DNA from: a virus
Length of the DNA stretch: 64,000 bases
Reading direction: 5' to 3' (one strand)
IMG/VR virus record: IMGVR_UViG_3300023278_002223
Coordinates: 1-64,000 of that record
Shown here: positions 1 through 64,000 of the stretch, piece after piece
Position numbering within the stretch: position 1 is the first letter of the stretch
Layout: each line of letters begins with the position of its first letter
Notes under the pieces: generated by a model
The model's database searches: none
What the model saw: the letters and a program-made list of their open reading frames with translations, nothing else
Told to the model about the DNA's origin: nothing
Program-made: the position numbers and the translations under genes

Positions 1-3000
1 ATCAGCATCCCTTAGTGGACTTACAGATACCACCATAACAGCCCCTGCAAGTGGATCAGCACTAAAATATAATGGATCTGCATGGCTCGATGATCCAAAT
101 CTAAAAGAAGAGGAGTCCACTGGACTTCTAACCGGGGGAGTCCTATCAACCGGAGCTGGAGCTGCTGAGTATTCAATCACAGACGGAACAGGCAAGGTTA
201 CAGACAATACAGGAGTAGAGACATATGTGTCATGGACTGGATTAACAAATAACACTCCGGCAAACATCGCTACAAACCTAATCACATTCGTAGGAATTAG
301 CTCATCTGGCACCCTAGTGGAGTCAACCACCAAATGGACTCCTCAGCAGAGAAGATCTCTTATTCCACTAGGAGTTGCAGTCCACGTAAACCTAACAGCA
401 GTTGACGTGGTCAACAATGAACAGCAGACATCATACAATATTGGAAGTCAACTTACAGACCTTGCAGAGGCAATTGGCTTCTTCAATGTCGATGGTAACG
501 TTGTCAGCGCAAATGGAGCAAACCTGTCTGTAAACAAGTCCGAGGGAGACATGTTCAAGAACGGGTCAAACTACCACAATGACGCAGACAATCCAAATGT
601 CATCACCCTAGCAGCCCTAAGTGCCGCAACCTTCCAATACAGATTCAGCAATGGAGACAACGGAACAACTGGAACATCTATTGATCCAGACAACTTAGAT
701 GACGGAGCAGGCGGACACACTGCTGTTGGTAACAACAAGTGGTCAATTCAGAGATTCTACTCTTTCACCTCAAACAACCTAAAAGTACAGAAGGGGGTCG
801 CCGAGTACAACTCTTTAGACTCCGCAGTTAACGCAATCGCAACAGAGTCCTACATAACAGAGCCATCCATCGAGGCCAACGGACTCCTAAGGGGTTGGCT
901 GATCGTTGCCAAGGGAGCGACAGACCTATCAGACTCAGCAGAGGCACTATTCCTAGAGGCACCTCAGTTCCCAGGAGGAAGCAGCGCAGGAGGAGCGTCA
1001 ATCACAGACTTGCAGGCAGCGTACGACAACTCCACTGCCGAGCCAGAGATACTAACCAACACAGCAAATGGAGCAGTTGGATTCAGAAGAGGCTCAGCAG
1101 CGGACACAGATCACGTATTCCATGTTCAAAACAACGCAGGGACCACCAACTTTTCAGTTGACGGAAATGGCCTAGTCCTAGCAAGCGGAACAATTAACGG
1201 AAGAGATGTTGCTACAGACGGAACAAAGCTTGACACAATCGAGACAAGTGCGACTGCAGATCAGTCAGACGCTGAGATAAAGACCGCCTACGAGAACAAT
1301 GCGAACACCAATGCGCTTACAGACGCATACGTCACAATCCTAGGAAACACCTCAAACACAAACTCAGGAGATGAGTCCCCAGCCTCCATTACTACCTCTG
1401 GAATTGTTGAGATTGCGACACTTGCAGAAGTTGACGCAGGGACTGACGGGCTAAGGGTCGTAACACCATCCGGGCTGGCCACCATCCAGACAGACGTTGA
1501 CGCCAACACTGCGAAATCAACCAACGTTAGCACAGACTTGGGGTACAGTACGGCAGCCGCTACTGGAACAGTAACTAGCTCCGATGGAACCAATGCCACC
1601 TTGCCAGCTGCCACCACCTCTCTTGCCGGACTCCAGACTGGAGCAGACAAGACTAAGCTGGACGGAATTGAGACAAGCGCGACTGCAGACCAGTCAGACG
1701 CCGAGATAAGAGCCGCAGTAGAAGCGGCTACAGACTCAAATGTCTTCACAGACGCAGACCACACCAAGCTTAACGCCATTGAGGCCTTGGCAGATGTAAC
1801 AGATGAAGCGAATGTTGATGCAGCGGGAGGATCGATCATCACATCTCAGTCTGGAACCCCATCTACAACCCCATCAAAGGTTGGCCTAATTAACATTGAC
1901 ACAACCGGAAACCTAGTATACGTATCCACTGGAACCTCAAGCAGTGGGGATTGGGCCCTACTAAACGACGGAAGTCTTCCAGCTCTAGACCTTGGAGATC
2001 TTGGAGATGTTTCTACCACAGGGCAGGCAGACGGAAAGGGGCTATTTCACAACGGGACATCCTTCGTAATGGAGTCAGCCACACTTGGAGACCAAGTAAC
2101 TGGAGCTGCCACAAACCTGTCCGATGTTAACACAGCAGGGGCTACCGAGACAGACGTCTTGGCCCTCTCTGGATCAACATGGGTTCCATCCGGAGTGTCC
2201 GGAGGATCAGCCTCACTTAGTGGGTTGACCGATACATCGCTAACATCCCCAGCAAGCGGGGCATATCTAAAGTATGACGGATCCAATTGGATTAATGAAA
2301 ACAGTGGAACCTCCGTTGATGTTTCAATTCAAGAGATTTCAGCTGGAGCTTCTGAGATTGTCATCGACATAAGTGACACAACTGTAGACATGCACGACAT
2401 CGCCATTTCTCACTTGGCTCCTGGTACAGATAACGTTTCTCTACGAATCTACCTGTCTGATGACGGTGGGTCTACCTACAAGTCAACCTCCTATCACTAC
2501 ACAAGGTCATCTGCATCCACCGGATCAGAAGCATACGGAGGAAGCGCAGCAGGAACCTACATAGCTCCATATAACGTTAATGCGGGTAACGCGACTGGGG
2601 AATCCAACCACATTAATATTAGGGTAACAAGGCCAACAAACCCAAATAGCCTTGACTCCTACACCATCTTTGATTATAGAGGCGGTTATGTTAGAACTTC
2701 TCATACTCCTATCCACGAAGAAGGCATCTTCTACTGGGCTGGAGGAACTGGAGGAGTAGACACAATTAAGCTTTCATTCAGTGCAGGAACCATCGACACC
2801 GGGGTTGTCGTACACAGGAAGGTCTCCGAGGGGATTGGAGGAGGATCAGCAGGATCACTAAGCGGGCTAACCGACACCTCTTTATCTGCCCCAGCATCGG
2901 GCGAGATTCTTGAATACGATGGAACAGACTGGGTCAACGCAACAAACGCAGGCGGTGGTGGGCCAACTTACTCTTCAGACGTTATCTCCTCTGGAGATGT

Positions 3001-3475
3001 TTCCTACATTTGGGACGTATCTGACACTGGCCTTCTAGACGCAGAGCTAAAAATAACAGACTGTCTGCCAGCCACAGACGGAAAGAGGCTCAAGATGTCC
3101 ATAAGCGTTGACGGCGGAAGTACCTACAAGGCTGGAGCAACCGACTACTCCTACCAGAGGACAGAGTTAGCAGGAACTACAAGGAATGACTTCGGAGACC
3201 CCACAACAACGCAGCCACAGCTTATGAATGCCGGGGCAGGAAATGCAACTAACGAGGGTTTAACCTTCACGTTCAATCTCACCAACCCAGAGAGCGTAAC
3301 TGCTAGGAAGATCGTTGAGTTTCATGGGTCGTGGATAGATCTTATTGGAGGGGTAAACAAGAGTCATGGACACGTCAGTCTGGGACTTACAGCCTCTGCT
3401 GTCACTCATGTTAAGCTTTTCTGGGATTCAGGCAACTTTAAACAAGGAACAGCTCTTCTCAAGAAGAGATTTTAA
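1..3475 (+). CDS. Tail fibre / receptor-binding structural protein (5' end outside window)
   Basis: The reading frame is open from position 2 (first complete codon) with no stop, so this is the C-terminal 1157 residues of a longer protein. The GTG at 227 is an internal codon, not a start. The protein is built from fibre-type repeats: LSGLTDT...APASG...L-Y-G--W modules (near 2-100, 2209-2300, 2855-2965), phrases such as KLDGIETSATADQSDAEI seen twice (near 1230 and 1660), and GIVEIATLAEVDAGTDGLRVVTP, a common phage fibre motif. Two beta-rich tip domains follow (about 2326-2850 and 2970-3475), each with an SxDGGSTYK motif and an xHVKLFWDSGNF-like end. Position ahead of the capsid genes and the composition support a trimeric host-recognition fibre. 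Ligand unknown. Confidence 0.8.
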   Translation, partial: SASLSGLTDTTITAPASGSALKYNGSAWLDDPNLKEEESTGLLTGGVLSTGAGAAEYSITDGTGKVTDNTGVETYVSWTGLTNNTPANIATNLITFVGISSSGTLVESTTKWTPQQRRSLIPLGVAVHVNLTAVDVVNNEQQTSYNIGSQLTDLAEAIGFFNVDGNVVSANGANLSVNKSEGDMFKNGSNYHNDADNPNVITLAALSAATFQYRFSNGDNGTTGTSIDPDNLDDGAGGHTAVGNNKWSIQRFYSFTSNNLKVQKGVAEYNSLDSAVNAIATESYITEPSIEANGLLRGWLIVAKGATDLSDSAEALFLEAPQFPGGSSAGGASITDLQAAYDNSTAEPEILTNTANGAVGFRRGSAADTDHVFHVQNNAGTTNFSVDGNGLVLASGTINGRDVATDGTKLDTIETSATADQSDAEIKTAYENNANTNALTDAYVTILGNTSNTNSGDESPASITTSGIVEIATLAEVDAGTDGLRVVTPSGLATIQTDVDANTAKSTNVSTDLGYSTAAATGTVTSSDGTNATLPAATTSLAGLQTGADKTKLDGIETSATADQSDAEIRAAVEAATDSNVFTDADHTKLNAIEALADVTDEANVDAAGGSIITSQSGTPSTTPSKVGLINIDTTGNLVYVSTGTSSSGDWALLNDGSLPALDLGDLGDVSTTGQADGKGLFHNGTSFVMESATLGDQVTGAATNLSDVNTAGATETDVLALSGSTWVPSGVSGGSASLSGLTDTSLTSPASGAYLKYDGSNWINENSGTSVDVSIQEISAGASEIVIDISDTTVDMHDIAISHLAPGTDNVSLRIYLSDDGGSTYKSTSYHYTRSSASTGSEAYGGSAAGTYIAPYNVNAGNATGESNHINIRVTRPTNPNSLDSYTIFDYRGGYVRTSHTPIHEEGIFYWAGGTGGVDTIKLSFSAGTIDTGVVVHRKVSEGIGGGSAGSLSGLTDTSLSAPASGEILEYDGTDWVNATNAGGGGPTYSSDVISSGDVSYIWDVSDTGLLDAELKITDCLPATDGKRLKMSISVDGGSTYKAGATDYSYQRTELAGTTRNDFGDPTTTQPQLMNAGAGNATNEGLTFTFNLTNPESVTARKIVEFHGSWIDLIGGVNKSHGHVSLGLTASAVTHVKLFWDSGNFKQGTALLKKRF
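2843..2971 (+). repeat. Direct repeat, copy A (fibre module)
   Basis: About 129 bp nearly identical to copy B at 3835-3960 in the next gene; it encodes the SLSGLTDTSLSAPASGEILE linker and the GGGGPTYSS junction that precedes the tip domain. The copies differ by one 3-base insertion and scattered, mostly silent changes. Confidence 0.85.
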
Positions 3476-3483
3476 TAATTAAT

Positions 3484-3494
3484 TTCGTATAATA
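3484..3494 (+). promoter_or_regulatory. Late promoter box TTCGTATAATA
   Basis: Exact copy of the box found also at 4532, 32620 and 32944 (variants at 11311, 15280, 26733). It lies in a 71-bp gap, 53 bp before the next start codon. It contains a TATAAT -10 hexamer preceded by TTCG; no -35 hexamer is visible. Confidence 0.7.
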
Positions 3495-3546
3495 CAATGG
3501 ACCAGATGGATCCACAGCACAATAACCATATTTAGAAAGTGTCAAA

Positions 3547-4458
3547 ATGGCAGATTTCAATCTATTTCAGTTCGGGCCTCAGGGTAGAGACATTTATGTC
3601 GATGCGAGTGGTGCGCTACAAATCACAACAGACCCAAGCGCAAGCGGATTCATCATGGGATACGGAGAGGCCGGATACGCCCTTCTCGTAGACGCTAGCG
3701 GAAGAATCCTAGCCACCGACAACAACGCTGTCTCTGGTATAAACGATCTAACAGACGTAAACACAGCAGGATCCACTGAGACTGACGTTCTAGCACTATC
3801 TGGATCAACCTGGGTTCCATCAGGAGTGTCCGCAGGATCAGCCTCACTAAGCGGATTAACCGACACCTCTCTATCTGCGCCAGCCTCAGGAGAGATTCTT
3901 GAATACAATGGAACAAACTGGGTCAACGCAACAAACGCAGGGGGCGGTGGGCCAACCTACAGCTCAACAACAATAGCCTCAGGAGCCTCAGAGTACATCT
4001 GGGACGTAAGCTCTGGAGCAAAGCAGTACGAGATCATTATCGACAACTGTCTGCCAGATACAGACGGCAAAAGATTCAAAGTCTCCATAAGTGATGATGG
4101 TGGAAGCACTTACGAGTCTGGAGCAACTTCTTACTTCTTCCAGAGATCAGAGGACGAGGGAACCGACGCCTACTTCAGTGACGGAACAACCACACAGCCT
4201 CAGCTATTCAACTCCGGAATCGGAAATGCCGCCGGAGAAGGTGGCAAGATCATGATGCAGGTGGGGGATTGTGCTAGCACTGATGTTGTCTCAGTAGTTT
4301 CCTATCAGGGAGCGTGGATCAACCTCATCGGCGGACCATTGACCAACAGAGGGATGTTCGGTCTAGGCGGCACCGCAGCTGCCATCACTCATATCAAGGT
4401 TTTCTGGGATTCAGGAAACTTCCGAAAGGGAGACGTCCTCCTTATGGAAAGATCATAA
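3547..4458 (+). CDS. Tail fibre / virion surface protein with duplicated tip domain
   Basis: 303 aa. The N-terminal 60 residues (FQFGPQGRDIYVDASGALQI, then an LLVDASG repeat) are paralogous to the N-terminus of the gene at 12782, suggesting a shared attachment domain. The middle carries two fibre linker repeats (DVNTAGSTETDVLALSGSTW and LSGLTDTSLSAPASG). The C-terminal about 165 residues are a third copy of the tip domain that ends the preceding gene (matching CLPDTDGKRFKVSISDDGGS and HIKVFWDSGNF). It has its own late promoter box at 3484. A receptor-binding or fibre-tip role is inferred from this domain sharing; no enzymatic motif is visible. Confidence 0.7.
   Translation: MADFNLFQFGPQGRDIYVDASGALQITTDPSASGFIMGYGEAGYALLVDASGRILATDNNAVSGINDLTDVNTAGSTETDVLALSGSTWVPSGVSAGSASLSGLTDTSLSAPASGEILEYNGTNWVNATNAGGGGPTYSSTTIASGASEYIWDVSSGAKQYEIIIDNCLPDTDGKRFKVSISDDGGSTYESGATSYFFQRSEDEGTDAYFSDGTTTQPQLFNSGIGNAAGEGGKIMMQVGDCASTDVVSVVSYQGAWINLIGGPLTNRGMFGLGGTAAAITHIKVFWDSGNFRKGDVLLMERS
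3835..3960 (+). repeat. Direct repeat, copy B (fibre module)
   Basis: Partner of 2843-2971. The near identity of about 126 bp between adjacent fibre genes is a likely substrate for recombination that would swap or delete tip domains. Confidence 0.85.
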
Positions 4459-4507
4459 GGCAAGACCAGATAAGTACTTGGCTATATCTGAAATAAAATA
4501 AAAGATT

Positions 4508-4531
4508 TTTAGGGGACGTAAGTCCCCTAAA
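4508..4531. terminator. Perfect 10-bp inverted repeat, possible terminator
   Basis: TTTAGGGGAC, loop GTAA, GTCCCCTAAA, placed between the fibre gene and the capsid promoter box that starts at 4532. No T-tract follows on the + strand, so intrinsic termination is doubtful; it could also insulate or regulate the promoter it abuts. Confidence 0.45.
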
Positions 4532-4542
4532 TTCGTATAATA
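4532..4542 (+). promoter_or_regulatory. Late promoter box TTCGTATAATA (capsid operon)
   Basis: Exact match to the recurrent box, directly against the inverted repeat at 4508-4531 and 42 bp upstream of the capsid protease start. Probably drives protease/scaffold, decoration and major capsid genes. Confidence 0.75.
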
Positions 4543-4584
4543 ATATGAGCATTAAACTTATGACATATGAGGAGATCGAAGAGT

Positions 4585-6360
4585 ATGAAGCATAAGCTTA
4601 ACCTGTTTACACAGGCCCACTTAAGTGACTTTACACAGTCAGACCTACAAAACATCATTGAGACAGATAGCGACGAGGGCTTTTCCGATTGGGCAAAGTC
4701 CGTTGCTTCCGTGTTCGATGGTGCCAACCAAGAAGATCAGCCAGATCTACTCAAAATGCGATCAATCCTCGTATCTGAGGGAATGAACTTAAACGACGAT
4801 GTCTTCCTAAGAGAAGAGCTAATGCAGGCTCGCTCAACTGGCGCACACAAGCCAGTAAACCTAGAGCACCAGGATGCAGACATCGTGGGCCACATGGTCC
4901 GAACATACGCCTCAGACAAGCAAGGTCATCTAATCGAAGGTGAAGCCCTCCCACAAGAGCCAGTCGACATCATAAACGACGCTGTGGTTTACTCTTACAT
5001 CTTCCCAGAAGTAGCAGCAAAAGTCAAAAGCATGGCAGGCAGGAATGAGCTATTCGTTTCTGTTGAGGCGTGGTTTGAAAGCTACGACTATCTAGTAGGA
5101 AACAAGATCGTAAGAAGGACAGATCAAACCTCCCCAATCTTTGACCCAACCCTAAGAATGATGGGTGGAGAAGGATACTACCAGGGAGAGAAGCTAGGAA
5201 GAGTTCTAAGGAACATCAGATTCGGTGGAATCGGCATCGTCGCTGTTCCTGCCAACCCAGAGTCCCTCATCCTAGAGGCCGGAACCACAACAAACGAAGA
5301 AGCTAAATCAGTAGAAAAACCAGCACTATGTAGTGCTCTAGATAACGACATTCAGCGCGTAATTGCAGAGAATACCCTAGGCTATCTAGAGAATCAGGAC
5401 AAGGAGGCATGTATGGAAGACAATTCAAACGCAGATGCCCTCCAGGCAAGCAATGTACAGGCTAACGACGTACAAACCGACGAAGCAGGAAGTGACAACA
5501 GTTGCTCCTCTGAGTCAGTAGAGTCATGTAATGAAGCCGACAGTAATTGTTGTCAGGAGTCAGCAAAGGCAAAGTTAGAAGCAAAAGAAGGAGCTTTCAA
5601 CTCTGTTGTTGGAGGAATCGCGGCCCTTTTAGAAGACACTGTAGCAGAGATGCAAGAGGTTGATAAGCAAATCGTCCTCCTCCAGAACGAATCTCTTGTT
5701 ATTGCTCGAAAGCAGAGTCTTGTTAAAGCGGGTCTAAAGGCAGATTCAATCAATAAGAGAATTGAAAAAGTCGTTTCCATGAGTGATGAGCAATTTGGAG
5801 AATACGTTGAAGAGGTCAAAGACATCCTCGACGCAAGCTCTGAAGAGGTTAACTCTGAGGAAGGCCAGGAAAACAATAAGGAAGAGGTTGCTGAGGGTAC
5901 ACAGCCAGACACTCTAGTAGAAGAAGTCGCTGAGGAAGTTGCTGAAGTCGTTGAGACCGAAGTTTCTGCCGAGGAGACAGACGATACAGAAGAGCTAAGC
6001 GCTGTGGAAACCGAAGCTGTTCAAGAGACTGCTGAAGTTGTAGTTGAAGAAGTTGTTGTCGAAGAGACTGCCCCAGAGGTAGCTCAAGTTGCCACTGAAG
6101 ATATTGTCGAAGAGACAGTTGAGGTTGCAGTCGAGACACCAGCAGAGGAAGCTACAGTGGAGACAGAGATTCTTGACGAAGTATCTGAGGAAGTAGTTGA
6201 AGTCCAGCAGGACGAAAGCGAAGAGGTGCTTGATCTCGACCTAGAGACCATTGTTCCTGTTTCCCCAGAGATCGCTCTACCAAGCGACATTGCCCCAACG
6301 TTTAATGACAAGCTTGAAGAAGCTATTCTCGATATTTTTAAACAAAGACGTGGTAGATAA
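4585..6360 (+). CDS. Prohead protease fused to scaffold-like acidic domain
   Basis: 591 aa from ATG 4585, chosen because AGGAG lies 10 bases upstream; an in-frame ATG at 4567 would add six residues. Residues about 30-235 look like the capsid-maturation protease type found just before the major capsid gene: a LKMRSILVSEGMNLND region, then KPVNLEHQDADIVGHM, where His and Asn are candidate catalytic or structural residues, then VSVEAWFESYD and GIGIVAVPANPES. After about residue 240 the chain becomes Cys-poor, Glu/Val-rich and probably helical (EEVAEEVAEVVETE-type repeats), as expected of a scaffold. An internal start at 5413 may express the scaffold alone. Family assignment is from motif layout and gene order, not from a search. 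Confidence 0.7.
   Translation: MKHKLNLFTQAHLSDFTQSDLQNIIETDSDEGFSDWAKSVASVFDGANQEDQPDLLKMRSILVSEGMNLNDDVFLREELMQARSTGAHKPVNLEHQDADIVGHMVRTYASDKQGHLIEGEALPQEPVDIINDAVVYSYIFPEVAAKVKSMAGRNELFVSVEAWFESYDYLVGNKIVRRTDQTSPIFDPTLRMMGGEGYYQGEKLGRVLRNIRFGGIGIVAVPANPESLILEAGTTTNEEAKSVEKPALCSALDNDIQRVIAENTLGYLENQDKEACMEDNSNADALQASNVQANDVQTDEAGSDNSCSSESVESCNEADSNCCQESAKAKLEAKEGAFNSVVGGIAALLEDTVAEMQEVDKQIVLLQNESLVIARKQSLVKAGLKADSINKRIEKVVSMSDEQFGEYVEEVKDILDASSEEVNSEEGQENNKEEVAEGTQPDTLVEEVAEEVAEVVETEVSAEETDDTEELSAVETEAVQETAEVVVEEVVVEETAPEVAQVATEDIVEETVEVAVETPAEEATVETEILDEVSEEVVEVQQDESEEVLDLDLETIVPVSPEIALPSDIAPTFNDKLEEAILDIFKQRRGR
5401..5407 (+). promoter_or_regulatory. Internal Shine-Dalgarno AAGGAGG
   Basis: A full-strength ribosome-binding sequence inside the protease-scaffold gene, 5 bases ahead of an in-frame ATG at 5413. 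Confidence 0.65.
5413..6360 (+). CDS. Internally initiated scaffold protein (candidate)
   Basis: In-frame ATG (residue 277 of the 591-aa protein) with AAGGAGG five bases upstream would yield a 315-aa protein starting MEDNSNADALQASN. It would contain only the acidic, coiled-coil-prone C-terminal part and none of the protease region. Phage lambda C/Nu3 is the classical example of a scaffold made from an internal start in the protease gene; the same solution is inferred here. The start region also has a run of Ser, Cys and Asn residues that looks like a flexible linker. Expression of this product is not proven by sequence alone. Confidence 0.5.
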   Translation: MEDNSNADALQASNVQANDVQTDEAGSDNSCSSESVESCNEADSNCCQESAKAKLEAKEGAFNSVVGGIAALLEDTVAEMQEVDKQIVLLQNESLVIARKQSLVKAGLKADSINKRIEKVVSMSDEQFGEYVEEVKDILDASSEEVNSEEGQENNKEEVAEGTQPDTLVEEVAEEVAEVVETEVSAEETDDTEELSAVETEAVQETAEVVVEEVVVEETAPEVAQVATEDIVEETVEVAVETPAEEATVETEILDEVSEEVVEVQQDESEEVLDLDLETIVPVSPEIALPSDIAPTFNDKLEEAILDIFKQRRGR

Positions 6361-6390
6361 TTCTACCAATTTTTAATAAGGAGTTTTACA

Positions 6391-6855
6391 ATGGCACTTA
6401 AGTCCCATCAGAAAATCGTCTCTGACGATGTAAACTTTCGACTCGATGCCCTCGCAACCCGTGGTGAACTCTGCTGTGTAAGCAGCACCGCTGGCGAGTG
6501 CGAAGTAGTCGCAACCGCAATCAGTGGCGCTCGCGTTGCTGGTATCCTACTCATGGACGTCGTAGCAACTGGTCGCCCAGCTAACCTCGACACCGACAGT
6601 GACCTCGACACAGGTACCTCTACTGCTAACCGCAACTTCAACAAGAACGAGACCTACAAGGGTGGCGTCGTTCGCCTCGCTCGTAAGGGTGAGCTAAGCG
6701 TTTCTTGTTCAACTGCTGTTTCTGCAGGAGACACCCTCTACATCGCCAACTCAGGCGCAATCTCTGCCACTCAGGCAACCGGCGCTCAGGAAGTCGGTTT
6801 CGCTCTAGAGGCAAAAGACAGCGATGGCTACGTAAAGATGTTCCTCGACTGCTAA
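6391..6855 (+). CDS. Capsid decoration / head-stabilising protein
   Basis: 154 aa between scaffold and major capsid genes, the usual place for a capsid cement protein. The sequence is beta-rich and small-residue-rich, with a middle phrase VVRLARKGELSVSCSTAVSAGDTLYI and an AQEVGFALEAKDSDGYVKMFL end, resembling DUF2190-type cement proteins as I remember them. AAGGAG lies 7 bases before ATG. Arginines are coded almost only by CGN codons, unlike most neighbours, which fits very high expression. No enzymatic motif. Confidence 0.6.
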   Translation: MALKSHQKIVSDDVNFRLDALATRGELCCVSSTAGECEVVATAISGARVAGILLMDVVATGRPANLDTDSDLDTGTSTANRNFNKNETYKGGVVRLARKGELSVSCSTAVSAGDTLYIANSGAISATQATGAQEVGFALEAKDSDGYVKMFLDC

Positions 6856-6929
6856 TACCAGTCAACTGTGTTTAGTATTTTATAACGTAATTTTTTTCAG
6901 AAATTCAATAAAGAAAGCAGGTTTCTAAA

Positions 6930-7889
6930 ATGGAAAACCGCGAGCTACTAAGAGCAACCGCTGGAAGCGATGCTCAGTCCCTAGAGAACCGCAAGGCTCT
7001 CGCACAAGTCCTAGCAAACGTGTGGAAGCAAGGCGTCCTAGAGCCAACTCTCATCGGCGACATCTTCTCCCGCATTGACGTTGAGGCTGGCATTGACGCC
7101 AAGTTCCCTCTCGACTTCTACACCCCAGCTGATTCTGATGGTACTGAGTTCGACGCATTCGTAATCGCCCGTGAGGGTGCCGTTCCTAACCGCGTCATCG
7201 ATGGTGACGAAGTACACGTACCTACATACAAGATTGCTAATAGCATCTCTTGGAACCTCGATTACGCCCGTGACGCCCGTTGGGATGTCATTGCACGCGC
7301 AATCGAAGTCTTCACTAACGGTTTCACCCGTAAGATGAACGACGATGGTCTACACACCCTCCTCGCAGCAGGCGGAACTACTGAGACCGTTGACACAGCA
7401 GCATCTGCTGGTTCATTCACCAAGAAGCTCGTTACCGATCTTCAGGTCGCAATGAAGCGCCAAGCTGGTGGTCGTGACGCACGTTTGACCAACCTACTCG
7501 TTTCACCAGAGGCAATCGCTGACATTCGTCTCTTCGCAGAGACCCAAGTTGATGACGGAACTCTCCGTAGCCTCATCAACAGCGATGGCAACCCAGCTCC
7601 AAGCCTATTCGGCGTAGAGCTCAATGAGCTAATCGACCTCGGTGCTTCCCAAGCACTCACCACCTACTGGACTGGTACCATCGGTGGAACACTCGATAAC
7701 TCAGACGAAGAGATCGTCATCGGCCTCGACCTCAGTACTCGTGACAGCTTTGTCATGCCAGTACGCGAGGACATGCAGATGTTCGACGACGCCACCCTCC
7801 ACCGTTCCGGTAAAGCCGGAGTCTACGGATGGATGGAGCTCGGCTTCGCTTGTCTCGACACCCGTCGCGTCATCACAGGTGCATTCTAA
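6930..7889 (+). CDS. Major capsid protein (HK97-fold type)
   Basis: 319 aa. Gene order (protease/scaffold, decoration, this gene, terminator, connectors) and composition point to the major capsid protein. The N-terminal helix-rich arm (ENRKALAQVLANVWKQGVLEP) and the pattern from residue 120 on (DDGLHTLLAAGG, LLVSPEAIADIR, FGVELNELIDLG, GLDLSTRDSFVMPVREDMQM, GKAGVYGWMELGFACLDTRRVI) are typical of phage capsid proteins that run through an A-domain to the C-terminus. Arg codons are almost all CGC/CGT. The leader (6856-6929) is U-rich and has no strong Shine-Dalgarno. Confidence 0.85.
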   Translation: MENRELLRATAGSDAQSLENRKALAQVLANVWKQGVLEPTLIGDIFSRIDVEAGIDAKFPLDFYTPADSDGTEFDAFVIAREGAVPNRVIDGDEVHVPTYKIANSISWNLDYARDARWDVIARAIEVFTNGFTRKMNDDGLHTLLAAGGTTETVDTAASAGSFTKKLVTDLQVAMKRQAGGRDARLTNLLVSPEAIADIRLFAETQVDDGTLRSLINSDGNPAPSLFGVELNELIDLGASQALTTYWTGTIGGTLDNSDEEIVIGLDLSTRDSFVMPVREDMQMFDDATLHRSGKAGVYGWMELGFACLDTRRVITGAF

Positions 7890-7939
7890 AGACGAGTCTT
7901 TAGTTACACTTTGTGTGGTTTGTACAGTTTGATGATTAG

Positions 7940-7974
7940 GGGGCAGGGTTCAACGGCCCTGCCCCATTTTCTTT
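7940..7974 (+). terminator. Intrinsic terminator after major capsid gene
   Basis: Perfect 9-bp stem GGGGCAGGG / CCCTGCCCC (7940-7948 and 7957-7965), 8-base loop, then ATTTTCTTT. It probably lowers expression of the connector genes relative to capsid. Confidence 0.85.
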
Positions 7975-7993
7975 ATACAGAAGAAGGTTAACA

Positions 7994-8392
7994 ATGTCAG
8001 CTAATTTTGATCCAGCACAAACAACAGTGCCAGTAGACTTCGGTCTATTCGTAAATGGAGTCCCAGTTAGCGGGCAGTCACCAACGGTTGCTTTTTACGA
8101 CATATCAGGGAAGATCTTAGATCACTCCACAAGCACGTTCGTTACCCAGGGAACTGAGGTATCCGGAACCGCCAGCTTGACAGAAATCGGCTCAGGACTA
8201 GGGGTTTATCAGTATGACTTTACATGGGGTGGCTTTGGCCTGTCAGCTCCATTCACACTAACTTGCTACTTTGACGTTACTATCCCATCGGGATATAGCG
8301 TTGATTTTACTTCAGCGGAAACACATAATGCCGTTGAACAGTTGAATATTACAAAAGACGAAAACAGGCCCTTCAGCCTAACACTTGAATAG
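7994..8392 (+). CDS. Structural protein, Ig-like, head-tail region
   Basis: 132 aa, beta-rich, with GAAGG 6 bases before ATG. Its pattern (VDFGLFVNGVPVSG...VAFYDISGKIL...GSGLGVYQYDFTW...PFTLTCYFDV) resembles the N-terminal half of the next gene (DIFVRDANGAL...FVIKDSAAVV...STGTYDARSFG...AGDWTIKWTAT), so both seem to carry one Ig-like or beta-sandwich domain. Position just after the capsid gene suggests a virion surface or neck component. No specific family recognised. Confidence 0.5.
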   Translation: MSANFDPAQTTVPVDFGLFVNGVPVSGQSPTVAFYDISGKILDHSTSTFVTQGTEVSGTASLTEIGSGLGVYQYDFTWGGFGLSAPFTLTCYFDVTIPSGYSVDFTSAETHNAVEQLNITKDENRPFSLTLE

Positions 8393-8400
8393 GAAAAACA

Positions 8401-9261
8401 ATGGCAACATTAGGAATAGGTAACACCCCAACAATCCTTGACATATTCGTCAGAGATGCAAACGGGGCACTAACCGACACAGACTCCTTGCCAACATTCG
8501 TTATCAAGGACAGCGCAGCCGTCGTAGTTTCCGGCTCGTCCACCTCGGGCTACAAGAGCTCAACAGGAACCTACGATGCGAGAAGCTTCGGTGCGATCCC
8601 AAGCGGATACACCGCCGGAGACTGGACTATCAAGTGGACAGCAACCTTGAATAGCGTTGTTAAGACAATCACTGAGACCTTCACAGTATCAGCTTTCACA
8701 ATCACCGTGGAGTCAGACGCAATAACGTCTGTGTCTGGGATCAAGGAGAGAGCAGAGATCGATCTAGGTCTAGCGACAACAGACTACACTGACGCACAGT
8801 GGGGAAGCCTAACAGAGAGAGCTGTGACCAGAACAAACAGAAGACTGGCTTTGGCTGGCACAGATGTGGAGCTAATTTACTCCCCATCAACCTTGACATA
8901 CGCCAGAACAGACGCAGCATCAGTTTCAGACTCCCTAGCGGACATCGTGTTGATGCAGGTTGAGTGCATTGCTATCAAGCAGCTAATGAGAACAGCAGTC
9001 AACAAGGGAATCAAGGTTAAGGACGGAGACTCCTCAATTGATACAACAGCGGGCTTCGGAGGACACGACTCCTTGGTATCCAACGTTTGTTCAGAGCTAG
9101 ATCAGGCTATCTTGGACTACAAGATCAATGAAGCAGACGGAAGCGCCACCAAGAGTGGAGCACTTGTTACATACGATGACCAACAGCTATTCGTTGATTT
9201 CGATCACGATGGAGACGCATACGGGCTAAGGGACTACCAGTCCCCATTTGACCACTCTTAA
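8401..9261 (+). CDS. Head completion / connector protein with N-terminal Ig-like domain
   Basis: 286 aa, AGGAAAA before ATG. Residues 1-100 form a beta-sandwich-like domain paralogous to the preceding protein. Residues about 110-240 are helical: KERAEIDLGLATTDYTDAQW, then LADIVLMQVECIAIKQLMRTA, and SNVCSELDQAILDYK, which is the arrangement seen in gp6-like head-tail connector proteins that form a ring under the portal. The acidic C-terminus (FVDFDHDGDAYGL) may bind metal. Assignment rests on gene order and helix pattern. Confidence 0.55.
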   Translation: MATLGIGNTPTILDIFVRDANGALTDTDSLPTFVIKDSAAVVVSGSSTSGYKSSTGTYDARSFGAIPSGYTAGDWTIKWTATLNSVVKTITETFTVSAFTITVESDAITSVSGIKERAEIDLGLATTDYTDAQWGSLTERAVTRTNRRLALAGTDVELIYSPSTLTYARTDAASVSDSLADIVLMQVECIAIKQLMRTAVNKGIKVKDGDSSIDTTAGFGGHDSLVSNVCSELDQAILDYKINEADGSATKSGALVTYDDQQLFVDFDHDGDAYGLRDYQSPFDHS

Positions 9262-9272
9262 GGAGAGCAAGC

Positions 9273-9800
9273 ATGGCAGAATCACTACCTTCCCAGGGCG
9301 GCTATTTTGATGCCAACCTACAACAGCTATACGAAGACAGCATAGATCAGCTAATTGCTGACCTAGGCTATCAGGTAGTATTGTACCTAGAGCCAACTGT
9401 GGAAGAGTGCCCAAACTGTGGAGTCGGCCCAGACCTAAAGTCTGATGGGGTTTACGACACAGGGAACGCTGAGACCTTGAATGGTCCAAAAAACAGATAC
9501 TTCCCAGCTGGAGCTAGGTGCCCAGTGTGCCAAGGCACACACGAGCTTCTAACAGAGGCCACCTCTCAATACACAGCTTTGCTTAAGTACACCCCAGAAG
9601 ACTGGGATATGGGAGAGACAGGAATCAGCAGGACTGAGGTGGTTAGGCTTAAGACAAAGCTTAGCGCCCTTGAGGACGTAAACAATGCAACAAAGGTTTT
9701 GGTCGAGGGCTCACTTTTCAAGAAAGTGGCAGACCCAATCAGAACCGGACTTCAGACCAGAAGCTACTTGCAGTCCTATTGGCAGAGAATCGATGGCTAG
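9273..9800 (+). CDS. Zinc-ribbon neck protein
   Basis: 175 aa with AAGGAG before ATG. Residues 48-51 (CPNC) and about 86-89 (CPVC, followed by QGTH) make a CxxC...CxxC zinc-ribbon pattern with a small insert between. Proteins with this arrangement are frequent in phage neck or head-closure positions, but I cannot name the family. The C-terminal third is helical and contains RTEVVRLKTKLSALEDV. It overlaps the next start by 8 bases, so the two genes are probably translationally coupled. Confidence 0.5.
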   Translation: MAESLPSQGGYFDANLQQLYEDSIDQLIADLGYQVVLYLEPTVEECPNCGVGPDLKSDGVYDTGNAETLNGPKNRYFPAGARCPVCQGTHELLTEATSQYTALLKYTPEDWDMGETGISRTEVVRLKTKLSALEDVNNATKVLVEGSLFKKVADPIRTGLQTRSYLQSYWQRIDG

Positions 9801-10392
9801 CGCCTACTTCAACGAGACAGCCTTTGATAAGGCAGTTAAAAAAGCAGTAGCCAAGAAGGCTTCTATTGTTCTCGATAGAGCCAAAGAACTGCTAGTTAAA
9901 CAGAACGACATACTGTCGGACAAATTCGCTTCGTCTGCGGCCTTCATTGACCTAAAGACGAATCTAAGGGGTGAGTTCGGTTTTACCGACGAAGAGGTTC
10001 GAGGTTTGGATAGGATCATTTCAGCAATGAAGTCGGATCCATCTGTAACCAAGATTAGGTCAGACAAGGATCAGGTGATACTGGAGTGGGTCGACTATGA
10101 CGCCCTCAAGAATCACGAGCTGGCACAGCACGAGCTAACCAACTCAAGCTCATTCGGGACACCAGAGATTGTTTCCTGGGTTGAGTGGATGGAAGAAGGG
10201 GTTACGGTTCACGGCTATATCTTTGATGAAAGCTCTAAGAGCAAGTTCTCAAGATCTGGAGAAGGACTGATGAAGAAGCAGTCAGGTGGACTGTTTAAGA
10301 TAGCCCCAAGTAAGATTTTAAACAAACTAGGAAAAAGCGTCAAACCAGCTGAATTTAAGCGTGGCTTGGCAGCAATCCTCAAGAGGAGATAG
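9793..10392 (+). CDS. Tail completion / neck protein, unknown family
   Basis: 199 aa from ATG 9793, which lies inside the last codons of the preceding gene; the frame is open further upstream to 9685, but that start lacks a ribosome-binding site and would overlap by 116 bases. N-terminal half is helical and Lys-rich (KAVKKAVAKKASIVLDRAKELL); a tryptophan-rich stretch SWVEWMEEGVTVHGY lies near residue 120, a feature of several HK97-gp10-like tail-completion proteins. Placement between the zinc-ribbon gene and a probable tail protein fits this role. Evidence is weak beyond gene order. Confidence 0.45.
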   Translation: MASAYFNETAFDKAVKKAVAKKASIVLDRAKELLVKQNDILSDKFASSAAFIDLKTNLRGEFGFTDEEVRGLDRIISAMKSDPSVTKIRSDKDQVILEWVDYDALKNHELAQHELTNSSSFGTPEIVSWVEWMEEGVTVHGYIFDESSKSKFSRSGEGLMKKQSGGLFKIAPSKILNKLGKSVKPAEFKRGLAAILKRR

Positions 10393-10394
10393 AG

Positions 10395-11288
10395 ATGTCA
10401 ACAGCAAGCTTTAAGAGATATGAGAGCTCTGATTTGCTTGGCCTAAACGTCGAGCAGCATCTAGACATCAAGTTCCTTGAGAACGGAATGTATTCCAACG
10501 TTGCCTCAGGGCAGGGCTGGTATACAGATAGCTCCAGAATTGACACTTTGACAAGAAAGACTGCCACTGTTTACGAGTCAAGCTTTGACAACTGGGTTAT
10601 TGAGGGAGACGTAACGGGGCCATCTGGCTACGCTGTTACAGTAGCCTCAGGGATCTATGTAGACGGTGTTTTCTCTCTCTGGGGCAGCGGGGCATTAGCT
10701 CCTAAGATCGATTACAATAGAGGCAGAGTTATTTTCGCGTCAGACCCAGGGTCTTCAGCAGTGATCTCTGCTGAATTCTCATACAAGAGGGTTGCAGTAA
10801 CAGACGCAGACTCAAGTGCTTCACAGAACGTATTTTCACTATATAAAGATAACGTTGACGCAACTGTCCACGGGGCACCATCCGGCATGGTGAACCAACT
10901 TCCTTTGGTTGCTATTGACTTCCAGGGAAGGGAATTGGGCGCTAGACAGCTTGGAGGAGGGTCTACCGTCGATCAGGATGTAGTGTTCCATATTGTGGCA
11001 AACACAAAGCAGGACGCTAATAAGATCGTTGACGTTTTGAGCACCAAGTCTTACAGGAAGGTTATTCAGGGTGTAGATTTTAATGATACACCGACCTTGT
11101 TCGACAGATACGGTGGGAAAGCCGGAACTTACGCTGATTATACTACACTACAAGCTAACAGCTCATACCAATGGGAGAAGCTTTATGTGGAGGATACTAA
11201 GGTAAAACAGGGGCCAAAAGAAAACCTGGGCCTTTATACAGCCAGGGTTGACTGGACTTTGAGATTTTATCTACCAGCAGGAGGGTAA
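10395..11288 (+). CDS. Neck or tail-terminator-like structural protein
   Basis: 297 aa, GAGGAG before ATG. It starts three bases after the upstream stop. Beta-rich with GWYTDSSRID, a short repeat-like region with many Ser/Ala/Gly, and QDVVFHIVANTKQDANKIVDVL near residue 200, which has the look of the alpha/beta core of tail-terminator proteins. It ends the first connector block; a late promoter box follows 22 bp later. Function inferred from position only. Confidence 0.4.
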   Translation: MSTASFKRYESSDLLGLNVEQHLDIKFLENGMYSNVASGQGWYTDSSRIDTLTRKTATVYESSFDNWVIEGDVTGPSGYAVTVASGIYVDGVFSLWGSGALAPKIDYNRGRVIFASDPGSSAVISAEFSYKRVAVTDADSSASQNVFSLYKDNVDATVHGAPSGMVNQLPLVAIDFQGRELGARQLGGGSTVDQDVVFHIVANTKQDANKIVDVLSTKSYRKVIQGVDFNDTPTLFDRYGGKAGTYADYTTLQANSSYQWEKLYVEDTKVKQGPKENLGLYTARVDWTLRFYLPAGG

Positions 11289-11310
11289 CAAACAGATTTT
11301 ATCACTAGAT

Positions 11311-11321
11311 TTCGTATATTA
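11311..11321 (+). promoter_or_regulatory. Late promoter box variant TTCGTATATTA
   Basis: One mismatch to the recurrent box, at the head of a 152-bp gap and 119 bp upstream of the tail-tube start. Confidence 0.55.
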
Positions 11322-11335
11322 AGTTGGAGGACGGT

Positions 11336-11380
11336 ACACATCACTAGTGAACCAAATGTGTGTTTTTAAGTGTTTTTTTT
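11336..11380 (+). other. Leader hairpin and U-rich tract before tail tube gene
   Basis: ACACAT (11336-11341) pairs with ATGTGT (11356-11361), followed by T-runs at 11363-11367 and 11373-11380 ending TTTTTTTTCAG. The same TTTTTTTCAG string occurs in the major-capsid leader (near 6890-6900). It may act as an attenuator or as a U-rich translational enhancer. Confidence 0.35.
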
Positions 11381-11440
11381 CAGTGTTTTACAATAGTTAA
11401 CTAATTTTCATAATTCGTTGCAGCGAAGGGACTTATAAAG

Positions 11441-12685
11441 ATGGCTAATAACAGAATTACATACGCCACAGCCCAGCTTGCGATCAAAGACAACCGCTTG
11501 TCCACCACCAACCTCATCCACGGCATGTACTCAGGTACAACTGCCAGTGGAGCCATGAGCACTGGTGGATCAACCATCGACCTCAACGCCGACATCAGTT
11601 CAAACTGGCCAGCAACTGGTACTGTCGTAATTGATGGATCTGGTACAAACGAGCGCGAGTACTGCACCTACACAGGCATCACTGCCGCACAGCTCACCGG
11701 GGTTACCCGTGGTGCTGACGGAACTACCGATGCAGTCCATGTGAACGGTGCTAAGATTGAAGTCGCAGGATGGGAGATTCCACTAGGAGTACAGTCAGTA
11801 TCAATTGGTACTGCTTTCTCTCTAGAGGATGTCTTCACCCTAGGTCAGCTAGACTCCTACGAGAACGTAGAAGGAATTCCAGAGATCGAAATGACCGTTG
11901 AGCGCGTCATGGATGGCACAAAGCCACTATGGCTCATGGTTTCAGACTCTGACTACTCTACCCTCAAAGGGCGTACAGCAAACTACAAGGTTGACGCAGC
12001 TGTTTCTGTCTTCCCAGACACTCAAGATAGTGCAACTGGTACAGCGGACAGCACAGTCACATGCTCAGGTATGGTTACCTCTGCTCTTTCATACTCAATG
12101 ACAACTGATGGCAACTTCACCGAGTCAGTAACCCTAACAGGTTCTGACAAAAGTTGGACCAACATCGAGGGTATTCCAGCAGGAGTATTCGATGTAGCAG
12201 CAGCATACAGCGCCACCAGCGTTGGCTCTGGAGTACTACGCTCCGAAGAGTTCAACAAGGCAGGCTCAACATTGCCAGCAGACATCGATAGCACCAACGA
12301 CCATATTCAGTCAATCGACGTTTCAGTAGACATCTCTCGTGAGGAGATCTTCGAGCTAGGAACCAAAGCAGCATACTTCAAAGCTGTATCATTCCCAGTG
12401 ACAGTATCTACCACATTCGAGGTTGTTACCGATGACGGCGATGGAGTTGAAGCAGATTCAACCGTTGATAACCTAACTGCTCGCCAGATCACACTCTTGA
12501 CTACAGACGGGTTGACCATCAACCTCGGTGCTAACAACAAGCTAGCATCTGTAGACTTCAGTGGGTTCGACGCAAGTGGTGGTAACGGTGCGGTTTCATA
12601 CGAGTACACAAACTCAAACAGCATCACCATTACTCACTCCGGCTACTCAACAGCTGTAGACACTAACGCTCTTCTAGAGAACTAA
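11441..12685 (+). CDS. Major tail tube protein with inserted domain
   Basis: 414 aa. Codon choice is of the same highly expressed type as the capsid genes (CGN arginines), and the gene stands alone between a promoter box and a strong hairpin, as a major virion protein would. The sequence has two parts: IPLGVQSVSIGTAFSLEDVFTLGQLDSYENVEGIPEIEMTVERVMDG, a typical tube-like beta pattern, repeated in weaker form near residue 285 (IQSIDVSVDISREEIFELGTKAAYFKAVSFPVTVSTTFEVV). The first 110 residues form a small Ser/Thr/Gly-rich domain (TGVTRGADGTT) that may be surface-exposed. Located upstream of chaperones and tape measure, as expected. Confidence 0.7.
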   Translation: MANNRITYATAQLAIKDNRLSTTNLIHGMYSGTTASGAMSTGGSTIDLNADISSNWPATGTVVIDGSGTNEREYCTYTGITAAQLTGVTRGADGTTDAVHVNGAKIEVAGWEIPLGVQSVSIGTAFSLEDVFTLGQLDSYENVEGIPEIEMTVERVMDGTKPLWLMVSDSDYSTLKGRTANYKVDAAVSVFPDTQDSATGTADSTVTCSGMVTSALSYSMTTDGNFTESVTLTGSDKSWTNIEGIPAGVFDVAAAYSATSVGSGVLRSEEFNKAGSTLPADIDSTNDHIQSIDVSVDISREEIFELGTKAAYFKAVSFPVTVSTTFEVVTDDGDGVEADSTVDNLTARQITLLTTDGLTINLGANNKLASVDFSGFDASGGNGAVSYEYTNSNSITITHSGYSTAVDTNALLEN

Positions 12686-12708
12686 GTGGATAAGATGATC
12701 TAAATGGG

Positions 12709-12738
12709 TGGGGGTGAGTCATTGGCGGCTCACCCCCA
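12709..12738. terminator. Strong 10-bp hairpin after tail tube gene
   Basis: TGGGGGTGAG / CTCACCCCCA perfect stem with a 10-base loop, 24 bp past the tail-tube stop. No T-tract follows, so it may protect the mRNA 3' end or pause polymerase rather than fully terminate. Confidence 0.55.
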
Positions 12739-12781
12739 ACAGCATTAAGTTAAAAGGCACCACACTACAAGGATTAGACAC

Positions 12782-13549
12782 ATGGCAGACCTATTTCAGT
12801 TTGGACCAACAGGCAGAGGGATTTATGTAGACGCCAGTGGTGCGTTGCAGATTAATACAAGCCCTTCTGCAAGTGGCTTTATCTTTGGGTATGGAACAGA
12901 GGGATTCCCTCTTTTGGTTGACGCAAGTGGAAACCTAAAGGTTAACGACGCAAATCCTACACCACACGCAACCGCACTAAACGAACTAACAGACGTTAGC
13001 ACATCCGGAGCAATATCCGGACAGTTTCTTGAGTACAATGGGGCTAGCTGGCTCCCAGGTGACCTCATCGTAGGTTTCGATGAACTTCTTGACGTAATAG
13101 TTACCTCAGCAACATCAGGACAGAGTGTCGAATTCGACGGTTCCGTATGGAGAAACGTCAATGCAGCAGCAGCTACCAACCTATCGGGCCTTTCGGACAC
13201 AACAATCACAACCCCAGCAAGCGGCGAATTCCTTGAATACAACGGAAGCGCGTGGGTAAACAAGGCAGACGTGTTCACAACAGTGAGCGGAAGCCTAACA
13301 CTAAACAAGACAACTCACAGGTATATCAAAGTAGATACGAGCGGAGGAGACGTCACACTAACTCTTCCACTTAGTTCGGATGGACTTCACCTCTACGACC
13401 TATGGAAAACAACAAGTGACACAAATGACGTGATCATCTCCAGAGCTGGAAGTGACACAATCATCGGAGAGACCACCTTTACATTTAACACACAGTGGGC
13501 TCATTATGAACTAGTGGCAGACACCGGGACAGGGTGGCTAATCAAGTAA
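12782..13549 (+). CDS. Tail fibre / virion surface protein (paralogue of 3547 gene)
   Basis: 255 aa, AAGGA 8 bases before ATG. The first 60 residues match the N-terminus of the 3547 gene (LFQFGPTGRGIYVDASGALQ, then PLLVDASGN), then come fibre linker repeats (LTDVSTSGAISGQFLEYNG, LLDVIVTSATSGQSVEFDG, LSGLSDTTITTPASGEFLEY). The C-terminal 90 residues are a different beta-rich head domain (TVSGSLTLNKTTHRYIKVD...DVTLTLPLSSDGLHLYDLW...ISRAGSDTIIGETTF) similar in style to fibre-tip domains. Shared N-termini suggest the two proteins attach to the same virion site. Confidence 0.65.
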   Translation: MADLFQFGPTGRGIYVDASGALQINTSPSASGFIFGYGTEGFPLLVDASGNLKVNDANPTPHATALNELTDVSTSGAISGQFLEYNGASWLPGDLIVGFDELLDVIVTSATSGQSVEFDGSVWRNVNAAAATNLSGLSDTTITTPASGEFLEYNGSAWVNKADVFTTVSGSLTLNKTTHRYIKVDTSGGDVTLTLPLSSDGLHLYDLWKTTSDTNDVIISRAGSDTIIGETTFTFNTQWAHYELVADTGTGWLIK

Positions 13550-13589
13550 CCACTCTTGAATAGCAGGAACAAAAGAAAGAGAAAGCAAA

Positions 13590-15266
13590 ATGGCATTTGA
13601 ACCAAATAGGCTACGCGGACACGTTATCAGCACAGCCAACAGCACCACAACCCCATTGGCTTCCGGTGCAACCTTCACAGGAACATGGGAAGATGTAACA
13701 GACTACTCATGTGTAGCGACTTCTATCCTAGGGTCCGTGTCGACAAATGGAAACCTATACTTTGACCTCTCCACAGACGGAGGATCAACTTATACATCAG
13801 TACCTTCCACAGTATCTGACACGACTTTTTGTGTTCCAAGAATCCTAAACGTAGTAGAGACCCATTACAGGATTCGCTATGTGAACGGTAGCACTGCGAT
13901 GACGGGGACTTTCTCCATCCAGTCCAAGCATTCCAATGCACAGCCTATCTCTCTGCTATCCTCTGCGGATGGAACAGTTAGATCAGAAACCCCAGTACAG
14001 GTGATGAAGACTATTATCGCTGGAAAAACACACGGTGGAACATTCAAAAACGTACCAGTAGACCATGACGGACACCTCGCCACCGATGTTCCTCTGACAG
14101 CATTCGGAGACTTAAGAACTGCCGAGCTAAGCCCGGTGTTCCAGACGTCCTTCGAGTACACTGTTGACAATACTGAAATCGGAACCTCAGACAACGCAGT
14201 CAGTGGAACTACAACACAGGCAGATGCTATGTGTGTCGTTTCAACAGTTGGATCAACAAGCGGATCTCATGCACAGTGGAGATCTGCTCACAACGAGAAG
14301 TATCGTGCCGGACTAGGTGGCCTCTTTCGTGGAACAGCAATGTTCTCAGCAGGGGTATCTGGAACAGAACAGGCAATTGGCCTCATGGACGAAGATGGAG
14401 TCTCAGCTTCCCACAAGAACGGCTATGCAATCGGATACAACGGAACAGAGTTCGGGTTCTTCAACTGGTCCAACGACTCACTGAACTTCACAGCCATGAC
14501 AACTTGGGACGATCCACTAGACGGAACTGGCGAAAGTGGGATGACGCTCGATCCGACCATGCTGAACGTATATTTTATTGAATTCCAATACCTAGGTGCT
14601 GGAGCAATTAAGATTTGGGTCGAGAGTGATTTAACTGGCAAGATGTTCGCAGCGCACACTATTCAGTACGCAAACAGCTTCACAGTCCCGTCCTGCTATA
14701 ATCCAAACTTTCACATCAATCTACACATCCAAAACGGGCAGACTACGGAAAACATCACGGCGAAGACAGCATCTGTGGCTTACTTCGTTGAAGGCAAGAC
14801 TAAGCACACAGAGGTACAGCAGCCTCACTTCTCCTCTGACAAAGTAGAAACCACTACTGTCACTAGTGAGGTAGCATTGTTCACGATTAGGAATAAGACC
14901 ACCTATGCTAGCAAGACCAACTTCATTGATATCGTACTTGAGCACATGACATCTGCAATCGAAGCTGGCGCAACGAACAACCTTGGATTCGTAAAATTAG
15001 TAAAGAATGCCACACTAGGGGGAAGTCCTTCTTACAGTGACATCAATGCAACAAACAGCGTTGTCGAGATTGACACATCTGGAACAACAGTAACAGGTGG
15101 AACGAACCTTGTTGGATCATCTCTAGCTGGAAAGAATGACAAGGATAGTGTAAATATCAAAGACTTCGACTTCATTCTGTCCCCAGGTGACACAATCACG
15201 TTCGCTGGATCTAGCGCAAACTCGGCTACTATCCACGCAGACTTGCTCTGGAAGGAACTTTTCTAG
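13590..15266 (+). CDS. Tail or head fibre-like protein
   Basis: 558 aa, weak ribosome-binding site (AAAGAGAAAG). The N-terminus (MAFEPNRLRGHVISTANST) followed by FTGTWEDVTDYSCVATSI and LYFDLSTDGGSTYTSVPS forms a beta-sandwich like those of phage host-binding proteins. The middle (residues about 190-390) includes GYAIGYNGTEFGFFNWSND and IKIWVESDLTGKMFAAHTIQY, a lectin-like jelly-roll style. The C-terminal 150 residues form another beta domain. Carbohydrate binding is a reasonable inference, not shown. It lies between the paralogous fibre gene and the chaperone operon. Confidence 0.5.
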   Translation: MAFEPNRLRGHVISTANSTTTPLASGATFTGTWEDVTDYSCVATSILGSVSTNGNLYFDLSTDGGSTYTSVPSTVSDTTFCVPRILNVVETHYRIRYVNGSTAMTGTFSIQSKHSNAQPISLLSSADGTVRSETPVQVMKTIIAGKTHGGTFKNVPVDHDGHLATDVPLTAFGDLRTAELSPVFQTSFEYTVDNTEIGTSDNAVSGTTTQADAMCVVSTVGSTSGSHAQWRSAHNEKYRAGLGGLFRGTAMFSAGVSGTEQAIGLMDEDGVSASHKNGYAIGYNGTEFGFFNWSNDSLNFTAMTTWDDPLDGTGESGMTLDPTMLNVYFIEFQYLGAGAIKIWVESDLTGKMFAAHTIQYANSFTVPSCYNPNFHINLHIQNGQTTENITAKTASVAYFVEGKTKHTEVQQPHFSSDKVETTTVTSEVALFTIRNKTTYASKTNFIDIVLEHMTSAIEAGATNNLGFVKLVKNATLGGSPSYSDINATNSVVEIDTSGTTVTGGTNLVGSSLAGKNDKDSVNIKDFDFILSPGDTITFAGSSANSATIHADLLWKELF

Positions 15267-15279
15267 AGAGCAACTTAAA

Positions 15280-15290
15280 AACGTATAATA
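15280..15290 (+). promoter_or_regulatory. Late promoter box variant AACGTATAATA
   Basis: CGTATAATA core kept, first two bases AA instead of TT. It lies 43 bp before the chaperone-like gene and probably drives the chaperone and tape-measure operon. Confidence 0.6.
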
Positions 15291-15332
15291 GTGTGAGGCG
15301 GCACAATCAGCTCTCTTAGAAGGGCGGGCAGC

Positions 15333-16355
15333 ATGGATTCGGACAAGGTGATAAACAAAATACTATGGGGCAAGTCAATATGCCGCGTAGAGGACGGAGA
15401 GGGAACCCAGAGGACATATATCCTCAGGGCTCTTTCCATATCAGAACAAAACAAGATAGACTTCATCTACGAGAATGCTCTAGAGGAGTCTAAAGAGGCT
15501 GGAATCCTAACAGAGAGCCAGTTAAAAGAGGAATACGACAAAGCAGGAGCCTGGACAGCAGAAGACGAACAGGGACTAGAGGATACTAAGGTTGAAATTC
15601 GTCGTCTTAAGCATCAGATCAAGGACTCCGAATTCCATGCATCCAGAAAGAGGCTGCTGGAGAGAAAGCTAAAGCAAGCAGACGCTAAGGTCACAGACTA
15701 CAGAGAACAAAAGGATAAACTTTTTAGCGTCAGTGCGGAAGCAAGAGCAGAAGAGGTAGCTAGGCGTCATATGGTGGCAAAGTCCACCCTAGACGAGAAC
15801 GAAGCCCCAATATGGGATTCAGAGCGATCTTTTCTTGCAGAACCAGACACAACATTAATACTAAATTTGGCAATAGCCTACCTCAGAAACAATCTCCTGT
15901 CGGAGGCTGATGTGAGGAAGGTCGCACGAAGTGGGGCCTGGAGATACCGCTGGAGCGCATCCAAGAATGGCGAGAGCCTGTTCGGATGCTCAATTTCAGA
16001 GTGGTCAGAACTCCAGAACACCCTAGTCTACTGGTCTCAGTATTACGATTACGTATTTGAGAACCCAGACAGGCCTAGCGATTTCATCATCAACGATGAT
16101 GGGGCCCTAGATGCGTGGGTAGAATCCGACGTCAAGAAGGGCGCAGGGGCAGCCAGCAACGGAACAAAGAACAACGGACACCAAGAAAACTTCATAATGG
16201 TGCCCGATGCAAACAAGGACACAATAGGCAGGGTTCAAGATATGAACTCTGACAAGGTAAAAAGGCAGCTAAGCGAGGAGCGCGAAGCTATTAAACAAGA
16301 AGGAACCATTTCAGAATGGAACCTAAGGAAGGGCAAGAAGGATGGAACAGGATAA
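15333..16355 (+). CDS. Tail assembly chaperone-like protein (long paralogue)
   Basis: 340 aa. Residues about 30-80 (LSISEQNKIDFIYENALEESKEAGILTESQLKEEYDKAGAW) align with the start of the gene at 16574 (PNQENMFEIDKHYRKIYSEAIREGIMTEAEARKRFQASEAW), so the two are paralogues. It then has a long charged coiled-coil (about 85-150) and a helical domain with two Trp (GAWRYRWSASKNGESLFGCSISEWSELQNTLVYWSQYYDYV). Paralogous proteins directly upstream of the tape measure are the usual place for tail assembly chaperones. The C-terminus is Lys-rich. No frameshift heptamer was evident by eye at the gene end. Confidence 0.55.
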   Translation: MDSDKVINKILWGKSICRVEDGEGTQRTYILRALSISEQNKIDFIYENALEESKEAGILTESQLKEEYDKAGAWTAEDEQGLEDTKVEIRRLKHQIKDSEFHASRKRLLERKLKQADAKVTDYREQKDKLFSVSAEARAEEVARRHMVAKSTLDENEAPIWDSERSFLAEPDTTLILNLAIAYLRNNLLSEADVRKVARSGAWRYRWSASKNGESLFGCSISEWSELQNTLVYWSQYYDYVFENPDRPSDFIINDDGALDAWVESDVKKGAGAASNGTKNNGHQENFIMVPDANKDTIGRVQDMNSDKVKRQLSEEREAIKQEGTISEWNLRKGKKDGTG

Positions 16356-16581
16356 GCACAGCAGAGAGGAAGCCAAGAGGTACATCGAAAGCAACATCAA
16401 AAGCGTTTACAAGCAATGCTTGGAGGCAATTGAGATGCGCTTCGGTCGTGACTTTGAGGGCTTTTCCTCCATTAGGTCAAAGATCTTGAGATCAGGGAAC
16501 GACGCAATTAGAAAGATGAAGACATTTCTAGATGCAACTGACACAGGGGCAAGCAGCAGTGAGGAGAGTCAAGATGTCTAA
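16342..16581 (+). CDS. Small helical protein between chaperone genes
   Basis: 79 aa, ATG inside the last codons of the preceding gene with AAGAAGG just ahead; it ends overlapping the next gene by 8 bases (ATGTCTAA). Mostly helical and charged (EEAKRYIESNIKSVYKQCLEAIEMRFG), with a Ser/Glu-rich tail. Overlaps on both sides imply coupled translation in the chaperone/tape-measure operon. Probable role in tail assembly; no family recognised. Confidence 0.55.
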   Translation: MEQDKHSREEAKRYIESNIKSVYKQCLEAIEMRFGRDFEGFSSIRSKILRSGNDAIRKMKTFLDATDTGASSSEESQDV

Positions 16582-17251
16582 AAGCAGAGAATTCGTAGTA
16601 TCCGTAGATGGAGAAGACAAGACTCTTCTGTTCTCATCTCCAAACCAAGAAAACATGTTCGAGATCGACAAGCACTATAGAAAAATCTACTCTGAGGCAA
16701 TCAGAGAGGGAATCATGACAGAGGCAGAAGCAAGGAAGAGATTTCAAGCTTCAGAAGCCTGGACCAAGCTAGACGAGTCATCAATCAACACTCAGTCCAA
16801 CATGGTGGCTGAGCTAGAGCTATTCCTAGAGGCAGAGAAGGATCCAGACAAGGCTTCAGAGATCGCAGCTAATCTTGCGGAGATCAGAGCGGACCTTCTT
16901 GAGTCTCTAACAATGAAGAATGAGATCTTTGCCATGACTGCAGAGATGATCGCCCTTGAGCAAAAGATGCACAAGTTTTGCGAGCTTTGTTGCACAGACG
17001 ACAAGGGAGACAGGTTGTTCTCAGATTCAAAGTCCTATCAGGAGTTCTCAGAGACAAACCCATCTGCTCTTTCAACAGTGTTCGCAGAGGCTCATATCTT
17101 TGAGTTTGAGATCCCAGAAGACATGACCTCTGACTGGGGTGAAGTTAAATTCGTACAGAACCTAGTCAAAGAGGCTGAAGCCAAAGAGGCCAAGAAGTCA
17201 GCAAAAAAGACTAGAGCAAGAAAAACAAAAACAAAGACTACAAAGAAGTAG
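16574..17251 (+). CDS. Tail assembly chaperone-like protein (short paralogue)
   Basis: 225 aa from ATG 16574, with GAGGAG 7 bases upstream; an open frame to 16532 lacks a site. The first 70 residues are paralogous to the gene at 15333, then an acidic coiled-coil region, a CELCC motif near residue 140, and a very basic Lys/Arg tail (KKSAKKTRARKTKTKTTKK). It directly precedes the tape-measure gene. A chaperone that coats the tape measure is the natural inference; the basic tail might contact its acidic segments or nucleic acid. Confidence 0.55.
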   Translation: MSKSREFVVSVDGEDKTLLFSSPNQENMFEIDKHYRKIYSEAIREGIMTEAEARKRFQASEAWTKLDESSINTQSNMVAELELFLEAEKDPDKASEIAANLAEIRADLLESLTMKNEIFAMTAEMIALEQKMHKFCELCCTDDKGDRLFSDSKSYQEFSETNPSALSTVFAEAHIFEFEIPEDMTSDWGEVKFVQNLVKEAEAKEAKKSAKKTRARKTKTKTTKK

Positions 17252-17272
17252 TTCTGATCGGGGAGATAGACT

Positions 17273-20200
17273 GTGGCAGCAAACGACTTTATTCTAAATC
17301 TTGGGGTTAAGTTTAGCCCAAAAGACGTGGATACAAAGGCAATCAAATTAGCAATAGCCAAGGCGGCTGCTGCTTCTAAGGTTGTTATTTCCAAAGCCTC
17401 ATTGAGCAAAACAGCGCAAGAAGGAATCAAGAAGTCCTTGGCTGGCGCATCTATCTCCCTGTCAAACGTTAAGATTGACACCAAAGGAAAGGCAACAATA
17501 CAGGCCGCCTTTGGTAAGATGGCACTAAGGTTGAACAACGTTCAGCTATCAAGAGCCGGAGCCTCAAAAATGCAGGCCCAGGTTAAGGCAATGCCATTCT
17601 TTATTGGCAACATCAGGATAAACGCAGCAGCACAGAGGCAACTACAGGCCCAGCTCGGAACACTCAGAGTTTCAGCCCAACCAGCGTCAAGACAGGCAGC
17701 CAATGCAGCCGCAAGACCTGGAGGGGGGTCAGGAGGCGGAACTGGCCCGCTCAACGAGCAAGACACAGCATCTAGAGTTCAGCAGATCAAGAACAACAAT
17801 AAGGTATTGGCTCAGTACGCCAGGACAGCAACTGGGGCAGAGAAAGCCGAAGTGGCCCTCAACAGGGTTGTAGCCAACTCAGGAAGAAGCTGGCAGCTAG
17901 CCGGAGCAAGAATCGGAGCAGTAGTAAAGAGGTTCGGGGAATACACAATCGCCGCCTCTCTCGTGCTAAACCTAACCAAGGGATTCAGGAGCGCAGCTCA
18001 GGGACTCACAGAGTTCGACAACGCGCTACAAGACCTCTCTAAGATTGCTGCGGTAACCGACAAGATAGATCAGGCAGGAAGAGGACTAACCAACGTAGCT
18101 CTAAGCACTGGTAAAAGCGTAACTGACGTATCCACAGCCCTTAACGACTTCGCTCGTCAGGGACTGGGCCTACAGGATGCTCTAAACAAAACAGAACAAT
18201 CACTAAGACTAACCAACATCTCACAGTTGTCGGCTGCCGACTCTGCGAAGATCGTTACCGCATCATATAAGGTCTTCGGCCTAACAAATGAATCACTGTC
18301 TGAGTCGCTAGATAAGCTATCCGTGTTCGCGGATAAGAGCGCGACAAACGTAACCGAGATTGGTAAAGCGTTCTTGAGGTCAGCTTCGTCAGCAGCCTCT
18401 GCTGGGCTAGAGATTGACCAATTCCAGGCGATCCTAGCTGCCACATTGGAAGCGACTCGACTAAACTCAAGTCAGATTGGTACCGCGTTCAAGACAATTC
18501 TAGCCAGAATCCAGAGAGACGCGCCAAAGCTAAGAAAGCTTGCTAACGGATTCTTGGACCTAAACGACGCACTGAGACTCAACGCTTCAGACACAGTATT
18601 CGAGACCTTCCAGAAGGTTGCGGGAATCTTCCCTAAGCTAAACGGACAGCAGAAGAACATGATCTCACTACAGATCGCTGGTGTTCGTCAGGCTAACATT
18701 ATATCAGCAGCATTCAGCAACTTCGGCAAAGTGAACGAGTTGCTAGATCCTCAACTACAGACAACAGGAAAAGCCCTAGAGAAGAATGCAGAGCAGCTAC
18801 AGAAGCTAAGCGTTAGATCTCAGAACTTCCAAACATCCATCAAGGCTTTGGCTGCCGAGGTTGTTGGGTTTAACAAGGGTGCAGACGAACGAGGATTCGG
18901 AGCTACCGCCATAGTCGGTGCAGTAGATGCAGCAACAGATTTCGTTAACATTATAAGAGATGTAAACAAGGGCTTCGACTCTCTTGTTGCTGGCGCTGGA
19001 GCTTTCGGAAAAGTGTTCAATATCGCCGCGATTGCAGCATTCTTCACAGTTACAAACGTTGCCATCAGGAAGGTCGTTGCCGGAACAAAGCTATTCCTTG
19101 GATCAACCCAGCAGGCCGCTGGGGTTGTCGGGCAGCTTAACACGCAGCTGAGTGGGACTGTCAATGCAGAGAGGCTCGTTACAAACGAGCTAAGAACCCA
19201 GAACGCACTAAGAAAAGGCGGTCTAGCTATCGGTGGAGCCGGAGCTGGGAAAGCTGCTACAGGTGGAGTTGGAAAAGCCGGAAGCGCACTTAAGGCTGGA
19301 GGATCAGCACTCGCTGTCTTCGGTCTGCTTGAGGTTCTAGGCTCACAGTCACAAAAGCTAACCGCCAGGATAGAGGAGACAACAGAGGAGGTCGGAGAGC
19401 TCGGAGCAGTAAGCGCCACAGCGTCTGACCAGACAAAGCTCCTATTGGCTAACTTCACAAAGACAGCCCTAATAGCGGGATTCGTAGGAAAGTCTCTTCT
19501 CGGACTAAGCACCAAGGCCACAGCGCTAGGCGCTGGGCTTATTGCAGCTGTTTCATTCGCAGCAGCCGCCAGAGAGCAGGCAAAGAAAGCATCAGAGCTA
19601 AGCCAAGCGCAAACAGACGTATCAAACCTACTACAGGACTCAGCCAGGTCAGCAGAAGCAGTAGCGTCGGCTCTAGCAAGTGTGAGCCAGGATGTCCTTA
19701 AAACCAACATCGGTGCGAACATCGAAGCCCTAGGGGCAAAAACAGCAGGGTCTCTAGACGCGAACATCCAGAAGCTATTTGGAGACATCGGGCTAAACGA
19801 CAGAAACCTTGGAAACCTATCAGCCAAGTTCGAGACACTAACAAGAACAATCTCAAAAACAACAGACAGCCTTCAGAATGCTTTCGACTTCGAGTCAACA
19901 GTAAAGTCAGCAGCATCCACAAGACAGGAAGCCCTGGCCACAGAGAAGCTAATAACAGAGGGAATAACAAGGGACACAGCCGGACTCTTGGCAAAAGTCA
20001 ACACCATTGGAGAAGAGTTCTCGTTCACAATAGCCGGAGCTGGAGAAAGCTTCCTTGCTGACACCCTAAGGGCAGTTCAGGCAGCTGAACAAGGCGGATC
20101 CTTTGATGGGGCAATCGCCTCAGAGGGGTTCGAGAGAATTAGCGCAGAGATAGACAAGCAAACAGAGGCTGCCGAAAACCTAAATAGGCAGTACAGAATA

Positions 20201-22381
20201 TTCGACGCAGCCGTAAAGGTTGCAGGTGGATCTTTGGACGTGCTACTTGGTGACCTGGAAGCACAGGGGACTGCAGCAGCACAGACTGTGAAGGAGTTGG
20301 TCTTACAAAAGGGAACACAGAAGGCCCTAAACGACCTAACCGAAGATCACAAAAAAACCAATTCAGAGCTAGCCAACCTATACCAAGTGAGAGAGAAGAT
20401 CTCAGCGGTAGAGGTGTCACAGGCAAAGAAGCTGTTGACAGCTGGTAAAGAATACTTGGTCGTCCTGAACGGAACAGCCCAGAAGATTTCAAAGTCAGTA
20501 AGTGACGAGAGAAAGAAGAGGGAGACAATCCTAGCTGAGGCCAGGATTCAACAGGTAGTCAATAAGCTAGCTGCAGACGGACAAGCATCAAGGGCCAAAG
20601 AGGTGGAAGCGCTCCTAAGAGGAAGACTTGAGGGAGAGAAGACTCTAAAGATCGCGCAGCAGAGAGTTCAAGCCCTAAGAGAGGCTGTAGAGCTAACAAA
20701 GGGAGCACAGCAGATAGAGCTTCAGTCAACACTAGAGGGAGCAGAAGTAGAGCTAAGCAACCTTAAGGCAGAGCTGGAAGAGGGGGCACTCTTCAACGTT
20801 GCCGTACAGATAAGGAAAGCCTCACTTGAGCAGTTTGAGGCTACAAAAAGCAAACTTGACACAATCATCGAAGACTCAGTAGCCAAGGTCACCGGGTCAG
20901 AGAAGGATTTGGCAGAAGCCAGAAAAGAAGTACAAAAGCTAAACCAGAAGCTAATAAGCGACCAAAGGGCACTGTCATCCGCGAGGTCAGCAGAGCTTGA
21001 CGCAAACAGCAATGTGATCTCAGCAATGAGAACAGCGGCAGACGCCCAGTACAACCTAGCCATATCAACAAACAGAGCCAAGAGAAGAGTCTTGGAGCAG
21101 GTTGGGGCGGTCAGCACTTTCTCAGAAAAGATTGCATCAATAAGCTCAGACCTAAACATAAAACTAATCGGAAGCGAAAAAGAAGTCCTAAAGGTGAGAT
21201 CAGAAGCAGCAGGAGAGATGTTGAACATCTTCCAGCAGCAGTTCAGCTCTATCCAAAGCCTAGGAAAGTCAGCAGCAACCGCAGGGGTTCAGTCTGTAGC
21301 AGACATATCAAGAGGACTCGGGGTGGCTCAATCAATCGCAGGAGGAGCAGACGTTGGCAGCTTCAATGCTGACCAGCTAAAATCAGCCCTCCAGTTTGAA
21401 AGCCTGTTCCCTGAAATCGGGAAAGCTGTAGCGGACTTTGGGTTGGCTCAGCTTGGAGTAGATCCAGCAGTAATGGAGAGCATCGAGGACAAGATGTTAA
21501 CCCTAGCCGAGATCACAGCGGAGCAGGGCAAAGCCAATGTTTCTACTGCCCAAGACCAGTTGGCAGCAGCCAGGGTTCAGGCAGAAGAGTCAGTAAAGGC
21601 CACAAAAGCAGCAGCCCAACAGCTTGAGACAACAAAGGCCCAAAAGAACGTAGCCCTCCAGTCGTTCGCAGTCACAAGATCACACCTAAATCTCGCTACA
21701 AGGGATTTGGCAGAGCAGAGAGATCAGGCGAGCAGAAGGCTTGGAGCTCTTGGCAAGGTTATTGAGGTTAACGAGAAAAACCAGACAACACAGCATGACC
21801 AGTTGAAGTCCATCAACGCCACAGTAGACGAGCTTAAGAGGCTAAATGGAATCATGGGAAGCTTTGCTAACGCCAGAGCGGCAGCATTCAGTGCAACTAA
21901 CATAGATAACAACGCCCACGGAAGCCTCTCCTCTGGAGAGCTAAACGGACTCGCCTTGGCTGCCAAGAGGGAGAAATCTCAAATGCCAGCTGGCTCCAAG
22001 CTAATGTTGGCCAACACATCCGAAGTCGTCCTAAACAGGAGACAAGCCGGAAGACTTGGAATGACACCAAGAAGACAGGCCAACGCAGCCAATGGAAATG
22101 GCAACGCAGAGGGAATGATCGCAGCAGTCGGAGGGCTCAGAAATGAAGTCAGAGCACTAAGATCAGACATAAGCACCGGAGGCGTCAAGAACGTTAGCGT
22201 TCAGGTTGACACCAACAAGAGCGTGAATGTCAAGGGGATCCAGGGCCTTGGCGCAGAACTAGAGAGAAGCCTTGCTGGCAAGTTCGCATCGAACCAAGAC
22301 CAAGAGGCAATAAGAAGCGCCCTTATGGATATCGTAAACAAACTAGGAGAAGACGGCTTCCTAGATTCACTAGGAAGATAA
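17273..22381 (+). CDS. Tail tape measure protein
   Basis: 1702 aa from a GTG start with GGGGAG 7 bases upstream. It sets tail length and is probably expelled into the cell on infection. A conserved tape-measure core (TP901/PhageMin type) is visible at about residues 220-420: FDNALQDLSKIAAVTDKIDQ, LSTGKSVTDVSTALNDFARQGL, ADSAKIVTASYKVFGL, DKLSVFADKSATNVTEIGKA, IGTAFKTILARIQRDAPKL. Hydrophobic, Ala/Gly-rich segments near 570-590 and 720-770 could span membranes; long Ala/Lys/Glu coiled coils fill the rest, and the C-terminus has MLANTSEVVLNRRQA. At about 1.5 angstrom per residue a tail near 250 nm is expected. Confidence 0.92.
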   Translation: MAANDFILNLGVKFSPKDVDTKAIKLAIAKAAAASKVVISKASLSKTAQEGIKKSLAGASISLSNVKIDTKGKATIQAAFGKMALRLNNVQLSRAGASKMQAQVKAMPFFIGNIRINAAAQRQLQAQLGTLRVSAQPASRQAANAAARPGGGSGGGTGPLNEQDTASRVQQIKNNNKVLAQYARTATGAEKAEVALNRVVANSGRSWQLAGARIGAVVKRFGEYTIAASLVLNLTKGFRSAAQGLTEFDNALQDLSKIAAVTDKIDQAGRGLTNVALSTGKSVTDVSTALNDFARQGLGLQDALNKTEQSLRLTNISQLSAADSAKIVTASYKVFGLTNESLSESLDKLSVFADKSATNVTEIGKAFLRSASSAASAGLEIDQFQAILAATLEATRLNSSQIGTAFKTILARIQRDAPKLRKLANGFLDLNDALRLNASDTVFETFQKVAGIFPKLNGQQKNMISLQIAGVRQANIISAAFSNFGKVNELLDPQLQTTGKALEKNAEQLQKLSVRSQNFQTSIKALAAEVVGFNKGADERGFGATAIVGAVDAATDFVNIIRDVNKGFDSLVAGAGAFGKVFNIAAIAAFFTVTNVAIRKVVAGTKLFLGSTQQAAGVVGQLNTQLSGTVNAERLVTNELRTQNALRKGGLAIGGAGAGKAATGGVGKAGSALKAGGSALAVFGLLEVLGSQSQKLTARIEETTEEVGELGAVSATASDQTKLLLANFTKTALIAGFVGKSLLGLSTKATALGAGLIAAVSFAAAAREQAKKASELSQAQTDVSNLLQDSARSAEAVASALASVSQDVLKTNIGANIEALGAKTAGSLDANIQKLFGDIGLNDRNLGNLSAKFETLTRTISKTTDSLQNAFDFESTVKSAASTRQEALATEKLITEGITRDTAGLLAKVNTIGEEFSFTIAGAGESFLADTLRAVQAAEQGGSFDGAIASEGFERISAEIDKQTEAAENLNRQYRIFDAAVKVAGGSLDVLLGDLEAQGTAAAQTVKELVLQKGTQKALNDLTEDHKKTNSELANLYQVREKISAVEVSQAKKLLTAGKEYLVVLNGTAQKISKSVSDERKKRETILAEARIQQVVNKLAADGQASRAKEVEALLRGRLEGEKTLKIAQQRVQALREAVELTKGAQQIELQSTLEGAEVELSNLKAELEEGALFNVAVQIRKASLEQFEATKSKLDTIIEDSVAKVTGSEKDLAEARKEVQKLNQKLISDQRALSSARSAELDANSNVISAMRTAADAQYNLAISTNRAKRRVLEQVGAVSTFSEKIASISSDLNIKLIGSEKEVLKVRSEAAGEMLNIFQQQFSSIQSLGKSAATAGVQSVADISRGLGVAQSIAGGADVGSFNADQLKSALQFESLFPEIGKAVADFGLAQLGVDPAVMESIEDKMLTLAEITAEQGKANVSTAQDQLAAARVQAEESVKATKAAAQQLETTKAQKNVALQSFAVTRSHLNLATRDLAEQRDQASRRLGALGKVIEVNEKNQTTQHDQLKSINATVDELKRLNGIMGSFANARAAAFSATNIDNNAHGSLSSGELNGLALAAKREKSQMPAGSKLMLANTSEVVLNRRQAGRLGMTPRRQANAANGNGNAEGMIAAVGGLRNEVRALRSDISTGGVKNVSVQVDTNKSVNVKGIQGLGAELERSLAGKFASNQDQEAIRSALMDIVNKLGEDGFLDSLGR

Positions 22382-22391
22382 GGAGAAAACA

Positions 22392-23732
22392 ATGGCAGTA
22401 CAAATGTTTTATGGGGCATACGAGTTTACCCCAGTTCCTTTGTTCTCTTGGAGTTCTGACTTGCTCAGAGACTCAAAGGGCTCAGGTGTGGCTATAACAA
22501 ACTCTCTTGATTTCACAGGCCACTTTCTCCAAACAACCGGAGATAATGACCAGATCGACCTACTGTTTACAGACAGGTCTTCTCTCCTTACAGCTTTAAG
22601 TAGCGATATGGACGAATTTAAAATCCTTGATAACTCGTCTGGGATTTTGTCTGGCGTATACCCAAGAGTTGAGAACCTCTCCATCCAAGAGGGGGTTTGG
22701 GCCGATAGATCTCAGTACACCTTTACGCTTTCTTGGGATGAGGCTCTGAACAGCTCTAACATCGTAGACTTCTCAGAGAACTGGGACTACACCGAAAACG
22801 AAGACAGAAGAAGCGTATCCCTAACGCACAACATGAGCGCAGTTGGACTAAACACAGCAACAAGCGGGAATAACGCTCTATCTAACGCTAAGACTTTCGT
22901 AAACGCAAGAACTGGGTCGTCTTTCCAGCAAGCCAGCCACCCTGCCTTTGTTGCAGTGAGCGGGTCAAACACAGCCTACGAGAACCTAAGAACAGAGAGC
23001 CTAGATACAACAGCTGGTTCGTACTCAGTAACAGAGAACTTTACATTGGCGTCTGGGGCATACACCCACACACAAAATGCGACACTCTCAACATCAGACG
23101 GAATCTCAGAGGTTAGCCTTCAGGGAGAGATCCAGGGCTTGGGAAGAGGAGATGGGGCATACACTAGCGCCTTGAGTGGGTGGGATAACGAGATTAGCTC
23201 AGCCCTAGCAAGTGACGCCTCTGGAGTATACTCTTCATTGGGCGGCGGAGCCACCCTTTATACTGCTACACCTGCCAGTGAGTCAATCAGCAAGAACGCA
23301 TTCGCTGGAACACTCGGGTATAGCTACTCATACACAGACTCAGCAGACGAGAACATTCCTTCTGGTGTGGCGTCTTTCGACATAAACATTAGCGATCAGC
23401 AGCCAACAACACTCATGGCCTCATTGCCAGTGTTTGGAAGAACTCTAGGAAATGTGGTCCAAGACATTGGAACATCAACAGAGGGAACCTTTTCAATAAC
23501 AGGATCAGCCAAGGGAGACCAAGGCTACTCAAATGCAAGCCTTTTGACATACTGCGAGACAAGAATCAACGCAATAAGACCACTATCAGGAAACTATGCG
23601 ACACTAAGACTTGAGTCACAGAGTGTCAACAAGGATACAGATGCCAATGAGATTTCATTCAGTCTCAGTTGGAAATACACTAAGACCCTGTCAGCAGCCA
23701 AAGTAGACGGCGCTGTAGACCTAGGAAGCTAA
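22392..23732 (+). CDS. Distal tail / tail tip structural protein
   Basis: 446 aa, AAGGAG 7 bases before ATG, first gene after the tape measure, the usual distal-tail position. The N-terminus (VQMFYGAYEFTPVPLFSWSSDLLRDSKGSGVAITNSLDFTGHFL) and SIQEGVWADRSQYTFTLSWDEAL read as beta-barrel strands; the middle has three related segments with SxSVTENFTLASGAYTHTQNATLS. A final TLRLESQSVNKDTDANEISFSLSWKYTKTL repeats the FTLSWDE style. Role as a tail-tip ring or adaptor is inferred from order. Confidence 0.5.
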   Translation: MAVQMFYGAYEFTPVPLFSWSSDLLRDSKGSGVAITNSLDFTGHFLQTTGDNDQIDLLFTDRSSLLTALSSDMDEFKILDNSSGILSGVYPRVENLSIQEGVWADRSQYTFTLSWDEALNSSNIVDFSENWDYTENEDRRSVSLTHNMSAVGLNTATSGNNALSNAKTFVNARTGSSFQQASHPAFVAVSGSNTAYENLRTESLDTTAGSYSVTENFTLASGAYTHTQNATLSTSDGISEVSLQGEIQGLGRGDGAYTSALSGWDNEISSALASDASGVYSSLGGGATLYTATPASESISKNAFAGTLGYSYSYTDSADENIPSGVASFDINISDQQPTTLMASLPVFGRTLGNVVQDIGTSTEGTFSITGSAKGDQGYSNASLLTYCETRINAIRPLSGNYATLRLESQSVNKDTDANEISFSLSWKYTKTLSAAKVDGAVDLGS

Positions 23733-23736
23733 GAAG

Positions 23737-24279
23737 ATGGCAGTACCAGTAATCGAGTTCAACGTGTTCACCGTTGACAACTCAACTCCAGCCACATCAG
23801 GTAGGCACCTTGAGACTGCTCTTAATTGGAGTCAAAAGGCTGACGCTACAACAAGTGGATACTTGGACATGGGGACCGTGAACAACACCTCAGCCAAGGT
23901 CTCAACAAGCACAGTTGCGGTCGTTCCTTTCTGCTCTAATTTAAACGGAGCAACAACTGTCAGCGATATGAAGTTTTGGATGCCAACACAGACAGCCATC
24001 ACAACTGGAACCGTTACATTTAACGAGCAAATCCAGACAGCTTGGCAGTCAGGCATAGCCCTAACAGATGCGAGTGGAAGCTATGCAAGCTCATCCCTGC
24101 CATCTGTTCAAAACGTAAACAGGCAAGATGGAACTACAACAGTCACTGGGGCCAACTCAGACTCACAGGCAATGGAGTTCATCTACGTTAGCACAACCGT
24201 AGACACAGACGTTCCAGCCGGAGAATATGGGGTTGCACCAGGGGCAATGAAGTTTAGACTAACTTTCGACTTCAGCTAG
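23737..24279 (+). CDS. Tail structural protein, tandem family member 1
   Basis: 180 aa, start 5 bases after the previous stop. It belongs with the next two genes to a tandem set with a common plan: an opening W or F plus D motif then a (S/T)GRHLET-like signature (here STPATSGRHLETALNW), a D-W/MGTVN segment, a FWMP or similar mid-strand, W-QSGIALTD, and an ending with (V/L)PAGEYGVAPGAMKFRLTFDFS. All-beta, Ser/Thr-rich. Likely minor tail or surface components; repeated duplication suggests related subunits in one assembly. Confidence 0.5.
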   Translation: MAVPVIEFNVFTVDNSTPATSGRHLETALNWSQKADATTSGYLDMGTVNNTSAKVSTSTVAVVPFCSNLNGATTVSDMKFWMPTQTAITTGTVTFNEQIQTAWQSGIALTDASGSYASSSLPSVQNVNRQDGTTTVTGANSDSQAMEFIYVSTTVDTDVPAGEYGVAPGAMKFRLTFDFS

Positions 24280-24296
24280 GTTAAAGGGGTTTTGAA

Positions 24297-24851
24297 ATGG
24301 CAACAATAATCGTAAAAGAGTGGGATGTGACAGGTACCGACCCTAGTGGTTCAAGGCACCTCGAAAGTCACGCATCCTTCGTATCAGTGGTTGCCTCTGG
24401 GACTAGCCCAACTGGAACCATTGACCTCGGGAGCTTGGCCATTACAGACGGAAACGACATTGGGGCAACAAAGTGCTTCACAGTCCAGTTCTCAGGCTTC
24501 GCTGACGCCAATGAGACCGTGGACTCCTGCGAGTTTTGGGCCAGCGGTTCCGACCTATCAGGAACATCATCAAAGATCGTTTACTCAGGGACGGGCTCTT
24601 GGACACAGTCACTGTCCTTAGCCGAGGACGGGAACGAGATAGTTCCTACTACATCTGGGACAGCGTCAGGGGTGCTAAGAAACGATGGAGGCTTAACCTT
24701 CTTCGCAACTACAGATGCTCACACGTCTCAGTACAACTACATTGCACTTCAGGCATCGGGAGACATGCCAGTGGGAGCCTATGGGGGGACCACAGGGCTA
24801 GACCTTAAGTTTAATTATTCAGTAAATACTGCGAATACGAACAGAGACTAA
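24297..24851 (+). CDS. Tail structural protein, tandem family member 2
   Basis: 184 aa, AAAGGGG 8 bases before ATG. Key matches to its neighbours: WDVTGTDPSGSRHLESHASF near the N-terminus, a CEFWASGSDLSGTSSKIVYSG middle, WTQSLSLAEDGNEI, and the C-terminal DMPVGAYGGTTGLDLKFNYS. The conserved RHLES/RHLET and (P)xGxYG...(K)FxxxFS endings define the family. No enzymatic residues stand out. Confidence 0.5.
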   Translation: MATIIVKEWDVTGTDPSGSRHLESHASFVSVVASGTSPTGTIDLGSLAITDGNDIGATKCFTVQFSGFADANETVDSCEFWASGSDLSGTSSKIVYSGTGSWTQSLSLAEDGNEIVPTTSGTASGVLRNDGGLTFFATTDAHTSQYNYIALQASGDMPVGAYGGTTGLDLKFNYSVNTANTNRD

Positions 24852-24852
24852 T

Positions 24853-25503
24853 ATGGCAACCTCAGGAACTATAACAATAGCTACTCCGCCAGTGTTGGTC
24901 TGGTCTTGGGATACATCCAAGGTGGACCCTTCCGGGTATCGCCACATAGACTCCGGGGTCTACAAGCCAGGAGCAAAGTCTGACCTAATAGGGGGCTTTG
25001 ACTCCAATCAGTCAAGCGGGGTGGCACTAAACGTGTTGACCCAGACAGACCTAACTCCGTCAGCCACAGTTGTTGGTGGGACCAAGGCTCTAACAGTAAG
25101 CTTGGGATTGCCAGCAGACTCGCACTTCTCTTCAGCAAACGCTGGAGCCGTTGGCAGTAGTCTTAGAATCTACAACATAAAGATGTGGCTAAACGACAAG
25201 TCAGACCTAACAGCATCAGGAGTGACCCCGACTCTGTACTACAGGTCAGACTCAAGCTGGACCAAGGGGATAGCCCTAACAAGCGCATCTTCTGGAGTAG
25301 CAGCCTTCCCAGAGACCGAGGGATCAGGAATCTCCCTAGGCGTTGTTAATTCAGGCAACGCAGACCTAGAGATTACAAACTACGTGTACACATTCCTAGA
25401 GCTACCTTCTGGAACATACGAACAAGGGGTGTTGGGTGGCCTCGGGGGTGGATACGAGATAAGAGTTTCCTACGACTTCACCGCAGAGGGGGAGTTGCTG
25501 TGA
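24853..25503 (+). CDS. Tail structural protein, tandem family member 3
   Basis: 216 aa, starting two bases after the previous stop codon without a strong ribosome-binding site, so probably translated by coupling. Family signatures: VWSWDTSKVDPSGYRHIDSGVY, IYNIKMWLND, LYYRSDSSWTKGIALTSAS, and LPSGTYEQGVLGGLGGGYEIRVSYDFT. It is the longest member, with an extra loop near residues 45-75. Ends in GTGA overlap with the next gene. Confidence 0.5.
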   Translation: MATSGTITIATPPVLVWSWDTSKVDPSGYRHIDSGVYKPGAKSDLIGGFDSNQSSGVALNVLTQTDLTPSATVVGGTKALTVSLGLPADSHFSSANAGAVGSSLRIYNIKMWLNDKSDLTASGVTPTLYYRSDSSWTKGIALTSASSGVAAFPETEGSGISLGVVNSGNADLEITNYVYTFLELPSGTYEQGVLGGLGGGYEIRVSYDFTAEGELL

Positions 25504-25901
25504 GCCTCTATAGCTTGGATAAAACTGGTGAGACACTTGTAGTCAAAGTCCCAACAGTCGGTGGAGAGATGTCCATTGACACAGGCTTAGACTGTGACTC
25601 ATACATAACCTTCACGGCAACCACAGACATGCAGCAGGCTGTAGGCAAAGTGGCTGATGGGGGGATAAGGACTGTTTGGGACGGATCCCTAAAAGAGATA
25701 ACAAACGCTAGATATATTGGCGAAATCTCAGTTGGAGATAGGGTCTGGTTGACCGAACACCTAACACTGTCTGGCAAGATGGAGCTTGTTGCCAGCAAGA
25801 GGCAACCAGCATGTGGAGACATAAACTTCATAAACGTTATTTCTTCTAAGACAAGAAAAAAAAGAGTAAAGATAGACATAATAACAGGAGAGGTTGGATA
25901 A
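25500..25901 (+). CDS. Small tail-region protein, unknown
   Basis: 133 aa from a GTG start overlapping the previous stop (GTGA), with GAGGGGGAG 5 bases upstream, a very strong site that supports this start. Beta-rich; ends with a basic patch KTRKKRVKIDIITGEVG. Cys at two positions (GLDCDS, QPACGD). Family unknown; placed within the tail-tip operon, so a minor virion or assembly role is likely. Confidence 0.45.
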   Translation: MSLYSLDKTGETLVVKVPTVGGEMSIDTGLDCDSYITFTATTDMQQAVGKVADGGIRTVWDGSLKEITNARYIGEISVGDRVWLTEHLTLSGKMELVASKRQPACGDINFINVISSKTRKKRVKIDIITGEVG

Positions 25902-25902
25902 A

Positions 25903-26733
25903 ATGGCAATAACAGTAAAGACATCAACTGTCAACATGGAAACAGTTGTGTACGCCAACTCTCAGAACATGCCAAGCGGAACGCAGAACACTCACCTTGA
26001 GCTCAGCTTCCAGCCAACCAGCTCTGGAGATTACGACCAACAGCTAGTGGTAAACAAGACAACCCAGGCCGCATTTGGTAGCAAGCTAACAGTCGCCCAG
26101 TCCATATCTGCCACCAACGGAACCATAGACTCAGTAAAGGTCGGGTCAGATGTGTTCACAGAGGCTAGCGGAGTGGTCTATGCCTCAGCATCCGGATCAG
26201 TTGTTGTAGTGTCAGGGAGTGTGCCAAGCGGCTCAGACATCCACACTGCATCAATCAACTTCAACGAGGGACCAAGGACAGTCTCTGGAGGGTTGACAGT
26301 GTCAGACGCGGGTCTTTTCTCTGCCACCCACACCTACTCTTACCCAGGGATCTACCACATCCTCACAAGGGTTCAGGACTCTGAGGGCGCTGTTGACATG
26401 GATTCATTCCGTCTCAACTTGGCCTCTGACCTAACCGGAAGTGACTTGGGGAACTTGACAGTAACAGCAACCCCAGAAGGGGGAGACACCAGCAGCACCT
26501 CCTCTTTGTCTATAAGCTGTACAACAACTGGAGCGTCTGGCTTATCCATTAGTTCAGTAGAGGATGACGATTTGTCCTGGAACTTCGGCAACCACGAAAC
26601 AAGCAACAAGACAGCCCCATCAACAAGATATTCTGAGCCTGGGACATTTATCCCATCGGCCAGCTTCTTGTACCCAAGCCCATCTGGCAGTCTATATCTT
26701 ACAGATATTATCGACCTAGGGGCGAACACTTAA
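25903..26733 (+). CDS. PKD/Ig-like domain tail protein
   Basis: 276 aa from ATG 25903 with AGGAGAGG upstream; an in-frame TTG at 25894 would add three residues. Residues about 85-175 resemble a PKD domain: VSGSVPSGSDIHTASINFNEGPR then FSATHTYSYPGIYHILTRVQDSEGAVD, where the H-TYSYPGIY-V/I--RV-D pattern is characteristic. A second, weaker copy follows near 185-265 (LSWNFGNHETSN and RYSEPGTFIPSASFLYPSPSG). PKD/Ig-like domains are common on phage surfaces and may bind host polysaccharide. A late promoter box starts at its stop codon. Confidence 0.55.
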   Translation: MAITVKTSTVNMETVVYANSQNMPSGTQNTHLELSFQPTSSGDYDQQLVVNKTTQAAFGSKLTVAQSISATNGTIDSVKVGSDVFTEASGVVYASASGSVVVVSGSVPSGSDIHTASINFNEGPRTVSGGLTVSDAGLFSATHTYSYPGIYHILTRVQDSEGAVDMDSFRLNLASDLTGSDLGNLTVTATPEGGDTSSTSSLSISCTTTGASGLSISSVEDDDLSWNFGNHETSNKTAPSTRYSEPGTFIPSASFLYPSPSGSLYLTDIIDLGANT

Positions 26734-26743
26734 TCGTATAATA
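26733..26743 (+). promoter_or_regulatory. Late promoter box variant ATCGTATAATA
   Basis: TCGTATAATA fully kept, overlapping the last base of the preceding stop codon and 43 bp upstream of the hub-like gene. Confidence 0.65.
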
Positions 26744-26785
26744 GAGAGTAAACAACTGTGGGGCAACACAGGCTAGGAGTTTAAA

Positions 26786-29700
26786 ATGGTAAGCGGACAC
26801 ATCAATGTAAGTGGAATAAACACCACATATCAGCCAGAGCTAGTAAGCTCGCCGGACGGACTCTTTGGAGCCTCTGGCGCGTTTCTTTCTGCCGTTAATG
26901 CCACATTTGGTTTCGGATCATCTCCCCACACATTCAGCCTGTCTTACGCACCAAGATCCTTTGGGCACGAGACCCTCCCAACAATCGGCACAGCCGTAGA
27001 CTTCTCAATTGACAACTTCCTCGTCAAGGGAAGCGTAACCCACGCAGACTACTCCAAAGACTCAAAGGGGAACCTTCTAAACGTCGTGATTCAAGACGAC
27101 AGGGTTGATCTAGACTCATTCTTCCTAGACACAGTTGGTCTGTTCGGAAGAAACGACACACCTTCTGACGATACAGTGGATGTCTACAATTGGTACAGCA
27201 AGACAAGCGTCAGCATAGCAACGTCCGGGAGATCATCCCAAGTAAAAGAGCTTGAGAGCATCAAGAACAATGGTGCAACATACAGGCAGATCTATGATGC
27301 AACAGAGTACTATGAAAACACAATCGGGTCAGTCACTGGGCTTCTTTCCTCACTACCAGCTCCAGACGTAGTAGAGAGCCAGCTTCCAGGAAACGTAGAC
27401 GGATACAGGTGGAAGTTCGAGGCAGAGGGCTTCTTGTCCGCTATGGTCAGGATCCTGTCAGATGTCAGCTATGACTGCTATTGGGATATGGCTGATGCCA
27501 AACTTTCAGTTGTCAACAGGAAGTACAGTGTAACAGTCACAAGAGATGACATCCCTTACGCAGGAGACACCTCCGAAACATTGCACCTAAAGTATGGAAA
27601 CGACGAGTCTGACAAGCCAAACAAGGTTAGAGTCTTCGGTCCAAACATGGAGGGGATCGTTGGAAGTGGGCGACTAATCCCAACCTCCGGAGCCTTCGCC
27701 GCATCCTATGACATGGGAATTACAGTTGGAGCACCTTCGTTCGAGCCAGGGTGGAGAAACGTAAACATCAAGTACTTCGGTCCAGATGGAAACCTCGCCA
27801 CTGACATCCCAACAGATGCAGAGCTTAGCGCAGCACTCAAATCAATCGAGTACTGGGCTCATGAGAAAGACCTAGAGAACAGAATCAGCAGCTCGGGCTT
27901 CGTTCCTGCCTCTGGATCTAACGTTGGACAGAACAGCCCAACATCCTACCTATCAGAGATGACCAGCAGATACAACTCTTCAAAGAGTTGGGTCGTAGCG
28001 TGGTACAACAAGGTTAAGACCTTTGCAGACTCCCACTATGGTAAGACATACACCCTAAAAGAGACCGATCCCCTATATGGTTTCATTGATGACTTTGAGG
28101 TCGTTGGTGAAGCATGGAGCAACCTTGAGAATCAGGCCAGCGGCCTATTCGAGGATGGATACCAGATCGACGGCACTTACTCTATGCTAGCCCCTTTCTA
28201 CAACGCCGCAACAAACAAGCTAAAGGCGTACTGCGTAATGGACACCACTACAAAGTGGGGGATCACAGGAGAGGGAGTTCCAACTAAGTTCGAGAGCTGG
28301 AATGAGGACGAGCTAAACCAATTTGTACCAATCAAGGTTCAGATGTGGAAATCTTCCAAGACAAGGTTTGACTCTCCAGCGTTTGAGTGGGACAGCTCAG
28401 AGAAGGGAATTGCTATAACATTCCCCAACTTCTGTTTCGACCCAACAACAGCAAGAAACACAGCGCTACTAACAGCCTCTTCAGGAATCACAACAGCCAA
28501 TAGTGGATTCCTAACTGGAGACTGGGGCGACGATTTCGTCGACCCACTACTAAACCCAGTCCCATACGAAGAGATCAACCCTGCTTCAGGGCAGAGCGTT
28601 GCTCTTCCTGTTAGAGTGAGCAGAAGATATGGATACGCATACCCTTCAGTCTGGACAAGCGGGACAGGGAGCAAGCTGGAGGTTGTTGTAGAAGACAAGT
28701 TCTCCCCATGGAACTACGAGCCAAGAGGGACAGACACCTCTGTCGAAAGGCTAACAGCAGACGTCAACGCCTTCATGAGCTCTCAGAAGATTGACGCCAC
28801 AGCGTCTACTCACGCGGAAGTGACCAAGATCGGTCTACCTGGGGTTAGCTTTGACGACTTCTCAGACCAGACTCTTCAGTCAAGTGGCTATGGGTTGATT
28901 TCAAACGGGATAACCTCCATCAACGTTGGTAGGGGATCCAGCGACTACTGGAAAACAAAGTACTCAGTAAAAGCCCACTTCCCACAGCTAGTAAAAGCAA
29001 AGCCAACCTTTACAAGACTAGACGAAGACTTTTCTTTCGTAATCAAGAAGATTGAGACAAGGATTACAGACCTAGAGCTCGATCTCGACATCCCAGAAGT
29101 GTTCGCCCCTATTGACGACACAAGGATAACAAGAATTGGGGTTGGCACAGCGGAAGAGAAAAGATCTATCCCTGTGACTATCACTACCGTTTACGATAGA
29201 ACATCTGGAGACCCTTACTACCTCTCAACAGACTCCAGAGGAAAGAGCTGGCCAAGAAACCTGGACCTAAACGCAGGAAGCCAGGCATCCCAAAGAGCAA
29301 GAGGCGCAGACGGGCTATTTGACGTTAACATGTCAGCAGTGTACCACTACGAGAGGCTAGAGGATGGAACATTCCAGCACTGGTACACAGGTGGTGTAGA
29401 CTTGGTTAACGCCAAAGTCATGACAGTAACGTCAGCAATAAAGACCGCTGGAGGCAGCAGCGTTGTTGACCTTCAGACACTAGCCCCAGTCGGGGGTGTT
29501 GCGATTGACATAACAAACGTTCCTCTTATCGACCAAGCAAACACCGACAGTGTCACAAGTGGAGCAAAGGTATCAGTCTCCTCCCCAATGAGCGACACCA
29601 ACATTAGGAACTACGACTTTACGCCTTCAGCTGGCCTCTCTGAGCTCTATGTGGTAAATGCCGCAGCAGGAGGAGGAGGGTCAGGAACCACCAACTTCGT

Positions 29701-29974
29701 AGAAGTGACAACGGCTCCAACATCTGGAGCTGGTGTATCTGGGATCGTTAGAACTTTCGCCGTAGGAAACATCTCGGCAATAACATACGATGACTCTGCC
29801 TCAGGAACAAAGGTCTCATTCGTTGGTATCGATCCAAGGATTGTAGCATCTGGAGACTTCGGAATTATCTCAATCCAGAGCGACACTGAGATCCAGGGAA
29901 GCGGATCAGTGGCCATCGACCATGTCCTTTGTCACATCGTCAAGCCTACCTTCATAAACTATGGATTGATTTAA
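26786..29974 (+). CDS. Baseplate-hub / tail-associated protein
   Basis: 1062 aa, AGGAG 6 bases before ATG. The first 290 residues follow the gp27-like hub plan: an initial beta barrel (FSLSYAPRSFGHETLPTIGTAVDFSIDNFLVKGSVTHADYSKDSKGNLLNVVIQDDRVDLD), then FLSAMVRILSDVSYDCYWDMADAKLSVVNRKYSVTV and TLHLKYGNDESDKPNKVRVFG. In gp27-type proteins this barrel pair binds the tail tube end. The remainder is a long mosaic with a C-terminal Ser/Gly-rich trimer-like section. No lysozyme or peptidase motif was recognised inside, which is notable for a hub. Order (after distal tail genes) supports the call. Confidence 0.55.
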   Translation: MVSGHINVSGINTTYQPELVSSPDGLFGASGAFLSAVNATFGFGSSPHTFSLSYAPRSFGHETLPTIGTAVDFSIDNFLVKGSVTHADYSKDSKGNLLNVVIQDDRVDLDSFFLDTVGLFGRNDTPSDDTVDVYNWYSKTSVSIATSGRSSQVKELESIKNNGATYRQIYDATEYYENTIGSVTGLLSSLPAPDVVESQLPGNVDGYRWKFEAEGFLSAMVRILSDVSYDCYWDMADAKLSVVNRKYSVTVTRDDIPYAGDTSETLHLKYGNDESDKPNKVRVFGPNMEGIVGSGRLIPTSGAFAASYDMGITVGAPSFEPGWRNVNIKYFGPDGNLATDIPTDAELSAALKSIEYWAHEKDLENRISSSGFVPASGSNVGQNSPTSYLSEMTSRYNSSKSWVVAWYNKVKTFADSHYGKTYTLKETDPLYGFIDDFEVVGEAWSNLENQASGLFEDGYQIDGTYSMLAPFYNAATNKLKAYCVMDTTTKWGITGEGVPTKFESWNEDELNQFVPIKVQMWKSSKTRFDSPAFEWDSSEKGIAITFPNFCFDPTTARNTALLTASSGITTANSGFLTGDWGDDFVDPLLNPVPYEEINPASGQSVALPVRVSRRYGYAYPSVWTSGTGSKLEVVVEDKFSPWNYEPRGTDTSVERLTADVNAFMSSQKIDATASTHAEVTKIGLPGVSFDDFSDQTLQSSGYGLISNGITSINVGRGSSDYWKTKYSVKAHFPQLVKAKPTFTRLDEDFSFVIKKIETRITDLELDLDIPEVFAPIDDTRITRIGVGTAEEKRSIPVTITTVYDRTSGDPYYLSTDSRGKSWPRNLDLNAGSQASQRARGADGLFDVNMSAVYHYERLEDGTFQHWYTGGVDLVNAKVMTVTSAIKTAGGSSVVDLQTLAPVGGVAIDITNVPLIDQANTDSVTSGAKVSVSSPMSDTNIRNYDFTPSAGLSELYVVNAAAGGGGSGTTNFVEVTTAPTSGAGVSGIVRTFAVGNISAITYDDSASGTKVSFVGIDPRIVASGDFGIISIQSDTEIQGSGSVAIDHVLCHIVKPTFINYGLI

Positions 29975-29975
29975 A

Positions 29976-32618
29976 ATGGCTAGCAGCGGCTACGTCTATC
30001 CTTCCAGTATGTGGTCTGGCGGCATGACGCTCCCAGTCAGTGGTGACATAGGTTACGTCCAACCTTTCGATACCGCGTCCGGAAACCTGGCCAACGGGAC
30101 CGGGATATATCCACTTGCAGTGCCAAGGATTGACGCTGCAGCCACCACGGGTATCACTGGAAACTCCCACATCCTACCATATAGCGCTCAACTATTCTAC
30201 ACTGCTCTTGAGTCAATCAAGCTTGAGTACACCGCAAGAGGTGCTACCGAGCCAGACTTTCACGTCTTCTACGATTATGCCAAGACAGACACAGAGATCC
30301 TAGCAAGCCACAGCGGCCTGCTAGAGATGCCTCTGCAGAACTTCCCACACCTAGTTGAAGAAGCCCAAGAGGCAATCAGCGGACTCGTATGCATGTCCGG
30401 CTGGAGCGACAGCATGGGCGACTACATGAACAGGGTGTTCGACTATAGGATTCTCCTTGCAGACGTTCCTTCTGGAAACAGACTCCAAGACGGAGTTACA
30501 TACAGGAACATAGCAACAGGGCAAGATGAAACTATCAACTGTCTGACAAGAGCAAGATCTGGTCTCTTCCCATTGGACTTCAATGCCATTAAAAACCTCA
30601 GCTCAACCTGGGGAGTGATGGCGAGCGGGACAAGGCTATACACCGCTGGGGGAGAGTTCTCTGGAGTAGGTCAGCCTATTGGAGACAGGACAACAAGAGA
30701 GCCTGAATTCCAGCAGTTCTCGTTCATGGGTCACTTTGACTGGTTGGCCCAAAGCCTACTCTGGAGACCACCAGTAGTAGAGAGCTTCAAGAATTCCACA
30801 GACACAAACACCCATAGTCTAATTACTCACGAGAGAGACAGATGGGAGTCCGCCTCTGGGTTCTACTACGATGACCCAGACGACGTGTGGTGGCATGCAA
30901 GCGGAACCTCCCCATCGGGAGTACCAAGCAAGTCTTCCAATTACGACACCGCCGCCCTTGTCTCTGCCCCAGCCCCTTCCTCACTAATCTATGGTGACTT
31001 GGGGTACTGGAGAGTTAATAAGCAGAGGTCAACCAAGTGTACGCCAATCGGCACATATGTTACAGGAGAGTCAAGCGGAACAACCTGGGAACTTGACACC
31101 CCAGACCTTCCCAGTCTGTATGAGCAGGTTGCTCTCAATAATACCGGATCTGGCCTCGATGTAAACACAAAGGACTACTACAAGAGTGACAACTTTAGTG
31201 GATACGTTTACAATTCTGGAACCGGAAGCGGTGGGTATAACGGAGACTACGTAGACATTAACACCAAGATATACTCCGAAAGACCTCAAGACTTCTCAAC
31301 ATACAATCAGGTCGGATATGTAGACCCAGACCCTTCCGCTAGCGGAGCGTACCTTGGTCAGCCTGGACAAGCGACCACTGCCGGTGCATTTGAAGCTGGC
31401 CCAGAGATCTTTGAGACATCGGTGTCTTGGATCTCCCCTGGTGCTAGTGGCAGATGGGAAATCAGCAATTCTGTAGTAGAAGCTGGTTCTGGAATCTCCT
31501 ACCCCCTAGGCAGTGGCTCTGCAATTGTTGTAGACATGAATATCGATAGTCACAATGCTGCCAGTGGAGAATGGACATCCCATACAGGTAGAAACGACTT
31601 TGAGGGTGTACACGTTTGCTTGCAGACAAACAAGCACATTCCTCACATAATTGAAAAAGACTCCAACTCAAGGACAGCAGACCTAATCTGGACTATGGAA
31701 AAGCAGATGGTGGTCTTTGATGACTTCATTCTGTTCGATTATGTTGAAGGAGCTCAAAACGAACAGTACCAACTGTTGACGTATGACACCAACAGCATAT
31801 CCAATAGCTACAACTCAGACCTGAATGCCGCATTCGGTTCCGATGGAGTTCTGGCCTCAGGGTATAGCTTCATAAGAAAAGCCCCAACACTCATGGGGCT
31901 ATATTTCTCAAGTACGGGGCTTCAAGAGTCCCAAACCCTAGTGTCCGATGGAACGTTTTATAACGGAGGAGAAGAAGTTCTTGAGACTGTATTCAGTGGA
32001 TCTTGGAGTATGTTCGGAGACCTGCCAACAAATAGGTCAAACAGATATGGATCTCTGGGAGGAATCAACTGGAGACAGGGAGGCGGAACGCTAATCTCTG
32101 ACTCAGACCTAACAGCTGACACTGAGTGGGACTGGGGGCTTGAGGAGAGCATAGGAGCCACCTCATACCCATCAGGAGCCGTTGCCAGCATATACAGCCT
32201 AAGCGACACAACACCAACATCCGGAACAGCCTCTGGAACCCTGTACACCGTAGACCTGTGGGACAAGTACATAGCAGACATGGACAGGCTTGCAACCCAC
32301 TGGCCATCAGGAGCAGTCGGCTCTTATGATGTTGATCCAGACCTCCTTCCATCAGGAAACGATTGGGAGAGATTTGAAGATAGTACAGATTCAGGCGTGT
32401 CCGGGTGGCACAACGCCGTAGCCCGCACATCTGGAGTAGCAACAGCCCAATTTGGGCAGCTAGAGGATGACGGCGGAACCACCATTGACGCCTTGAGCTT
32501 CAATCAGCTCATATCCAACGGAGCAAGCACATTCGCTCCATCTGGAGGAGTTGGCTACAACATCAATAGCATCTGGTTGAAATACCCAGTAATATTAGGC
32601 CCAAGTGGTCTAAACTAA
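29976..32618 (+). CDS. Large tail-tip protein, unknown
   Basis: 880 aa, ATG one base after the hub stop. Gly/Ser/Thr/Tyr-rich, no long coiled coil. It contains many short SG-rich turns (MWSGGMTLPVSGDIGY, YNGDYVDINTKIYSERPQDF), Trp-rich stretches (QSLLWRPPVVESF, DVWWHASGT) and a C-terminus beginning WDKYIADMDRLATHWPSGAVGSYDVDP. The style fits a surface-exposed tail-tip or side-fibre protein. It is the last gene of the tail operon. No enzymatic motif is evident; family not recognised. Confidence 0.45.
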   Translation: MASSGYVYPSSMWSGGMTLPVSGDIGYVQPFDTASGNLANGTGIYPLAVPRIDAAATTGITGNSHILPYSAQLFYTALESIKLEYTARGATEPDFHVFYDYAKTDTEILASHSGLLEMPLQNFPHLVEEAQEAISGLVCMSGWSDSMGDYMNRVFDYRILLADVPSGNRLQDGVTYRNIATGQDETINCLTRARSGLFPLDFNAIKNLSSTWGVMASGTRLYTAGGEFSGVGQPIGDRTTREPEFQQFSFMGHFDWLAQSLLWRPPVVESFKNSTDTNTHSLITHERDRWESASGFYYDDPDDVWWHASGTSPSGVPSKSSNYDTAALVSAPAPSSLIYGDLGYWRVNKQRSTKCTPIGTYVTGESSGTTWELDTPDLPSLYEQVALNNTGSGLDVNTKDYYKSDNFSGYVYNSGTGSGGYNGDYVDINTKIYSERPQDFSTYNQVGYVDPDPSASGAYLGQPGQATTAGAFEAGPEIFETSVSWISPGASGRWEISNSVVEAGSGISYPLGSGSAIVVDMNIDSHNAASGEWTSHTGRNDFEGVHVCLQTNKHIPHIIEKDSNSRTADLIWTMEKQMVVFDDFILFDYVEGAQNEQYQLLTYDTNSISNSYNSDLNAAFGSDGVLASGYSFIRKAPTLMGLYFSSTGLQESQTLVSDGTFYNGGEEVLETVFSGSWSMFGDLPTNRSNRYGSLGGINWRQGGGTLISDSDLTADTEWDWGLEESIGATSYPSGAVASIYSLSDTTPTSGTASGTLYTVDLWDKYIADMDRLATHWPSGAVGSYDVDPDLLPSGNDWERFEDSTDSGVSGWHNAVARTSGVATAQFGQLEDDGGTTIDALSFNQLISNGASTFAPSGGVGYNINSIWLKYPVILGPSGLN

Positions 32619-32619
32619 A

Positions 32620-32630
32620 TTCGTATAATA
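32620..32630 (+). promoter_or_regulatory. Late promoter box TTCGTATAATA
   Basis: Exact match, two bases after the tail gene stop, upstream of the 31-aa peptide gene. Confidence 0.75.
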
Positions 32631-32698
32631 GGATACACTAAAGAGGGCTTCGTCCGAGCCCCCTGTTTCTGTCAGTACCCCCTGAAAGGTGGTTAAAC

Positions 32699-32794
32699 AT
32701 GAGGAATTCTAGCCGACTGGTTAGATTGCTTCTGTTGTCAGCGTCTCTTGGCGCTCTCCTCCTTGCCGCTCGCATGCTTGGACTACTAGCTTAA
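32699..32794 (+). CDS. 31-aa hydrophobic membrane peptide
   Basis: ATG 32699, AAAGGTGG about 6 bases upstream, two stops in a row region at the end (TAATAA). The product begins MRNSSRLVRLLLLSASLGAL and continues LLAARMLGLLA: a basic N-terminus and one membrane-length Leu/Ala helix. It is the only ORF of a mini transcription unit bounded by a late promoter box (32620) and a perfect terminator (32884-32917). Late timing plus a single short transmembrane helix suggests a role in lysis or the cell envelope (holin regulator, pinholin-like or release peptide), but this is inference. Confidence 0.55.
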   Translation: MRNSSRLVRLLLLSASLGALLLAARMLGLLA

Positions 32795-32883
32795 TAAGTT
32801 GCCCCACTTATATTGCTATATGTGTTGAGACCAATGTCTCCAGACAAGCAGGCTTGAAGCCGTAAGTGAGGACCAGAAACTCT
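32795..32883 (+). ncRNA. Structured 3' region of mini transcription unit (candidate small RNA)
   Basis: No ORF. Contains GAGAC-CAAT-GTCTC (about 32824-32837) and AAGC-AG-GCTT hairpins between the peptide gene and its terminator. It may be a structured 3' UTR or a processed small RNA of about 100 nt. No known RNA family recognised, and it lacks tRNA hallmarks. Confidence 0.3.
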
Positions 32884-32917
32884 TAGACACACGCTAATAC
32901 CGTGTGTCTATTTTTTT
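32884..32917 (+). terminator. Intrinsic terminator
   Basis: Perfect 10-bp stem TAGACACACG / CGTGTGTCTA with loop CTAATAC, then seven T. One of the clearest terminators in the window. Confidence 0.93.
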
Positions 32918-32943
32918 GTCTAATCTAAGTCGTCGGGGTATAA

Positions 32944-32954
32944 TTCGTATAATA
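32944..32954 (+). promoter_or_regulatory. Late promoter box TTCGTATAATA
   Basis: Exact match, 26 bp after the terminator and 20 bp before the next start codon. It is followed by AAGGAGATATAAACT, a ribosome-binding site very like that of T7 gene 10. Confidence 0.8.
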
Positions 32955-32974
32955 TCCTGAAGGAGATATAAACT

Positions 32975-33367
32975 ATGAATAGCAGAATAGTCATTCCAGA
33001 GAACCTAGTAGTTGGCGGCATGTCCCTAACTCTCTCTATCGAGATTGTGGCCAGAAACCTCGAAACCCAAGAAGAGCAGACGTTTGACACCCCTGGACAG
33101 GGGAATCAGGCGTTAGCCCTAATTGAGGCAGAGTGGAGATCAGGATCCCAGGGAGGTAGGGCCAGAGATATTGCCAACTTCAAGGAGGATGAGAATCACG
33201 CCCAAAACAACGAGTTCGTATCTAGAACCCTCCTATTGGACCCAGTCCTTGGACACGAGTACTACGGACAAATAACAACATCAGTAACAGCCAGAGAAGT
33301 AAACATCCCAGTCGCCCCACCAGGAGACGCTGAGCCAGGAATTGGCTTAGGCATAGAAATAGAATAA
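32975..33367 (+). CDS. 130-aa late protein, unknown
   Basis: Starts 9 bases after a strong AAGGAG. Sole gene behind its own late promoter box, so probably made in quantity. Sequence: an N-terminal strand pair (IVIPENLVVGGMSLTLSIEI), a polar middle with RSGSQGGRARDIANF, and a C-terminus ending PPGDAEPGIGLGIEIE. No signal peptide, transmembrane segment or recognised domain. Followed by the 688-bp non-coding block, for which it might be the upstream mRNA. Confidence 0.55.
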   Translation: MNSRIVIPENLVVGGMSLTLSIEIVARNLETQEEQTFDTPGQGNQALALIEAEWRSGSQGGRARDIANFKEDENHAQNNEFVSRTLLLDPVLGHEYYGQITTSVTAREVNIPVAPPGDAEPGIGLGIEIE

Positions 33368-33493
33368 GTCGCAGGGGTCCAACTGGTCGTCGGGGCCTAA
33401 CTCACCTCTGCCCCCCAAACCCACTTGCATGTCCGGTGAGGTCACTAGGGCAAGCCCTAGAACCGAGCGCACCATACGCAACTCACAAGGGCT

Positions 33494-33507
33494 ACCCCCT
33501 TGAACCC
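33494..33507 (+). repeat. CCCTTGAACCC box, unit 1
   Basis: ACCCCCTTGAACCC; with CAAGGG at 33486-33491 it can form a 6-bp hairpin. Related boxes at 33543-33556 (TTGGACCC variant), 33681-33692 and 33725-33737. Confidence 0.7.
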
Positions 33508-33516
33508 GTGGCCTAA

Positions 33517-33531
33517 GCCCTCTGCAAGAGC
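33517..33531 (+). repeat. 15-base direct repeat GCCCTCTGCAAGAGC, copy 1
   Basis: Exact copy at 33668-33682, 151 bp downstream. CTCT/AGAG within the unit can form a short self-hairpin with loop GCA. Confidence 0.85.
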
Positions 33532-33667
33532 ACCATACGGGTACCCCCTTGGACCCATGGCGTTAGCCCTAGACAATATCTGCCCTTAGGTTCCCTAAGG
33601 AGCAGGAAACCCCACCAACCACCATACGGCTCCACAAAGAACAAGGGAATCTGTCCAAACTCCAAGG

Positions 33668-33682
33668 GCCCTCTGCAAGAGC
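33668..33682 (+). repeat. 15-base direct repeat GCCCTCTGCAAGAGC, copy 2
   Basis: Exact second copy; it sits in the loop region of an AAGGGC / GCCCTT hairpin (33664-33669 with 33681-33686) that ends in the third CCCTTGAACCC box. Confidence 0.85.
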
Positions 33683-33975
33683 CCTTGAACCCTTACAGGT
33701 TCGTTGGACATTCACAATGGGCAAGCCCCTTGAACCCTCTCAGACCCAGATTTTAGTAGTCCCCAACAACTATACCTGACGACCATGCCAGGATCCCCGA
33801 GAAGGGGTCCAGCAGGCTCTCTAATGCGTTCGGATATGGGGGTGACTATGATGGTAAGCAGATAAAATAAAATGGGCTGAGAATGGATGCCAGGGGGCTA
33901 CAGTCCAATTTACCAAAATAAGGTCATCGGAAGGAGGTATTCCGAGAACCCGAAGTAGGTATTTTGGGTGCAGAA

Positions 33976-33986
33976 TATCGTATATA
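33976..33986 (+). promoter_or_regulatory. Weak late-promoter-like box TATCGTATATA
   Basis: Resembles the TTCGTATAATA box with mismatches, 69 bp upstream of the 34056 gene. It is the only candidate promoter for that gene after the non-coding block. Confidence 0.35.
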
Positions 33987-34055
33987 GAGGTAGCAGGGGG
34001 CTAGTCTAACGTTAGGCTGGTACGGTCGTTACACTCTAAATCTCAGAAACCAATC

Positions 34056-34472
34056 ATGAAGATTTATGACGCGGACACAGTTGCTGAAATGATGCCTCTT
34101 CTTCACTCATACAGTAGGAGCATTGAGAAGCTCTATCTGGAAGTTGAAGAGATTACCAATAACATTAATGAGCTTGAATCCCTTGAGGACGCTCAAAGTC
34201 ATGCTGGTGAGATAGAAGTCCAAGAACACCACTTTAGGCTTAAAAGCAGGAGACTTATCGATACAGCTGACGAACTTAAGAAGGATTTTGGCATAGGCGT
34301 TTGCAATCCCGTATTCGGGACACTAGACGTAGGAATTATGTCGAAATCAGGCTCCATGCACCTCATGCTTTGTGTAGATTATACATGCACAGCGGACCCA
34401 GACACCTGGCTCTGCCATGAGACATACATGGGATCGAAACAACCTAGACTCTCCAAATGGAGCGATGTCTAG
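34056..34472 (+). CDS. DUF2203-like protein
   Basis: 138 aa, last rightward gene, no clear Shine-Dalgarno. It resembles the DUF2203 family plan as I remember it: an N-terminal DADTVAEMMPLLHSYSRSIEKL helix (compare a typical EAnaLLPLL start), a long helical hairpin, then a GIGVCNPVFGTLDVGIMS strand, a LCVDYTCTADPDTWLCHETYMGSKQPRL end that parallels the family's LCW-GE--I-YWH-----F-GRQP ending. DUF2203 has no established function. A late regulatory or structural role is possible; confidence in the family is moderate because the conserved Trp and His are shifted. Confidence 0.45.
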   Translation: MKIYDADTVAEMMPLLHSYSRSIEKLYLEVEEITNNINELESLEDAQSHAGEIEVQEHHFRLKSRRLIDTADELKKDFGIGVCNPVFGTLDVGIMSKSGSMHLMLCVDYTCTADPDTWLCHETYMGSKQPRLSKWSDV

Positions 34473-34520
34473 AAAGTAAGAGTACACATAAAGAGATTAT
34501 AGTGGATTCTATAGAAATTG

Positions 34521-34559
34521 AGATCTAGCCTCTTGGTCGGGGCTAGGTCTTGTTTTTTT
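34521..34559 (+). terminator. Rightward terminator at convergent junction
   Basis: 12-bp stem (34521-34532 with 34539-34550, two G-T pairs), loop TTGGTC, then a tract with seven T ending at 34559. It ends the late rightward transcription just before the converging leftward genes. The leftward side has an A8 tract at 34597-34604 (T8 on the - strand) after a GC-rich stretch, a weaker terminator. Confidence 0.88.
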
Positions 34560-34634
34560 GTAAACATAGTGCGGGTCAATACTTACAAAAATATAAAAAA
34601 AATCGCGGCGCACTCTTCGACCTATTTTCTTGCC

Positions 34635-35342
34635 CTACCCCTGTTCTCCGCAGCCCTCGCAACCGCCACATCCGTCCTCGGTCCCACAGCTGGAGCCACA
34701 GGCTCTAGGAGAAGTGTCTAGCTCTCGGATCTCCCTAGTGGCTAGATCGATGAGGTAAACAGAGTCCTGATTGTGACTTAGGGCAGGGATCTGCTCAACA
34801 GGAACGCCCTCAACTAGGCCTCGGATAGTCTTAGAGACCATCTCGTGAGTCACTACGACAGAGATATCATTGCTAGATATCAAGTTGAGAAAGTGGTCAT
34901 TGACTCTTTCGGCAATGTCCCTGTAGCTCTCGCCTCCTGGGAAGGCGTTGCTCCACTTGTTCCCCTGACGATAGGCTGTCTCCACTGGGAAGAACTGGTC
35001 CCACTCGCCTCGCTCTAGGCCCGCCACACAGCCCATATCTCCCTCTTTTAGAGCATCGTGGGTGTGAATGTTCTGAAAGTCAGACTCGATTACGTCAGAG
35101 ACGATAGTGGAGGTCTGCATTGCTCTACCCAGAGGAGAGGAGTAGAACATAAAGTCCTCACCCCCCTCCAGGGAGTCTAGAAGGAAAGAGACCATGACAC
35201 CCATTAGGAATGCCTGCTGGCAGCCCTTGGCTGTTAGGGGTGAATCAAGTCGACCTTGGGCCTTGGAAATTCTGTTCCAGGCGGTTTGACCGTGTCTGCA
35301 CAGGATGATCTTGCCCATCCCTGGCTTGCTCTTAAACTTCAT
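34635..35342 (-). CDS. Histidine phosphatase (phosphoglycerate-mutase superfamily) with Cys-rich tail
   Basis: 235 aa, AGGAG 6 bases before the start. Family core is intact: RHGQTAWN with catalytic His17, LTAKGCQQA, YSSPLGRAMQT, an acid residue in LKEGDMG (about 100) and the second His in VVVTHEMVSK (about 166). It would dephosphorylate a small phosphometabolite or phosphoprotein through a phosphohistidine. The C-terminal 25 residues are unusual, with seven Cys in a Gly-rich tail (CGSSCGTEDGCGGCEGCG) that could bind metal or iron-sulphur. Last gene of the EF-G unit; substrate unknown. Confidence 0.8.
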   Translation of the reverse strand: MKFKSKPGMGKIILCRHGQTAWNRISKAQGRLDSPLTAKGCQQAFLMGVMVSFLLDSLEGGEDFMFYSSPLGRAMQTSTIVSDVIESDFQNIHTHDALKEGDMGCVAGLERGEWDQFFPVETAYRQGNKWSNAFPGGESYRDIAERVNDHFLNLISSNDISVVVTHEMVSKTIRGLVEGVPVEQIPALSHNQDSVYLIDLATREIRELDTSPRACGSSCGTEDGCGGCEGCGEQG

Positions 35343-35372
35343 GTTACGCTCCTAGTCTTCCTGGGGTCATGA

Positions 35373-37448
35373 TTACTTATTCTTGGCTTCTTGATCGGCT
35401 TTGTATTCGGCGATCAATTCTTCTTTGATGTCGCCTGGGGCTGCCTTGTAGTTTGCAAGCTCCATGGTGTAGGAGCTCATTCCACGGGTTGCGCTTCGGA
35501 GATCAGTTGAGAATCCAAACATCTCAGCCAGTGGGGTCTCTGCAATAATAACAGCGTCTGTTCCTTGCTGGGTGGTGTCTACTAGAATCCCGCGTCGGGC
35601 CAACATTAGGCCCACCATGTCTCCCTGGAACTCTGAAGGACCAGAGATCTCAACCTTCATGATTGGCTCTAGAATCTGTGGCTTTCCTTTGGAGTAGAAC
35701 TCTCGGAAGCATGCACGAGCGGCTGCCATAAAGGCCATGTCACTTGAGTCTACGGCGTGAGCCTTACCGTCCTGAAGCTCAACTGCTAGCCCATCGATTG
35801 GTGCGCCAACTAGTAGACCTTTAACTACGGCCTGAGCGAAACCCTTCTCAACAGATGGGATGTATTCGCGAGGAACGTTACCACCAGTGACAGTGCTTGT
35901 GAACTCCAGATCTTCTCCTTCAGCGGGGCCCATCTTTCCGATAATCCTACCGAACTGACCTGAGCCACCAGTCTGCTTCTTATGGGTGTAATCGAATTTA
36001 ACTTCGCGGGTCAAAGCCTCGCGGTATGCAACTGTTGGCTTACCAACCTCAACCTCAGCACCAAACTCACGCTTCATGCGCTCGATGTAGACCTCCAAGT
36101 GGAGCTCTCCCATTCCTGAGATTAGGGTGTCACCAGTCTTATCGTCCTGGGCGACCTTGAAGGTTGGGTCTTCTCGTGTGAAGCGACCAAGAGCCTTTGA
36201 AAGGTTGGCCTGCTTCTTACGGTCCACACACTTGATGGATAGCTGAATTACTGGCTCAGGAACGTGCATGGATGTGCAGAGTAGATCGACTCCAGGGGCA
36301 CGGAAGGTGTCACCAGAAGCACAATCGATTCCGAACAGTGCTACAATGTCACCGGCCTCTGCTCTCTCGATGTCTTCCATCTGGTCAGAGTGCATTCTCA
36401 CAAGGCGGCCAATCTTAACTACCTTGCCTGTGCGGGCGTTCTCAATCTGCTCACCCTTGACGAGTGCTCCCTGGTAAACTCGGATGTAGGTAAGCTGTCC
36501 ATACTGTCCGTCCTCAAGCTTGAAGGCGTATGCTAGGGTGTCAGCACTCTCGTCCATTTGGACCTCTTCCCCAGTCTTAGCATCAAGAGCCACGTTGGTA
36601 ACATCGCCCGGTGCAGGGAGGTATCGAGTGACTGCGTCTAGGAGGGGCTGGACCCCTTTGTTTTTGTATGCTGAACCACAGAAGACTGGGCAGAGCTCAA
36701 GAGAGATGATTCCAGCACGGGCTGCACGGTGGATTTGCTCTTCAGTAGCAGCGTCCTCTAGGACGGCCTCCATTAGCTCATCATCGAACATAGAGAGAGT
36801 GTCTAGGAGCTCCTCACGAGCAACCATAGCATCGGCCTCCATGGAAGAGGGGATCTCTTCGATTCGGATGTCCTGACCATTATCACCGTCGAAGTAGTAA
36901 GCCTTCATTGTGACGAGATCTACGAGCCCCTCAAGGTCAAGGCCCAGTCCGATAGGAAGCTGAAACATTGCCGAGTTTAGCCCCAGTTTGTCTTTTAGGT
37001 CAGAGCAGACCTGGATTGGGTCAGCACCAGTGGTGTCGCACTTGTTAACAAAGGCGAGGCGAGGTACGTTGTATCGACGCATCTGACGGTCAACGGTAAT
37101 TGACTGAGACTGAACACCAGCAACACCGCAGAGGACAAGAACAGCGCCATCTAGAACACGAAGAGAGCGCTCAACCTCAACAGTGAAGTCAACGTGCCCT
37201 GGAGTGTCAATGATATTAATAGGGTTCTTACCCCACTCAACGTGGGTGGCCGCTGAGGCGATAGTAATACCACGCTCTCGCTCTAGCTCCATTGAGTCCA
37301 TTGTGGCACCAACGCCATCCTTGCCTCGGACTTCGTGGATGGAGTGAATTCTGTCACAGTAGAATAGAATGCGCTCAGTTAGAGTCGTCTTACCGCTATC
37401 TACGTGGGCCGAAATTCCAATGTTTCTCATATCTGGATTGCTGGGCAT
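35373..37448 (-). CDS. fusA: Translation elongation factor G
   Basis: 691 aa, full length for EF-G, which moves tRNA and mRNA through the ribosome using GTP. All GTPase motifs are intact: P-loop AHVDSGKT (14-21), RGIT switch I (59-62), DTPGH (81-85) and NKCD (135-138). Domains II to V are present: domain IV contains the GGSGQFGRI stretch, and the end has the expected [18 protein letters not shown]. The N-terminus ([37 protein letters not shown]) is of the spd/mitochondrial EF-G1 type from memory. It starts in a TAATG overlap with a 39-aa zinc-knuckle gene. Arg codons are mostly CGN, as in the capsid gene, suggesting strong expression. Phage-encoded EF-G is rare. Confidence 0.95.
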
Positions 37449-37567
37449 TATGCTATTTTCCTTGTACTGTCTCTGCGAGCATACGACTCACAAAGCTTGC
37501 AGACTAGTGATTGGCTGCGAAAGTCAACCTTTTTGACTTGCTTGCGGCACTTCTTACATGTTTCCAT
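37448..37567 (-). CDS. 39-aa zinc-knuckle mini protein
   Basis: Starts [13 protein letters not shown] and has [12 protein letters not shown] later, giving two CxxC pairs spaced by 17 residues, a classic zinc ribbon or knuckle in a very basic protein. Its stop overlaps the EF-G start (TAATG), so EF-G translation is probably coupled to it. The -10 element lies so close upstream that the transcript may begin at or near the ATG (leaderless). Binding to RNA, ribosome or the EF-G mRNA is possible; function unknown. Length below usual ORF cut-offs, but codon structure, position and motif support a real gene. Confidence 0.7.
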
Positions 37568-37573
37568 ACCATT

Positions 37574-37602
37574 ATATTAGCACACAATGTGTAGCGTTTC
37601 AA
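37574..37602 (-). promoter_or_regulatory. Leftward promoter of the EF-G unit
   Basis: On the - strand TTGAAA (37602-37597), 17-base spacer, TAATAT (37579-37574), or TATAAT overlapping at 37576-37571. The spacer ends TTGTGTGC, similar to TTGTGC in the promoter at 41209. AAAAGTTGAAAC is shared by both. Confidence 0.75.
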
Positions 37603-37612
37603 CTTTTATTTT

Positions 37613-37642
37613 AAAAAAGGCCACGCCAATTAAGGCGTGACC
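37613..37642 (-). terminator. Leftward intrinsic terminator
   Basis: On the - strand GGTCACGCC (37642-37634), loop TTAATT, GGCGTGGCC (37627-37619), then TTTTTT. Nine base pairs with one G-T. It separates the sugar block from the EF-G unit. Confidence 0.93.
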
Positions 37643-37673
37643 AATGAAAGGAGAAGTGTCGTTCTCTTTAAGT

Positions 37674-38480
37674 CTATCGTAGTTCTGGGTTTGCATCGAT
37701 CCAGTCTTTAATCATACTAACGCCGACGCCCTTTAGTCCCATCTTCTTAGCAACCTCTGGGGTCACTGACTTGCTTAGCCATACGATTTCCCAACCAACA
37801 GGGTTGAGGAACTGGTCGGCAAGAATTACCTTCTTACCTCTGGCCTCTGATCTATAGAGACAGAGGTTGGCGGACTCATGCCACCATGCAAAGCTAGCGA
37901 CCTCTGTGCAGGAGAATGCTGGGTCATAGCCTCTAAGGTGTTCAACTCCATCTAGGAGAGTGGTTCTTTGGTATCCGAGATAGGAGTCTGGGCCAGTAAA
38001 GAACTCGACCTCCTTCTCAATGTCGAAGTCGAAGTCTACATCGTAGTTCTCTCCGATGATCCTCATGGCCTTATCGACTGCCACCTTCACTCCCTCTGGG
38101 CGGTGCTTGATGGTCTTGGGTCTGACAATAATAGCGTAGTCAGTCTTTAGGGGGACGATGGCGTTTACATGGCGGACGCCTTCTCCAACTGCCTCTACAA
38201 TCTTAGGCGCAGTACCGTCATCCCTAAGAGGCTCGACGTGAACCCAGGCATGCTTCATGAATCCAGGAATAGCCACATTGGACAAATACCCCTCATCTCG
38301 ATGCAGCCCGACATCTCCTGGCTTAATCAGGTACTTCAAAGCATACAAAACTTCGTCCAAATCGACTTTATAGTCATGAGGTGGAGCCCAGGTAACCCAC
38401 GGAAACCCGTTTAGGCTCCTGATGTCTCCAACGAAATCGACGAGTTTTTTCCAAAAGTATTTTTTCAAATCCCTAAACAT
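37674..38480 (-). CDS. Permuted NlpC/P60-like (YiiX-type) cysteine hydrolase
   Basis: 268 aa from ATG 38480, with AAGGGGG 5 bases upstream; the open frame to 38561 overlaps the upstream gene and lacks a site. The layout matches the circularly permuted papain-like fold: LIKPGDVGLHRDEGYLSN, then a candidate catalytic His in GFMKHAWVHVE, and a candidate nucleophile Cys in FSCTEVASFAWW near the C-terminal half. In this permuted family His precedes Cys, which fits. Possible roles are cleavage of amide bonds in peptidoglycan or lipoprotein. Last gene of the surface-sugar block; no signal peptide is visible, so it may act in the cytoplasm. Confidence 0.5.
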   Translation of the reverse strand: MFRDLKKYFWKKLVDFVGDIRSLNGFPWVTWAPPHDYKVDLDEVLYALKYLIKPGDVGLHRDEGYLSNVAIPGFMKHAWVHVEPLRDDGTAPKIVEAVGEGVRHVNAIVPLKTDYAIIVRPKTIKHRPEGVKVAVDKAMRIIGENYDVDFDFDIEKEVEFFTGPDSYLGYQRTTLLDGVEHLRGYDPAFSCTEVASFAWWHESANLCLYRSEARGKKVILADQFLNPVGWEIVWLSKSVTPEVAKKMGLKGVGVSMIKDWIDANPELR

Positions 38481-38491
38481 GTTATCCCCCT

Positions 38492-38896
38492 TCAACGGAG
38501 TGACCATCCCTGGCCCTCTGTCCACTTTAGTGGCTGAATGTGTGAAAGTGTATCGAACCAATTTGTAAATCTAACCGCTTTGTCATCAATGTAGTAGCAG
38601 GCTCTTGGCTTTTCTGCTGTGATTTCATCTATGTACTGAAGTAGTCCGTGACTGTCAAGCCAAGCACTAACAAGCTCAGTCCCAGTAGTCCCATCAACTA
38701 GGGGACGATCAGAGCGAGCCTTGCATGTGTATAGGACAAGCCTGTACTCCCCAGAGAGAGCCTTGATGGCCTCTGCTGAGCCAGGGATGAGGTCGCCCTC
38801 AACGTAACCACCGTTCCAGTCTGTTTGGGCGTGTAGGACTCCATCGAAGTCTATGGCGATGGTCTTTGCTGCCTCTGCGTCGTAATCTCTAGCCAC
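38492..38896 (-). CDS. HAD-superfamily phosphatase
   Basis: 134 aa from a GTG that overlaps the end of the NeuB-like gene by 8 bases. Motif I DFDGVL (Asp16 region), motif II within LVLYTCKAR, and the acidic YIDDKA motif IV are present. It is a compact cap-less HAD enzyme. Within the nonulosonic-acid-type block it is a natural candidate for removing the 9-phosphate that follows the synthase step, though the substrate cannot be told from sequence. Confidence 0.75.
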   Translation of the reverse strand: MARDYDAEAAKTIAIDFDGVLHAQTDWNGGYVEGDLIPGSAEAIKALSGEYRLVLYTCKARSDRPLVDGTTGTELVSAWLDSHGLLQYIDEITAEKPRACYYIDDKAVRFTNWFDTLSHIQPLKWTEGQGWSLR

Positions 38897-39716
38897 CGTA
38901 ATCTCTCTTTTCTAGGAAGTCCTTCTCCCCCTCTGAAATGTCAGACGCTGTCTTTGATTCTAGAACAACACCTTTAACCGAGGACACCATGGCTGCAAAC
39001 TCTTCAGGCAGCAAGGCACATTCGAGGTGGTGAATCTTTAGATCTCTGGACAGAGAGAAGTGTCTCTCGATCATACCAGCCCCATTGAGAGCTGCAACGA
39101 GGGTGGCGTCGTAGCCAACTTCGTGTCCAGAATAGCCGATAGTAACCTTGGGGCTTGAGACCTCTTCGATCATCTTCCTAATGTATCCAGTGTTAGATAG
39201 CCCATCAGGGGTGGGATAGATAGAGACACAGTGAAGAATGTACGCCTCTATGTCCTTCTCCTCAATCCTCCTTAGGGCTTCTATGTAGAAGTCGTGAGTC
39301 TTTCCCCCCATGCTGTACACAAACGGGATGCCAAGCTCTTTACACTTGTCTGAGACCAAATCAAACAGCTCAGACTTGGCTGCATCCATAGAAGCTATCT
39401 TTAGGGCAGAAGGCCCGAAGGGGACAACGAAGTCTAGGGACTCCTTGTCATGGACGGTGGTGCTCCACTCTATGCCAACATCCCTACAGTGGTCAACAAT
39501 CTTCTGCATATCGGCCCTGTCGATCTCTAGAGACTTTCTGTAGTCTGAGAACGGCATATGTCTCCACCTCTTAGAGGGGTCAGTGTAGTATGAGTCCACG
39601 TTCTTAAACTTGAACTTAACCTGCGTTGCACCTGACTTCTTCGCTTCGCTAATCATAGCGCAAAGAATGTTGGTGCTCCCTAAGTGGTTAATTGTACATT
39701 CGCATACGAATTTCAA
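38889..39716 (-). CDS. NeuB-like nonulosonic acid synthase
   Basis: 275 aa from TTG 39716, preferred because GGAGGTGG sits 6 bases upstream and it follows the previous stop by one base; an ATG at 39731 has no site. Sialic-acid-synthase family motifs: MKFVCECTINHLGS (compare IAEIG-NH-G), SGATQVKFKFKNVDSYY, PFGPSALKIASMD, HCVSIYPTP and VTIGYSGHEVGY. These enzymes condense phosphoenolpyruvate with an N-acylated hexosamine to a nine-carbon sugar acid. The usual C-terminal SAF (antifreeze-like) domain is missing, since the family is normally about 340 aa. Neighbouring CMP-sugar synthetase supports the pathway. Confidence 0.8.
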   Translation of the reverse strand: MKFVCECTINHLGSTNILCAMISEAKKSGATQVKFKFKNVDSYYTDPSKRWRHMPFSDYRKSLEIDRADMQKIVDHCRDVGIEWSTTVHDKESLDFVVPFGPSALKIASMDAAKSELFDLVSDKCKELGIPFVYSMGGKTHDFYIEALRRIEEKDIEAYILHCVSIYPTPDGLSNTGYIRKMIEEVSSPKVTIGYSGHEVGYDATLVAALNGAGMIERHFSLSRDLKIHHLECALLPEEFAAMVSSVKGVVLESKTASDISEGEKDFLEKRDYGG

Positions 39717-39717
39717 T

Positions 39718-40365
39718 CTACCACCTCCCATTATCAGACAGAATGTCATCTAGAGGCTTATCCATCATGATCTGACTTCTGATGCTTCTTTCTTTCTCAA
39801 TGATAGTGTAGAACTTGCCCCAGTAAAACCCCAAGAGCTCCTTAGGAACAACAATGGCCCCATCTCTATCCATGGCAATGTAGTCACCGGAGTTAATGGT
39901 AACACCTTCGATTTTAATCTCACAGTCGTACTTCGTCAAAGCCCAATGCCCGATTGCGTCAATGGGGTTGTTGTCTTTTGAGAAAACTGGGAAGCCAATG
40001 TCATCAATTATGTCGGCATCTCTGGTTATGCCATCTGTTAGCATCCCCTGTGCTCCCATCTTCTTGTAGATAAGAGAGGTGATATCTCCAGTATGGGCAA
40101 CCTTGTTGTCATTAGCCTGCAAACACACGATGGGGTTCATGTGGCGGAAATAGTCCTGGTGGTCCCTATAAATGCCCATCCTGATGCGGTCAAGCTCTTC
40201 ATAGTTGGCAATGGTGACTTTCTGTCCATAGGTGGTGAAGGCTGGCCCATGCACGAACTTGCTATAGCCAGCTGTGGGCTTGATGTTGATGTAGAAGTCA
40301 TCAGCTTTTTGGCCAACGATCTTCCTAAGGGCATCGTATGCTGCGCCTAGGTACAGGTGTTTCAT
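39718..40365 (-). CDS. RraA-like aldolase
   Basis: 215 aa. The RraA / 4-hydroxy-4-methyl-2-oxoglutarate aldolase signature is clear at residues about 100-125: MGAQGMLTDGITRDADIIDD then FPVF, including the Gly-rich turn, TDG and RD residues that hold the metal and pyruvyl group. The N-terminal KPTAGYSKFVHGPAFTTYG stretch and GVTINSGDYIAMDRDGAIVVPKE near the end are also family-like. Some members are aldolases, others RNase E inhibitors. In this block an aldolase that supplies or tunes a keto-acid precursor for the sugar is plausible. Stop and start overlaps tie it to genes on both sides. Confidence 0.8.
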   Translation of the reverse strand: MKHLYLGAAYDALRKIVGQKADDFYINIKPTAGYSKFVHGPAFTTYGQKVTIANYEELDRIRMGIYRDHQDYFRHMNPIVCLQANDNKVAHTGDITSLIYKKMGAQGMLTDGITRDADIIDDIGFPVFSKDNNPIDAIGHWALTKYDCEIKIEGVTINSGDYIAMDRDGAIVVPKELLGFYWGKFYTIIEKERSIRSQIMMDKPLDDILSDNGRW

Positions 40366-40502
40366 TGCTTTTCATCCTTAGTAATAAAGTATCCACCAAA
40401 AACCAAAACCAAAGTGAACGCTATTAGACTAACGTTAACTAGTGCAATTAGGCCCGCCCAAACGCTTGCTGCGATAAAGAACCTCTTAATGCTACCCAGC
40501 AT
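40362..40502 (-). CDS. 46-aa membrane protein
   Basis: Translation begins MLGSIKRFFIAASVWAGLIA and continues LVNVSLIAFTLVLVFGGYFI then TKDEKQ: one long or two tight transmembrane helices with a basic N-terminus and charged end. It overlaps the end of the CMP-sugar synthetase gene and its stop overlaps the RraA start (ATGA), so it is embedded in the operon. Possibly anchors a sugar enzyme at the membrane; no family recognised. Confidence 0.6.
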   Translation of the reverse strand: MLGSIKRFFIAASVWAGLIALVNVSLIAFTLVLVFGGYFITKDEKQ

Positions 40503-41169
40503 CTTTCTCTCTTTTCTCAATTATTGCTCTTACAATCTCAAGATCCTCATTGTCATCTACGTCTAATGCCTCGATCTTGTTTACTGGGTATAGAAATGGA
40601 TTGCTACCCACTCTCTTTTTTCCCTTAACGAGGGCCTCTACTGTCACACCATACAGGCCGTGGGTCTCCATCAGCATGGGATCTAAGTCCTGTGAGTTTG
40701 GCAAAACCTCTGGACAGAAGTTGATAGGATTAGCTCTGTCGGACCAGAAGTACTCCTTCACATTGTTGATAGTGAAGAATGAATCAAAGTTTCCGAAGTT
40801 TTTAAAGGCCCTAATGGCCTTGTCCATAGTCTTGGATGTTATCAGTGGGGAAGTGGCAAAGGTTTGACAGATAAGGTCTACGTCCTCTACGGAGTGTAGA
40901 GCCCAGATCAAGAGATCATTGGCGTTGCAGGAGTTGCTGGCCAGGGCTTGCGGCCTGTCGATGATCCTAAGACCCTTGTTAATGAGGTCTGATACATCGG
41001 CCTTAATTGCCTCACACTCAGTGTCCAGGTAGACAAAGTCCACCTCTTTGCATTTAAGAGACTTCTCACAAGCCCTGTAGACAAGAGACTTTCCGTTGAT
41101 GCGGATAAGGTTCTTGCCTAAGACTCTCTCGGAAGTCCCCTTGGCTGGGATTACTAGTGCTGTTCTCAT
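40492..41169 (-). CDS. CMP-nonulosonate synthetase (NeuA-like cytidylyltransferase)
   Basis: 225 aa with GGAGA before the start. N-terminal nucleotide-binding signature LVIPAKGTSERVLGKNLIRINGKSLV matches the cytidylyltransferase consensus (PAKG-S-R--GKN), then VDFVYLDTECEAIKAD, an FATSPLITSKTMDKAIRAF strand-helix and a final KIEALDVDDNEDLEIVRAII (Mg-binding Asp pair). It would activate the nine-carbon sugar as CMP-sugar. It is the first gene behind a good leftward promoter at 41209. Confidence 0.85.
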   Translation of the reverse strand: MRTALVIPAKGTSERVLGKNLIRINGKSLVYRACEKSLKCKEVDFVYLDTECEAIKADVSDLINKGLRIIDRPQALASNSCNANDLLIWALHSVEDVDLICQTFATSPLITSKTMDKAIRAFKNFGNFDSFFTINNVKEYFWSDRANPINFCPEVLPNSQDLDPMLMETHGLYGVTVEALVKGKKRVGSNPFLYPVNKIEALDVDDNEDLEIVRAIIEKREKDAG

Positions 41170-41208
41170 TTGTTGTCTCCGGGGTTCTTAAAGGTTGTAC
41201 TTATAGAT

Positions 41209-41237
41209 ATAATAGCACAAGATGGAGACTGTTTCAA
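41209..41237 (-). promoter_or_regulatory. Leftward promoter of the nonulosonate block
   Basis: On the - strand TTGAAA (41237-41232), 17-base spacer, TATTAT (41214-41209). The sequence AAAAGTTGAAAC plus TTGTGC before the -10 is shared with the EF-G promoter at 37574. It begins just after the stop codon of the upstream gene. Confidence 0.7.
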
Positions 41238-41240
41238 CTT

Positions 41241-42065
41241 TTAATTCAAGTCTTCGTACAGCCAGAGGTCTCTTGGAACTTCTTCGGGGATGTAACTGCC
41301 CTTGCTGCAAATGTTTAGAGAGACACCCTTTGTGGCTAGGTATTCGTTCCAATCGAACATCCCAGAGAGGGAAAGAGCCGACTCTCCTTGGAATAGTTGC
41401 CCAGCAGCCCCCTGTCTTGCCAGAAGCTCACTGTCATTTCCGTCATAGAAGTGGTCGATCTTGTCTGTGTGGCCAAAGTCAGCAGGATAAAGGTCTACCC
41501 CAATGAGGTTTATAGACTTTGCGCCAGCATGTAAGGCTGTGAACAAAACGGTTTCTTTGATCGTACCCGGACCCCATGGCTTAACGATAGGCTGTGCATC
41601 TAGAGTCCAGTCATCGTGATTCCTGGTAACACAGAGGCATCTCTCTTGCTTGCCTGGGTCACTAATTCTAAAGAATAGGCTTGGGTTGGTGTCTCCCCAC
41701 AAGCCGCCCTTCATGGACTCTAAGGACTGACCTGCGGACCCCACGGATGTCACACCTCTGAGGTTATATGGTGTAAAGTTGTTACAATTGAAGAAGTGGA
41801 TGTCCACTCTTGGATGCATTGCAGCGAAAGCCTGCTTGATTGTGAATACGACCTTGCCGTCTAGCTTTTCAGACAAGTACCCTGAAGGGAAGTCAGACAG
41901 GGATGGGCCGCATGACACAACATAGATGTCCTCGCCCTCATACATGCCCCTGAGAAGAGCTATTCTGTCCACCTGGCTCTCAATACCTTCAACCATATTG
42001 GAGTACAAGATACCCCTGTCGCTGACATGATACTTAGACCAGTCAAAGTTGACTAGGCTAGCCAC
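41241..42065 (-). CDS. DUF115/GT42-like sugar-acid transferase (candidate)
   Basis: 274 aa from GTG 42065 with GAGGG upstream. The phrase IYVVSCGPSLSDFP is the GxGPSL-type CMP-sugar-binding loop seen in GT42 sialyltransferases and in DUF115/Maf-type proteins. Further family-like segments are ADFGHTDKIDHFYDG, AGAKSINLIGVDLYPADFGH and WNEYLATKGVSLNICSKGSYIPE, as in the Y--D...HF tail of those enzymes. It most likely transfers the CMP-activated sugar to an acceptor (virion protein, lipopolysaccharide or host surface). The exact family is not certain. Confidence 0.6.
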   Translation of the reverse strand: MASLVNFDWSKYHVSDRGILYSNMVEGIESQVDRIALLRGMYEGEDIYVVSCGPSLSDFPSGYLSEKLDGKVVFTIKQAFAAMHPRVDIHFFNCNNFTPYNLRGVTSVGSAGQSLESMKGGLWGDTNPSLFFRISDPGKQERCLCVTRNHDDWTLDAQPIVKPWGPGTIKETVLFTALHAGAKSINLIGVDLYPADFGHTDKIDHFYDGNDSELLARQGAAGQLFQGESALSLSGMFDWNEYLATKGVSLNICSKGSYIPEEVPRDLWLYEDLN

Positions 42066-42873
42066 TGGAGTCCCTCGCTTCTTCTGCCAACCTGCGCCTC
42101 TCGGCCCACGGAGCGAAATTATCAGTGTTCATGAAGTGTAGAAGAGGCACATTCTTTAGTAGATAGATTCTTCCGAAACCAGCATCCCTAAAGCCCTCAC
42201 AGATACTAACGTGCTCTACGTCAGTCTCCTGGTGTTTGCTAGAAGAGGAGAACCTTAGACCGTCAATAAATGGCTGGGCTTTGTAGGCACACAGACCATT
42301 GAAGGTGGAGTAGACTGGAGCTTCATCTTTTAAGAACTTGAATGGAGTGCATGTCCACCAGATGTCAAGCTCCTCTCCCCTAGTAGCCCACTTATCAAAG
42401 AGCTCCATGTGAGGTCTCTGGATGTCGGCGTGTAAGGAGTATCCAGAAGCCATGTCCGCAAAGCCACCTTCTCCAACAGCCCCTAGGAGCTTGGATAGAG
42501 CGGTTGCCTCCCACACGTAGTCAGCATCGAACCAGACTACATAGTCATAGGAGTCTAGGTCGCTAACCTGATCCATTGCGGCATTCCTAAATGCTGCCAT
42601 TTGGTTGATTCTCTCTTTTGACACAACGCTAGGGAAGTGAACCTTGTCTGTGATTTCAAATGCCGTAAACATTGATCCAAAATTAGATGGCTTCTCCCAC
42701 CCCTCTATGGCCTCTTTGGTGGAGTCCGATGAGTCGTTCTCGTAGAAGGACGCACTGAACTCATACTTGTCTGACAGGGCCTCCATTTGGGCAGTAGCCG
42801 CAACTAGAACCGATGGGAGCATTTTGGCTGAGTCCCTGCAAATCATGCAGAGCAATACTTTTTCTCTAGACAT
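42058..42873 (-). CDS. Glycosyltransferase (CAP59/GT69-like)
   Basis: 271 aa from ATG 42873, with AAGGAGG 4 bases upstream; the frame extends to 42903 but without a site. Matches the CAP59_mtransfer pattern: FYENDSSDSTKEAIEGWEKP, then AAFRNAAMDQVSDLDSYDYVVWFDADYVWE where DAD is the metal-binding DxD, and a later WTCTPFKFL and EHVSICEGFRDAGFGRIYLLKNVPLLHF. Such enzymes add mannose or similar sugars. It overlaps both neighbours by 8 bases. Confidence 0.65.
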   Translation of the reverse strand: MSREKVLLCMICRDSAKMLPSVLVAATAQMEALSDKYEFSASFYENDSSDSTKEAIEGWEKPSNFGSMFTAFEITDKVHFPSVVSKERINQMAAFRNAAMDQVSDLDSYDYVVWFDADYVWEATALSKLLGAVGEGGFADMASGYSLHADIQRPHMELFDKWATRGEELDIWWTCTPFKFLKDEAPVYSTFNGLCAYKAQPFIDGLRFSSSSKHQETDVEHVSICEGFRDAGFGRIYLLKNVPLLHFMNTDNFAPWAERRRLAEEARDSSG

Positions 42874-44998
42874 CGGTCCTCCTTCGGATGATATAACAAA
42901 CACTGTTTGTAAGTTGGTCCAAGTGAAGAGCGGTGTTGCAGTAGTTAGACTTTAAGCCCTCCACGTTAGAATTCTTAACTAGCTGATTGTGGGTGTTAAT
43001 AACGTTGGCGGTGTCTTCGGATAGGGCAAGCATGAGGCTGCTCTCTTTGCCAACCACCTCTCTTCGACACAGAAGCCTAGGGCTACTGATAGTTCTATTA
43101 AGATCCAGTCCCCAGGAGTTTTCAGCCAGGGTAACCAGTGTCATAGATCTAGCCACACCGTTGTTGGAGTTTATATCTTTGTTTATGTCAGAGCCGGAGG
43201 GAACAAATTCTTCACCTCCATATAGAAGTAGGGCCCAGTCGTTGTTTGCATGAGCCCTGGCTTCTTCTAGCGCCAGATTCATGTCTGAAGAATGGACGGT
43301 CCTAACATGGTCTGGGACATCCAGGTTCAAAGAGTCTGTTACTACAATAATCTCTGAAGCGTGAGGGAGAAGGCTGTTTAGGGAGAGATCTAAGCCATCA
43401 TTCCACTCCTCAGCCTGTGTTACGATAAGCCCAGTTAGAGACTGCTCGTCCCAGAGGGTTGGGTCTTTAAGCTCTGCATTTAGAACAACTGCTTCCCACT
43501 TCTTGGCACACAAATCCCAAGTATAATGATCTACGGCTGTTTTTCTGGCAGCATTGGCCAACCTGGAGAGCTCTAGGGAGCCATTCTTAGATAGCAACCT
43601 TGAGAATGTTTTCTCCAGATCTGCTCTTGAGAACAGGGCTCTATTCTGCATTGTTTCACACTCGGTGTACATGGAGGCAACCTTTAGAGGAACCCCTCCT
43701 CCATTTCTATTCTTTTCGTACAGAGAGCTGTAGTCTGTGCAAACGATTGGAACTCCACACGCCTTAGCTTCAGTGGCGGGCATTCCGTCCCCCTCACAAA
43801 TGGAAGCTTGGACGTATAGGTCCATTATGTTGTAAACCTTATTGAACTGCTCGTCATTTAGGCCGTTGGCAGTTGATGGGGTGGCAAGGGCGGGAACTCC
43901 GCAGGCTGGGCAAGACTGATTGCCGAAGCCCCAAACGCTAACCCCGTGGTGGTCGCAGTTCTTGCACTTGTATGAGAACAGAACTCTTTGGTTAACCCCA
44001 TACCTATGAATTGATTCTGGGATGTCGAATCCAACATCTGGAATTCCAGTATGAAGAAGAAGCCTAGTGTTCTCTGCATTCTTTGGATCGTTAACGCAGA
44101 AGTTGGCATAGGTTTCGATTAGTCTTGTAAAGAGCTTTCTTGGCTGGTTTCTCATGACTGTGCCAATAATCTTAATACCTGGGTGGATACCCATAGAAGC
44201 CTTTACCTCGGCTTTGTCTAGGGGCTTATACACATCGGTGTCCACTCCGGCCTGACAGACCATTGGTACGTCGATTTCTGGAATGCTGTGCCTCTTTGCC
44301 AGCTCGGTTCTTGATTGGTCCTCAATGACCTTTTTGCCAAAGTGAGAATAGGACATGACCGTATCGACCTCTGAGTATGAACCTAGCCAACTCCACTGCT
44401 GTGGATAGCTGTCAACACAGGCCATCCACACAATGTGAGCCCTCTTCGCGGCTGGTGTCTCAAGAACAAACTTGTCCATCCACCAGTCCCTGTGCATGAG
44501 GATGACGTGTGGTCTGACTTCCTCTAGAACTGCGTCTACTTTAAACTTGCCGAACTGATTGTCCTTGTATTCTGCCTGATACGCCCTGTTCTCTTCGTCA
44601 TTGTCTGGCATGTTGTGGAAGTATGTCCACTCGATTTCAGCCGCCTTCTTCTCTCTTCGAGGGGACTGACCGTAGGCACCTAGCTCAAAGCAGCTAATGT
44701 TTGGGTTCTTGTTTAGCCTCTTGAGGACGTTGTTCATATATGTGCCGAAGCCAGTATGGAGATAGGAGGCTTCTGATATGAATAGGACTCGAAGCTTCTC
44801 CTCCGTGCCATTAACCCCGTTGGCGTGAACACCCTCTGCGATCATCTTGTCCAGAGTCTCGATATCATCAAGACTTGGGTCAAATGTCGCTCCCATGATG
44901 TTGTGTGGGATTTGAAGCCCAGACAGCAAAGATGAGCCGTCCACCTTTTTGATAGAGGGCTTGTTCTTCTTCTTCTTGTTGTTTCTTTTCTTTGACAT
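42866..44998 (-). CDS. GT4-type glycosyltransferase with zinc-ribbon insert and C-terminal domain
   Basis: 710 aa. After a Lys/Arg-rich start (SKKRNNKKKKNK) comes a GT-B fold: LRVLFISEASYLHTGFGTYMNNVLKRL (N-terminal domain), and SICEGDGMPATEAKACGVPIVCTD, the E-x7-E donor-phosphate motif of GT4, near residue 410. Between the two lies a four-cysteine zinc ribbon (CKNCDHHGVSVWGF...CPACG, about residues 340-370), which is unusual for this family. Beyond about residue 520 a second region (SLTGLIVTQAEEWNDGLDLSLNSLLPHASEIIVVTDS) resembles the start of a GT2-type domain but seems incomplete. Presumably builds a surface glycan with the neighbouring enzymes. Confidence 0.7.
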   Translation of the reverse strand: MSKKRNNKKKKNKPSIKKVDGSSLLSGLQIPHNIMGATFDPSLDDIETLDKMIAEGVHANGVNGTEEKLRVLFISEASYLHTGFGTYMNNVLKRLNKNPNISCFELGAYGQSPRREKKAAEIEWTYFHNMPDNDEENRAYQAEYKDNQFGKFKVDAVLEEVRPHVILMHRDWWMDKFVLETPAAKRAHIVWMACVDSYPQQWSWLGSYSEVDTVMSYSHFGKKVIEDQSRTELAKRHSIPEIDVPMVCQAGVDTDVYKPLDKAEVKASMGIHPGIKIIGTVMRNQPRKLFTRLIETYANFCVNDPKNAENTRLLLHTGIPDVGFDIPESIHRYGVNQRVLFSYKCKNCDHHGVSVWGFGNQSCPACGVPALATPSTANGLNDEQFNKVYNIMDLYVQASICEGDGMPATEAKACGVPIVCTDYSSLYEKNRNGGGVPLKVASMYTECETMQNRALFSRADLEKTFSRLLSKNGSLELSRLANAARKTAVDHYTWDLCAKKWEAVVLNAELKDPTLWDEQSLTGLIVTQAEEWNDGLDLSLNSLLPHASEIIVVTDSLNLDVPDHVRTVHSSDMNLALEEARAHANNDWALLLYGGEEFVPSGSDINKDINSNNGVARSMTLVTLAENSWGLDLNRTISSPRLLCRREVVGKESSLMLALSEDTANVINTHNQLVKNSNVEGLKSNYCNTALHLDQLTNSVCYIIRRRTDV

Positions 44999-45018
44999 TT
45001 TTGATCTTTCACAAAGAG

Positions 45019-45046
45019 TGCCCCCCAGACATAAGTCCAGGGGGCA
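45019..45046 (-). terminator. Hairpin between SSB and glycosyltransferase genes
   Basis: On the - strand TGCCCCC / GGGGGCA outer stem with an inner GAC / GTC pair and a small bulge. No T-tract follows, so it may attenuate rather than terminate, keeping sugar genes lower than SSB. Confidence 0.45.
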
Positions 45047-45067
45047 TACACTGCGGGGTTATTTAGA

Positions 45068-45514
45068 CTAAGCGAATGGGTCTTGGTCACCACCGAATGG
45101 ATCAGATCCACCGAAGGCGTTGTCAGTTGCCTCTACGCGAGGGACTCCTGGTGCTGCCACTGGAGCAACGTCCTGCTCAGAACCGCCATTGTCAGCACTG
45201 TCAGTCTCAAGGGAGACCTGGAAGGTGTTGACGCGGTAGGTGGTGCGCTTGATGTCGTTCTTGTCTGTGAACTGAGAAACCTTGAGATTTCCTCGGACCA
45301 AAATGTAGTCATCAGCTTCAACTAGAGCAAGCTGCTCTTCGGTTGCATTCCACATCTCGCACTGGAAGAAAGACTTCTTTCCGCGCTTGTCGGTGTGCTG
45401 AAGGCTCCATGAGGTGACGGTCCTTGGGGTTCCATCATCATTTTGTCCTGCTTGGTTGGTCTTAACGAAGCGGGTTGTTCCCACTAGGTATACGCTGTTT
45501 GTAGTAAGTGCCAT
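45068..45514 (-). CDS. ssb: Single-stranded DNA-binding protein
   Basis: 148 aa from ATG 45514, chosen because GAGAGGAG is 7 bases upstream; the frame runs open to 45610. OB-fold features: MALTTNSVYLVGTTRFVKTN, then SWSLQHTDKRGKKSFFQCEMWN and ILVRGNLKVSQFTDKNDIKRTTYRVNTFQVSL. The C-terminus is acidic, Gly/Pro-rich and ends DPFGGDQDPFA, close in style to the acidic tip through which bacterial SSBs bind partner proteins. CGN arginine codons suggest high expression. Works with the adjacent polymerase and the RecA/helicase block. Confidence 0.8.
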   Translation of the reverse strand: MALTTNSVYLVGTTRFVKTNQAGQNDDGTPRTVTSWSLQHTDKRGKKSFFQCEMWNATEEQLALVEADDYILVRGNLKVSQFTDKNDIKRTTYRVNTFQVSLETDSADNGGSEQDVAPVAAPGVPRVEATDNAFGGSDPFGGDQDPFA

Positions 45515-45549
45515 TAAAGCACTCCTCTCCGTTTGCCCGACTTGGGCTG

Positions 45550-46032
45550 TTAAAGTTTGTCTGGATCGGTCTTGAATGACTTCCAGATTAAGTAAGAAAA
45601 CTTGTCGCAAATAAATTCTTCAAGCTCATCTGTCCTCTTAGACTTCCTTGCTGCCTTTGGTAGGGCAGTGAAGGGGGCGCTGACTAGGACGTGAATTAGC
45701 TCATGTATTACTAGTGTATCCAGGTTGATCTGAAACCCGAAGTGAATTGGTGCATCTCTCAAGAATACGATGGTGGCGCACTGCTCAACTGGGTGGCATT
45801 CTACAACGCAACCCAAGATAATCTCATCCTCTTCCCTCTTGCTACCTGTGGTTGCGAGAATTACTTCGTCCAACCTCTTCTGGTTGGCTAGGATGATCTT
45901 AATATCATACCCATTGAGACCAAGAACCTTCTTCCACTTCCTGACGATTGGCATCAGGACTTTCTTGGTTAGCTTCTTGGGGCCCTCAAATGGGTTGTTG
46001 ACCTCTAGGTGCTCTTTGTTGTCATCAGACAT
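45550..46032 (-). CDS. HExxH metalloprotease-like protein
   Basis: 160 aa. His110-Glu111-Leu-Ile-His114 in LDTLVIHELIHVLVSAP is a zinc-metalloprotease motif, with a likely third ligand among Glu136-Glu139 (RTDELEEFICD). An N-terminal strand-helix region (NGYDIKIILANQKRLDEVILATTGSKREEDE) precedes the active site, as in small minigluzincin-type peptidases. No signal peptide, so it would act inside the cell. Target unknown; lies between polymerase and SSB genes. Confidence 0.6.
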   Translation of the reverse strand: MSDDNKEHLEVNNPFEGPKKLTKKVLMPIVRKWKKVLGLNGYDIKIILANQKRLDEVILATTGSKREEDEIILGCVVECHPVEQCATIVFLRDAPIHFGFQINLDTLVIHELIHVLVSAPFTALPKAARKSKRTDELEEFICDKFSYLIWKSFKTDPDKL

Positions 46033-46043
46033 TTAAGTTGTTC

Positions 46044-49000
46044 CTAAATCTTTTGCATAATATTAATTAGAGGAGTCCCATCTCTGGACATTTTGCCCTC
46101 AACGTAGACTACAGAGCCAGCAGTGGCGGCCTGCTTGTACTTGGAAAACGCCTCATGGAACATAATAGCATCTATCATATAGGTTTTATCAGTTAAACTT
46201 ACGAAAGCCATCTGATTGCCATTTCTATCCTGCTTAAGGGAAACCCTAGATAGTACAGCAATTGTGGCAAACCTCTTGTTGGCCATCTCCCTCTTGATGT
46301 TGATAACCTCGTGAGTCTTCCTCACGTCATCATAAACGTCTACCTCGCAGTAGGTTAGGGGGATGCCAAGATACATAAGCTCCCTAGCAGCCATTGTTCT
46401 TTCACTGGTCGCAGGGTCCGTGAGGTCTTTTAGGTCAGATACGATGCCCTGAATCTTTTCGATCCTCTTTGCTGCTACAACCTTATCGGTGATATTTCCT
46501 TCGGTGAGCCACTTCTGGAAGCAGCTGAACGCTCCAAAGATGTCGTCTGAACCCGGAACACTGATAACCTTTTTGGATCTAGCCGTAGACAGATCAACAT
46601 CCCCGCCACCTCGACACATTACAGATAGGACTTTTAGCTCCTTTGGAGTCATAGCCTTGACGCTTGAGAGCACCATGAACAGCTTGGTTCTTTCAACTCC
46701 CATGAAGTCGAAAGCCCCCGCGAAGCACAGAGCCTCTACTACATCCTTCTTGGCCTTCTTGAGCCCGATCACGAACTCAGCAAGATCGTTGGACTCTTTG
46801 TAAATGTCCTTGACGGTTTTTAGAGACGCCTTGCCAACCTTCTTAATGCTCTGTAGCCCAAAGTAAATGTCTCCGTTGTTTACAGTAAAGTCATGTTCAG
46901 AGTGAGCAATAGAGGGAGGTAGAACCTCAACCCCTCTTAGTTTTGAGTCATAGAAGATCTCCGCGATCTCCTCCTGGGGCTTCTGTTCATTGGAAGAGAG
47001 CTGCAGCAGCGCACAGTAAAACTCTAGTGGGTACTCAAGCTTGGCGAAAGCTGTGGTGTAGGACATCATTGCGTAGGTTAGAGCGTGTGACTTGTTGAAG
47101 CCGTACTCAGCACCCTTCTCAATCCAACCCCATAGCTCCTCGGCAAGAGCGCTGTTCTTGGTCTTCTCGATGCACCCATCTAGGAATCTGTTTTTAAACT
47201 GAGCCATAAGCTTAGGGATCTTCTTACCCACAGCTTTTCTAAGCATGTCCGCCTCCTTGAGGTCGAACCCACCGAAGACCCTCACAACTTCAAGCATTTG
47301 CTCCTGATAAAGCATCACCCCGTAGGTTGTCTCGAAGATTGGTCTAAGCTCTTCGTGCAGAACGTCCCACTCACCCTTGTTCTTGTTCTCAAGGTATTCG
47401 GCAGCCAGACCTGATTCAAGGACAGCTGGTCGGATTAGAGAGATTAGAGCTGCAAGCTCCTCAATGTTAGAAGGTTTAACCTTCCTAGCCCAAGACTCAC
47501 CTAGCTTTGATTCAAGCTGGAAGACGCCCTTGTTGTTTCCTTTGGTTATTAGGTCGTAGACCTTGGAGTTATCGAAGTCACCAACGTTGTCCATGAAGTC
47601 TGGAAGAGCCCTGGAAACCACAGAAAGGGTCTTTAGCCCAAGCACGTCCAACTTCATGTATCCCATCTTTTCGACATCATACATGTCAAACCCAGTGAGT
47701 AGAGACTTCTTCTTTGCGTCCCACACACAGGGCATTTTGCCAAACAGACCCTCGTCAGCGATTAGAACAGCACAAGCGTGGGTCGATCTATTCCTGTTAA
47801 CCCCCTCCAACTTGAAGGCAATCTCGAAGGTTTTCTTCAACATCCTCCTTCTGTCATTGGCGTCAGAGATTAGCTGGTTCTTCTTCCAGGTGTCTTTTGT
47901 CTTTTCGGCTTCGTGTTCCCAGGCTGCAACGTCTTCGTCAACACCCTGTTCGGCTTTCTTTAGGATGGAAGAGCTGTTAATGGCATCCTGCAGCCCGTTG
48001 TTCTTATCTTTAACGTTCTTTGTGAGCCTATTGAGGTACTCATGAGAGAGCCCCAAAACCTTACCCACGTCCTTGATAACGCCCTTGGCGGTCATTGTGG
48101 TGATAGTGATCATTGGCAGAACTCGGTCTTTACCAAACTCTTCTCTTAGATACTGGATCACCTCTTCCCTGCGGTCAATCTGGATGTCAAGATCCACGTC
48201 TGGCATGGACCCTTTTCTCCCGTGATTCCAGAATCTCTCCCAGATCAATCCGTAGCGGATTGGGTCTGCCTTGATCGTAACCTGTAGGAGATACAACACC
48301 AAAGATCCGGCGCATGACCCCCTTCCGTAGTTTCGGATTATTCCGTTGTCATCGCAAAATTTGCAAACATCGGCCACAATCATAAAGTAGTGCTGGAGCC
48401 CAGCGTCCTCGACTTCGGCCAATTCCCTCTGAACACGCTCAACGTACTCATCGCGATTGTCTAGTGTATCAATCCCAAAGTCCTCCCAGTGGGCTCTACA
48501 CCTGTCCTTAAGGGCTCTCATGCATTCTGAATCAGAAAGTCCTTTATATTTTGGGGTCTTCATTCCGCCAAGTTTGATGGTTACATTAACACTGTCAGCA
48601 ATATCCTGAGAGGTCTGAACTTCCTCAGGAGAGAACTTCTGCAGCATCTCCTCCTTGGATTTGTTGTAATAGTCGAAGCCATTGAATACTAGGCGACCCT
48701 TTGTTACACCTTTTGAATGGTCCACTACTGGGGTTTTTAGTGTAGCACGGGCGTCGATGGCCTTCAAGACCTCGTGAGCGAACGTGTCACTTGCGTTAAC
48801 GTAGTGGGAGTCATTACTTGCGACAGATCGCAGCCCAAGCTCCTGGGCCACCTGTCGGCAGTTGTTTAGGATGAGCTCTTGCTCTGGGATGTATATGTTA
48901 TTCTGGTCATTTACGTTCTGGAGCTCTACAAAAGTCCTCTTCTCTCCGAAGATATCCACCATATGCTTGACGTGATCCTTGCCATCTTCGTAAGAATCGT

Positions 49001-49505
49001 GGACAAATGCATGGTTAGATGGGCTGTTCATGCAGCCAGTAAGACATAGGAGCCCCTCGCTGAACTTTCGGAGCATGCTCCAGTCGATCCTTGGGCGATA
49101 GAAGAAGCCCCCATCTTTGTCCACAGGGACGTTAGCCCAGGTGGTGAGCTTGTATAGATTGGATAGGCCCACATTGTTCTGAGCAATGATGGTGATATGG
49201 CGAGACTTGCGCTCTTTCTCCTTATGGTCGTTAGTGAAGTAGAACTCACACCCAGGGATGAACTTAATCCCCTGCTTCTGAGCGGCTTCGTAGCCACGAA
49301 CCAATCCGTGAAGGTTGCCGTGATCGGTGATTGAATATGCATTCTGACCCATCTCAGCAAGCCTAACAACGGCCTCCTCTGGCTTGGCGAGGGCGTCTAG
49401 CAGACTAAAGTGAGTGTGGTTGTGCAGAGAAATATACCCCGTAACGTCCTCAGGGCCGTTCGTGGGAGTTGTCTTGATTTCGCAGTCATGAGGCTTATCG
49501 CACAT
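46044..49505 (-). CDS. dnaE: DNA polymerase III alpha subunit (replicative, C-family)
   Basis: 1153 aa from ATG 49505 (GGAAGG 7 bases upstream; an ATG at 49529 is possible), about the length of bacterial DnaE. PHP domain at the N-terminus (YISLHNHTHFSLLDALAKPEEAV, the HxH metal site and DHGNLHG). Polymerase active-site motifs: GRGSCAGSLVLYLLQVT, and MPDVDLDIQIDRREEVIQYL with the two catalytic Asp, plus the third Asp in MKLDVLGLKTLSV. A C-terminal OB-like region (KMSRDGTPLIN at the end) is visible. It would copy the phage genome; no separate proofreading exonuclease gene was seen in the window. Confidence 0.95.
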   Translation of the reverse strand: MCDKPHDCEIKTTPTNGPEDVTGYISLHNHTHFSLLDALAKPEEAVVRLAEMGQNAYSITDHGNLHGLVRGYEAAQKQGIKFIPGCEFYFTNDHKEKERKSRHITIIAQNNVGLSNLYKLTTWANVPVDKDGGFFYRPRIDWSMLRKFSEGLLCLTGCMNSPSNHAFVHDSYEDGKDHVKHMVDIFGEKRTFVELQNVNDQNNIYIPEQELILNNCRQVAQELGLRSVASNDSHYVNASDTFAHEVLKAIDARATLKTPVVDHSKGVTKGRLVFNGFDYYNKSKEEMLQKFSPEEVQTSQDIADSVNVTIKLGGMKTPKYKGLSDSECMRALKDRCRAHWEDFGIDTLDNRDEYVERVQRELAEVEDAGLQHYFMIVADVCKFCDDNGIIRNYGRGSCAGSLVLYLLQVTIKADPIRYGLIWERFWNHGRKGSMPDVDLDIQIDRREEVIQYLREEFGKDRVLPMITITTMTAKGVIKDVGKVLGLSHEYLNRLTKNVKDKNNGLQDAINSSSILKKAEQGVDEDVAAWEHEAEKTKDTWKKNQLISDANDRRRMLKKTFEIAFKLEGVNRNRSTHACAVLIADEGLFGKMPCVWDAKKKSLLTGFDMYDVEKMGYMKLDVLGLKTLSVVSRALPDFMDNVGDFDNSKVYDLITKGNNKGVFQLESKLGESWARKVKPSNIEELAALISLIRPAVLESGLAAEYLENKNKGEWDVLHEELRPIFETTYGVMLYQEQMLEVVRVFGGFDLKEADMLRKAVGKKIPKLMAQFKNRFLDGCIEKTKNSALAEELWGWIEKGAEYGFNKSHALTYAMMSYTTAFAKLEYPLEFYCALLQLSSNEQKPQEEIAEIFYDSKLRGVEVLPPSIAHSEHDFTVNNGDIYFGLQSIKKVGKASLKTVKDIYKESNDLAEFVIGLKKAKKDVVEALCFAGAFDFMGVERTKLFMVLSSVKAMTPKELKVLSVMCRGGGDVDLSTARSKKVISVPGSDDIFGAFSCFQKWLTEGNITDKVVAAKRIEKIQGIVSDLKDLTDPATSERTMAARELMYLGIPLTYCEVDVYDDVRKTHEVINIKREMANKRFATIAVLSRVSLKQDRNGNQMAFVSLTDKTYMIDAIMFHEAFSKYKQAATAGSVVYVEGKMSRDGTPLINIMQKI

Positions 49506-49887
49506 CTTTAGACCTTCCGTCTGTCTCATCTCTGTCTACAGGTACCCATCTCTTGAGTTTCTTGCAGTACTCTAGACCCAAGTCATTCCTAACTCGGATC
49601 TTGGCCGCTCCCTTTGCTCTACCCCTGCCCAACAAGGCAGTAATCTGGTCTGGGGTGTGGGGCTTTGGCTTTCTTTCGGCTGGTCTCACCTGGGTTGGGT
49701 TCATAATCTTCTTTCTCCAGATATTTGTTACAAGTCTGGTGTAGATTACGCAGAAACCCTTTCTTCTCCCCCTGGAGAGCTCCCTGTATTTCCAGCCATA
49801 ACACCAACCTCCATCGTAAAAGCTTACGAATTCGGATTCAGCTAGGTCTACTGGAGGCTTCGACCAATGTGATGGAAATTCTTGCAT
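49495..49887 (-). CDS. Hypothetical protein next to polymerase
   Basis: 130 aa from ATG 49887 in TAATG overlap with the upstream stop; a GTG at 49896 is also possible. The N-terminal half has an unusual aromatic run (FVSFYDGGWCYGWKYRELSRGRRKG), then a basic Pro-rich linker (RPAERKPKPHTPDQITALLGRGRAKG) and a helical end RNDLGLEYCKKLKRWVPVD. The linker and basic nature suggest nucleic-acid or protein binding. No family recognised. Its stop overlaps the polymerase start region, suggesting coupling. Confidence 0.45.
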   Translation of the reverse strand: MQEFPSHWSKPPVDLAESEFVSFYDGGWCYGWKYRELSRGRRKGFCVIYTRLVTNIWRKKIMNPTQVRPAERKPKPHTPDQITALLGRGRAKGAAKIRVRNDLGLEYCKKLKRWVPVDRDETDGRSKDVR

Positions 49888-50105
49888 TAGATCCACATTC
49901 CTTGGTTAAGTGATCTTTTGAATGTAAGCTGTGTTTCGTAGGCTTCTTGAAAGGTCTCAAAGTTCCCTAGGAACTCCCCATTGTATGTGGACGCCCACCT
50001 GTTTCTACCGAGCCTATCGTCGGTAAGGTTTAGGATTCCTTTTACCTTCATGATCTGTGGGTGCCTGACATAGTAGATGTCAGCCCTAAAATCTGGGTTA
50101 AACAT
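49887..50105 (-). CDS. Hypothetical 72-aa protein
   Basis: Start ATG 50105 overlaps the upstream stop (ATGTTTAA); the frame extends to 50156. Sequence begins MFNPDFRADIYYVRHPQIMK, then RWASTYNGEFLGNFETFQEAYETQL. One alpha/beta domain of ordinary composition. No motif. Tight overlaps on both sides support a real gene. Confidence 0.45.
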   Translation of the reverse strand: MFNPDFRADIYYVRHPQIMKVKGILNLTDDRLGRNRWASTYNGEFLGNFETFQEAYETQLTFKRSLNQGMWI

Positions 50106-50700
50106 TTTTATTAATCTTTCTAGAAATAAGTGCCCATTTATCGTTTTCGTTCCCATAAACCCAGTTGTTGTCGCCCAAATATGAGCCTTCTGGGTATTCG
50201 CTCCTTAAGATGTCGTCCTCTCTGAGGTCGTCACCTTGCCATATCTCTACAACCACAACGTCTTCGTTGGTGTTGTTGTAGGCCGCATGCTTCTCCATCT
50301 TTCCTACAAACACCTCTTGTCCCTCTTCTAGGGTCAAGTCCTCCCCTTCTAATAGCATAGAAAGGGTTCCTTTTTGAACAGACCAGTGCTCAATTCTATG
50401 TTCATGCTGCTGGTAGGACATGGTGCAGCTTGGTTTTACTGTTAGCTCTTTGATTATGTACCCGTCGCCACTTGCAATGTGTCTGAATGAGCCCCATGCG
50501 CTGTCGACGGACCTCCTGCCCCTACTCCAAACCCACTCGTGTACGAAGTACGCACCCAGGGTAGCTGGAACGTGAATAACCAACCAGGAGACTGTGAACA
50601 ATAGCCCTCCAGTGAGGAGGTAGACGATTGCTGCGCCCATTATTGTTGAAAGCGTCTTCCACGTAATGGCCTTATATAGCCATCTTTTGTATGATGTCAT
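50098..50700 (-). CDS. DUF2061 membrane domain fused to a mannose-6-phosphate-isomerase-type cupin
   Basis: 200 aa, start in TAATG overlap. Residues 1-60 match DUF2061: SYKRWLYKAITWKTLSTIMG, then a second hydrophobic helix and GAYFVHEWVWSRGRR, which is the family's K-ITW-----(T) and HE--W signature; this places it in the inner membrane. Residues about 70-190 are a cupin like the C-terminal domain of type II mannose-6-phosphate isomerase/ManC: SGDGYIIKELTVKPSC, SYQQHEHRIEHWSVQKGTLSML, a second acidic strand and KHAAYNN, supplying the metal ligands His-x-His and His. Thus a membrane-tethered sugar isomerase-like enzyme or sugar-binding protein. I know of no such fusion; sugar substrate unknown. 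Confidence 0.7.
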   Translation of the reverse strand: MTSYKRWLYKAITWKTLSTIMGAAIVYLLTGGLLFTVSWLVIHVPATLGAYFVHEWVWSRGRRSVDSAWGSFRHIASGDGYIIKELTVKPSCTMSYQQHEHRIEHWSVQKGTLSMLLEGEDLTLEEGQEVFVGKMEKHAAYNNTNEDVVVVEIWQGDDLREDDILRSEYPEGSYLGDNNWVYGNENDKWALISRKINKNV

Positions 50701-51722
50701 TACGACCTCTCGCTGTCATCTTCGTCTACAAGGTGTTCGAGACCCAGATCGGCTAGGCTGTTAATCTCGTTGATTTCTCCGCCTTGCTCGATGTGTTTCT
50801 TTACTGAGGGGTGAATGGCCCTACACATCTCGACGTCGCACATGAATCGACAAATATGGTTAGGGCGCTCATGTCCGCTTGGCTTGTCCATGATTCTCTT
50901 TGGCATCTCGTCCTCTGTGATGTCGTCCCAAATCTTGGATAGCCTCTCCATAATCTGGGTCTCTGTAGAGGCTCCAAATGCTGGGGTTAGCTGCTTGATT
51001 CCCCCCTGAACGTACATAATGGTAACAAAGACGTTTTTGTACTGTGGATACATCCTGCGAGCAGCAAGGTAGTACAGCATCAGCTGTATGTCTTTTTGCG
51101 ACTCATTGAAGGACATCTTGTATCGGCCTGTTTTGTAATCAATGATCTCGACGGTGTCTTCGTCAAGCTCGATCACCAAGTCAATGATCCCGTTGATATT
51201 GTAGGTCTTGCCTTTGTACTCAATGTCCTGATTAAACTTGTCCTCAGTGGCCAGAAGCTTTTTGCTTGGCACAAAGATCCCGGCCTCGCTATTGTCGGCA
51301 AGAACCCTGGAGACCATTGCTTTGGCCTCTTCCCACGCATTCCATGGACACCCGTTAAAAGAGTTTACATCGCTGTTGACGATTTGGCAAGTCCCTTTTT
51401 TGAATGCTGGGCAGTTTTCACAATCCTTCTCTACCTTGCCCACATGACGACAGTCTCTCCAGGAGTCCAGGCCTCTGAAGCCAGTCTCTAGAAGCATGTC
51501 TTTCCAGTTCTTCTCTAGGTCTTCTAGAGAATTCCCTTCTTCATCCTTGCCGTCTAGGGCAGCCTGGGCCCATAGCTCGTAAATCCTGTGCAGAGCAGAA
51601 CCTAGCTCAGCAGCGAATCCGGCTTTTCCCCGTACGAAGAGCTGGTATTGCATAAAATATTTGAACGCGCACATCTCATACGTCTTTAGCTTGCTTGCAC
51701 TTACACGCTTAGGTTCCTGCAT
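50700..51722 (-). CDS. Cas4/AddB-like PD-(D/E)XK nuclease
   Basis: 340 aa. The nuclease core is NINGIIDLVIELDEDTVEIIDYKTG (PD...D--E-x-K pattern: Asp in IIDLVI, Glu in VEIIDYK and Lys). N-terminal KLKTYEMCAFKYFMQY contributes one Cys and the C-terminal CRFMCDVEMCRAIHP contributes three, the four-cysteine iron-sulphur arrangement of Cas4 and AddB. There is an extra internal cysteine group (CENCPAFKKGTC) that may hold zinc. A role in recombination or end processing with the neighbouring polymerase and RecA is inferred. Confidence 0.75.
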   Translation of the reverse strand: MQEPKRVSASKLKTYEMCAFKYFMQYQLFVRGKAGFAAELGSALHRIYELWAQAALDGKDEEGNSLEDLEKNWKDMLLETGFRGLDSWRDCRHVGKVEKDCENCPAFKKGTCQIVNSDVNSFNGCPWNAWEEAKAMVSRVLADNSEAGIFVPSKKLLATEDKFNQDIEYKGKTYNINGIIDLVIELDEDTVEIIDYKTGRYKMSFNESQKDIQLMLYYLAARRMYPQYKNVFVTIMYVQGGIKQLTPAFGASTETQIMERLSKIWDDITEDEMPKRIMDKPSGHERPNHICRFMCDVEMCRAIHPSVKKHIEQGGEINEINSLADLGLEHLVDEDDSERS

Positions 51723-51835
51723 TAGCTGTCTCCATAACCGTCAGACAGCATCCAGACCGCAAAGGCCCCGATGGTTGTCATAGACATGGTTAGTAGTAGT
51801 ATTTCGATTGTACTTATATCCACAGGTATTTCCAT
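51722..51835 (-). CDS. 37-aa membrane peptide
   Basis: Begins MEIPVDISTIEILLLTMSMT and ends FAVWMLSDGYGDS: one transmembrane helix. The ATG follows directly on the T-tract of a terminator and has no Shine-Dalgarno; the stop overlaps the next start (TAATG). Translation is uncertain. Confidence 0.4.
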   Translation of the reverse strand: MEIPVDISTIEILLLTMSMTTIGAFAVWMLSDGYGDS

Positions 51836-51868
51836 AAAAAAGAGAGAAAGACCAATCCGGCCTCTCTC
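51836..51868 (-). terminator. Leftward intrinsic terminator
   Basis: On the - strand GAGAGA (51868-51863), GGCC (51862-51859), loop, GGTC (51853-51850), TCTCTC (51847-51842), then TTTTTT (51841-51836). Lies after the ExbB/ExbD block. Confidence 0.8.
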
Positions 51869-51900
51869 CCTAATAGCATGTATATCAACGTATTTTATTA

Positions 51901-52422
51901 TTATTTAGGAGGAAGGGTTCCTGGAACCACAACTGAGCCCCTGCTCTGTATCTGATAGTTCCAACCACCACCGCCATCGCCGCCTCCACCTTCTCCGTCT
52001 CCGTCTCCGTCTCCGTCTCCCTCACCTCCCTCGCCCTCCCCTTGCCCACCAGTTGTCTCAAAGGTAGACGGCTCACCATCTCCCATAGACTCTCTTTCGC
52101 CCTCCAGGGCGTCCTCAGCTGCGTCTAGCCAGGGAAGCTGGACAATTCGAGTTGTGTCATCCTCTTTTAGGAACAGGGTTATACTTACGTCATGATCAAG
52201 ATCGAAGTATATGACAGTAATAGTGCTTGGGAGCTCATTCCACTCTAACTCTACTGGGTAACCAAGCAAGTCGTCATAGGAAATATAGCAGTTCGCTGCT
52301 GCTATTGCAATAACTGGAACAAATAGAACCAGTACTAGCTTCTCAGTGTTGAACGCCTGGATTAGACAGGCAAGAACAACCAGACCAAGAACCACTAGGG
52401 CCACTCCGAATGTTGAAAACAT
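51901..52422 (-). CDS. Two-helix membrane protein with Gly/Asp repeat tail
   Basis: 173 aa. Two transmembrane helices in the first 60 residues (FGVALVVLGLVVLACLIQAF and KLVLVLFVPVIAIAAANC), a soluble beta domain (VELEWNELPSTITVIYFDLDHDVSITLFLKEDD), then a low-complexity Glu/Gly/Asp section (GEGEGGEGDGDGDGDGEGG) coded partly by tandem 6-base units, and a Trp end. It follows the ExbB/ExbD-like pair by two bases. The soluble domain has the look of a small partner for a channel or envelope machine. No known family recognised. Confidence 0.5.
   Translation of the reverse strand: MFSTFGVALVVLGLVVLACLIQAFNTEKLVLVLFVPVIAIAAANCYISYDDLLGYPVELEWNELPSTITVIYFDLDHDVSITLFLKEDDTTRIVQLPWLDAAEDALEGERESMGDGEPSTFETTGGQGEGEGGEGDGDGDGDGEGGGGDGGGGWNYQIQSRGSVVVPGTLPPK
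51988..52020 (-). repeat. TCTCCG hexanucleotide tandem repeat
   Basis: On the + strand TCTCCG units in tandem (about five) in the Gly/Asp tail of the 51901 gene; a unit change alters the tail by two residues without frameshift. Confidence 0.7.
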
Positions 52423-52424
52423 GA

Positions 52425-53030
52425 CTACCTTCCTACCACATACTCGGTGCGAGACGTTGTTACATCTTCTATTCTAAACCTCTGCTCATCATTGACTACA
52501 ACGGTCTCCACAACTGTGAACTTAACAAAGTGCTTTTCAGAGCCCTGATCGGAGAACGTCTGCTTTCCAGCCCAGATGATTCTTCGGTGATCGATGTCTC
52601 TAATTACAACTTCCACCTCAAAAGGCTCTGCCTGAGCTCTCTTGGAGAAGTAGTGGCCGTTGACCACATACTCACCAGCAAGAACGCCTCGAACTGTTAC
52701 AATCTCTTCATTGTTGTCGATTGTGTGCCAGGTTCCATCCGGGTTCCTGTAGGTGCCGAAAGACACGATGTCAAGGTCCAGGAAGAGGGGATCCTCTTGC
52801 CTGTTGCCGTAGTACACCTTTCTCCCATCGGGAAGCTTAACCCACAGGTCAACATCGGTGTCCGTACTCCAATTCATGGAAATCAAGATCCTGTTTCTGT
52901 TATCGGTTGTGGCCTCGTCTTCAGTAGGGTCATTCACAAGGATGAAAGACAGGAAGAACAGGGCTACGAACGTCAACAGCAAGTTGAACAGCAGGTCGGT
53001 CATTGCGCTAGTGGTTGACTTGCTAGACAC
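52425..53030 (-). CDS. ExbD/TolR-like protein with periplasmic beta domain
   Basis: 201 aa from GTG 53030, chosen because GGAGAGG is 5 bases upstream; a TTG at 53054 is an alternative. One N-terminal helix preceded by Ser/Thr-rich residues (TTSAMTDLLFNLLLTFVALFFLSFILVND) as in ExbD/TolR. Then a beta-rich domain with DTDVDLWVKLPDGRKVYYGNR, resembling the D-D-DLHV-DP-G pattern of DUF2135/YfaP-type domains. Together with the ExbB-like gene it would form a proton-driven channel unit in the inner membrane. In ExbD a membrane Asp carries protons; here the expected acidic residue is not obvious inside the helix, so function is uncertain. Confidence 0.6.
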   Translation of the reverse strand: MSSKSTTSAMTDLLFNLLLTFVALFFLSFILVNDPTEDEATTDNRNRILISMNWSTDTDVDLWVKLPDGRKVYYGNRQEDPLFLDLDIVSFGTYRNPDGTWHTIDNNEEIVTVRGVLAGEYVVNGHYFSKRAQAEPFEVEVVIRDIDHRRIIWAGKQTFSDQGSEKHFVKFTVVETVVVNDEQRFRIEDVTTSRTEYVVGR

Positions 53031-53031
53031 C

Positions 53032-53481
53032 TTAGCCTCTCCACTTCTGCTCAATTAGGGCGACATGCGCCTGAAGGTTCAGAGAACAGATTAGGCCGAC
53101 TAGCGTTGTCACAAGAGCCGTTCCAATTCCACCAGACATTGATGTCAGTGCGGACTTAAGGCTCTCTGGGTCGCTTACGTCAAGACCAGAGAAAGTTCCC
53201 AACAGCATGAGGATAAGCCCAATAATGGTACCCATGAGCCCAAGAGAGGTGCATACCTCTGACGCCCACTTTGTTACCCCCAGGTTTGCCTCTTTACCCC
53301 ATGTCCTTAGGATGTACCCAAGGTGCAGGGTTGCGGCAAAGAGAATACCAAAGATGACCCAGGAGATACCTGTGCTGTCAGCTTGGCTAATAGATGAGCC
53401 CAGCCCTACAACCATAGAGTAGATAAATACAATCAGGGTCACTGAGGCCAGAGACCACCATCTTACCATTAGACTAGCCAT
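53032..53481 (-). CDS. MotA/TolQ/ExbB-like membrane channel protein
   Basis: 149 aa from ATG 53481 inside the end of the upstream gene. Four probable helices: LMVRWWSLASVTLIVFIYSMVV, SWVIFGILFAATLHLGYIL, EVCTSLGLMGTIIGLILMLL and TSMSGGIGTALVTTLVGLICSLNLQ. The last two carry the ExbB/TolQ signatures GL-GT--G and GI--AL-TTL-GL, where the Thr residues line the proton path. It is short for a TolQ (about 230 aa), lacking most of the cytoplasmic part. Paired with the next gene like exbB-exbD. Confidence 0.65.
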   Translation of the reverse strand: MASLMVRWWSLASVTLIVFIYSMVVGLGSSISQADSTGISWVIFGILFAATLHLGYILRTWGKEANLGVTKWASEVCTSLGLMGTIIGLILMLLGTFSGLDVSDPESLKSALTSMSGGIGTALVTTLVGLICSLNLQAHVALIEQKWRG

Positions 53482-53785
53482 TGTTGAACTGTGTTCCCTC
53501 GGTAAGAGCTGCAATCTCTTCTGCCAACTTTTGTGCAGCGATATCTTCTTCGGTAACCTGTGATGCAACGTATGTGAATGATAGGAGTTTTCCTACCCCT
53601 TTGAACTTAGAGCAGTCGATATCGGTTCCTTCGATCTTCACGCTGAAGTGCTGCTGCTTCTTGTCAAAGGATGCGCGAGTTAGCTCTACGCTGTCAACCA
53701 CAATTCCCTTGGAGATGAAACGGTCCTTGCACTGCTGCTCACTTCCGATACAGCTATAAATTGAGTATCCAGTTACCTTAGTCAT
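53474..53785 (-). CDS. Hypothetical protein upstream of ExbB-like gene
   Basis: 103 aa, overlapping the neighbouring genes at both ends. Beta-rich, with SIYSCIGSEQQCKDRF near the start (two Cys) and a helical end (EEDIAAQKLAEEIAALTEG). No signal peptide. Family unknown; conserved order might show whether it belongs to the ExbB/ExbD system. Confidence 0.45.
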   Translation of the reverse strand: MTKVTGYSIYSCIGSEQQCKDRFISKGIVVDSVELTRASFDKKQQHFSVKIEGTDIDCSKFKGVGKLLSFTYVASQVTEEDIAAQKLAEEIAALTEGTQFNNG

Positions 53786-54116
53786 TGTCTCTATCTTCCT
53801 TTGTCTTGAACTCGAACCCCTCTGGGATCAAGCCATTGCTTTTTAGGTGGTTCCATAGGACTGTATCTGTCCCTCTTGCTGAAACCCACGATACTGACGA
53901 CATGCACATTGAGATCCAGTCTTCTTCGACTACGGTCTCATTTAGATCCACAACCTCTCTCAAGAACATAACCCTCTGGCCCCCGTCGTGAGAGTGGCCA
54001 AGGACGACGCCTTCTGCGTCCTCAATCTCCGCCTCTGTAACACAGACTAGTTCCCCAGCCTCCCAGAGATCTTTTCCTCTGCCGTCCAAAGTGTCTATTA
54101 GATCCTTAAACTTCAT
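53778..54116 (-). CDS. Hypothetical protein
   Basis: 112 aa, overlapping both neighbours (ATGA-type). Acidic overall, with VLGHSHDGGQRVMFLREVVDLNET and EEDWISMCMSSVSWV. Small alpha/beta protein without recognised motif. No membrane segment. Its place between dNMP kinase and the membrane block gives no functional hint. Confidence 0.45.
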   Translation of the reverse strand: MKFKDLIDTLDGRGKDLWEAGELVCVTEAEIEDAEGVVLGHSHDGGQRVMFLREVVDLNETVVEEDWISMCMSSVSWVSARGTDTVLWNHLKSNGLIPEGFEFKTKEDRDND

Positions 54117-54775
54117 AGAGTTCCTCCTACTTCAAGGTCAAAGACGCCATTTTGCTGCAAGACCCTAAAGACATTCTCTTTAAGATTGTCTAGACCCTCG
54201 ATAGAAGGGCCCTCAAGAATCTCGTCAAACAGCGTCTCGTCGATTTCATCGACACAAGCTTCAGAGTCATGATTGTCTGAATACTGCTGTCTTTCAATCT
54301 TTACTACATACCCCCCAAGACTCTTAACGGCCTCAACCTCATTCTGGAAGCGAATGTCGGTCACAAAGACTACGTCCGGGGTGCTGCTTGTATCTGTGTC
54401 GTATGTCTCTCTGCCCATTCTTAGTTTGAAAACATTAACCCAGAAGTTCAAAGACATCTTCCTAAACACATCTGTGCCAATGACTTGCAGAAGGTCTCTG
54501 ACGCTTGCTTCATCCTCTGTGGACTTTCCTGACTTGCTGCAGATCTCCTCGTTGAAGAAGTGGCCCCAGTCTCCCATGATGGCATCTTTGTCATCATTAG
54601 ACCCAAATGGCAGTTCGGAAGGAACGCCCAGGTAGTCTACTACAAACCTCTTGAGTGGGTAGGCGAAAGAGGTGTTAGCGGCTGTCTTGCCGGACAGCTC
54701 GACCATCTCAGTGCCAAATTTGGCGAATGAATCTTTGCCAACCTGTTTTCTTCCACAAAGTCCAATTATTAGCAT
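54113..54775 (-). CDS. Deoxynucleoside monophosphate kinase
   Basis: 220 aa. P-loop near the N-terminus, LCGRKQVGKDSFAKF (GxxxxGK-D/S type of T4 gp1-like kinases), then LKRFVVDYLGVP and a FVTDIRFQNEVEAVKSLGGYVVKIER strand with the DxR motif that contacts the dNMP. It would phosphorylate dNMPs to feed the phage polymerase. Fits the adjoining replication genes. Confidence 0.85.
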   Translation of the reverse strand: MLIIGLCGRKQVGKDSFAKFGTEMVELSGKTAANTSFAYPLKRFVVDYLGVPSELPFGSNDDKDAIMGDWGHFFNEEICSKSGKSTEDEASVRDLLQVIGTDVFRKMSLNFWVNVFKLRMGRETYDTDTSSTPDVVFVTDIRFQNEVEAVKSLGGYVVKIERQQYSDNHDSEACVDEIDETLFDEILEGPSIEGLDNLKENVFRVLQQNGVFDLEVGGTL

Positions 54776-54784
54776 TTTATTCCT

Positions 54785-55768
54785 TTATCTTCTGCCTCTA
54801 AGAAGCTTCTTTAGGTCAACTTCGGACATGTCTCCTGCATCAGACCCCTCTTCTGGTGGATAAACAACCTCCACGTCGATTAGGGCTCTTTCTAACTTGT
54901 TGACGTTCCCGGCTTCAGCATTGCGTCCACCTGAGTCATTGTCCAGTAACGTAATAGCCTTGTTGACGCCCATATTTTTAAGAATTTCTACCTGTCCATT
55001 GGTTAGAGAGGATCCCATTATTGCCATTGAGTTCCAAAACCCTGTCTGGCAAAGCTTTACGACATCCCATGGGCCCTCAACAAGCACAACTGTTGACATA
55101 TCCCATCGGTCCATGGCCTCCTTGCACTTGTCAATGTTGAATAGGTTGATGGACTTCTTGAACCTTGAGTGCCTCCACTTTGGGCCATCGTCGACCAGAG
55201 CTCTTCCGCTAAAGCCAACTACGTTGCCCTCTATGTTCTTTACTGGAAACACTAGCCTGCCATCCATTACCCCATAGTTTGAGATACCAACCCCCATCCT
55301 GGCAAGCACTCCAGCGTTAAACCCTCTCCCTGTGGCATATGAGTAGTCTTTCCTTAGTCGGTCAAGGATGCTCTCATGATATGTCTCCTGCTCAAGATGA
55401 AGCTTTGTGTGGTCCACAACCTCCCTCTTCGGCTTCTTGGTCGCCTTGATGACCTCGATACCCTTTAGGTCCACCTCGATGTACTTTCTGCCCAACTTGA
55501 TGGCCTCGATTCGGCTTACGTCCTTCATGGTGGCTATAAGGCCAATCATGTCAGACCCCAGCTTCTCATGGCAATTTGCTGTCCAGCAAAACCAAGCGTT
55601 TGGCTCTTCGTAATACGTGAACCCCGTTGGGTTGTCTCCCCCATGACAGCAGGTGGGGCCCCTAAGGCCCTCCACTGTCTCTACGTACTCTGAAGAGTCG
55701 ACCTCAAGAATCTCCAAGAGATCAGAGAAGTTGTTCCCGAGAGTAAGGTTAATTGTATCAACGTTCAT
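54785..55768 (-). CDS. DnaG-type DNA primase
   Basis: 327 aa, start TGATG overlap with the helicase. Zinc-binding N-terminus with Cys40, Cys41/His42 and Cys61, Cys66/His67 (CCHGGDNPTGF...WFCWTANCHEK); RNA-polymerase-like core with RLVFPVKNIEGNVVGFSGRAL; TOPRIM with VVLVEGPWDVVKL (Glu) and AITLLDNDSGG (DxD). Short compared with bacterial DnaG, as many phage primases are. It makes primers at the fork with the adjacent helicase. Confidence 0.9.
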   Translation of the reverse strand: MNVDTINLTLGNNFSDLLEILEVDSSEYVETVEGLRGPTCCHGGDNPTGFTYYEEPNAWFCWTANCHEKLGSDMIGLIATMKDVSRIEAIKLGRKYIEVDLKGIEVIKATKKPKREVVDHTKLHLEQETYHESILDRLRKDYSYATGRGFNAGVLARMGVGISNYGVMDGRLVFPVKNIEGNVVGFSGRALVDDGPKWRHSRFKKSINLFNIDKCKEAMDRWDMSTVVLVEGPWDVVKLCQTGFWNSMAIMGSSLTNGQVEILKNMGVNKAITLLDNDSGGRNAEAGNVNKLERALIDVEVVYPPEEGSDAGDMSEVDLKKLLRGRR

Positions 55769-57249
55769 CAGTTCGCTGTTCCATGTCCTGCTTCGTCCCA
55801 GGGCATCTCTAGGTTTTTCTCAATTAGCCTACATGTGACTTGTTCTTTTTTGACCCTTGGGTCTTTGGCATCGACATAGATGCCAATATATCTACCCTGG
55901 GTTCCTGGTCCGTGTCTACACTCGGCTACGATTAGCTTCATGTTCGTCATACTGTCGTTTGTCTCCGGGTTGACGGCAACATTGTTTAGGCTTGCCTGAA
56001 TCTCTGCATCAGTCTTCTTTGCTAGAATGCTGAAGTTGTCGCAAAGCCAGATGATTCTGTCTGAACCTGAGATGGTTGTTGCATCCTCAGCTTCAACACC
56101 AGACCTGTTCTGCTGGGCTAGTGCCAACATTGGTGAATCATAGTCGCGCATAAGGTCGTGTAGAGAAGACATCATGTAGCCAAGGGCCTCATATTCCTTC
56201 TCTCCTCTTTTGTCGCTTGCGTTCATAAGCTTTAGGTAGTCTAGGACGACTACTGCTTGGTTCCACTTGCCTTCAGCATTCTTTCCAACTCGACGGGCGA
56301 ACCACCTTCTGATGACTGAAACCTGCTGCTCGATACCCCAGCCAGCAATCTGCACGTAGTCAAGTGGCATCTTCTCTACTAGGGGCATAATGTTCTTGAT
56401 CTTCTCGGCATTCTCAGGCTCAGTAACGAAGCTCCCTGATTCAATAGAGTTAAGGGGGACGTCCGCCATCATTGCTGTCATTCTTGACATCTGAAGGTCA
56501 GTCGATAGCTCTGTATCCAAGTAGAGGACCGGGATGCCCTGTAGGGCGACGTTCTTTGCAATGGTTAGGGCAAGGAAAGACTTGTGCCTCTTTGGGCGGG
56601 CCGCAATCACGTTGATGGTACCTTTTCTTAGTCCTCCGCCAATTGCGTCGTCGAATAGCTCGAACCCCGTTGCGATTCCCTTTTCGATCTTTGAGTCTAG
56701 AGCGTTCTTTGCGAGGTCGTTGAGCCAGGATGCGTACTCTTCACCAAGGTCAACAATGTCTTCCGACTTGAAGAGGGTGCTTGTGAACTCGTATGTCCCT
56801 CTCTCGATATTCTCGATCATCTTGTGGGCGCTTTTGCTGTCGCTAATTTCACCCTTCATGTCCTCTAGGTGCCCAAGGATCTTTCCCCTGTAAGACTCAG
56901 TAACTACAGACTTTACGTGCTGCTTTATTGCTGACTTAGTTGGGACTGGGGCGCTATAGATCTGCTCGATTGCATCTCTGTAGGTGTCTGCATATCTATC
57001 GTAGTCAACGGGCCAGTTGCTTGCGACCCTCTCTTCCAGTAGAACTCTGTCTACAATGGATCCGTCTGTAGCCTGAGCAGACTCAGTACAAAGCTCTTTT
57101 GTCGCCTTGTACAGGTTTGTTGACACGCTTGAGCTGAAGTCTCCTCCGTCGATGGAGTGTCCGTCAATCTCGAAGATATTGTCAGAACTCCTGGTCACAT
57201 AGGACAGGATAGCAAGCTCTGATTTTTTGTAAAGCCTATTCTTAGCCAT
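55768..57249 (-). CDS. DnaB-type replicative helicase
   Basis: 493 aa. N-terminal helical domain, then RecA-fold with TGFELFDDAIGGGLRKGTINVIAARPKRHKSFLAL. The Walker A loop reads AARPKRHKS (216-224), where the usual second Gly is His; otherwise Lys and Ser are kept. Further motifs: VLYLDTELS (Walker-B-side), VVVLDYLKLMNA (Walker B Asp) and MLALAQQNRSGVEAEDATTISGSDRI. Hexameric 5'-3' unwinding with the adjacent primase is expected. The atypical P-loop occurs in some phage DnaB variants, from memory. Confidence 0.88.
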   Translation of the reverse strand: MAKNRLYKKSELAILSYVTRSSDNIFEIDGHSIDGGDFSSSVSTNLYKATKELCTESAQATDGSIVDRVLLEERVASNWPVDYDRYADTYRDAIEQIYSAPVPTKSAIKQHVKSVVTESYRGKILGHLEDMKGEISDSKSAHKMIENIERGTYEFTSTLFKSEDIVDLGEEYASWLNDLAKNALDSKIEKGIATGFELFDDAIGGGLRKGTINVIAARPKRHKSFLALTIAKNVALQGIPVLYLDTELSTDLQMSRMTAMMADVPLNSIESGSFVTEPENAEKIKNIMPLVEKMPLDYVQIAGWGIEQQVSVIRRWFARRVGKNAEGKWNQAVVVLDYLKLMNASDKRGEKEYEALGYMMSSLHDLMRDYDSPMLALAQQNRSGVEAEDATTISGSDRIIWLCDNFSILAKKTDAEIQASLNNVAVNPETNDSMTNMKLIVAECRHGPGTQGRYIGIYVDAKDPRVKKEQVTCRLIEKNLEMPWDEAGHGTAN

Positions 57250-57697
57250 TGCGTCTTCTCATTCTGTTCTCTAGGGATCTTAGTGTCGAGTCGATTCCCT
57301 CTGGCAGCTCTGAGATCTTGTCGAGCTGCATCTTTGCCATGTTTAGTTTTGAATTAATGGAAATCATGTCTGGGTCTACTGACAGAATCAACTCTCTCTT
57401 CATTGGAAATGGTAGAAACTTGTCCACCCCACCCAGCCCCCTGGCTACATAGGAGTCGACTAGTCCGTCTAGCCCTCTGACAAACGCCCTGAGAGAAGAC
57501 CTCTTGCTCTTCAGCAGAGTGTTGAAGGAGTGAGCCTTAAACACAAACTCTTCTATCTCCTCAGAGGACTTACCTACGAGACCCCTCTTCTGGAACTCTA
57601 TGATATCTTCGATTGTAAGAGATGGGTTGTCCTCAACGTAAGACAGTCCGAACTGCTCACAGAAGGCTTTCATCTCAAAGATAAGGCTATCTATCAT
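57242..57697 (-). CDS. Hypothetical protein upstream of helicase
   Basis: 151 aa, overlapping helicase start by 8 bases. Almost entirely helical (IDSLIFEMKAFCEQFGLSYV, SNSKLNMAKMQLDKISELPEGI). A small helical protein beside the helicase could be a loader or partner, but no ATP-binding motif is present. Family unknown. Confidence 0.45.
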   Translation of the reverse strand: MIDSLIFEMKAFCEQFGLSYVEDNPSLTIEDIIEFQKRGLVGKSSEEIEEFVFKAHSFNTLLKSKRSSLRAFVRGLDGLVDSYVARGLGGVDKFLPFPMKRELILSVDPDMISINSKLNMAKMQLDKISELPEGIDSTLRSLENRMRRRNG

Positions 57698-58097
57698 TTA
57701 TTGTCTCCGCAAGGTTGTCTATGTCGTCCTCTGATTCAACTCGAATCAGTGTGATCGAATTAGCTAGACACCATTTGTCTTTGTTTAGGTCGTTAATCTT
57801 GGCTCTGGCGAAGTTAGCCCTAGTTCCATGGAAGAAGGGTGTAAACTTCTTGTGTTGCCTTCCGTCTGCCTCAAAAGCAATCCTAAGCCCAGCCCCCATT
57901 ATTAGGAAGTCTAGATGCAGAACTGGCCTAAGGCCGACGCATGGGAACTCTTCAAGGACAGTGTATCCTGGGAAAAGTTCAGAGACCTTAAGATACAAGG
58001 AGTGGGCCAGCTTCGACCTAGAAGACTCGTCTCTTGTGTGGCTTCTATAGTCAATGTGCTTGGCGTGCTCTCTGCCATTTAGGTCTACGAATTTCAT
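57687..58097 (-). CDS. Vsr/DUF559-like endonuclease
   Basis: 136 aa. A PD-(D/E)XK core: Asp63 in LHLDFLIM, Glu76-x-Asp78 in LRIAFEADGRQHKKF, with His82 and Lys83 after. The layout (LDF--------L--AFEADG--H) is the Vsr/DUF559 style of very short-patch or restriction-like nucleases. It lies between RecA and the helicase genes; recombination or repair nicking is possible, as is a homing or self-resolution role. Confidence 0.65.
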   Translation of the reverse strand: MKFVDLNGREHAKHIDYRSHTRDESSRSKLAHSLYLKVSELFPGYTVLEEFPCVGLRPVLHLDFLIMGAGLRIAFEADGRQHKKFTPFFHGTRANFARAKINDLNKDKWCLANSITLIRVESEDDIDNLAETINDR

Positions 58098-58098
58098 A

Positions 58099-59115
58099 TT
58101 AGGTCAACAATTCTGTAATCTGAGAGGCTAGGTCGTCACGAATGTCGGCGTTCTCGTCCAGGTAATTAATGGCGTTAAGAACCCCTTGGAACTTGTTCTC
58201 ACCAATTGTGATCCAGGCTCCCTTCTTGTCAACCAATCCGAACTGCAGGGCCATGTCGAAGATATCGTAAGACTTTGAGAATCCCTTTCCATAGATTAGG
58301 GTGCTCGAGGCCTTCTTTCCCTTTCCCTGGAATCTGTTCTTCATAGTCTCAGCTTCAACAGTGTGTCCGATGACATCTTCTCCTGCTGAAATCTTGCCCT
58401 TGACCTTGAACCTTACGATTAGGTCACAGTTGTGCTTAATTGCATTTCCTCCAGGAAGAACGTCCTGGAATGAATACATGCTCAAGTTCTCCCTCTTTTG
58501 GTTAACAAGGAGCAGAACGCTCTGGTTGTCAAAACACAGGTTCTTTGCGTCTACTACGAACGGAGTAAACATCTTAGCCAATGGAGCCATGTGGCTCTTG
58601 CCTGCATCTGCTTCAAGGACGGCCTTAGGCATGCATGCTGGGATTGAATCCAGTACGACGAATGCCTTTGGGACAGTTCTTAGAACGTGCTTAATGGCAT
58701 TGAGGCAGGCCTCTCCGTCTGGAGCTGTCACCCAGTTGATCTTGGTTGCATCAAGCTCTGGAAAACAATTGATTAGACTCTGGTTTACTGCTCTCTCCTG
58801 GTTGAAGTAAAAGCAGTCCAAGCCCTGCTTCTGAGCAGAGATTAGAGCCTGAAGGGCCACAGTTGTCTTACCGGAGTTTTCTCCTCCGTAGTACATAACT
58901 AGCCCAGCAGGAATTCCCGGCTCATCTCCCAGGATATAGTTAACAGAGAACATGCCACTGTCTACATAGTAAGGAGACTTAAAGTTACTAATGTCATTGG
59001 TGAGGTTTACCCCCATGCCATCCAGAGCCTTGGCCACATCTAAGATGCCACCAACTGCTGACTCTTTCTTCTTTGCTGGCCTACCACGCTTCTTCTTAGG
59101 TGCTGCCATCGTCAT
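58099..59115 (-). CDS. recA: RecA recombinase
   Basis: 338 aa from ATG 59115 (AGAAGGG 4 bases ahead); ATG 59106 is nearly as likely. Walker A GGENSGKT (about 77-84), the second-motif acidic residue in FNQERAVNQ, LLLVNQKRENLSMYSFQDVLPGGNAIKHNCDLIVR (the DNA-binding loop region and GGNA turn). N-terminus is Lys/Arg-rich (AAPKKKRGRPAKKKE), which might bind DNA. Somewhat divergent from bacterial RecA and a little shorter, as expected for a phage recombinase that pairs homologous ends and helps replication. Confidence 0.88.
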   Translation of the reverse strand: MTMAAPKKKRGRPAKKKESAVGGILDVAKALDGMGVNLTNDISNFKSPYYVDSGMFSVNYILGDEPGIPAGLVMYYGGENSGKTTVALQALISAQKQGLDCFYFNQERAVNQSLINCFPELDATKINWVTAPDGEACLNAIKHVLRTVPKAFVVLDSIPACMPKAVLEADAGKSHMAPLAKMFTPFVVDAKNLCFDNQSVLLLVNQKRENLSMYSFQDVLPGGNAIKHNCDLIVRFKVKGKISAGEDVIGHTVEAETMKNRFQGKGKKASSTLIYGKGFSKSYDIFDMALQFGLVDKKGAWITIGENKFQGVLNAINYLDENADIRDDLASQITELLT

Positions 59116-59689
59116 CCAACCCTTCTGTAACGTCAAGGTCGTGAAGACCCTGTCTTTTGTTTGTCTTCTTAATAGCGCTATTGTCAGGAGTAAAGAATAC
59201 ATCCTTTTCTGAAATAGGTGTGTCGTCTTTCTTTAAGACTTCCTCTTTCTTAATAGCCACCGCATTGTGAATGTTTCTCATTTTCTCATCATTGGCGTAT
59301 CTGGTCACCAGATACCAAAGCATCTTCTGGAACACCTTCACTGGGTTATTTCCGAAAGTTGGCTCTGGGTAGTTTTTGAACTTCCACTTCTTGGCACCCA
59401 TCATCACAGTCTTGTAATGGCTTTTGATCTTTGGGTTTACAGCAACGTTCTTTCTCCAAAAATACGGAGGGAGGTTGCCAAATATCATTATGCATGACAT
59501 CTCTGCTAGAATGTGTGGAACTCCAAAGTACTGCCCCTGCGTTGTCAGTGATGGGAATAGGCCGCCCTTGGCTCTCTCTAGCTCTTGTCTACGAGAGAAT
59601 ATGGCTTTGCAGCCTGAGCAGTCCCGCTTTGTTGGTTTGATTCCTTTGTAATTTGGGTGCTTTTCACACCTGTTAACAAAGTCGCTCAT
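59096..59689 (-). CDS. Hypothetical zinc-finger-like protein
   Basis: 197 aa. Starts MSDFVNRCEKHPNYKGIKPTK, then DCSGCKAIFSRRQELERAKG: Cys8, His11 and Cys-x2-Cys near 24-27 could form a small zinc finger. The middle (WKFKNYPEPTFGNNPVKVFQKMLWYLV) is aromatic and basic. The C-terminus is acidic and ends GLDDDGST. Position before RecA suggests DNA work, but no family is recognised. Confidence 0.5.
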   Translation of the reverse strand: MSDFVNRCEKHPNYKGIKPTKRDCSGCKAIFSRRQELERAKGGLFPSLTTQGQYFGVPHILAEMSCIMIFGNLPPYFWRKNVAVNPKIKSHYKTVMMGAKKWKFKNYPEPTFGNNPVKVFQKMLWYLVTRYANDEKMRNIHNAVAIKKEEVLKKDDTPISEKDVFFTPDNSAIKKTNKRQGLHDLDVTEGLDDDGST

Positions 59690-60573
59690 TGGTTCCTCTT
59701 TGCTTCTTCCTCAAGAAACGACGCTAAGTCCTTCTTGGGCTTATACTTGGTTCTCTTAGTTCCCTGTCCTGGGACTGACTGTCTGGAGTGGACGAACCTC
59801 CTATGTCCCTCCACTATCCTAATAGCACTGCCAGTTGCCTTTTTAACCAAGTTGGCAACCTCCTTGGCTGTTAGGACATCTTTACCGGGAAGCTCATACA
59901 CACTAAACGAGTCAAGCTTAACTTCTTCCATTATCTCAAGACACATCTCTACGAAGTCATCAACATGAAGGTATGACCTAGTCTGCCCGGCCTCCTTGAA
60001 GACCTCTAGGTTGATCCCAGACCTGCATAAGCCCAAGAACTTGCTAACAATCTGCTTTGACTTCTGTCCAGGACCATAAACGCTGGGCATCCTCACTATT
60101 GCTGAACCCAGCTGAGTCTTCTCGTAGCTAGCTCTAACCATAGTCTCTCCGTAAGACCTGCTTAGATAATAGTCAGACGAAAGGTGAGACCCCTCTATGG
60201 GGCCTGTGGCCCTCTGTGTGCTTCCATAGACCATCCTTGTGATGTTTGTCTCACAGTAGTCTAGACAGCGCCTTAGGCCCTCTATCTGAGTCCTGTATAC
60301 CTGATTGTGGTCTGAGGTGTTTGGGCGTGGCAAGAAGAAGATTGTGCCGACCCCGGTGGGGATGTCGAGGTCGGTCACGTCCGATTTAATAAATTGGAAG
60401 TTGTCTAGGTTGTACATGTCCTCGATGTTAGCGAGGTTGCCCATAGATAGATTGTCCACAACCAAGACACTGTGCCCAATACTGCACAGCTCCCTGCTTA
60501 ACTTAGACCCTGTGAAGCCTGCGCCTCCTACGACGAGCACTTTCTGTTTATTGCCTCCATGACGTTTGACCAT
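59686..60573 (-). CDS. NAD-dependent sugar epimerase/dehydratase-like
   Basis: 295 aa. Rossmann signature KVLVVGGAGFTGSKLSRELCSIGHSVLVVDNLS near the N-terminus. SDR features follow: YGSTQRATG (Ser/Thr of the catalytic triad), and YYLSRSYGETMV, where the usual YxxxK has Arg in the Lys position, then VRMPSVYGPGQKS. It belongs to the extended SDR family that makes sugar nucleotides (for example UDP-glucose epimerase or dTDP sugar synthesis). The Lys-to-Arg change could lower or alter activity. Likely links to the glycosyltransferase block downstream. Confidence 0.7.
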   Translation of the reverse strand: MVKRHGGNKQKVLVVGGAGFTGSKLSRELCSIGHSVLVVDNLSMGNLANIEDMYNLDNFQFIKSDVTDLDIPTGVGTIFFLPRPNTSDHNQVYRTQIEGLRRCLDYCETNITRMVYGSTQRATGPIEGSHLSSDYYLSRSYGETMVRASYEKTQLGSAIVRMPSVYGPGQKSKQIVSKFLGLCRSGINLEVFKEAGQTRSYLHVDDFVEMCLEIMEEVKLDSFSVYELPGKDVLTAKEVANLVKKATGSAIRIVEGHRRFVHSRQSVPGQGTKRTKYKPKKDLASFLEEEAKRNQ

Positions 60574-60896
60574 CCTGGGAATCCTCCAAGTACTCTGTCA
60601 TCAATATAAATATCAGCAGCAACCTTACGAGGGTCATTGCCCCACTCATCAATCTCAGCTTTACAATTAACGTTAACCCAGTCGAAATGAATGCCACGAT
60701 CTGCAAGCCAGTTCACGGCGTTCTTTAGGGGCTCTCCGCCTCTACATGTCCACAAGATAAGGGTGTGTCCCTGTAGCTGCAAGTCCATGAGAGACTTAAT
60801 ACAGCCCGGCATCTCTTTTCCAATGCCCGGATATCTCTCTTCAACACAGGTGCCGTCAAAATCAACGGCAATACGAAGTCTTCTTTTTAAAGTCAA
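60528..60896 (-). CDS. HAD-like hydrolase (BT0820-like)
   Basis: 122 aa from a TTG start with GAAGG 6 bases upstream. Motif I LRIAVDFDGTCVEERYPGIGKEMPG, motif II LILWTCRGGE, and the acidic motif IYIDDRVLGGFPGW. This matches a small HAD type seen in phages and Bacteroidetes. It would remove phosphate from a small substrate, possibly a nucleotide or sugar phosphate. A second HAD gene lies at 38492. It overlaps the end of the epimerase gene start. Confidence 0.75.
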   Translation of the reverse strand: MTLKRRLRIAVDFDGTCVEERYPGIGKEMPGCIKSLMDLQLQGHTLILWTCRGGEPLKNAVNWLADRGIHFDWVNVNCKAEIDEWGNDPRKVAADIYIDDRVLGGFPGWSNVMEAINRKCSS

Positions 60897-60908
60897 CTTG
60901 TACCTTCT

Positions 60909-61793
60909 CTAGCTAATGAACAAACCAAGTAGATCTGGGTCATCGATGATAAAAGGCAGAACGTGTTCGAGTCCCGAATACGCTCCAAAGTCATCACCAA
61001 GCCTCAGGGTTACAACCCCTACTAGTTTGCCATCCTCGGTATACACCCCTCCGCCACTATTTCCTCCTGTGAGAACACGGGAAACCATGTGACCGATAAA
61101 AGGATACCAAGTGAAGCTTAATTCGACCATGTCCTTCTGAACAAGACGATTCCTAAACACGATTGGGTCAACGACCATTGGGCAGCCAGCGATGAGCAAG
61201 CCTGTTCCAATCTTCATCTCCCTGATCTCTTGAAAAGAAGCTCTTAGGCCGGGGGTAATCCCCTTTAAAATTTTGGATCTAGCCTTAAAGTCAATAATAA
61301 CAAAAGCAATATCGACTTCTCGACTTCTAACAATTCTATAACTCATAACATCTTCGCTTCGGCTGACATTGAAGGACTTCTCCGACGAAATGTTCCCTAC
61401 CGAATCTCTAACGTAATTGACAAACCTATACTCTGTAGCTGGAACCATTCTCCATGTAGGACTGTCATCGGTGTTGCTTGGGCTCAACTTCTTGAGCAAC
61501 AGAGCATGATCAATCTCAGGCTTCATTGTTTCGTCTAGCACATGGTTGGCGGTAATGATTGTTACTCGCCTAACGGGACCAAGTACTTCGTGGTCGATTA
61601 GCTCATTCTGGATGACTGTGGCGCTCCCGGCGGACAGGGTTCTAGTTGTGTTTCCGCTGTCAACTACCAGTACTTTTAGCGTTGAGTCCAGAAGGGCGCT
61701 CTGTACTGAGGAATCAATGTCATCTGCTGTTGCGACAACTCCTGATGCAAGTCCCAGTACGATCAGTGCTGATGCTAGAATGTGTTTTCTCAT
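60909..61793 (-). CDS. Secreted trypsin-like (S1) serine protease
   Basis: 294 aa from ATG 61793; the frame extends to 61862 but the signal peptide MRKHILASALIVLGLASGVV fits this start. After a cleavage zone near ATADDID, the catalytic triad is visible: His84 in ITANHVLD, Asp161 in REVDIAFVIID and Ser246 in GGNSGGGVYTEDGKLVGVV. This is a typical trypsin-2-type layout with an extended loop before Asp. Exported to the periplasm or outside, it could help lysis, digest host proteins or modify the cell surface. It lies with a phage signal peptidase two genes upstream. Confidence 0.8.
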   Translation of the reverse strand: MRKHILASALIVLGLASGVVATADDIDSSVQSALLDSTLKVLVVDSGNTTRTLSAGSATVIQNELIDHEVLGPVRRVTIITANHVLDETMKPEIDHALLLKKLSPSNTDDSPTWRMVPATEYRFVNYVRDSVGNISSEKSFNVSRSEDVMSYRIVRSREVDIAFVIIDFKARSKILKGITPGLRASFQEIREMKIGTGLLIAGCPMVVDPIVFRNRLVQKDMVELSFTWYPFIGHMVSRVLTGGNSGGGVYTEDGKLVGVVTLRLGDDFGAYSGLEHVLPFIIDDPDLLGLFIS

Positions 61794-61834
61794 CAGTATT
61801 TGGGCCTCTCTACTATATGTTGTTTTATAAATGT

Positions 61835-61862
61835 ATGGGGCCGACCCTAAGGCCGACCCCAT
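61835..61862 (-). terminator. Strong leftward hairpin after the holin-like gene
   Basis: On the - strand ATGGGGTCGGCC and GGGTCGGCCCCAT arms around TTA give a 12-bp G-C-rich hairpin. The downstream tract is ACATTTATAAAA, weaker than a pure T-run. It sits between the 61882 and 60909 genes. Confidence 0.65.
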
Positions 61863-61881
61863 TCCAAAAGGAGCAAGAGAA

Positions 61882-62250
61882 TTAGGCGATTAGGCCCTCA
61901 GCTTTTGCTTGACCGAGAGCCGCTTCGACGCGAGCAATAAGTGCCTCACGAGCGATAGCTCCAACACCAAGAGTACTAAGAGCGGTCACGATGAAGTCGA
62001 TAGCTACGAATAGCTTCTCGGAGCCGTGAATCTCTCTGCCCTCAGCTGCCTTCTGACTAGCAATCTGCTCAGCGTAAATTACGCCTTTTGCGACTACTGC
62101 GTCTAGAAGACCCTCAAGGATATCAGCCTGCTCGATACTGAGCCCAACCTTAGTTGCCGCACGCTTTGCAATAATTGCAACAGCAACGTAGACAACAGGG
62201 ACGAGAACGGTAAGTGCGAACGGGCCAAACTGCCATAGTAGATCTTCCAT
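61882..62250 (-). CDS. LLH-type holin-like protein
   Basis: 122 aa. One N-terminal transmembrane helix (FGPFALTVLVPVVYVAVAIIAKRA), then an amphipathic stretch that matches the holin-LLH plan as I recall: VIYAEQIASQKAAEG...GSEKLFVAIDFIVTALSTLG...ALIARVEAALG. Holins permeabilise the inner membrane to end infection. Unusually, it sits in the leftward replication side rather than with the late genes; the strong hairpin directly after it could set its level. No endolysin gene was recognised near it. Confidence 0.6.
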   Translation of the reverse strand: MEDLLWQFGPFALTVLVPVVYVAVAIIAKRAATKVGLSIEQADILEGLLDAVVAKGVIYAEQIASQKAAEGREIHGSEKLFVAIDFIVTALSTLGVGAIAREALIARVEAALGQAKAEGLIA

Positions 62251-62864
62251 TAAGATCTCCTTCCTTTGCGGTTCTTCCGCTTGTTGAGCTCTTTGAATAA
62301 CTCCACGGCACCATGCCTTGTCAACTCCTCAAGATACTCAACACCTGAAATCTCCTGGATTTCTTCCAATTTAAAGCCGTACTGGTTCATATACTTAGAC
62401 TTAAGAATAGCTAGCTGATTCTCTTCAGCCAGCTCATCCTGATCCTGAGAACCCATGCTGTCAATGTTAGCAATCTCTTCTGCAGAACAGATGTCTACAC
62501 CCAACGCGAACCTCAGCGCTCTTGCGCTGGCCCTTGTTTCAGCCATAGCTGTTGTGTAGCTGTCGAAGCCATCCTTGGAGGTTGACTTCCTGCAATCTCC
62601 AGCACAAGAGAATGTGCTATCGTCACCGAACTTATATGTGACCGTGACAGTGGCAGACCACTCATTCCCCTTGTCTGGGGTCTGATTGACCTGGACGTTT
62701 TTACCCTTGATGCCCAAAACCGCCTTAGCGACTCTGAGCAGTGGGTCATGTCGAACGAAAGGCTGACCCTTGTCTGTCAAGACAAAATCTTTGGAGGCGA
62801 AGTGGTCCTTGAGGACAAACTCCTTGCCGTTGATTGGGTTAGCTTTTTTCTTTAGAAAGTCCAT
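62250..62864 (-). CDS. Rad52/ERF-like single-strand annealing protein
   Basis: 204 aa. The central region TVTYKFGDDSTFSCAGDCRKSTSKDGFDSYTTAMAETRASARALRFALGVDICSAEEI matches the AETRA-xRALR-ALG motif of phage and bacterial annealing proteins of the Rad52/ERF superfamily. The N-terminus supplies beta strands, the C-terminus is helical and basic (KELNKRKNRKGRR). It would anneal complementary strands in phage recombination with RecA. Confidence 0.65.
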   Translation of the reverse strand: MDFLKKKANPINGKEFVLKDHFASKDFVLTDKGQPFVRHDPLLRVAKAVLGIKGKNVQVNQTPDKGNEWSATVTVTYKFGDDSTFSCAGDCRKSTSKDGFDSYTTAMAETRASARALRFALGVDICSAEEIANIDSMGSQDQDELAEENQLAILKSKYMNQYGFKLEEIQEISGVEYLEELTRHGAVELFKELNKRKNRKGRRS

Positions 62865-63194
62865 TTAGGAAATCCACTCATCGTTTTCGTCTTCATCGTT
62901 GGTGAAGACTGGATCATCATCAAAGTTAATAACGCCGTTTGCCCTTTGGAGCCCGTCATTGCTTGCCTTTGCCGCTTCAGTAGAATTATCTACGTCTTTG
63001 CGGCGCAGGTGGTGAAGGGTCATTGCAGTTGAGATATTTCTAATCTCTACACCCATCTTAATTAGTCGGCGCTTAATGGTCATAACGGGAATCTCATACT
63101 CCCTACTTAGAGACCTTAGGCTCACCTTGTCTTCCTGATACTTACGTGCAATCTCGCTGTCATGCTCGTGAGTGTACTTAGTTGGTCGTGCCAT
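62865..63194 (-). CDS. Helix-turn-helix DNA-binding protein
   Basis: 109 aa from ATG 63194 with AAAGGA 6 bases before. Starts MARPTKYTHEHDSEIARKY, then VSLRSLSREYEIPVMTIKRRLIKMGVEIR, a homeodomain-like HTH in the SLRSLSREY...VMTIKRRL form. The C-terminus is acidic (NFDDDPVFTNDEDENDEWIS). A candidate regulator of the leftward operon, or a terminase-small-subunit-like protein; gene order does not decide. Confidence 0.6.
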   Translation of the reverse strand: MARPTKYTHEHDSEIARKYQEDKVSLRSLSREYEIPVMTIKRRLIKMGVEIRNISTAMTLHHLRRKDVDNSTEAAKASNDGLQRANGVINFDDDPVFTNDEDENDEWIS

Positions 63195-63207
63195 ATCTTG
63201 TCCTTTC

Positions 63208-63732
63208 TTAGAACGGCAAAGAGAACAGGTACTCTGAAACAATATCTGTAATCTTTACAGGGCCTATACTTCTTGAATCTAGTGATGCGGGGCGATTGTC
63301 TCCCCCTACGAAGACTTCGTCGTCGCCTAGGATTAGAGTGTACTCCCAAATGGTGGAGTAGTCGCTCCTAGGATACATTTCTTCCATCAGAGGGAAGTCT
63401 CCTGCCTCTGTGGTGATAGAATTTGCTCTGATTGTAACCGTCTCTCCTGGCAAACCGATGATTCTCTTAATCAAAAGCCTTGAACCAGGAACCCCGTTTG
63501 CGTTGTCTTCTTTTAGAACCACAATGTCAAACCTGTCTAGGTTGAACTTAGTGGTAACCAAAGTCATGGAGCCATCCTCGATAGACGGCATCATGCTGGT
63601 TCCCTGAACCTCCATCAGCTCGATACCTATAGGGCCCTTTAGAACAAGCAGGACGACCATTCCAATGGCAACGCCCCTTAGAACCTGAAAGGCTGACTCT
63701 AGGCTGAATAACTTTTTAATGAGGGAGTTCAT
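63208..63732 (-). CDS. lepB: Signal peptidase I
   Basis: 174 aa. One N-terminal transmembrane helix (FQVLRGVAIGMVVLLVLKGP), catalytic Ser46 in VQGTSMMPSIEDG, the general-base Lys89 in RLLIKRIIGLPGE, and GDNRPASLDSRSIGPV, the conserved structural motif. All features of a type I signal peptidase are present, so it should cleave exported proteins at the inner membrane. A phage-borne signal peptidase is very unusual; the secreted serine protease gene nearby is a natural substrate. Confidence 0.88.
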   Translation of the reverse strand: MNSLIKKLFSLESAFQVLRGVAIGMVVLLVLKGPIGIELMEVQGTSMMPSIEDGSMTLVTTKFNLDRFDIVVLKEDNANGVPGSRLLIKRIIGLPGETVTIRANSITTEAGDFPLMEEMYPRSDYSTIWEYTLILGDDEVFVGGDNRPASLDSRSIGPVKITDIVSEYLFSLPF

Positions 63733-64000
63733 ACTATTCCATCTTTCGCAAAGTGTGTTTTTTCTGGCCCAGGTCCGTTGCCAATGAGGGACACAGGGAC
63801 GCCCACGTACGCTTCTAGCCTTGCAAGAAACTGGTCGTAGTTCTCTTCTTCGCCCCAGCCTGCCCAGTTCTCAAAGACTGGCTCGCACTTGTAGGACTCA
63901 GCGCCAACAGGAAAGTCTCTAAGCTCTGTTAGAGTCTCTCTCCTGTAAGTATACCCCACACAAACAGGAATTTCAACCATTGTATTTAAAATATCCATCT
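63729..64000 (-). CDS. purA: Adenylosuccinate synthetase family (PurA or PurZ), C-terminal part
   Basis: Runs to the window edge, so only the last about 90 residues are seen; the ATG at 63998 is probably an internal Met. The visible segment follows the PurA C-terminus: (K)MDILNTMVEIPVCVGYTY (compare KLDVLDGL-EVKLCV-Y), then EPVFENWAGW, Y--F--RLEAYVGVPVSLIGNGP, as in the PVYE--PGW and I--TGPDR of bacterial PurA. It joins IMP (PurA) or dGMP (phage PurZ) to Asp. Which one cannot be decided because the N-terminal active site is outside. Overlaps the signal peptidase start by 4 bases. Confidence 0.75.
   Translation of the reverse strand, partial: MDILNTMVEIPVCVGYTYRRETLTELRDFPVGAESYKCEPVFENWAGWGEEENYDQFLARLEAYVGVPVSLIGNGPGPEKTHFAKDGIV

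Follow-up and report, generated by a model that had tools for sequence, protein, structure and literature searches.

The DNA analysed here (the window) comprises 64 kb of an 89,248-base IMG/VR virus record, which is a linear fragment. Rightward late and structural genes, including those for the major head protein (6930-7889) and the tape-measure protein (17273-22381), occupy the window from 1 to 34.5 kb, and leftward genes occupy the remainder, with the two directions converging at about 34.5 kb. Tail genes, a DnaB-type helicase, a primase, a UvsX-like recombinase and DNA polymerase III alpha are also recognised, and no tRNA was found in the 64 kb. A full-length elongation factor G (EF-G) is encoded at 35373-37448 on the minus strand (TIGR00484, 909 bits); its matches at 41-43% in the phage collection lie in records of uncultured phages that are 484-735 kb long, and many further matches are records that may contain host DNA. 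Between the final two rightward genes lies a long non-coding block, and the features of this locus are given below.

32942-32954 (+): motif AATTCGTATAATA (site 32946 of the motif described below), the likely late promoter and the nearest strong one upstream of the block
32975-33367 (+): ORF130, the upstream neighbour, 130 aa, of no family, with a strong Shine-Dalgarno sequence
33368-34055 (+): non-coding block, the largest ORF gap, without coding signal in six frames and with repeats above all shuffles
33441-33743 (+): part A, a C-rich repeat zone with all copies of CACCATACG, CCCTTGRACCC and a 15-mer
33470-33628 (+): span of the three CACCATACG boxes
33915-34040 (+): part B, three consecutive hairpins directly upstream of ORF138, fold z -4.25
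34056-34472 (+): ORF138, the downstream neighbour, 138 aa, homologous to L018:8867-9289 (a weak DUF2203 match)
34519-34552 (+): strong intrinsic terminator after ORF138, the end of the late unit

The block is bounded by the stop codon of ORF130 on the left and by the ATG at 34056 on the right, and no other non-coding stretch of the window is as long as its 688 nt; among gaps between same-direction ORFs of at least 60 aa the runners-up measure 356 and 225 nt. Neither strand contains an ORF of at least 60 aa, the longest being 50-51 aa on the minus strand, and the best frame inside the block has a codon-usage score of -0.03 to -0.29, against 0.26 +/- 0.09 for true genes, with no coding signal in any of the six frames. 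A coding or recoded gene is ruled out by these scores, by the shortness of the ORFs and by the repeats lying in different frames. At 36% C, positions 33401-33800 exceed every other 400-nt stretch of the window in C content. An earlier note on this DNA had described a block with these bounds, lacking ORFs on both strands, distinct from genes in composition and placed ahead of the last rightward gene, and in all of this it was correct.

The repeats reported in that note are present with one amendment. CACCATACG occurs three times in the block (33470, 33531 and 33620) and is absent from the rest of the window, the exact 15-mer GCCCTCTGCAAGAGC is found at 33517 and 33668, and the pairing arms form perfect hairpins at 33445, 33486, 33584, 33663 and 33927; of the four CCCTTGAACCC boxes claimed, three are exact (33497, 33682 and 33727), while the one at 33546 reads CCCTTGGACCC, with one mismatch. 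Against 2000 dinucleotide shuffles, the block contains 27 repeated 9-mers (shuffle mean 1.4, maximum 12) and nine repeated 11-mers (shuffle mean 0.1), and for word lengths from 8 to 15 bases its repeats outnumber those of all 2000. On the plus strand, GTCGTCGGGG flanks ORF130 on both sides, at 32929-32938 and 33386-33395.

Part A carries four copies of a single module, in which a hairpin of the type CAAGGGC-loop-GCCCTTG is followed directly by AACC(C):

33445-33464 (+): copy 1, CTAGGGC-AA-GCCCTAG AACC
33486-33507 (+): copy 2, CAAGGG-CTACC-CCCTTG AACCC
33663-33692 (+): copy 3, CAAGGGC-11-nt loop-GCCCTTG AACCC
33715-33737 (+): copy 4, CAATGGGC-AA-GCCCCTTG AACCC, with one mismatch, matched by the covariance model

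Across these copies the arms and the AACC are conserved while the flanks and the loops, which measure 2 to 11 nt, diverge; the second pair is T-A in copy 1 versus A-T in copies 2-4, a two-sided compensatory change that keeps the pairing. Within the 64 kb, a hairpin of at least 6 bp followed by AACC is seen four times, in three cases inside the block, and never on the minus strand. A covariance model of the hairpin (R1), searched against 240 kb of this and related sequence, gives clear matches to the four block copies only, the best match elsewhere having an E value of 0.2. The conserved arms and AACC suggest selection on the module; this conservation falls short of proof of selection because the copies may share descent.

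Part B is the one segment of the block that folds well on the plus strand. Its three hairpins fold with z values of -4.1 to -4.25 on the plus strand and -1.45 to -1.5 on the minus strand, and their helices contain G-U pairs. The loop of the first hairpin displays GGAGGT, which lies inside the sole AAGGAGGT of the plus strand. Part B was chosen post hoc, and among 273 windows across the late half two also have z values below -4; such values (about -4) occur in coding sequence too. Outside the block, a covariance model built on part B (R2) gave no clear match. Folding of the block as a whole is near chance (z -1.85 on the plus strand and -0.76 on the minus strand), and part A by itself folds slightly better on the minus strand.

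A recurrent motif, aaTTCGTATAWWA, bears on the transcription of this region. Its seven high-scoring sites (3486, 4534, 11313, 15282, 26735, 32622 and 32946) are all intergenic and all on the plus strand, and it recurs before genes of the related contigs L006-L009, L018 and L020; most simply, it is the likely late promoter of the lineage. The block lies between two ORFs, in the interval from the promoter motif at 32942-32954 to the terminator at 34519-34552, and transcription of its plus strand is therefore likely. With this motif upstream and no terminator ahead of ORF138, the arrangement is, at the level of sequence motifs, that of an intercistronic region, and the block is probably transcribed as part of a late mRNA. 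A scan of 32500-34800 found no sigma70-like site on the minus strand. Elsewhere on that strand, the leftward genes at 37.5 and 41.2 kb are preceded by TTGAAA/TATAAT-type sequences, and 37449-37673 and 41170-41240 have in common a AAAAGTTGAAAC...TATAAT-type promoter that is unlike the late motif. A second non-coding stretch on the plus strand (32619-32920) begins with the late-promoter motif, has a fold z of -4.3 and an intrinsic terminator at 32884-32910, and includes a 31-aa leucine-rich micro-ORF (32699-32794); it is possibly a separate small transcript.

The C-rich, G-poor character of part of the block raises the question of whether it could be the rut region of a Rho-dependent terminator after ORF130. 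Within the half transcribed on the plus strand, 33401-33800 indeed has the highest excess of C over G per 400 nt (0.16, the next being 0.085), but in 78-nt windows many intragenic places exceed the block. Termination here would moreover cut off ORF138, whose sole nearby promoter candidate, a weak variant of the motif at 33979 (CGTATATA), ranks 13 with a background-level score. We regard this as the least probable of the explanations considered.

The same signals bear on the proposal in the earlier note that the block may be a new large RNA. We considered it in the form of an independent phage transcript resembling GOLLD or ROOL, which would be long, structured, separately accumulating and made late in infection. 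The block is non-coding, about 0.6-0.7 kb long and adjoins late genes, and for GOLLD an increase during lysis, as well as its size and phage setting, is documented (PMC12286853). Against this, the overall fold is weak, the block itself includes neither promoter nor terminator, the window holds no tRNA, and Rfam yields no match at either gathering or permissive thresholds. The transcription implied by that proposal is made likely by the promoter motif upstream and the terminator downstream; as to structure, the fold of the whole block is unremarkable and no Rfam family matches. An independent large RNA appears improbable to us.

A site acting as DNA, for replication origin, partition or packaging, would have its repeats bind protein and its hairpins serve as extruded or single-strand signals. 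Several short motifs are indeed repeated with varying order and spacing, and the inverted repeats would be able to work on either strand. The origin suggested by the earlier note finds no echo in the GC skew, however, which shows no sharp local turn at the block and changes only broadly, tracking gene orientation. There is no AT-rich stretch for unwinding, part A being C-rich, and the replication genes are 12-25 kb distant. No terminase gene was recognised near the block among the genes scanned, and the contig ends are uninformative in a linear fragment. The syntenic relative described below also does without the block. Nothing specific speaks for the origin and packaging-site readings, and we consider a DNA site rather unlikely, if somewhat less so than an independent large RNA.

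Few relatives of the phage have been sequenced. IMG/VR searches with both flanking proteins and EF-G, as single proteins and as alignments, returned none, and relatives were obtained via the major capsid protein, which retrieved three contigs sharing 67% identity and several more in the 43-46% range, and via a 1062-aa tail gene, which retrieved one relative at 26%. The sole record spanning the locus with an ORF138 homolog is the 65-kb G002 (30% identity, E 1e-14), in which a 222-aa structural gene replaces both ORF130 and the block, and the ORF138 homolog begins 5 nt past its stop. In L031, the tail genes are followed by a 225-aa gene whose resemblance to the 222-aa protein of G002 is distant, and neither an ORF138 homolog nor a comparable gap was found. 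The likeness of ORF138 itself to DUF2203 (PF09969) was judged by eye, and the G002 homolog matches this family at E 1e-4, which is under the curated cut-off.

Among the findings that would refute its proposal, the earlier note had named a failure of the pairing to be conserved among relatives, and the only syntenic relative lacks the whole block. The CCCTTGRACCC box is absent from four related records, and no similarity to the block was found in phage and plasmid records. One IMG/VR match to a pair of the repeats, at two loci with the same surrounding proteins, falls within a coding ORF and was taken as chance. The block is missing in the sole syntenic relative and has no matches elsewhere, and it is therefore lineage-specific as far as seen; between-genome covariation is not available because no relative carries it.

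This distribution would also fit the main rival to our interpretation, in which the block is a functionless relic, left behind when recombination took place or a gene was lost at a variable position between two late genes, with short internal duplications and now released from selection. The locus is variable, with a structural gene abutting the ORF138 homolog in G002 and a distant homolog of that gene in L031, and the block is without conservation. The 8-mers in common with the block number 21 in the ORF130 region, where the other stretches tested reach at most 14, and the two align weakly, with a local score that is reached by 12 of 300 shuffles. Given that score, the weakness of the word sharing and the absence of any trace at the protein level, an origin of the block as a duplicate of ORF130 was rejected, as was a remnant of the 222-aa gene of G002, of which there is no trace in any frame. 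The lack of resemblance of any block frame to either protein counts against a relic, as do the arms and AACC that persist, with their one compensatory change, among diverging loops and flanks. Phages rarely retain 0.7 kb of idle DNA. On balance a relic seems unlikely to us, and ranks ahead of the other rivals.

We propose that the block separates two cistrons of the phage's final late transcription unit as a non-coding region specific to this lineage, a reading to which we assign a probability of roughly 0.4; an orphan intercistronic region with structure is its most likely identity, and a function can only be inferred. The near-chance fold of the whole block, the slight minus-strand preference of part A, the late-half windows that fold as well as the post hoc part B and the lack of a relative with the block weigh against this reading. 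In this model, RNA polymerase would start at the late promoter at 32942-32954, read through ORF130, the block and ORF138, and stop at the terminator at 34519-34552. The RNA of part A would present the hairpin copies, each followed by single-stranded AACC(C), together with the repeated CACCATACG boxes, and these elements probably serve jointly as a target with multiple sites, either for a protein or for RNA processing. ORF138 is without a Shine-Dalgarno sequence of its own; part B would fold into a structured leader ahead of this gene and may regulate its translation. A bolder version, which we hold to be a long shot, would make the block a new kind of phage RNA, in which scattered hairpin-AACCC modules and CACCATACG boxes recruit several copies of a protein, perhaps virion or ribosome-associated, and are joined to a leader whose hairpin loop displays a Shine-Dalgarno sequence and which controls the DUF2203-like gene downstream.

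If functional, the block would extend what is known of a sparsely sequenced phage lineage by a late RNA element made of multiple hairpins, and the hairpin-AACCC module is a concrete and searchable target; if it is a relic, it illustrates the variability at the end of the late region. The aaTTCGTATAWWA motif helps to delimit transcription units in this lineage.

With iteron-type origins the block shares multiple short direct repeats accompanied by inverted repeats, but its spacing is irregular, it has no AT-rich stretch and no recognised initiator gene adjacent to it, and it is not conserved. GOLLD and ROOL RNAs are often close to tRNA islands. The block resembles them in its length, its lack of coding capacity and its place beside the late genes of a phage, and differs in its lack of an Rfam match and of tRNA neighbours and in its weak overall fold; where those RNAs form one ornate fold, the block consists of repeated short hairpins. 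Phage late mRNAs can have structured intercistronic leaders, for example those of the T4 type, which control translation. While the block is much longer than such leaders, carries a repeat array in front and has no known regulator, it resembles them in placing a structured RNA just before a gene that lacks a Shine-Dalgarno sequence, within what would be a late transcript.

Follow-up and report, generated by a model that had tools for sequence, protein, structure and literature searches.

The DNA studied here comprises positions 1-64,000 of the IMG/VR virus record IMGVR_UViG_3300023278_002223 (the window; 64,000 nucleotides in all), the minus strand of which carries a cassette of predicted sugar-acid genes together with the following neighboring features.

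34635..35342, minus strand: histidine phosphatase (profile match; a relative lies directly behind the NeuB gene in a related phage, L004)
37619..37642, minus strand: terminator-like hairpin closing the unit (sequence scan)
37674..38561, minus strand: conserved protein with no assigned family; likely start ATG 38480
38492..38896, minus strand: small HAD-like protein, predicted phosphatase (phrog_1238 and motifs read by eye)
38889..39749, minus strand: NeuB-type PEP-condensing synthase without a SAF domain (profile, residues, tree)
39718..40365, minus strand: RraA-like protein, predicted class II (metal) pyruvate aldolase (profile and motif)
40364..40501, minus strand: small ORF of 45 aa with a predicted membrane segment (sequence reading)
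40492..41169, minus strand: CMP-sugar synthetase, CTP_transf_3 (profile match; nearest equivalog PseF, under its cut-off)
41209..41237, minus strand: promoter-like site, TTGAAA-17-TATTAT with TG ahead of the second hexamer (by consensus match only)
41241..42065, minus strand: DUF115/MptE-like protein, candidate Maf/GT42-like transferase (sub-cut-off profile, fold)
42058..42903, minus strand: CAP59/GT2-like glycosyltransferase (profile; L004 counterpart 40% identical)
42866..44998, minus strand: GT4-type glycosyltransferase (profile; L004 counterpart 45% identical)

The minus-strand unit runs from the CTP-transferase gene through the genes for the RraA-like protein, NeuB and the HAD-like protein to the 37674-38480 gene. 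A first-pass annotation of this DNA had placed the NeuB, RraA-like and CTP_transf_3 genes where we find them, and had assigned one promoter region to the whole cassette; in our profile search each of the three scores above its Pfam cut-off. That assignment holds for the unit from the CTP-transferase gene to the 37674-38480 gene but not for the DUF115-like gene, which ends at 41241, before the promoter-like site (41237-41209), and so lies upstream of it, closing a GT4-GT2-DUF115 run. A second copy of the promoter-like site is present at 37602-37574, ahead of an EF-G gene, and the two copies match a repeat pair (41208-41249 and 37573-37614). The span 37674-42065 holds two further genes that the first-pass annotation had not named. 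One is the 37674-38480 gene, the product of which is 51% identical to its counterpart in a related phage and, by eye, bears a likeness to YiiX/permuted NlpC-P60 proteins; the other is the 45-aa membrane ORF, which overlaps the CTP-transferase gene at its stop and the RraA gene at its start and for which comparison of gene positions indicated no counterpart in the other two phages that carry the cassette (L004 and L051, described below).

The synthase matches the NeuB family (PF03102; E=3.9e-40, 138.3 bits against a cut-off of 22.1) and probably begins at TTG 39716, behind GGGAGG, rather than at ATG 39749. As had been noted from the sequence, the protein ends after the barrel: profile search found no SAF domain (PF08666) in NeuB or elsewhere in the virus record, and the enzyme thus does without the domain that carries Arg314, which is essential in N-acetylneuraminate synthase. 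Alignment indicated that the PEP and metal residues are retained, with E17, K45, T98, K117, S120, S146, Y178, S207, H209, E228 and H230 corresponding to E25, K53, T110, K129, S132, S154, Y186, S213, H215, E234 and H236 of Neisseria meningitidis NeuB. The ManNAc contacts, however, are changed (Q55 to K47, F112 to H100 and D247 to H241). We take D247 to be a ManNAc contact. Most of the N. meningitidis PEP and metal residues, as well as Q55 and F112 as contacts of ManNAc, are listed in PMC6795526.

Comparison of 41 NeuB proteins indicated that K occupies position 47 in all three phage proteins against Q in 38/38 others, that position 100 is H in the three and F, W or L in the others, and that position 241 is H in the three and D, E or N in the others; none of the other 38 has K47, H100 or the H240-H241 pair. 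The three phage enzymes form a clade of their own in the tree (support 100/99). Because of K47, H100 and H240-H241, the pocket suggests an acceptor that would be anionic (a phosphate or carboxylate) rather than ManNAc. With the ManNAc contacts changed, the nine-carbon product originally proposed is not supported as stated. Nor is the loss of SAF a sign of a new sugar, as the first-pass annotation had taken it to be, since several of the compared NeuB proteins, and the Leptospira enzyme 6ncs, are ~270-300 aa long and also lack SAF; the argument for a different sugar stands instead on K47, H100 and H240-H241 and on the conserved RraA partner.

The CTP-transferase matches PF02348 (9.8e-14, 52.1 bits against a cut-off of 22.6) and is 63% and 50-53% identical to its counterparts in the two other phages. 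The N-terminal nucleotide motif IPAKGxSxR..xKN is present in all three proteins, and one CMP-synthetase aspartate, D205, is replaced by N in L051. The HAD-like protein matches phrog_1238 (1.4e-14) and had no Pfam match by profile search; the motifs IDFDGV, YTCKAR and KPR..YIDDKAVRF can be recognized by eye, relatives of it were identified, and on this one phage profile and these motifs we class it as a predicted phosphatase. The RraA-like protein matches PF03737 (1.4e-18, 68 bits against a cut-off of 24.5), and its D94-X20-R115-D116 is invariant in the three phages, in a D-X20-R-D arrangement that we take to be the class II aldolase motif of the RraA fold. In a class II aldolase of this fold, Arg-123 and Asp-124 form the catalytic pair (PMC5065237). 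The namesake of PF03737, E. coli RraA, binds the RNA degradosome (PMC5065237), and shared family membership is what would favor reading the phage protein as RraA proper, a regulator of host RNase E carried inside a sugar operon whose route does not use it. We regard this as very unlikely: scores against RNase E regulator models are well under the equivalog cut-offs (31 against 136 and 17.6 against 241.25 bits), the phage protein is longer (215 residues against 161 model positions), D-X20-R-D is present in 3/3 phages, and the place between the CTP-transferase and NeuB genes is kept in unrelated phages.

We also considered whether the phage makes an ordinary nonulosonic acid, of sialic, pseudaminic or legionaminic type, from a host hexosamine, with RraA having a side activity such as that of a lyase recycling surplus sugar. 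The top NCBIfam models are those this reading would predict, but the scores are all well under the equivalog cut-offs: 114.8 against 399.65 bits for N-acetylneuraminate synthase (NeuB_NnaB, TIGR03569), 93 against 340.25 for pseudaminic acid synthase (PseI, TIGR03586) and 60.1 against 205.7 for PseF (TIGR03584, the CTP-transferase). Together with the replacement of Q55 by K and of D247 by H, the missing Arg314 domain and the retention of RraA between the CTP-transferase and NeuB in 3/3 phages, these scores make an ordinary nonulosonic acid unlikely. To our knowledge, RraA has no part in the sialic, pseudaminic, legionaminic or Kdo routes.

The CTP-RraA-NeuB trio occurs in the same order in the related phage L004 and in L051, a phage of 33% G+C in which only 4 of the 29 ORFs on the contig match the window phage, namely CTP, RraA, NeuB and one GT4; the cassette genes overlap one another in both. 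Because this order is kept in an otherwise non-matching phage, we conclude that the trio is a module, present in three lineages of tailed phages, of which one is otherwise unrelated to the rest, and because order and sequence are both conserved in other phages, chance is excluded. The rarity of the cassette, found in three virus lineages only, might suggest that its genes are passengers, recent bacterial imports functionless in the phage. This we consider highly improbable: the frames are open and changes fall at codon position 3 (0.59-0.66) more than at positions 1-2 (0.23-0.35), much as in DNA polymerase; the G+C of the cassette equals that of the phage (0.477 and 0.485); and no close bacterial source was found for a trio that is also present in an unrelated phage.

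Searches elsewhere pointed to the same restricted distribution. A DNA pattern for the Q55K change (E-x-x-I-N-H-(21)-V-K-F-K), run on 84,980 species genomes and on viral contigs, identified no bacterial NeuB; the one genome stretch that matched (L037) is not a NeuB. Among the 20 viral contigs with the pattern, real NeuB proteins occur only in the L004 group and L051, and the remainder encode unrelated proteins. A separate hit, L120, is a chance match in a tail protein. Single-sequence scans of the viral and genome collections for NeuB and RraA found nothing. In 398 Pseudomonadota genomes NeuB was present in 149 and an RraA-like protein in 156, with no NeuB near an RraA among the matches listed, and the neighbors of the best bacterial RraA matches resemble sugar-acid breakdown genes or are otherwise unlike sugar biosynthesis. 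The sialic acid synthases of three phage records (a Moritella contig, AG-345-L05 and LR756508) fall outside the phage NeuB clade in the tree, and tblastn of the flanks fetched found no RraA or CTP-transferase relatives near them; a CMP-sialic acid synthetase is annotated on the Moritella contig itself. In the phage records, which are possibly incomplete, we found neither a UDP-GlcNAc 2-epimerase (PF02350) nor another gene that would provide a known acceptor. Among the openly accessible papers searched, none describes RraA paired with NeuB, or this phage cassette.

The DUF115-like protein scores 26.4 bits against the MptE-like profile, below the cut-off of 34.6; two proteins of the third phage also match this family (30.3 and 31.5 bits), and a fourth score for it is 25.9 bits. 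The DUF115 models are of low quality (pLDDT 46 and 56), and Foldseek alone gave no significant match for them; the top two fold matches, under the Z 8 guide and from a low-confidence model, are to Maf (5mu5, Z 7.4) and to a sialyltransferase of Pasteurella (9c08, Z 6.8), with CstII also among the matches. We treat the protein as a candidate Maf/GT42-like transferase.

That a linked pathway for a CMP-ulosonic acid is encoded here, as the first-pass annotation proposed, is supported by the linkage of the families, found in other phages too, and by the retained active-site residues. With the families, the intact catalytic residues, the changed acceptor pocket and a module conserved across unrelated phages established, we think it fairly probable that the module makes one CMP-activated 3-deoxy-2-ulosonic acid of sialic-acid/Kdo type. 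NeuB would condense phosphoenolpyruvate with an aldehyde sugar, probably anionic, to give the ulosonic acid; a phosphate would be taken off by the HAD protein, alone or together with the histidine phosphatase; and the CTP-transferase would convert the acid to its CMP-sugar. The histidine phosphatase is possibly a pathway member because its relative directly follows NeuB in L004. RraA would be a class II aldolase of pyruvate type on which synthesis of the sugar depends, and would probably supply or trim the acceptor. The DUF115 protein, with its putative Maf/GT42-like fold, may transfer the sugar, most likely to a virion protein made during infection or to a glycan that the neighboring GT4 and GT2 have started. 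Because the NeuB active site is unlike that of any bacterial enzyme compared, the phage probably makes its own kind of sugar, with which it would decorate its particles or the infected cell; evasion of defence or re-infection, the benefit that the first-pass annotation proposed, would be a possible gain.

The target could instead be the surface of the infected cell (O-antigen, capsule or another glycan), where the sugar would block superinfection; this differs from our reading in target only, not in chemistry, and we give it a minor share of the probability. GT4, GT2-like, epimerase and mannose-6-phosphate-isomerase-like genes in the window phage, and sulfotransferase and NKWYS capsule-type genes in L051, are consistent with such a target. 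Against it, the genes scanned included none recognizable as a flippase, a polymerase or another membrane-step gene, DUF115/Maf and GT42-like enzymes act in the cytosol, and the L051 cassette adjoins terminase and portal genes, with a GT4 gene among virion-type genes. Our most specific proposal is a doubtful one, put forward tentatively: that a NeuB whose acceptor pocket is new and the RraA-like aldolase are a C-C-bond pair, so far only in phages, making a 3-deoxy-2-ulosonic acid that cells are not known to contain, and that the Maf/GT42-like phage protein puts this acid on virion proteins. A sugar-acid pathway with a key enzyme found in no sampled bacterium would be unexpected in phages. Were its product new, it would add a class of virus-made carbohydrate, one protein of the RraA-like aldolases, a large family whose members mostly lack an assignment, would gain a role, and a few purified enzymes would suffice to test glycosylation of phage proteins or surfaces.

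Several known systems resemble parts of this module. With the NeuB family (N. meningitidis NeuB (SiaC), Bacillus subtilis SpsE 1vli, Leptospira 6ncs) the synthase has in common the TIM-barrel PEP-condensing domain and the PEP and metal residues, but it lacks SAF, carries Q55K, F112H and D247H, and scores well under the NeuB and PseI equivalog cut-offs. The nearest NeuB clade in the tree (84/97, on long branches) belongs to an E. coli/Enterobacter plasmid cluster (NZ_CP145673, NZ_CP058198), which likewise combines a CTP-transferase, a phosphatase (an inositol-monophosphatase) and NeuB and also has H at position 240; however, RraA is missing from it, Q55 is retained, D247 is replaced by E, and its NeuB bears an extra N-terminal domain. 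The GPSL motif and best fold matches relate the phage DUF115-like protein to Maf flagellin glycosyltransferases (DUF115) and GT42 sialyltransferases, although that protein is below the Pfam cut-off, has a weak model and would use a putative donor. HMG/CHA aldolase, a class II pyruvate aldolase of PF03737 with an Arg-Asp catalytic pair, shares its D-X20-R-D spacing with the phage RraA-like protein, but the latter is well under the equivalog cut-offs and lies beside NeuB, not among aromatic degradation genes. The Kdo-8-phosphate pathway (KdsA, KdsC, KdsB) follows the same logic as we propose, with SAF-less PEP condensation, a HAD phosphatase and CMP activation; KdsA, however, belongs to another family, whereas the phage synthase is NeuB-type with an RraA partner.

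The virus record is 89,248 bases long, the first 64,000 of which form the window, and belongs to a tailed phage with genes for a DnaE-type polymerase, primase, helicase, UvsX and tail fibres. Its cassette genes form a tight minus-strand run bounded by a promoter-like site and a terminator-like hairpin:

41241-42065, minus strand: DUF115-like gene, ending just ahead of the promoter-like site
41237-41209, minus strand: promoter-like site, upstream bound of the run
40492-41169, minus strand: CMP-sugar synthetase (CTP)
40501-40364, minus strand: predicted membrane ORF, 45 residues
39718-40365, minus strand: RraA-like protein
38889-39749, minus strand: NeuB-type synthase, probable start TTG 39716 with GGGAGG ahead of it
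38492-38896, minus strand: small HAD-like protein
37674-38480, minus strand: conserved protein, no family assigned
37642-37619, minus strand: terminator-like hairpin, downstream bound

The first-pass annotation had given the CMP-sugar synthetase, RraA-like, NeuB-type, HAD-like and DUF115-like genes one shared promoter region. This holds for the biosynthesis genes and fails for the DUF115-like gene, because the latter ends before the promoter-like site and is grouped with upstream GT4 and GT2-like genes. The cassette's promoter-like block recurs ahead of a downstream gene for full-length translation elongation factor G (35373-37448; all EF-G domains; phrog_6880, 7e-113), which has its own promoter-like site at 37602-37574 and for which no relative was found among the compared loci of the related phage L004. 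The window also holds more sugar genes (50098-50700, DUF2061 plus mannose-6-phosphate-isomerase cupin; 59686-60573, NAD-dependent epimerase) and a gene with a MotA/TolQ/ExbB-like proton-channel domain (53032-53568).

As far as sequence can tell, the cassette is a working unit. Linkage of its genes extends to other phages, with CTP, RraA and NeuB together in both L004 and a third phage, L051. L004, whose polymerase is 67% identical to that of the window phage and whose sequence is identical in three further contigs, encodes in a single direction GT4, GT2, an HMGL-aldolase/KdsB fusion, CTP (63% identical to the window phage), RraA (55%), NeuB (65%), histidine phosphatase (40%), DUF115 (38%) and HAD. 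L051 has a G+C content of 33%, versus 48.5% in the window phage, and carries CTP (50% identical), RraA (38%), NeuB (38%), and HAD-like and DUF115-like genes, adjacent frames from CTP through DUF115-like overlapping by ~4 to 7 bases; beyond these lie glycosyltransferases, a second DUF115, an FkbM methyltransferase, a sulfotransferase, NKWYS genes, terminase and portal. Only the trio and one GT4 among this contig's 29 frames match the window phage, so the trio has travelled as a block between unrelated phages. Changes in the three genes, as in the polymerase, fall mostly at third codon positions.

Beside the L004 cassette, the fusion (17782-19506; HMGL-like aldolase and KdsB-like cytidylyltransferase) is a second aldolase/CMP-sugar pair, possibly for a second ulosonic acid. 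Close by, viral locus L122 (3357-4985) has an ATP-type PEP carboxykinase match (61.9 versus 26.5 bits) that might supply PEP to NeuB; the window phage has no relative of it.

Most of the key residues of Neisseria meningitidis NeuB used for comparison are listed in PMC6795526; the others are described in structure papers. Mapped by alignment to this enzyme, the phage protein has the catalytic residues of the synthase proposed at first pass, keeping E25, K53, T110, K129, S132, S154, Y186, S213, H215, E234 and H236; Q55 is replaced by K47, F112 by H100, N184 by S176 and D247 by H241, and the domain that carries Arg314 is missing. Loss of this SAF domain, previously read as a sign of a new sugar, is common: several NeuBs of ~270-300 residues in the comparison set, and 6ncs, also do without it. 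Forty-one NeuBs were aligned, among them the best-scoring matches from 398 sampled Pseudomonadota genomes, plasmids and other phages. In this set the three phage enzymes alone have K47, H100 and the H240-H241 pair; H240 by itself turns up in three more, and the 38 NeuBs outside the phage clade all have Q at position 47. The replacement of mostly neutral or acidic residues by four basic ones suggests an anionic acceptor.

The three phage NeuBs form one clade (support 100/99). Its nearest neighbour in the tree (84/97, with a flag for joining long branches) is a clade made up of a CTP/inositol-monophosphatase/NeuB set from plasmids of E. coli and Enterobacter, together with one genome. Sampling of bacterial gene neighbourhoods covered Pseudomonadota and plasmids, among the matches listed. 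A DNA pattern around K47, E-x-x-I-N-H-(21)-V-K-F-K, which requires exact spacing and an isoleucine, had a single match among 84,980 species genomes, in a stretch that does not encode a NeuB; in viral contigs it matched real NeuBs from these phages only.

The RraA-like protein matches PF03737, and each of the three phage versions retains D94-X20-R115-D116; the Arg-Asp pair of HMG/CHA aldolase is catalytic and metal-binding (PMC5065237). A role as RNase E regulator is unlikely, the models for which score far below cut-off. CTP matches PF02348, its nearest equivalog being PseF, below cut-off. That each of the three phages encodes a HAD-like protein, and two of them a histidine phosphatase, would point to a phosphorylated intermediate. 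Another phage has a separate sugar cassette, perhaps of pseudaminic type, at 3289-7289 of IMGVR_UViG_3300033064_006579 (PseB-like dehydratase and PIG-L-like deacetylase, both by eye, and CMP-sugar synthetase).

The match of the DUF115 proteins to MptE-like falls short of the cut-off. The L051 protein was modelled at low confidence, and the model aligned best with a Maf glycosyltransferase (Z 7.4) and a sialyltransferase (Z 6.8), CstII being among the other matches; to our knowledge, all three are CMP-nonulosonate users. Below Z 8, such alignments count as a lead and not as a test. DUF115/Maf-type enzymes act in the cytosol; because of this, and because the L051 genes adjoin packaging genes, we favour a virion protein as the likelier target of the sugar, the cell surface being a possible alternative.

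Related phages L011 (15448-18513) and L010 (14471-17029) have GT4-type glycosyltransferases with in-frame intein-like inserts (Intein_splicing, Hint and LAGLIDADG domains) at two different sites, and another intein may start near the end of the L010 gene. The tblastn pieces of the DnaE-like polymerase (L008, L010, L011) and the DnaB-like helicase (L008, L010) meet at neighbouring residues yet lie ~0.8 to 1.3 kb apart on the DNA, consistent with more inteins.

In the proposed pathway to a sugar that may decorate the virion, RraA, judging by gene position and family, would provide or trim the acceptor, and NeuB, its catalytic residues in place, would condense PEP with a presumably anionic aldehyde. 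Dephosphorylation would fall to the HAD protein or the histidine phosphatase, CMP activation, as its family indicates, to CTP, and transfer, if the structural lead is right, to DUF115. Synthase, cytidylyltransferase, HAD and transferase are of kinds already known; new are the combination with RraA, the altered NeuB pocket and, within what was searched, the phage-only distribution.

Follow-up and report, generated by a model that had tools for sequence, protein, structure and literature searches.

A three-gene cassette shared by phages and Alphaproteobacteria and predicted to encode a compact ion-driven membrane motor

Three adjacent genes in a virus genome were found to encode an ExbB/MotA/ZorA-like channel, an ExbD/MotB-like partner and a third membrane protein. 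We put the chance at about even (roughly 0.5) that this cassette is a mobile motor unit which acts in the periplasm and which phages use together with a secreted protease for upkeep or remodelling of the envelope before lysis. The window, meaning the whole stretch of DNA that was analysed, comprises 64,000 bases of an 89,248-base IMG/VR virus record. The three ORFs that a preliminary description of this DNA had claimed were all present in the ORF list and translations, adjacent to each other and on the minus strand. The features of the window are as follows.

53032..53481, minus strand: ExbB/MotA/ZorA-like channel, 149 aa from ATG 53481, four transmembrane (TM) helices (Pfam MotA_ExbB, hydropathy, conserved residues)
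52425..53030, minus strand: ExbD/MotB-like protein of 201 aa, started at GTG, whose single TM helix carries a conserved Asp and precedes a DUF2135/DUF4425-like beta-sandwich
51901..52422, minus strand: third protein of 173 aa with two TM helices, a strand-rich small domain that has a GYPV motif, and a Gly/Asp/Glu-rich tail
51841..51871, minus strand: site resembling a Rho-independent terminator (stem of 14 base pairs, T run), at the operon end
53474..53785, minus strand: upstream ORF of 103 aa, overlapping the start of the channel gene, without a family match
60909..61793, minus strand: trypsin-like serine protease (Pfam Trypsin_2, E 1e-6), candidate partner in the same genome, 7.4 kb from the cassette

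The GTG at 53030 comes right after the stop codon of the channel gene. Translation from an alternative start, TTG 53054, would give an ExbD-like protein of 209 aa, but GTG 53030 seems more likely because a GGAGAGG Shine-Dalgarno sequence lies in front of it and because it agrees with the N-terminus of a relative, the IMG/VR locus L047. The operon probably ends with the third gene, as the terminator-like hairpin with its T run comes next. The 103-aa upstream ORF probably belongs to the same transcript; it is not a conserved part of the cassette.

The scanned neighbours of the cassette in the window included a phage-type PDDEXK exonuclease, a cupin protein, a RecA-like protein and genes that were not assigned. 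The cupin protein (50098-50700, minus strand) was predicted to consist of a DUF2061 membrane domain fused to a cupin of the mannose-6-phosphate-isomerase type, and a cupin-like gene was also found 3′ of the cassette in another IMG/VR locus, L051 (4105-4521). A possible 37-residue one-helix peptide is located at about 51726-51839 (minus strand), between the terminator and the exonuclease gene. Several 16-3-type phages carry a different 38-residue helix peptide (GCWYGLKRLGPE type) 3′ of the cassette; this one-helix peptide was considered as a conserved fourth small protein and rejected, as it was not present in bacteria or in most other phages. Elsewhere on the minus strand, the window contains a full-length elongation factor G (35373-37448; 691 aa with all EF-G domains), which is unusual in a phage, and surface-sugar genes (38889-44998 and 59686-60573) predicted to encode NeuB, a cytidylyltransferase, an RraA-like aldolase, glycosyltransferases and an epimerase.

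The assignment of the first protein to the MotA/TolQ/ExbB superfamily was borne out by an HMM search, in which Pfam MotA_ExbB (PF01618) matched over the pore helices (37.1 bits, E 3.1e-9, cutoff 22.9); the same match was obtained when the whole 89,248-base record was scanned. The channel signatures that had been pointed out were found in TM3 (GLxGTxxGL) and TM4 (TALVTTLVGL), and the Thr/Ser position of TM4 was T in 71/77 and S in 6/77 homologues. Both profile matches and conserved polar residues within the membrane were thus found, among up to 78 homologues. The more specific label ExbB/TolQ stood with respect to superfamily membership, but the sequence was closer to ZorA than to ExbB or TolQ. 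Compared with solved structures, the family profile matched ZorA first (E 1.3e-7), then MotA, TolQ (0.026) and ExbB (0.39), and the matches to ZorA, MotA and TolQ fell in the pore region. Likewise, the best matches among curated defence and NCBIfam models were ZorA models (PADLOC E 1.3e-8, NCBIfam E 1.2e-5).

Four TM helices were predicted in the window channel, TM2 and TM3 being joined by a very short cytoplasmic loop (about 20 residues) and the Thr of TM4 being followed by about two dozen residues. Judged from its sequence, the channel is a minimal four-helix version of the MotA/ZorA-type plan without a torque domain. The segment from an invariant periplasmic Asp to the TM3 Gly, which includes the cytoplasmic loop, showed a median length of 41 residues in phages vs 91 in bacteria (Mann-Whitney p 1e-13, a value that ignores shared ancestry), and phage channels appear mostly to have lost the cytoplasmic loop. 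The ZorA matches could also be explained by an anti-defence function, in which the phage channel would block Zorya by mixing with the ZorA/ZorB of the host as a decoy or poison subunit. This is considered very improbable, since the ZorA match spans only the shared pore helices, a complete three-gene unit with its own ExbD-like partner has been retained, and the same unit is found in bacterial chromosomes.

The description of the second protein as ExbD-like held in part: it has a single TM helix with a membrane Asp (AMTDLLFNLL), but neither an ExbD nor a MotB profile from Pfam or NCBIfam matched it. This ExbD-type Asp was present near the start of the single N-terminal TM helix in 67/77 homologues, and in one bacterial clade of 10 it was displaced one helical turn earlier. 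The helix of this clade (loci L114-L121, L090, and L127) also has a Lys. The DUF2135-like domain was found as described, with a DVDLW motif, and a bacterial homologue (L091) scored 21.5 bits against PF09906 (DUF2135), under the cutoff of 22 bits. An AlphaFold model of the protein (pLDDT 83.7), predicted from aligned rows of the window and of fetched loci alone, consisted of one helix (12-40) and a beta-sandwich, with calcium-bound DUF4425 as the nearest PDB fold. Because this fold match is weak (E 3.3e-3), calcium binding by the modelled beta-sandwich is only a lead, with which the conserved acidic residues D67, D69, D95, and E117 would be consistent. Invariant in 78 ExbD-like sequences, numbered from the TTG start, were W62, D67, D69, L92, D95, E117, G127, and E173.

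In the third protein, the two TM helices and the Gly/Asp tail that had been noticed are real, but the tail is a local trait, common to the window and L047 only. An AlphaFold model (pLDDT 75.8), predicted from the same kind of rows, showed two helices and a small, mostly beta domain, for which there was no fold match in PDB. No TonB- or TolA-type family in Pfam or NCBIfam matched this protein, and TrAA12 and phrog_3284 were rejected as candidates because the matches lay in the low-complexity half and the Pfam one was below cutoff. Many members have basic residues between the two helices, which by the positive-inside rule suggests that both ends of the protein face the periplasm; the C-terminal domain is probably periplasmic.

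Ion-driven 5:2 motors (MotAB, TolQR, ExbBD, ZorAB) combine an A subunit that has a Thr/Ser ring with a B helix that has an Asp. In the cassette version, the ExbB/ZorA-like protein would form a ring of five around two ExbD-like helices. Ion flow, running between the Asp of the helix and the Thr/Ser ring of TM4, would set the two subunits in motion relative to each other, and the proton (or sodium) motive force would in this way drive a compact, mobile motor unit of three genes. The DUF2135-like beta-sandwich would be its periplasmic part, replacing a peptidoglycan-binding, TonB or TolA domain, and the two-helix third protein would assist. We infer the 5:2 stoichiometry, ion flow, topology, and periplasmic action.

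Single-protein scans of IMG/VR with the window channel or the window ExbD-like protein gave no match, and neither did a tblastn search of phages with the window channel. Relatives were reached via the ExbD-like domain, as tblastn with the ExbD-like protein matched 39 phage records, of which 23 were Rhizobium phages. A search for other phages with the ordered trio had been proposed, and it succeeded: flanking genes annotated as hypothetical or merely numbered translated to this trio in 16-3 (p038-p040-p042), RHph_I1_18, RHph_N34 and vB_RleM_P10VF (Pootjesviridae), and RHph_N3_19. Further scans added phages, 27 IMG/VR loci obtained from two family alignments, and 8 contigs of bacteria, most of which are rhizobial prophages. 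Using profiles built from 6-11 members each, the channel, ExbD-like and third genes were detected in that order and on one strand in nearly every locus with enough flank; the three are separated by other small genes or by homing endonucleases in phages of the 16-3 type. The two loci nearest to the window were L047, with 41-50% identity in the three proteins, and L051, with 37-38% for the ExbD-like and third proteins. Proteins of Vequintavirinae were rejected as part of the same system, since they share only the DUF2135-like domain within a large protein, without motor genes. The example from Serratia phage Kashira (L006, 2732-4735, plus strand) is probably of the phrog_1735 type.

DNA-metabolism genes (replication, repair, nucleotide) surround the cassette in the types represented by the window, Pootjesviridae and RHph_N3_19. 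In 16-3-type phages it follows the lysis region, with lysozyme and endopeptidase genes 3-4 kb upstream in RHph_TM3_3_14B. These locations indicate that the cassette acts in the cell and is not a part of the virion. The position after the lysis region, together with a related protease just after endolysin and holin in Sulfitobacter phage pCB2047-C, would agree with a role in lysis control, where the unit would be a timer of lysis that senses the ion gradient or dissipates it, or an energised counterpart of outer-membrane-acting spanins. This role appears unlikely, in view of the cassettes placed among replication and repair genes and of the bacteria in which the unit is a stable chromosomal trait.

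A trypsin-like protease was encoded by 18/19 cassette-bearing phage isolates as well as by the window phage, a count that should not be read as a probability because the isolates are related; rhizobiophages are also over-represented. The window protease has an N-terminal hydrophobic segment and the active-site motifs TANHV and GNSGG; the His and Ser active-site motifs were recognisable in 24/28 proteases, and the protease associated with the cassette is probably secreted. Directly or nearly directly upstream of the cassette, 16-3-type loci encode a trypsin-like protease whose N-terminus has a hydrophobic segment; in Pootjesviridae the protease is far from the cassette. A search of 50,697 phage records with the 16-3-type protease matched 42 records, mostly cassette-bearing rhizobiophages. 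The protease was also found without the cassette (Sulfitobacter pCB2047, phiM9, and KZY1), and the cassette was found without a Trypsin_2 match in RHph_I1_18; most bacterial chromosomal cassettes had no protease neighbour. In the bacterial locus L091, three consecutive trypsin-like protease genes (2093-5315, plus strand) are located upstream of an aspartyl-tRNA synthetase-like gene and also upstream of a divergent channel and ExbD-like pair. Near the protease of the window, a signal peptidase I-like protein (Peptidase_S26, E 7.9e-25) is encoded at 63208-63732 (minus strand).

The unit had been presented as carried by a phage. It is indeed present in phages, but it is not confined to them, as the same trio was found in many Alphaproteobacteria chromosomes. 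The ExbD-like profile matched 68/385 Alphaproteobacteria genomes, 55/385 (about 14%) at E < 1e-30, and 16/398 Pseudomonadota at E < 1e-38. In all 38 bacterial loci examined, the channel gene was directly upstream of the exbD-like gene on the same strand; in 32 of these the third gene was detected as well, and in the remaining six it was the only one that went undetected. The top match of the phage channel profile in 12 bacterial genomes was the cassette gene beside exbD-like (E 1e-10 to 1e-22), and other members of the channel superfamily in these genomes matched at about 1e-7 or weaker. Large replicons of Azospirillum brasilense carry the cassette in two places each. Chromosomal neighbours were ordinary genes without a common function, e.g., those encoding SufB, aspartate dehydrogenase, a histidine kinase, and a protein kinase. 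Some bacterial clades retain the same cassette neighbours, and there the cassette looks vertically inherited. A unit that bacteria keep as a stable trait should have a basic activity from which a cell profits.

When 77 ExbD-like proteins were placed in a quick maximum-likelihood tree, the phage and bacterial labels required five changes, at least two of which were forced by the starred branches; the deep branches of this tree are weak and it does not give the direction of transfer. The phage copies sit in separate places among the bacterial ones, which points to several transfers of the cassette between phages and bacteria. Pairwise distances of the three proteins were correlated (r 0.83-0.91), to which relatedness alone contributes. 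The patchy distribution (55/385 Alphaproteobacteria at E < 1e-30), the ZorA-like channel and the carriage by prophages would also agree with a bacterial defence system used by its phage carriers against other phages, i.e., a Zorya-like sensor of envelope damage that collapses the ion gradient. We find this quite unlikely, as the unit contains no nuclease or other effector, the sampled chromosomal copies do not have defence genes as neighbours, and some clades share neighbours as if by vertical inheritance.

Among 151 Rhizobiaceae genomes, a full-length match was found in only two, of which one is the prophage L018 and the other (G864) has an internal stop. A function as decoy of a host chromosomal paralogue is therefore unlikely in this family. 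The rarity of chromosomal copies in Rhizobiaceae would suit dedicated superinfection exclusion, in which the motor and the protease, made early, act on entry factors of the outer or inner membrane and block injection by later phages, with the motor giving force in the ATP-free periplasm and the protease cutting an exposed target. The same explanation would account for a cassette that has membrane and periplasmic parts only, is located among DNA-metabolism genes, is carried by temperate (16-3) as well as large myovirus-type phages, and nearly always has a protease co-encoded. It is nevertheless rather doubtful, because bacterial chromosomes carry the unit beside housekeeping and not defence genes, which suggests a cellular role.

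Ion-powered maintenance or remodelling of the envelope is the most likely role, with superinfection exclusion as its more specific rival. In bacteria, mostly Alphaproteobacteria, the unit would be a stand-alone envelope system. Phages would share it through several transfers, with the cytoplasmic part of the channel trimmed, and would pair the motor with the secreted trypsin-like protease so that the periplasm and envelope of the infected cell are maintained or remodelled before lysis, with exclusion of competing phages as a likely benefit. We likewise infer the direction of transfer, the connection with the protease and the gain for the phage. A broader proposal, which we hold tentatively and think less likely to be right than wrong, is that of an undescribed family of ion-driven motors that power proteolysis or remodelling inside the periplasm, where ATP is absent, and of which bacteria have the full form and phages a miniaturised form with a secreted protease. 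Under this proposal, the cassette would be the first case of an ion-driven motor that a phage encodes together with a defined set of partners.

If the motor reading is true, the cassette would enable a virus to drive processes beyond the inner membrane of the host cell. A separate and widespread version made of three genes, whose periplasmic domain and third subunit are new, would add a branch to these motors, and the phage copies would show how small such a motor can be. As Rhizobiaceae hosts mostly lack one, the phage copies also offer a clean way to learn the role of an added envelope motor. Phage 16-3 is genetically tractable and has long been studied.

Force-generating 5:2 motors are known from flagella, Tol, Ton, gliding, and Zorya. 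The cassette is most similar to ZorA-ZorB of Zorya, sharing a four-TM channel with matching TM3 and TM4 signatures, for which ZorA was the best of all solved structures, and a one-helix partner with a membrane Asp; in Zorya, the ZorB Asp is packed against Ser/Thr of ZorA (PMC11890865). However, Zorya needs the peptidoglycan-binding domain on ZorB (PMC11890865), whereas the B subunit of the cassette has a beta-sandwich instead. The cassette channel furthermore lacks the long cytoplasmic tail of ZorA, and the third membrane protein is unrelated. No match to ZorB was found in PADLOC or NCBIfam, and ZorC, ZorD, and ZorE were not found among the scanned neighbour ORFs of the cassette.

Compared to MotA-MotB and PomA-PomB, the cassette has a similar topology of the four-TM A subunit and an Asp-bearing single-helix B subunit, but it contains neither a torque-generating cytoplasmic domain, for which the Asp-to-TM3 segment of about 40 residues in the phage channel leaves no room, nor an OmpA-like domain, and the profile match was weaker than that to ZorA. 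With TolQ-TolR and ExbB-ExbD it shares a small A subunit, an Asp-bearing B subunit and the combination of a motor pair with a third membrane component. TolQ and ExbB, however, have three TM helices compared to four in the cassette channel, and the third protein, with its two TM helices, does not resemble TolA or TonB. The beta-sandwich is similar to DUF2135 and DUF4425 domains in its DxDL motif and predicted fold, with calcium-bound DUF4425 as the top, though weak, PDB match, but in the cassette this domain is fused to an ExbD-type membrane helix.

An ExbB-like gene has been reported from a Lentisphaerae tailed phage as a TonB-system gene linked to polysaccharide use, and the relevant passages name no partner genes of the cassette type (PMC11361711). 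The literature retrieved dealt mostly with Tol/Ton biology. Apart from the Lentisphaerae report, no phage-borne ExbB was found in the passages retrieved from the papers searched, a search with subscription journals and preprints outside it. The AP-16-3 paper, as far as a term search covers it, mentions neither ExbB nor p038, p040 or p042 by number. Recent surveys describe the non-flagellar motors as a diverse group with many appended domains of unknown function (PMC12505986) and expect further ion-driven motors to be found (PMC12204202); the passages of both located by term do not describe the cassette. The suggestion of a new system thus agrees with the libraries and papers searched, which held no described system with these parts. 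The cassette does not belong to the Ton, Tol, Mot or Zorya systems, and taking the comparisons together, the best reading is that it represents a new, mobile variety of ion-driven 5:2 motor.
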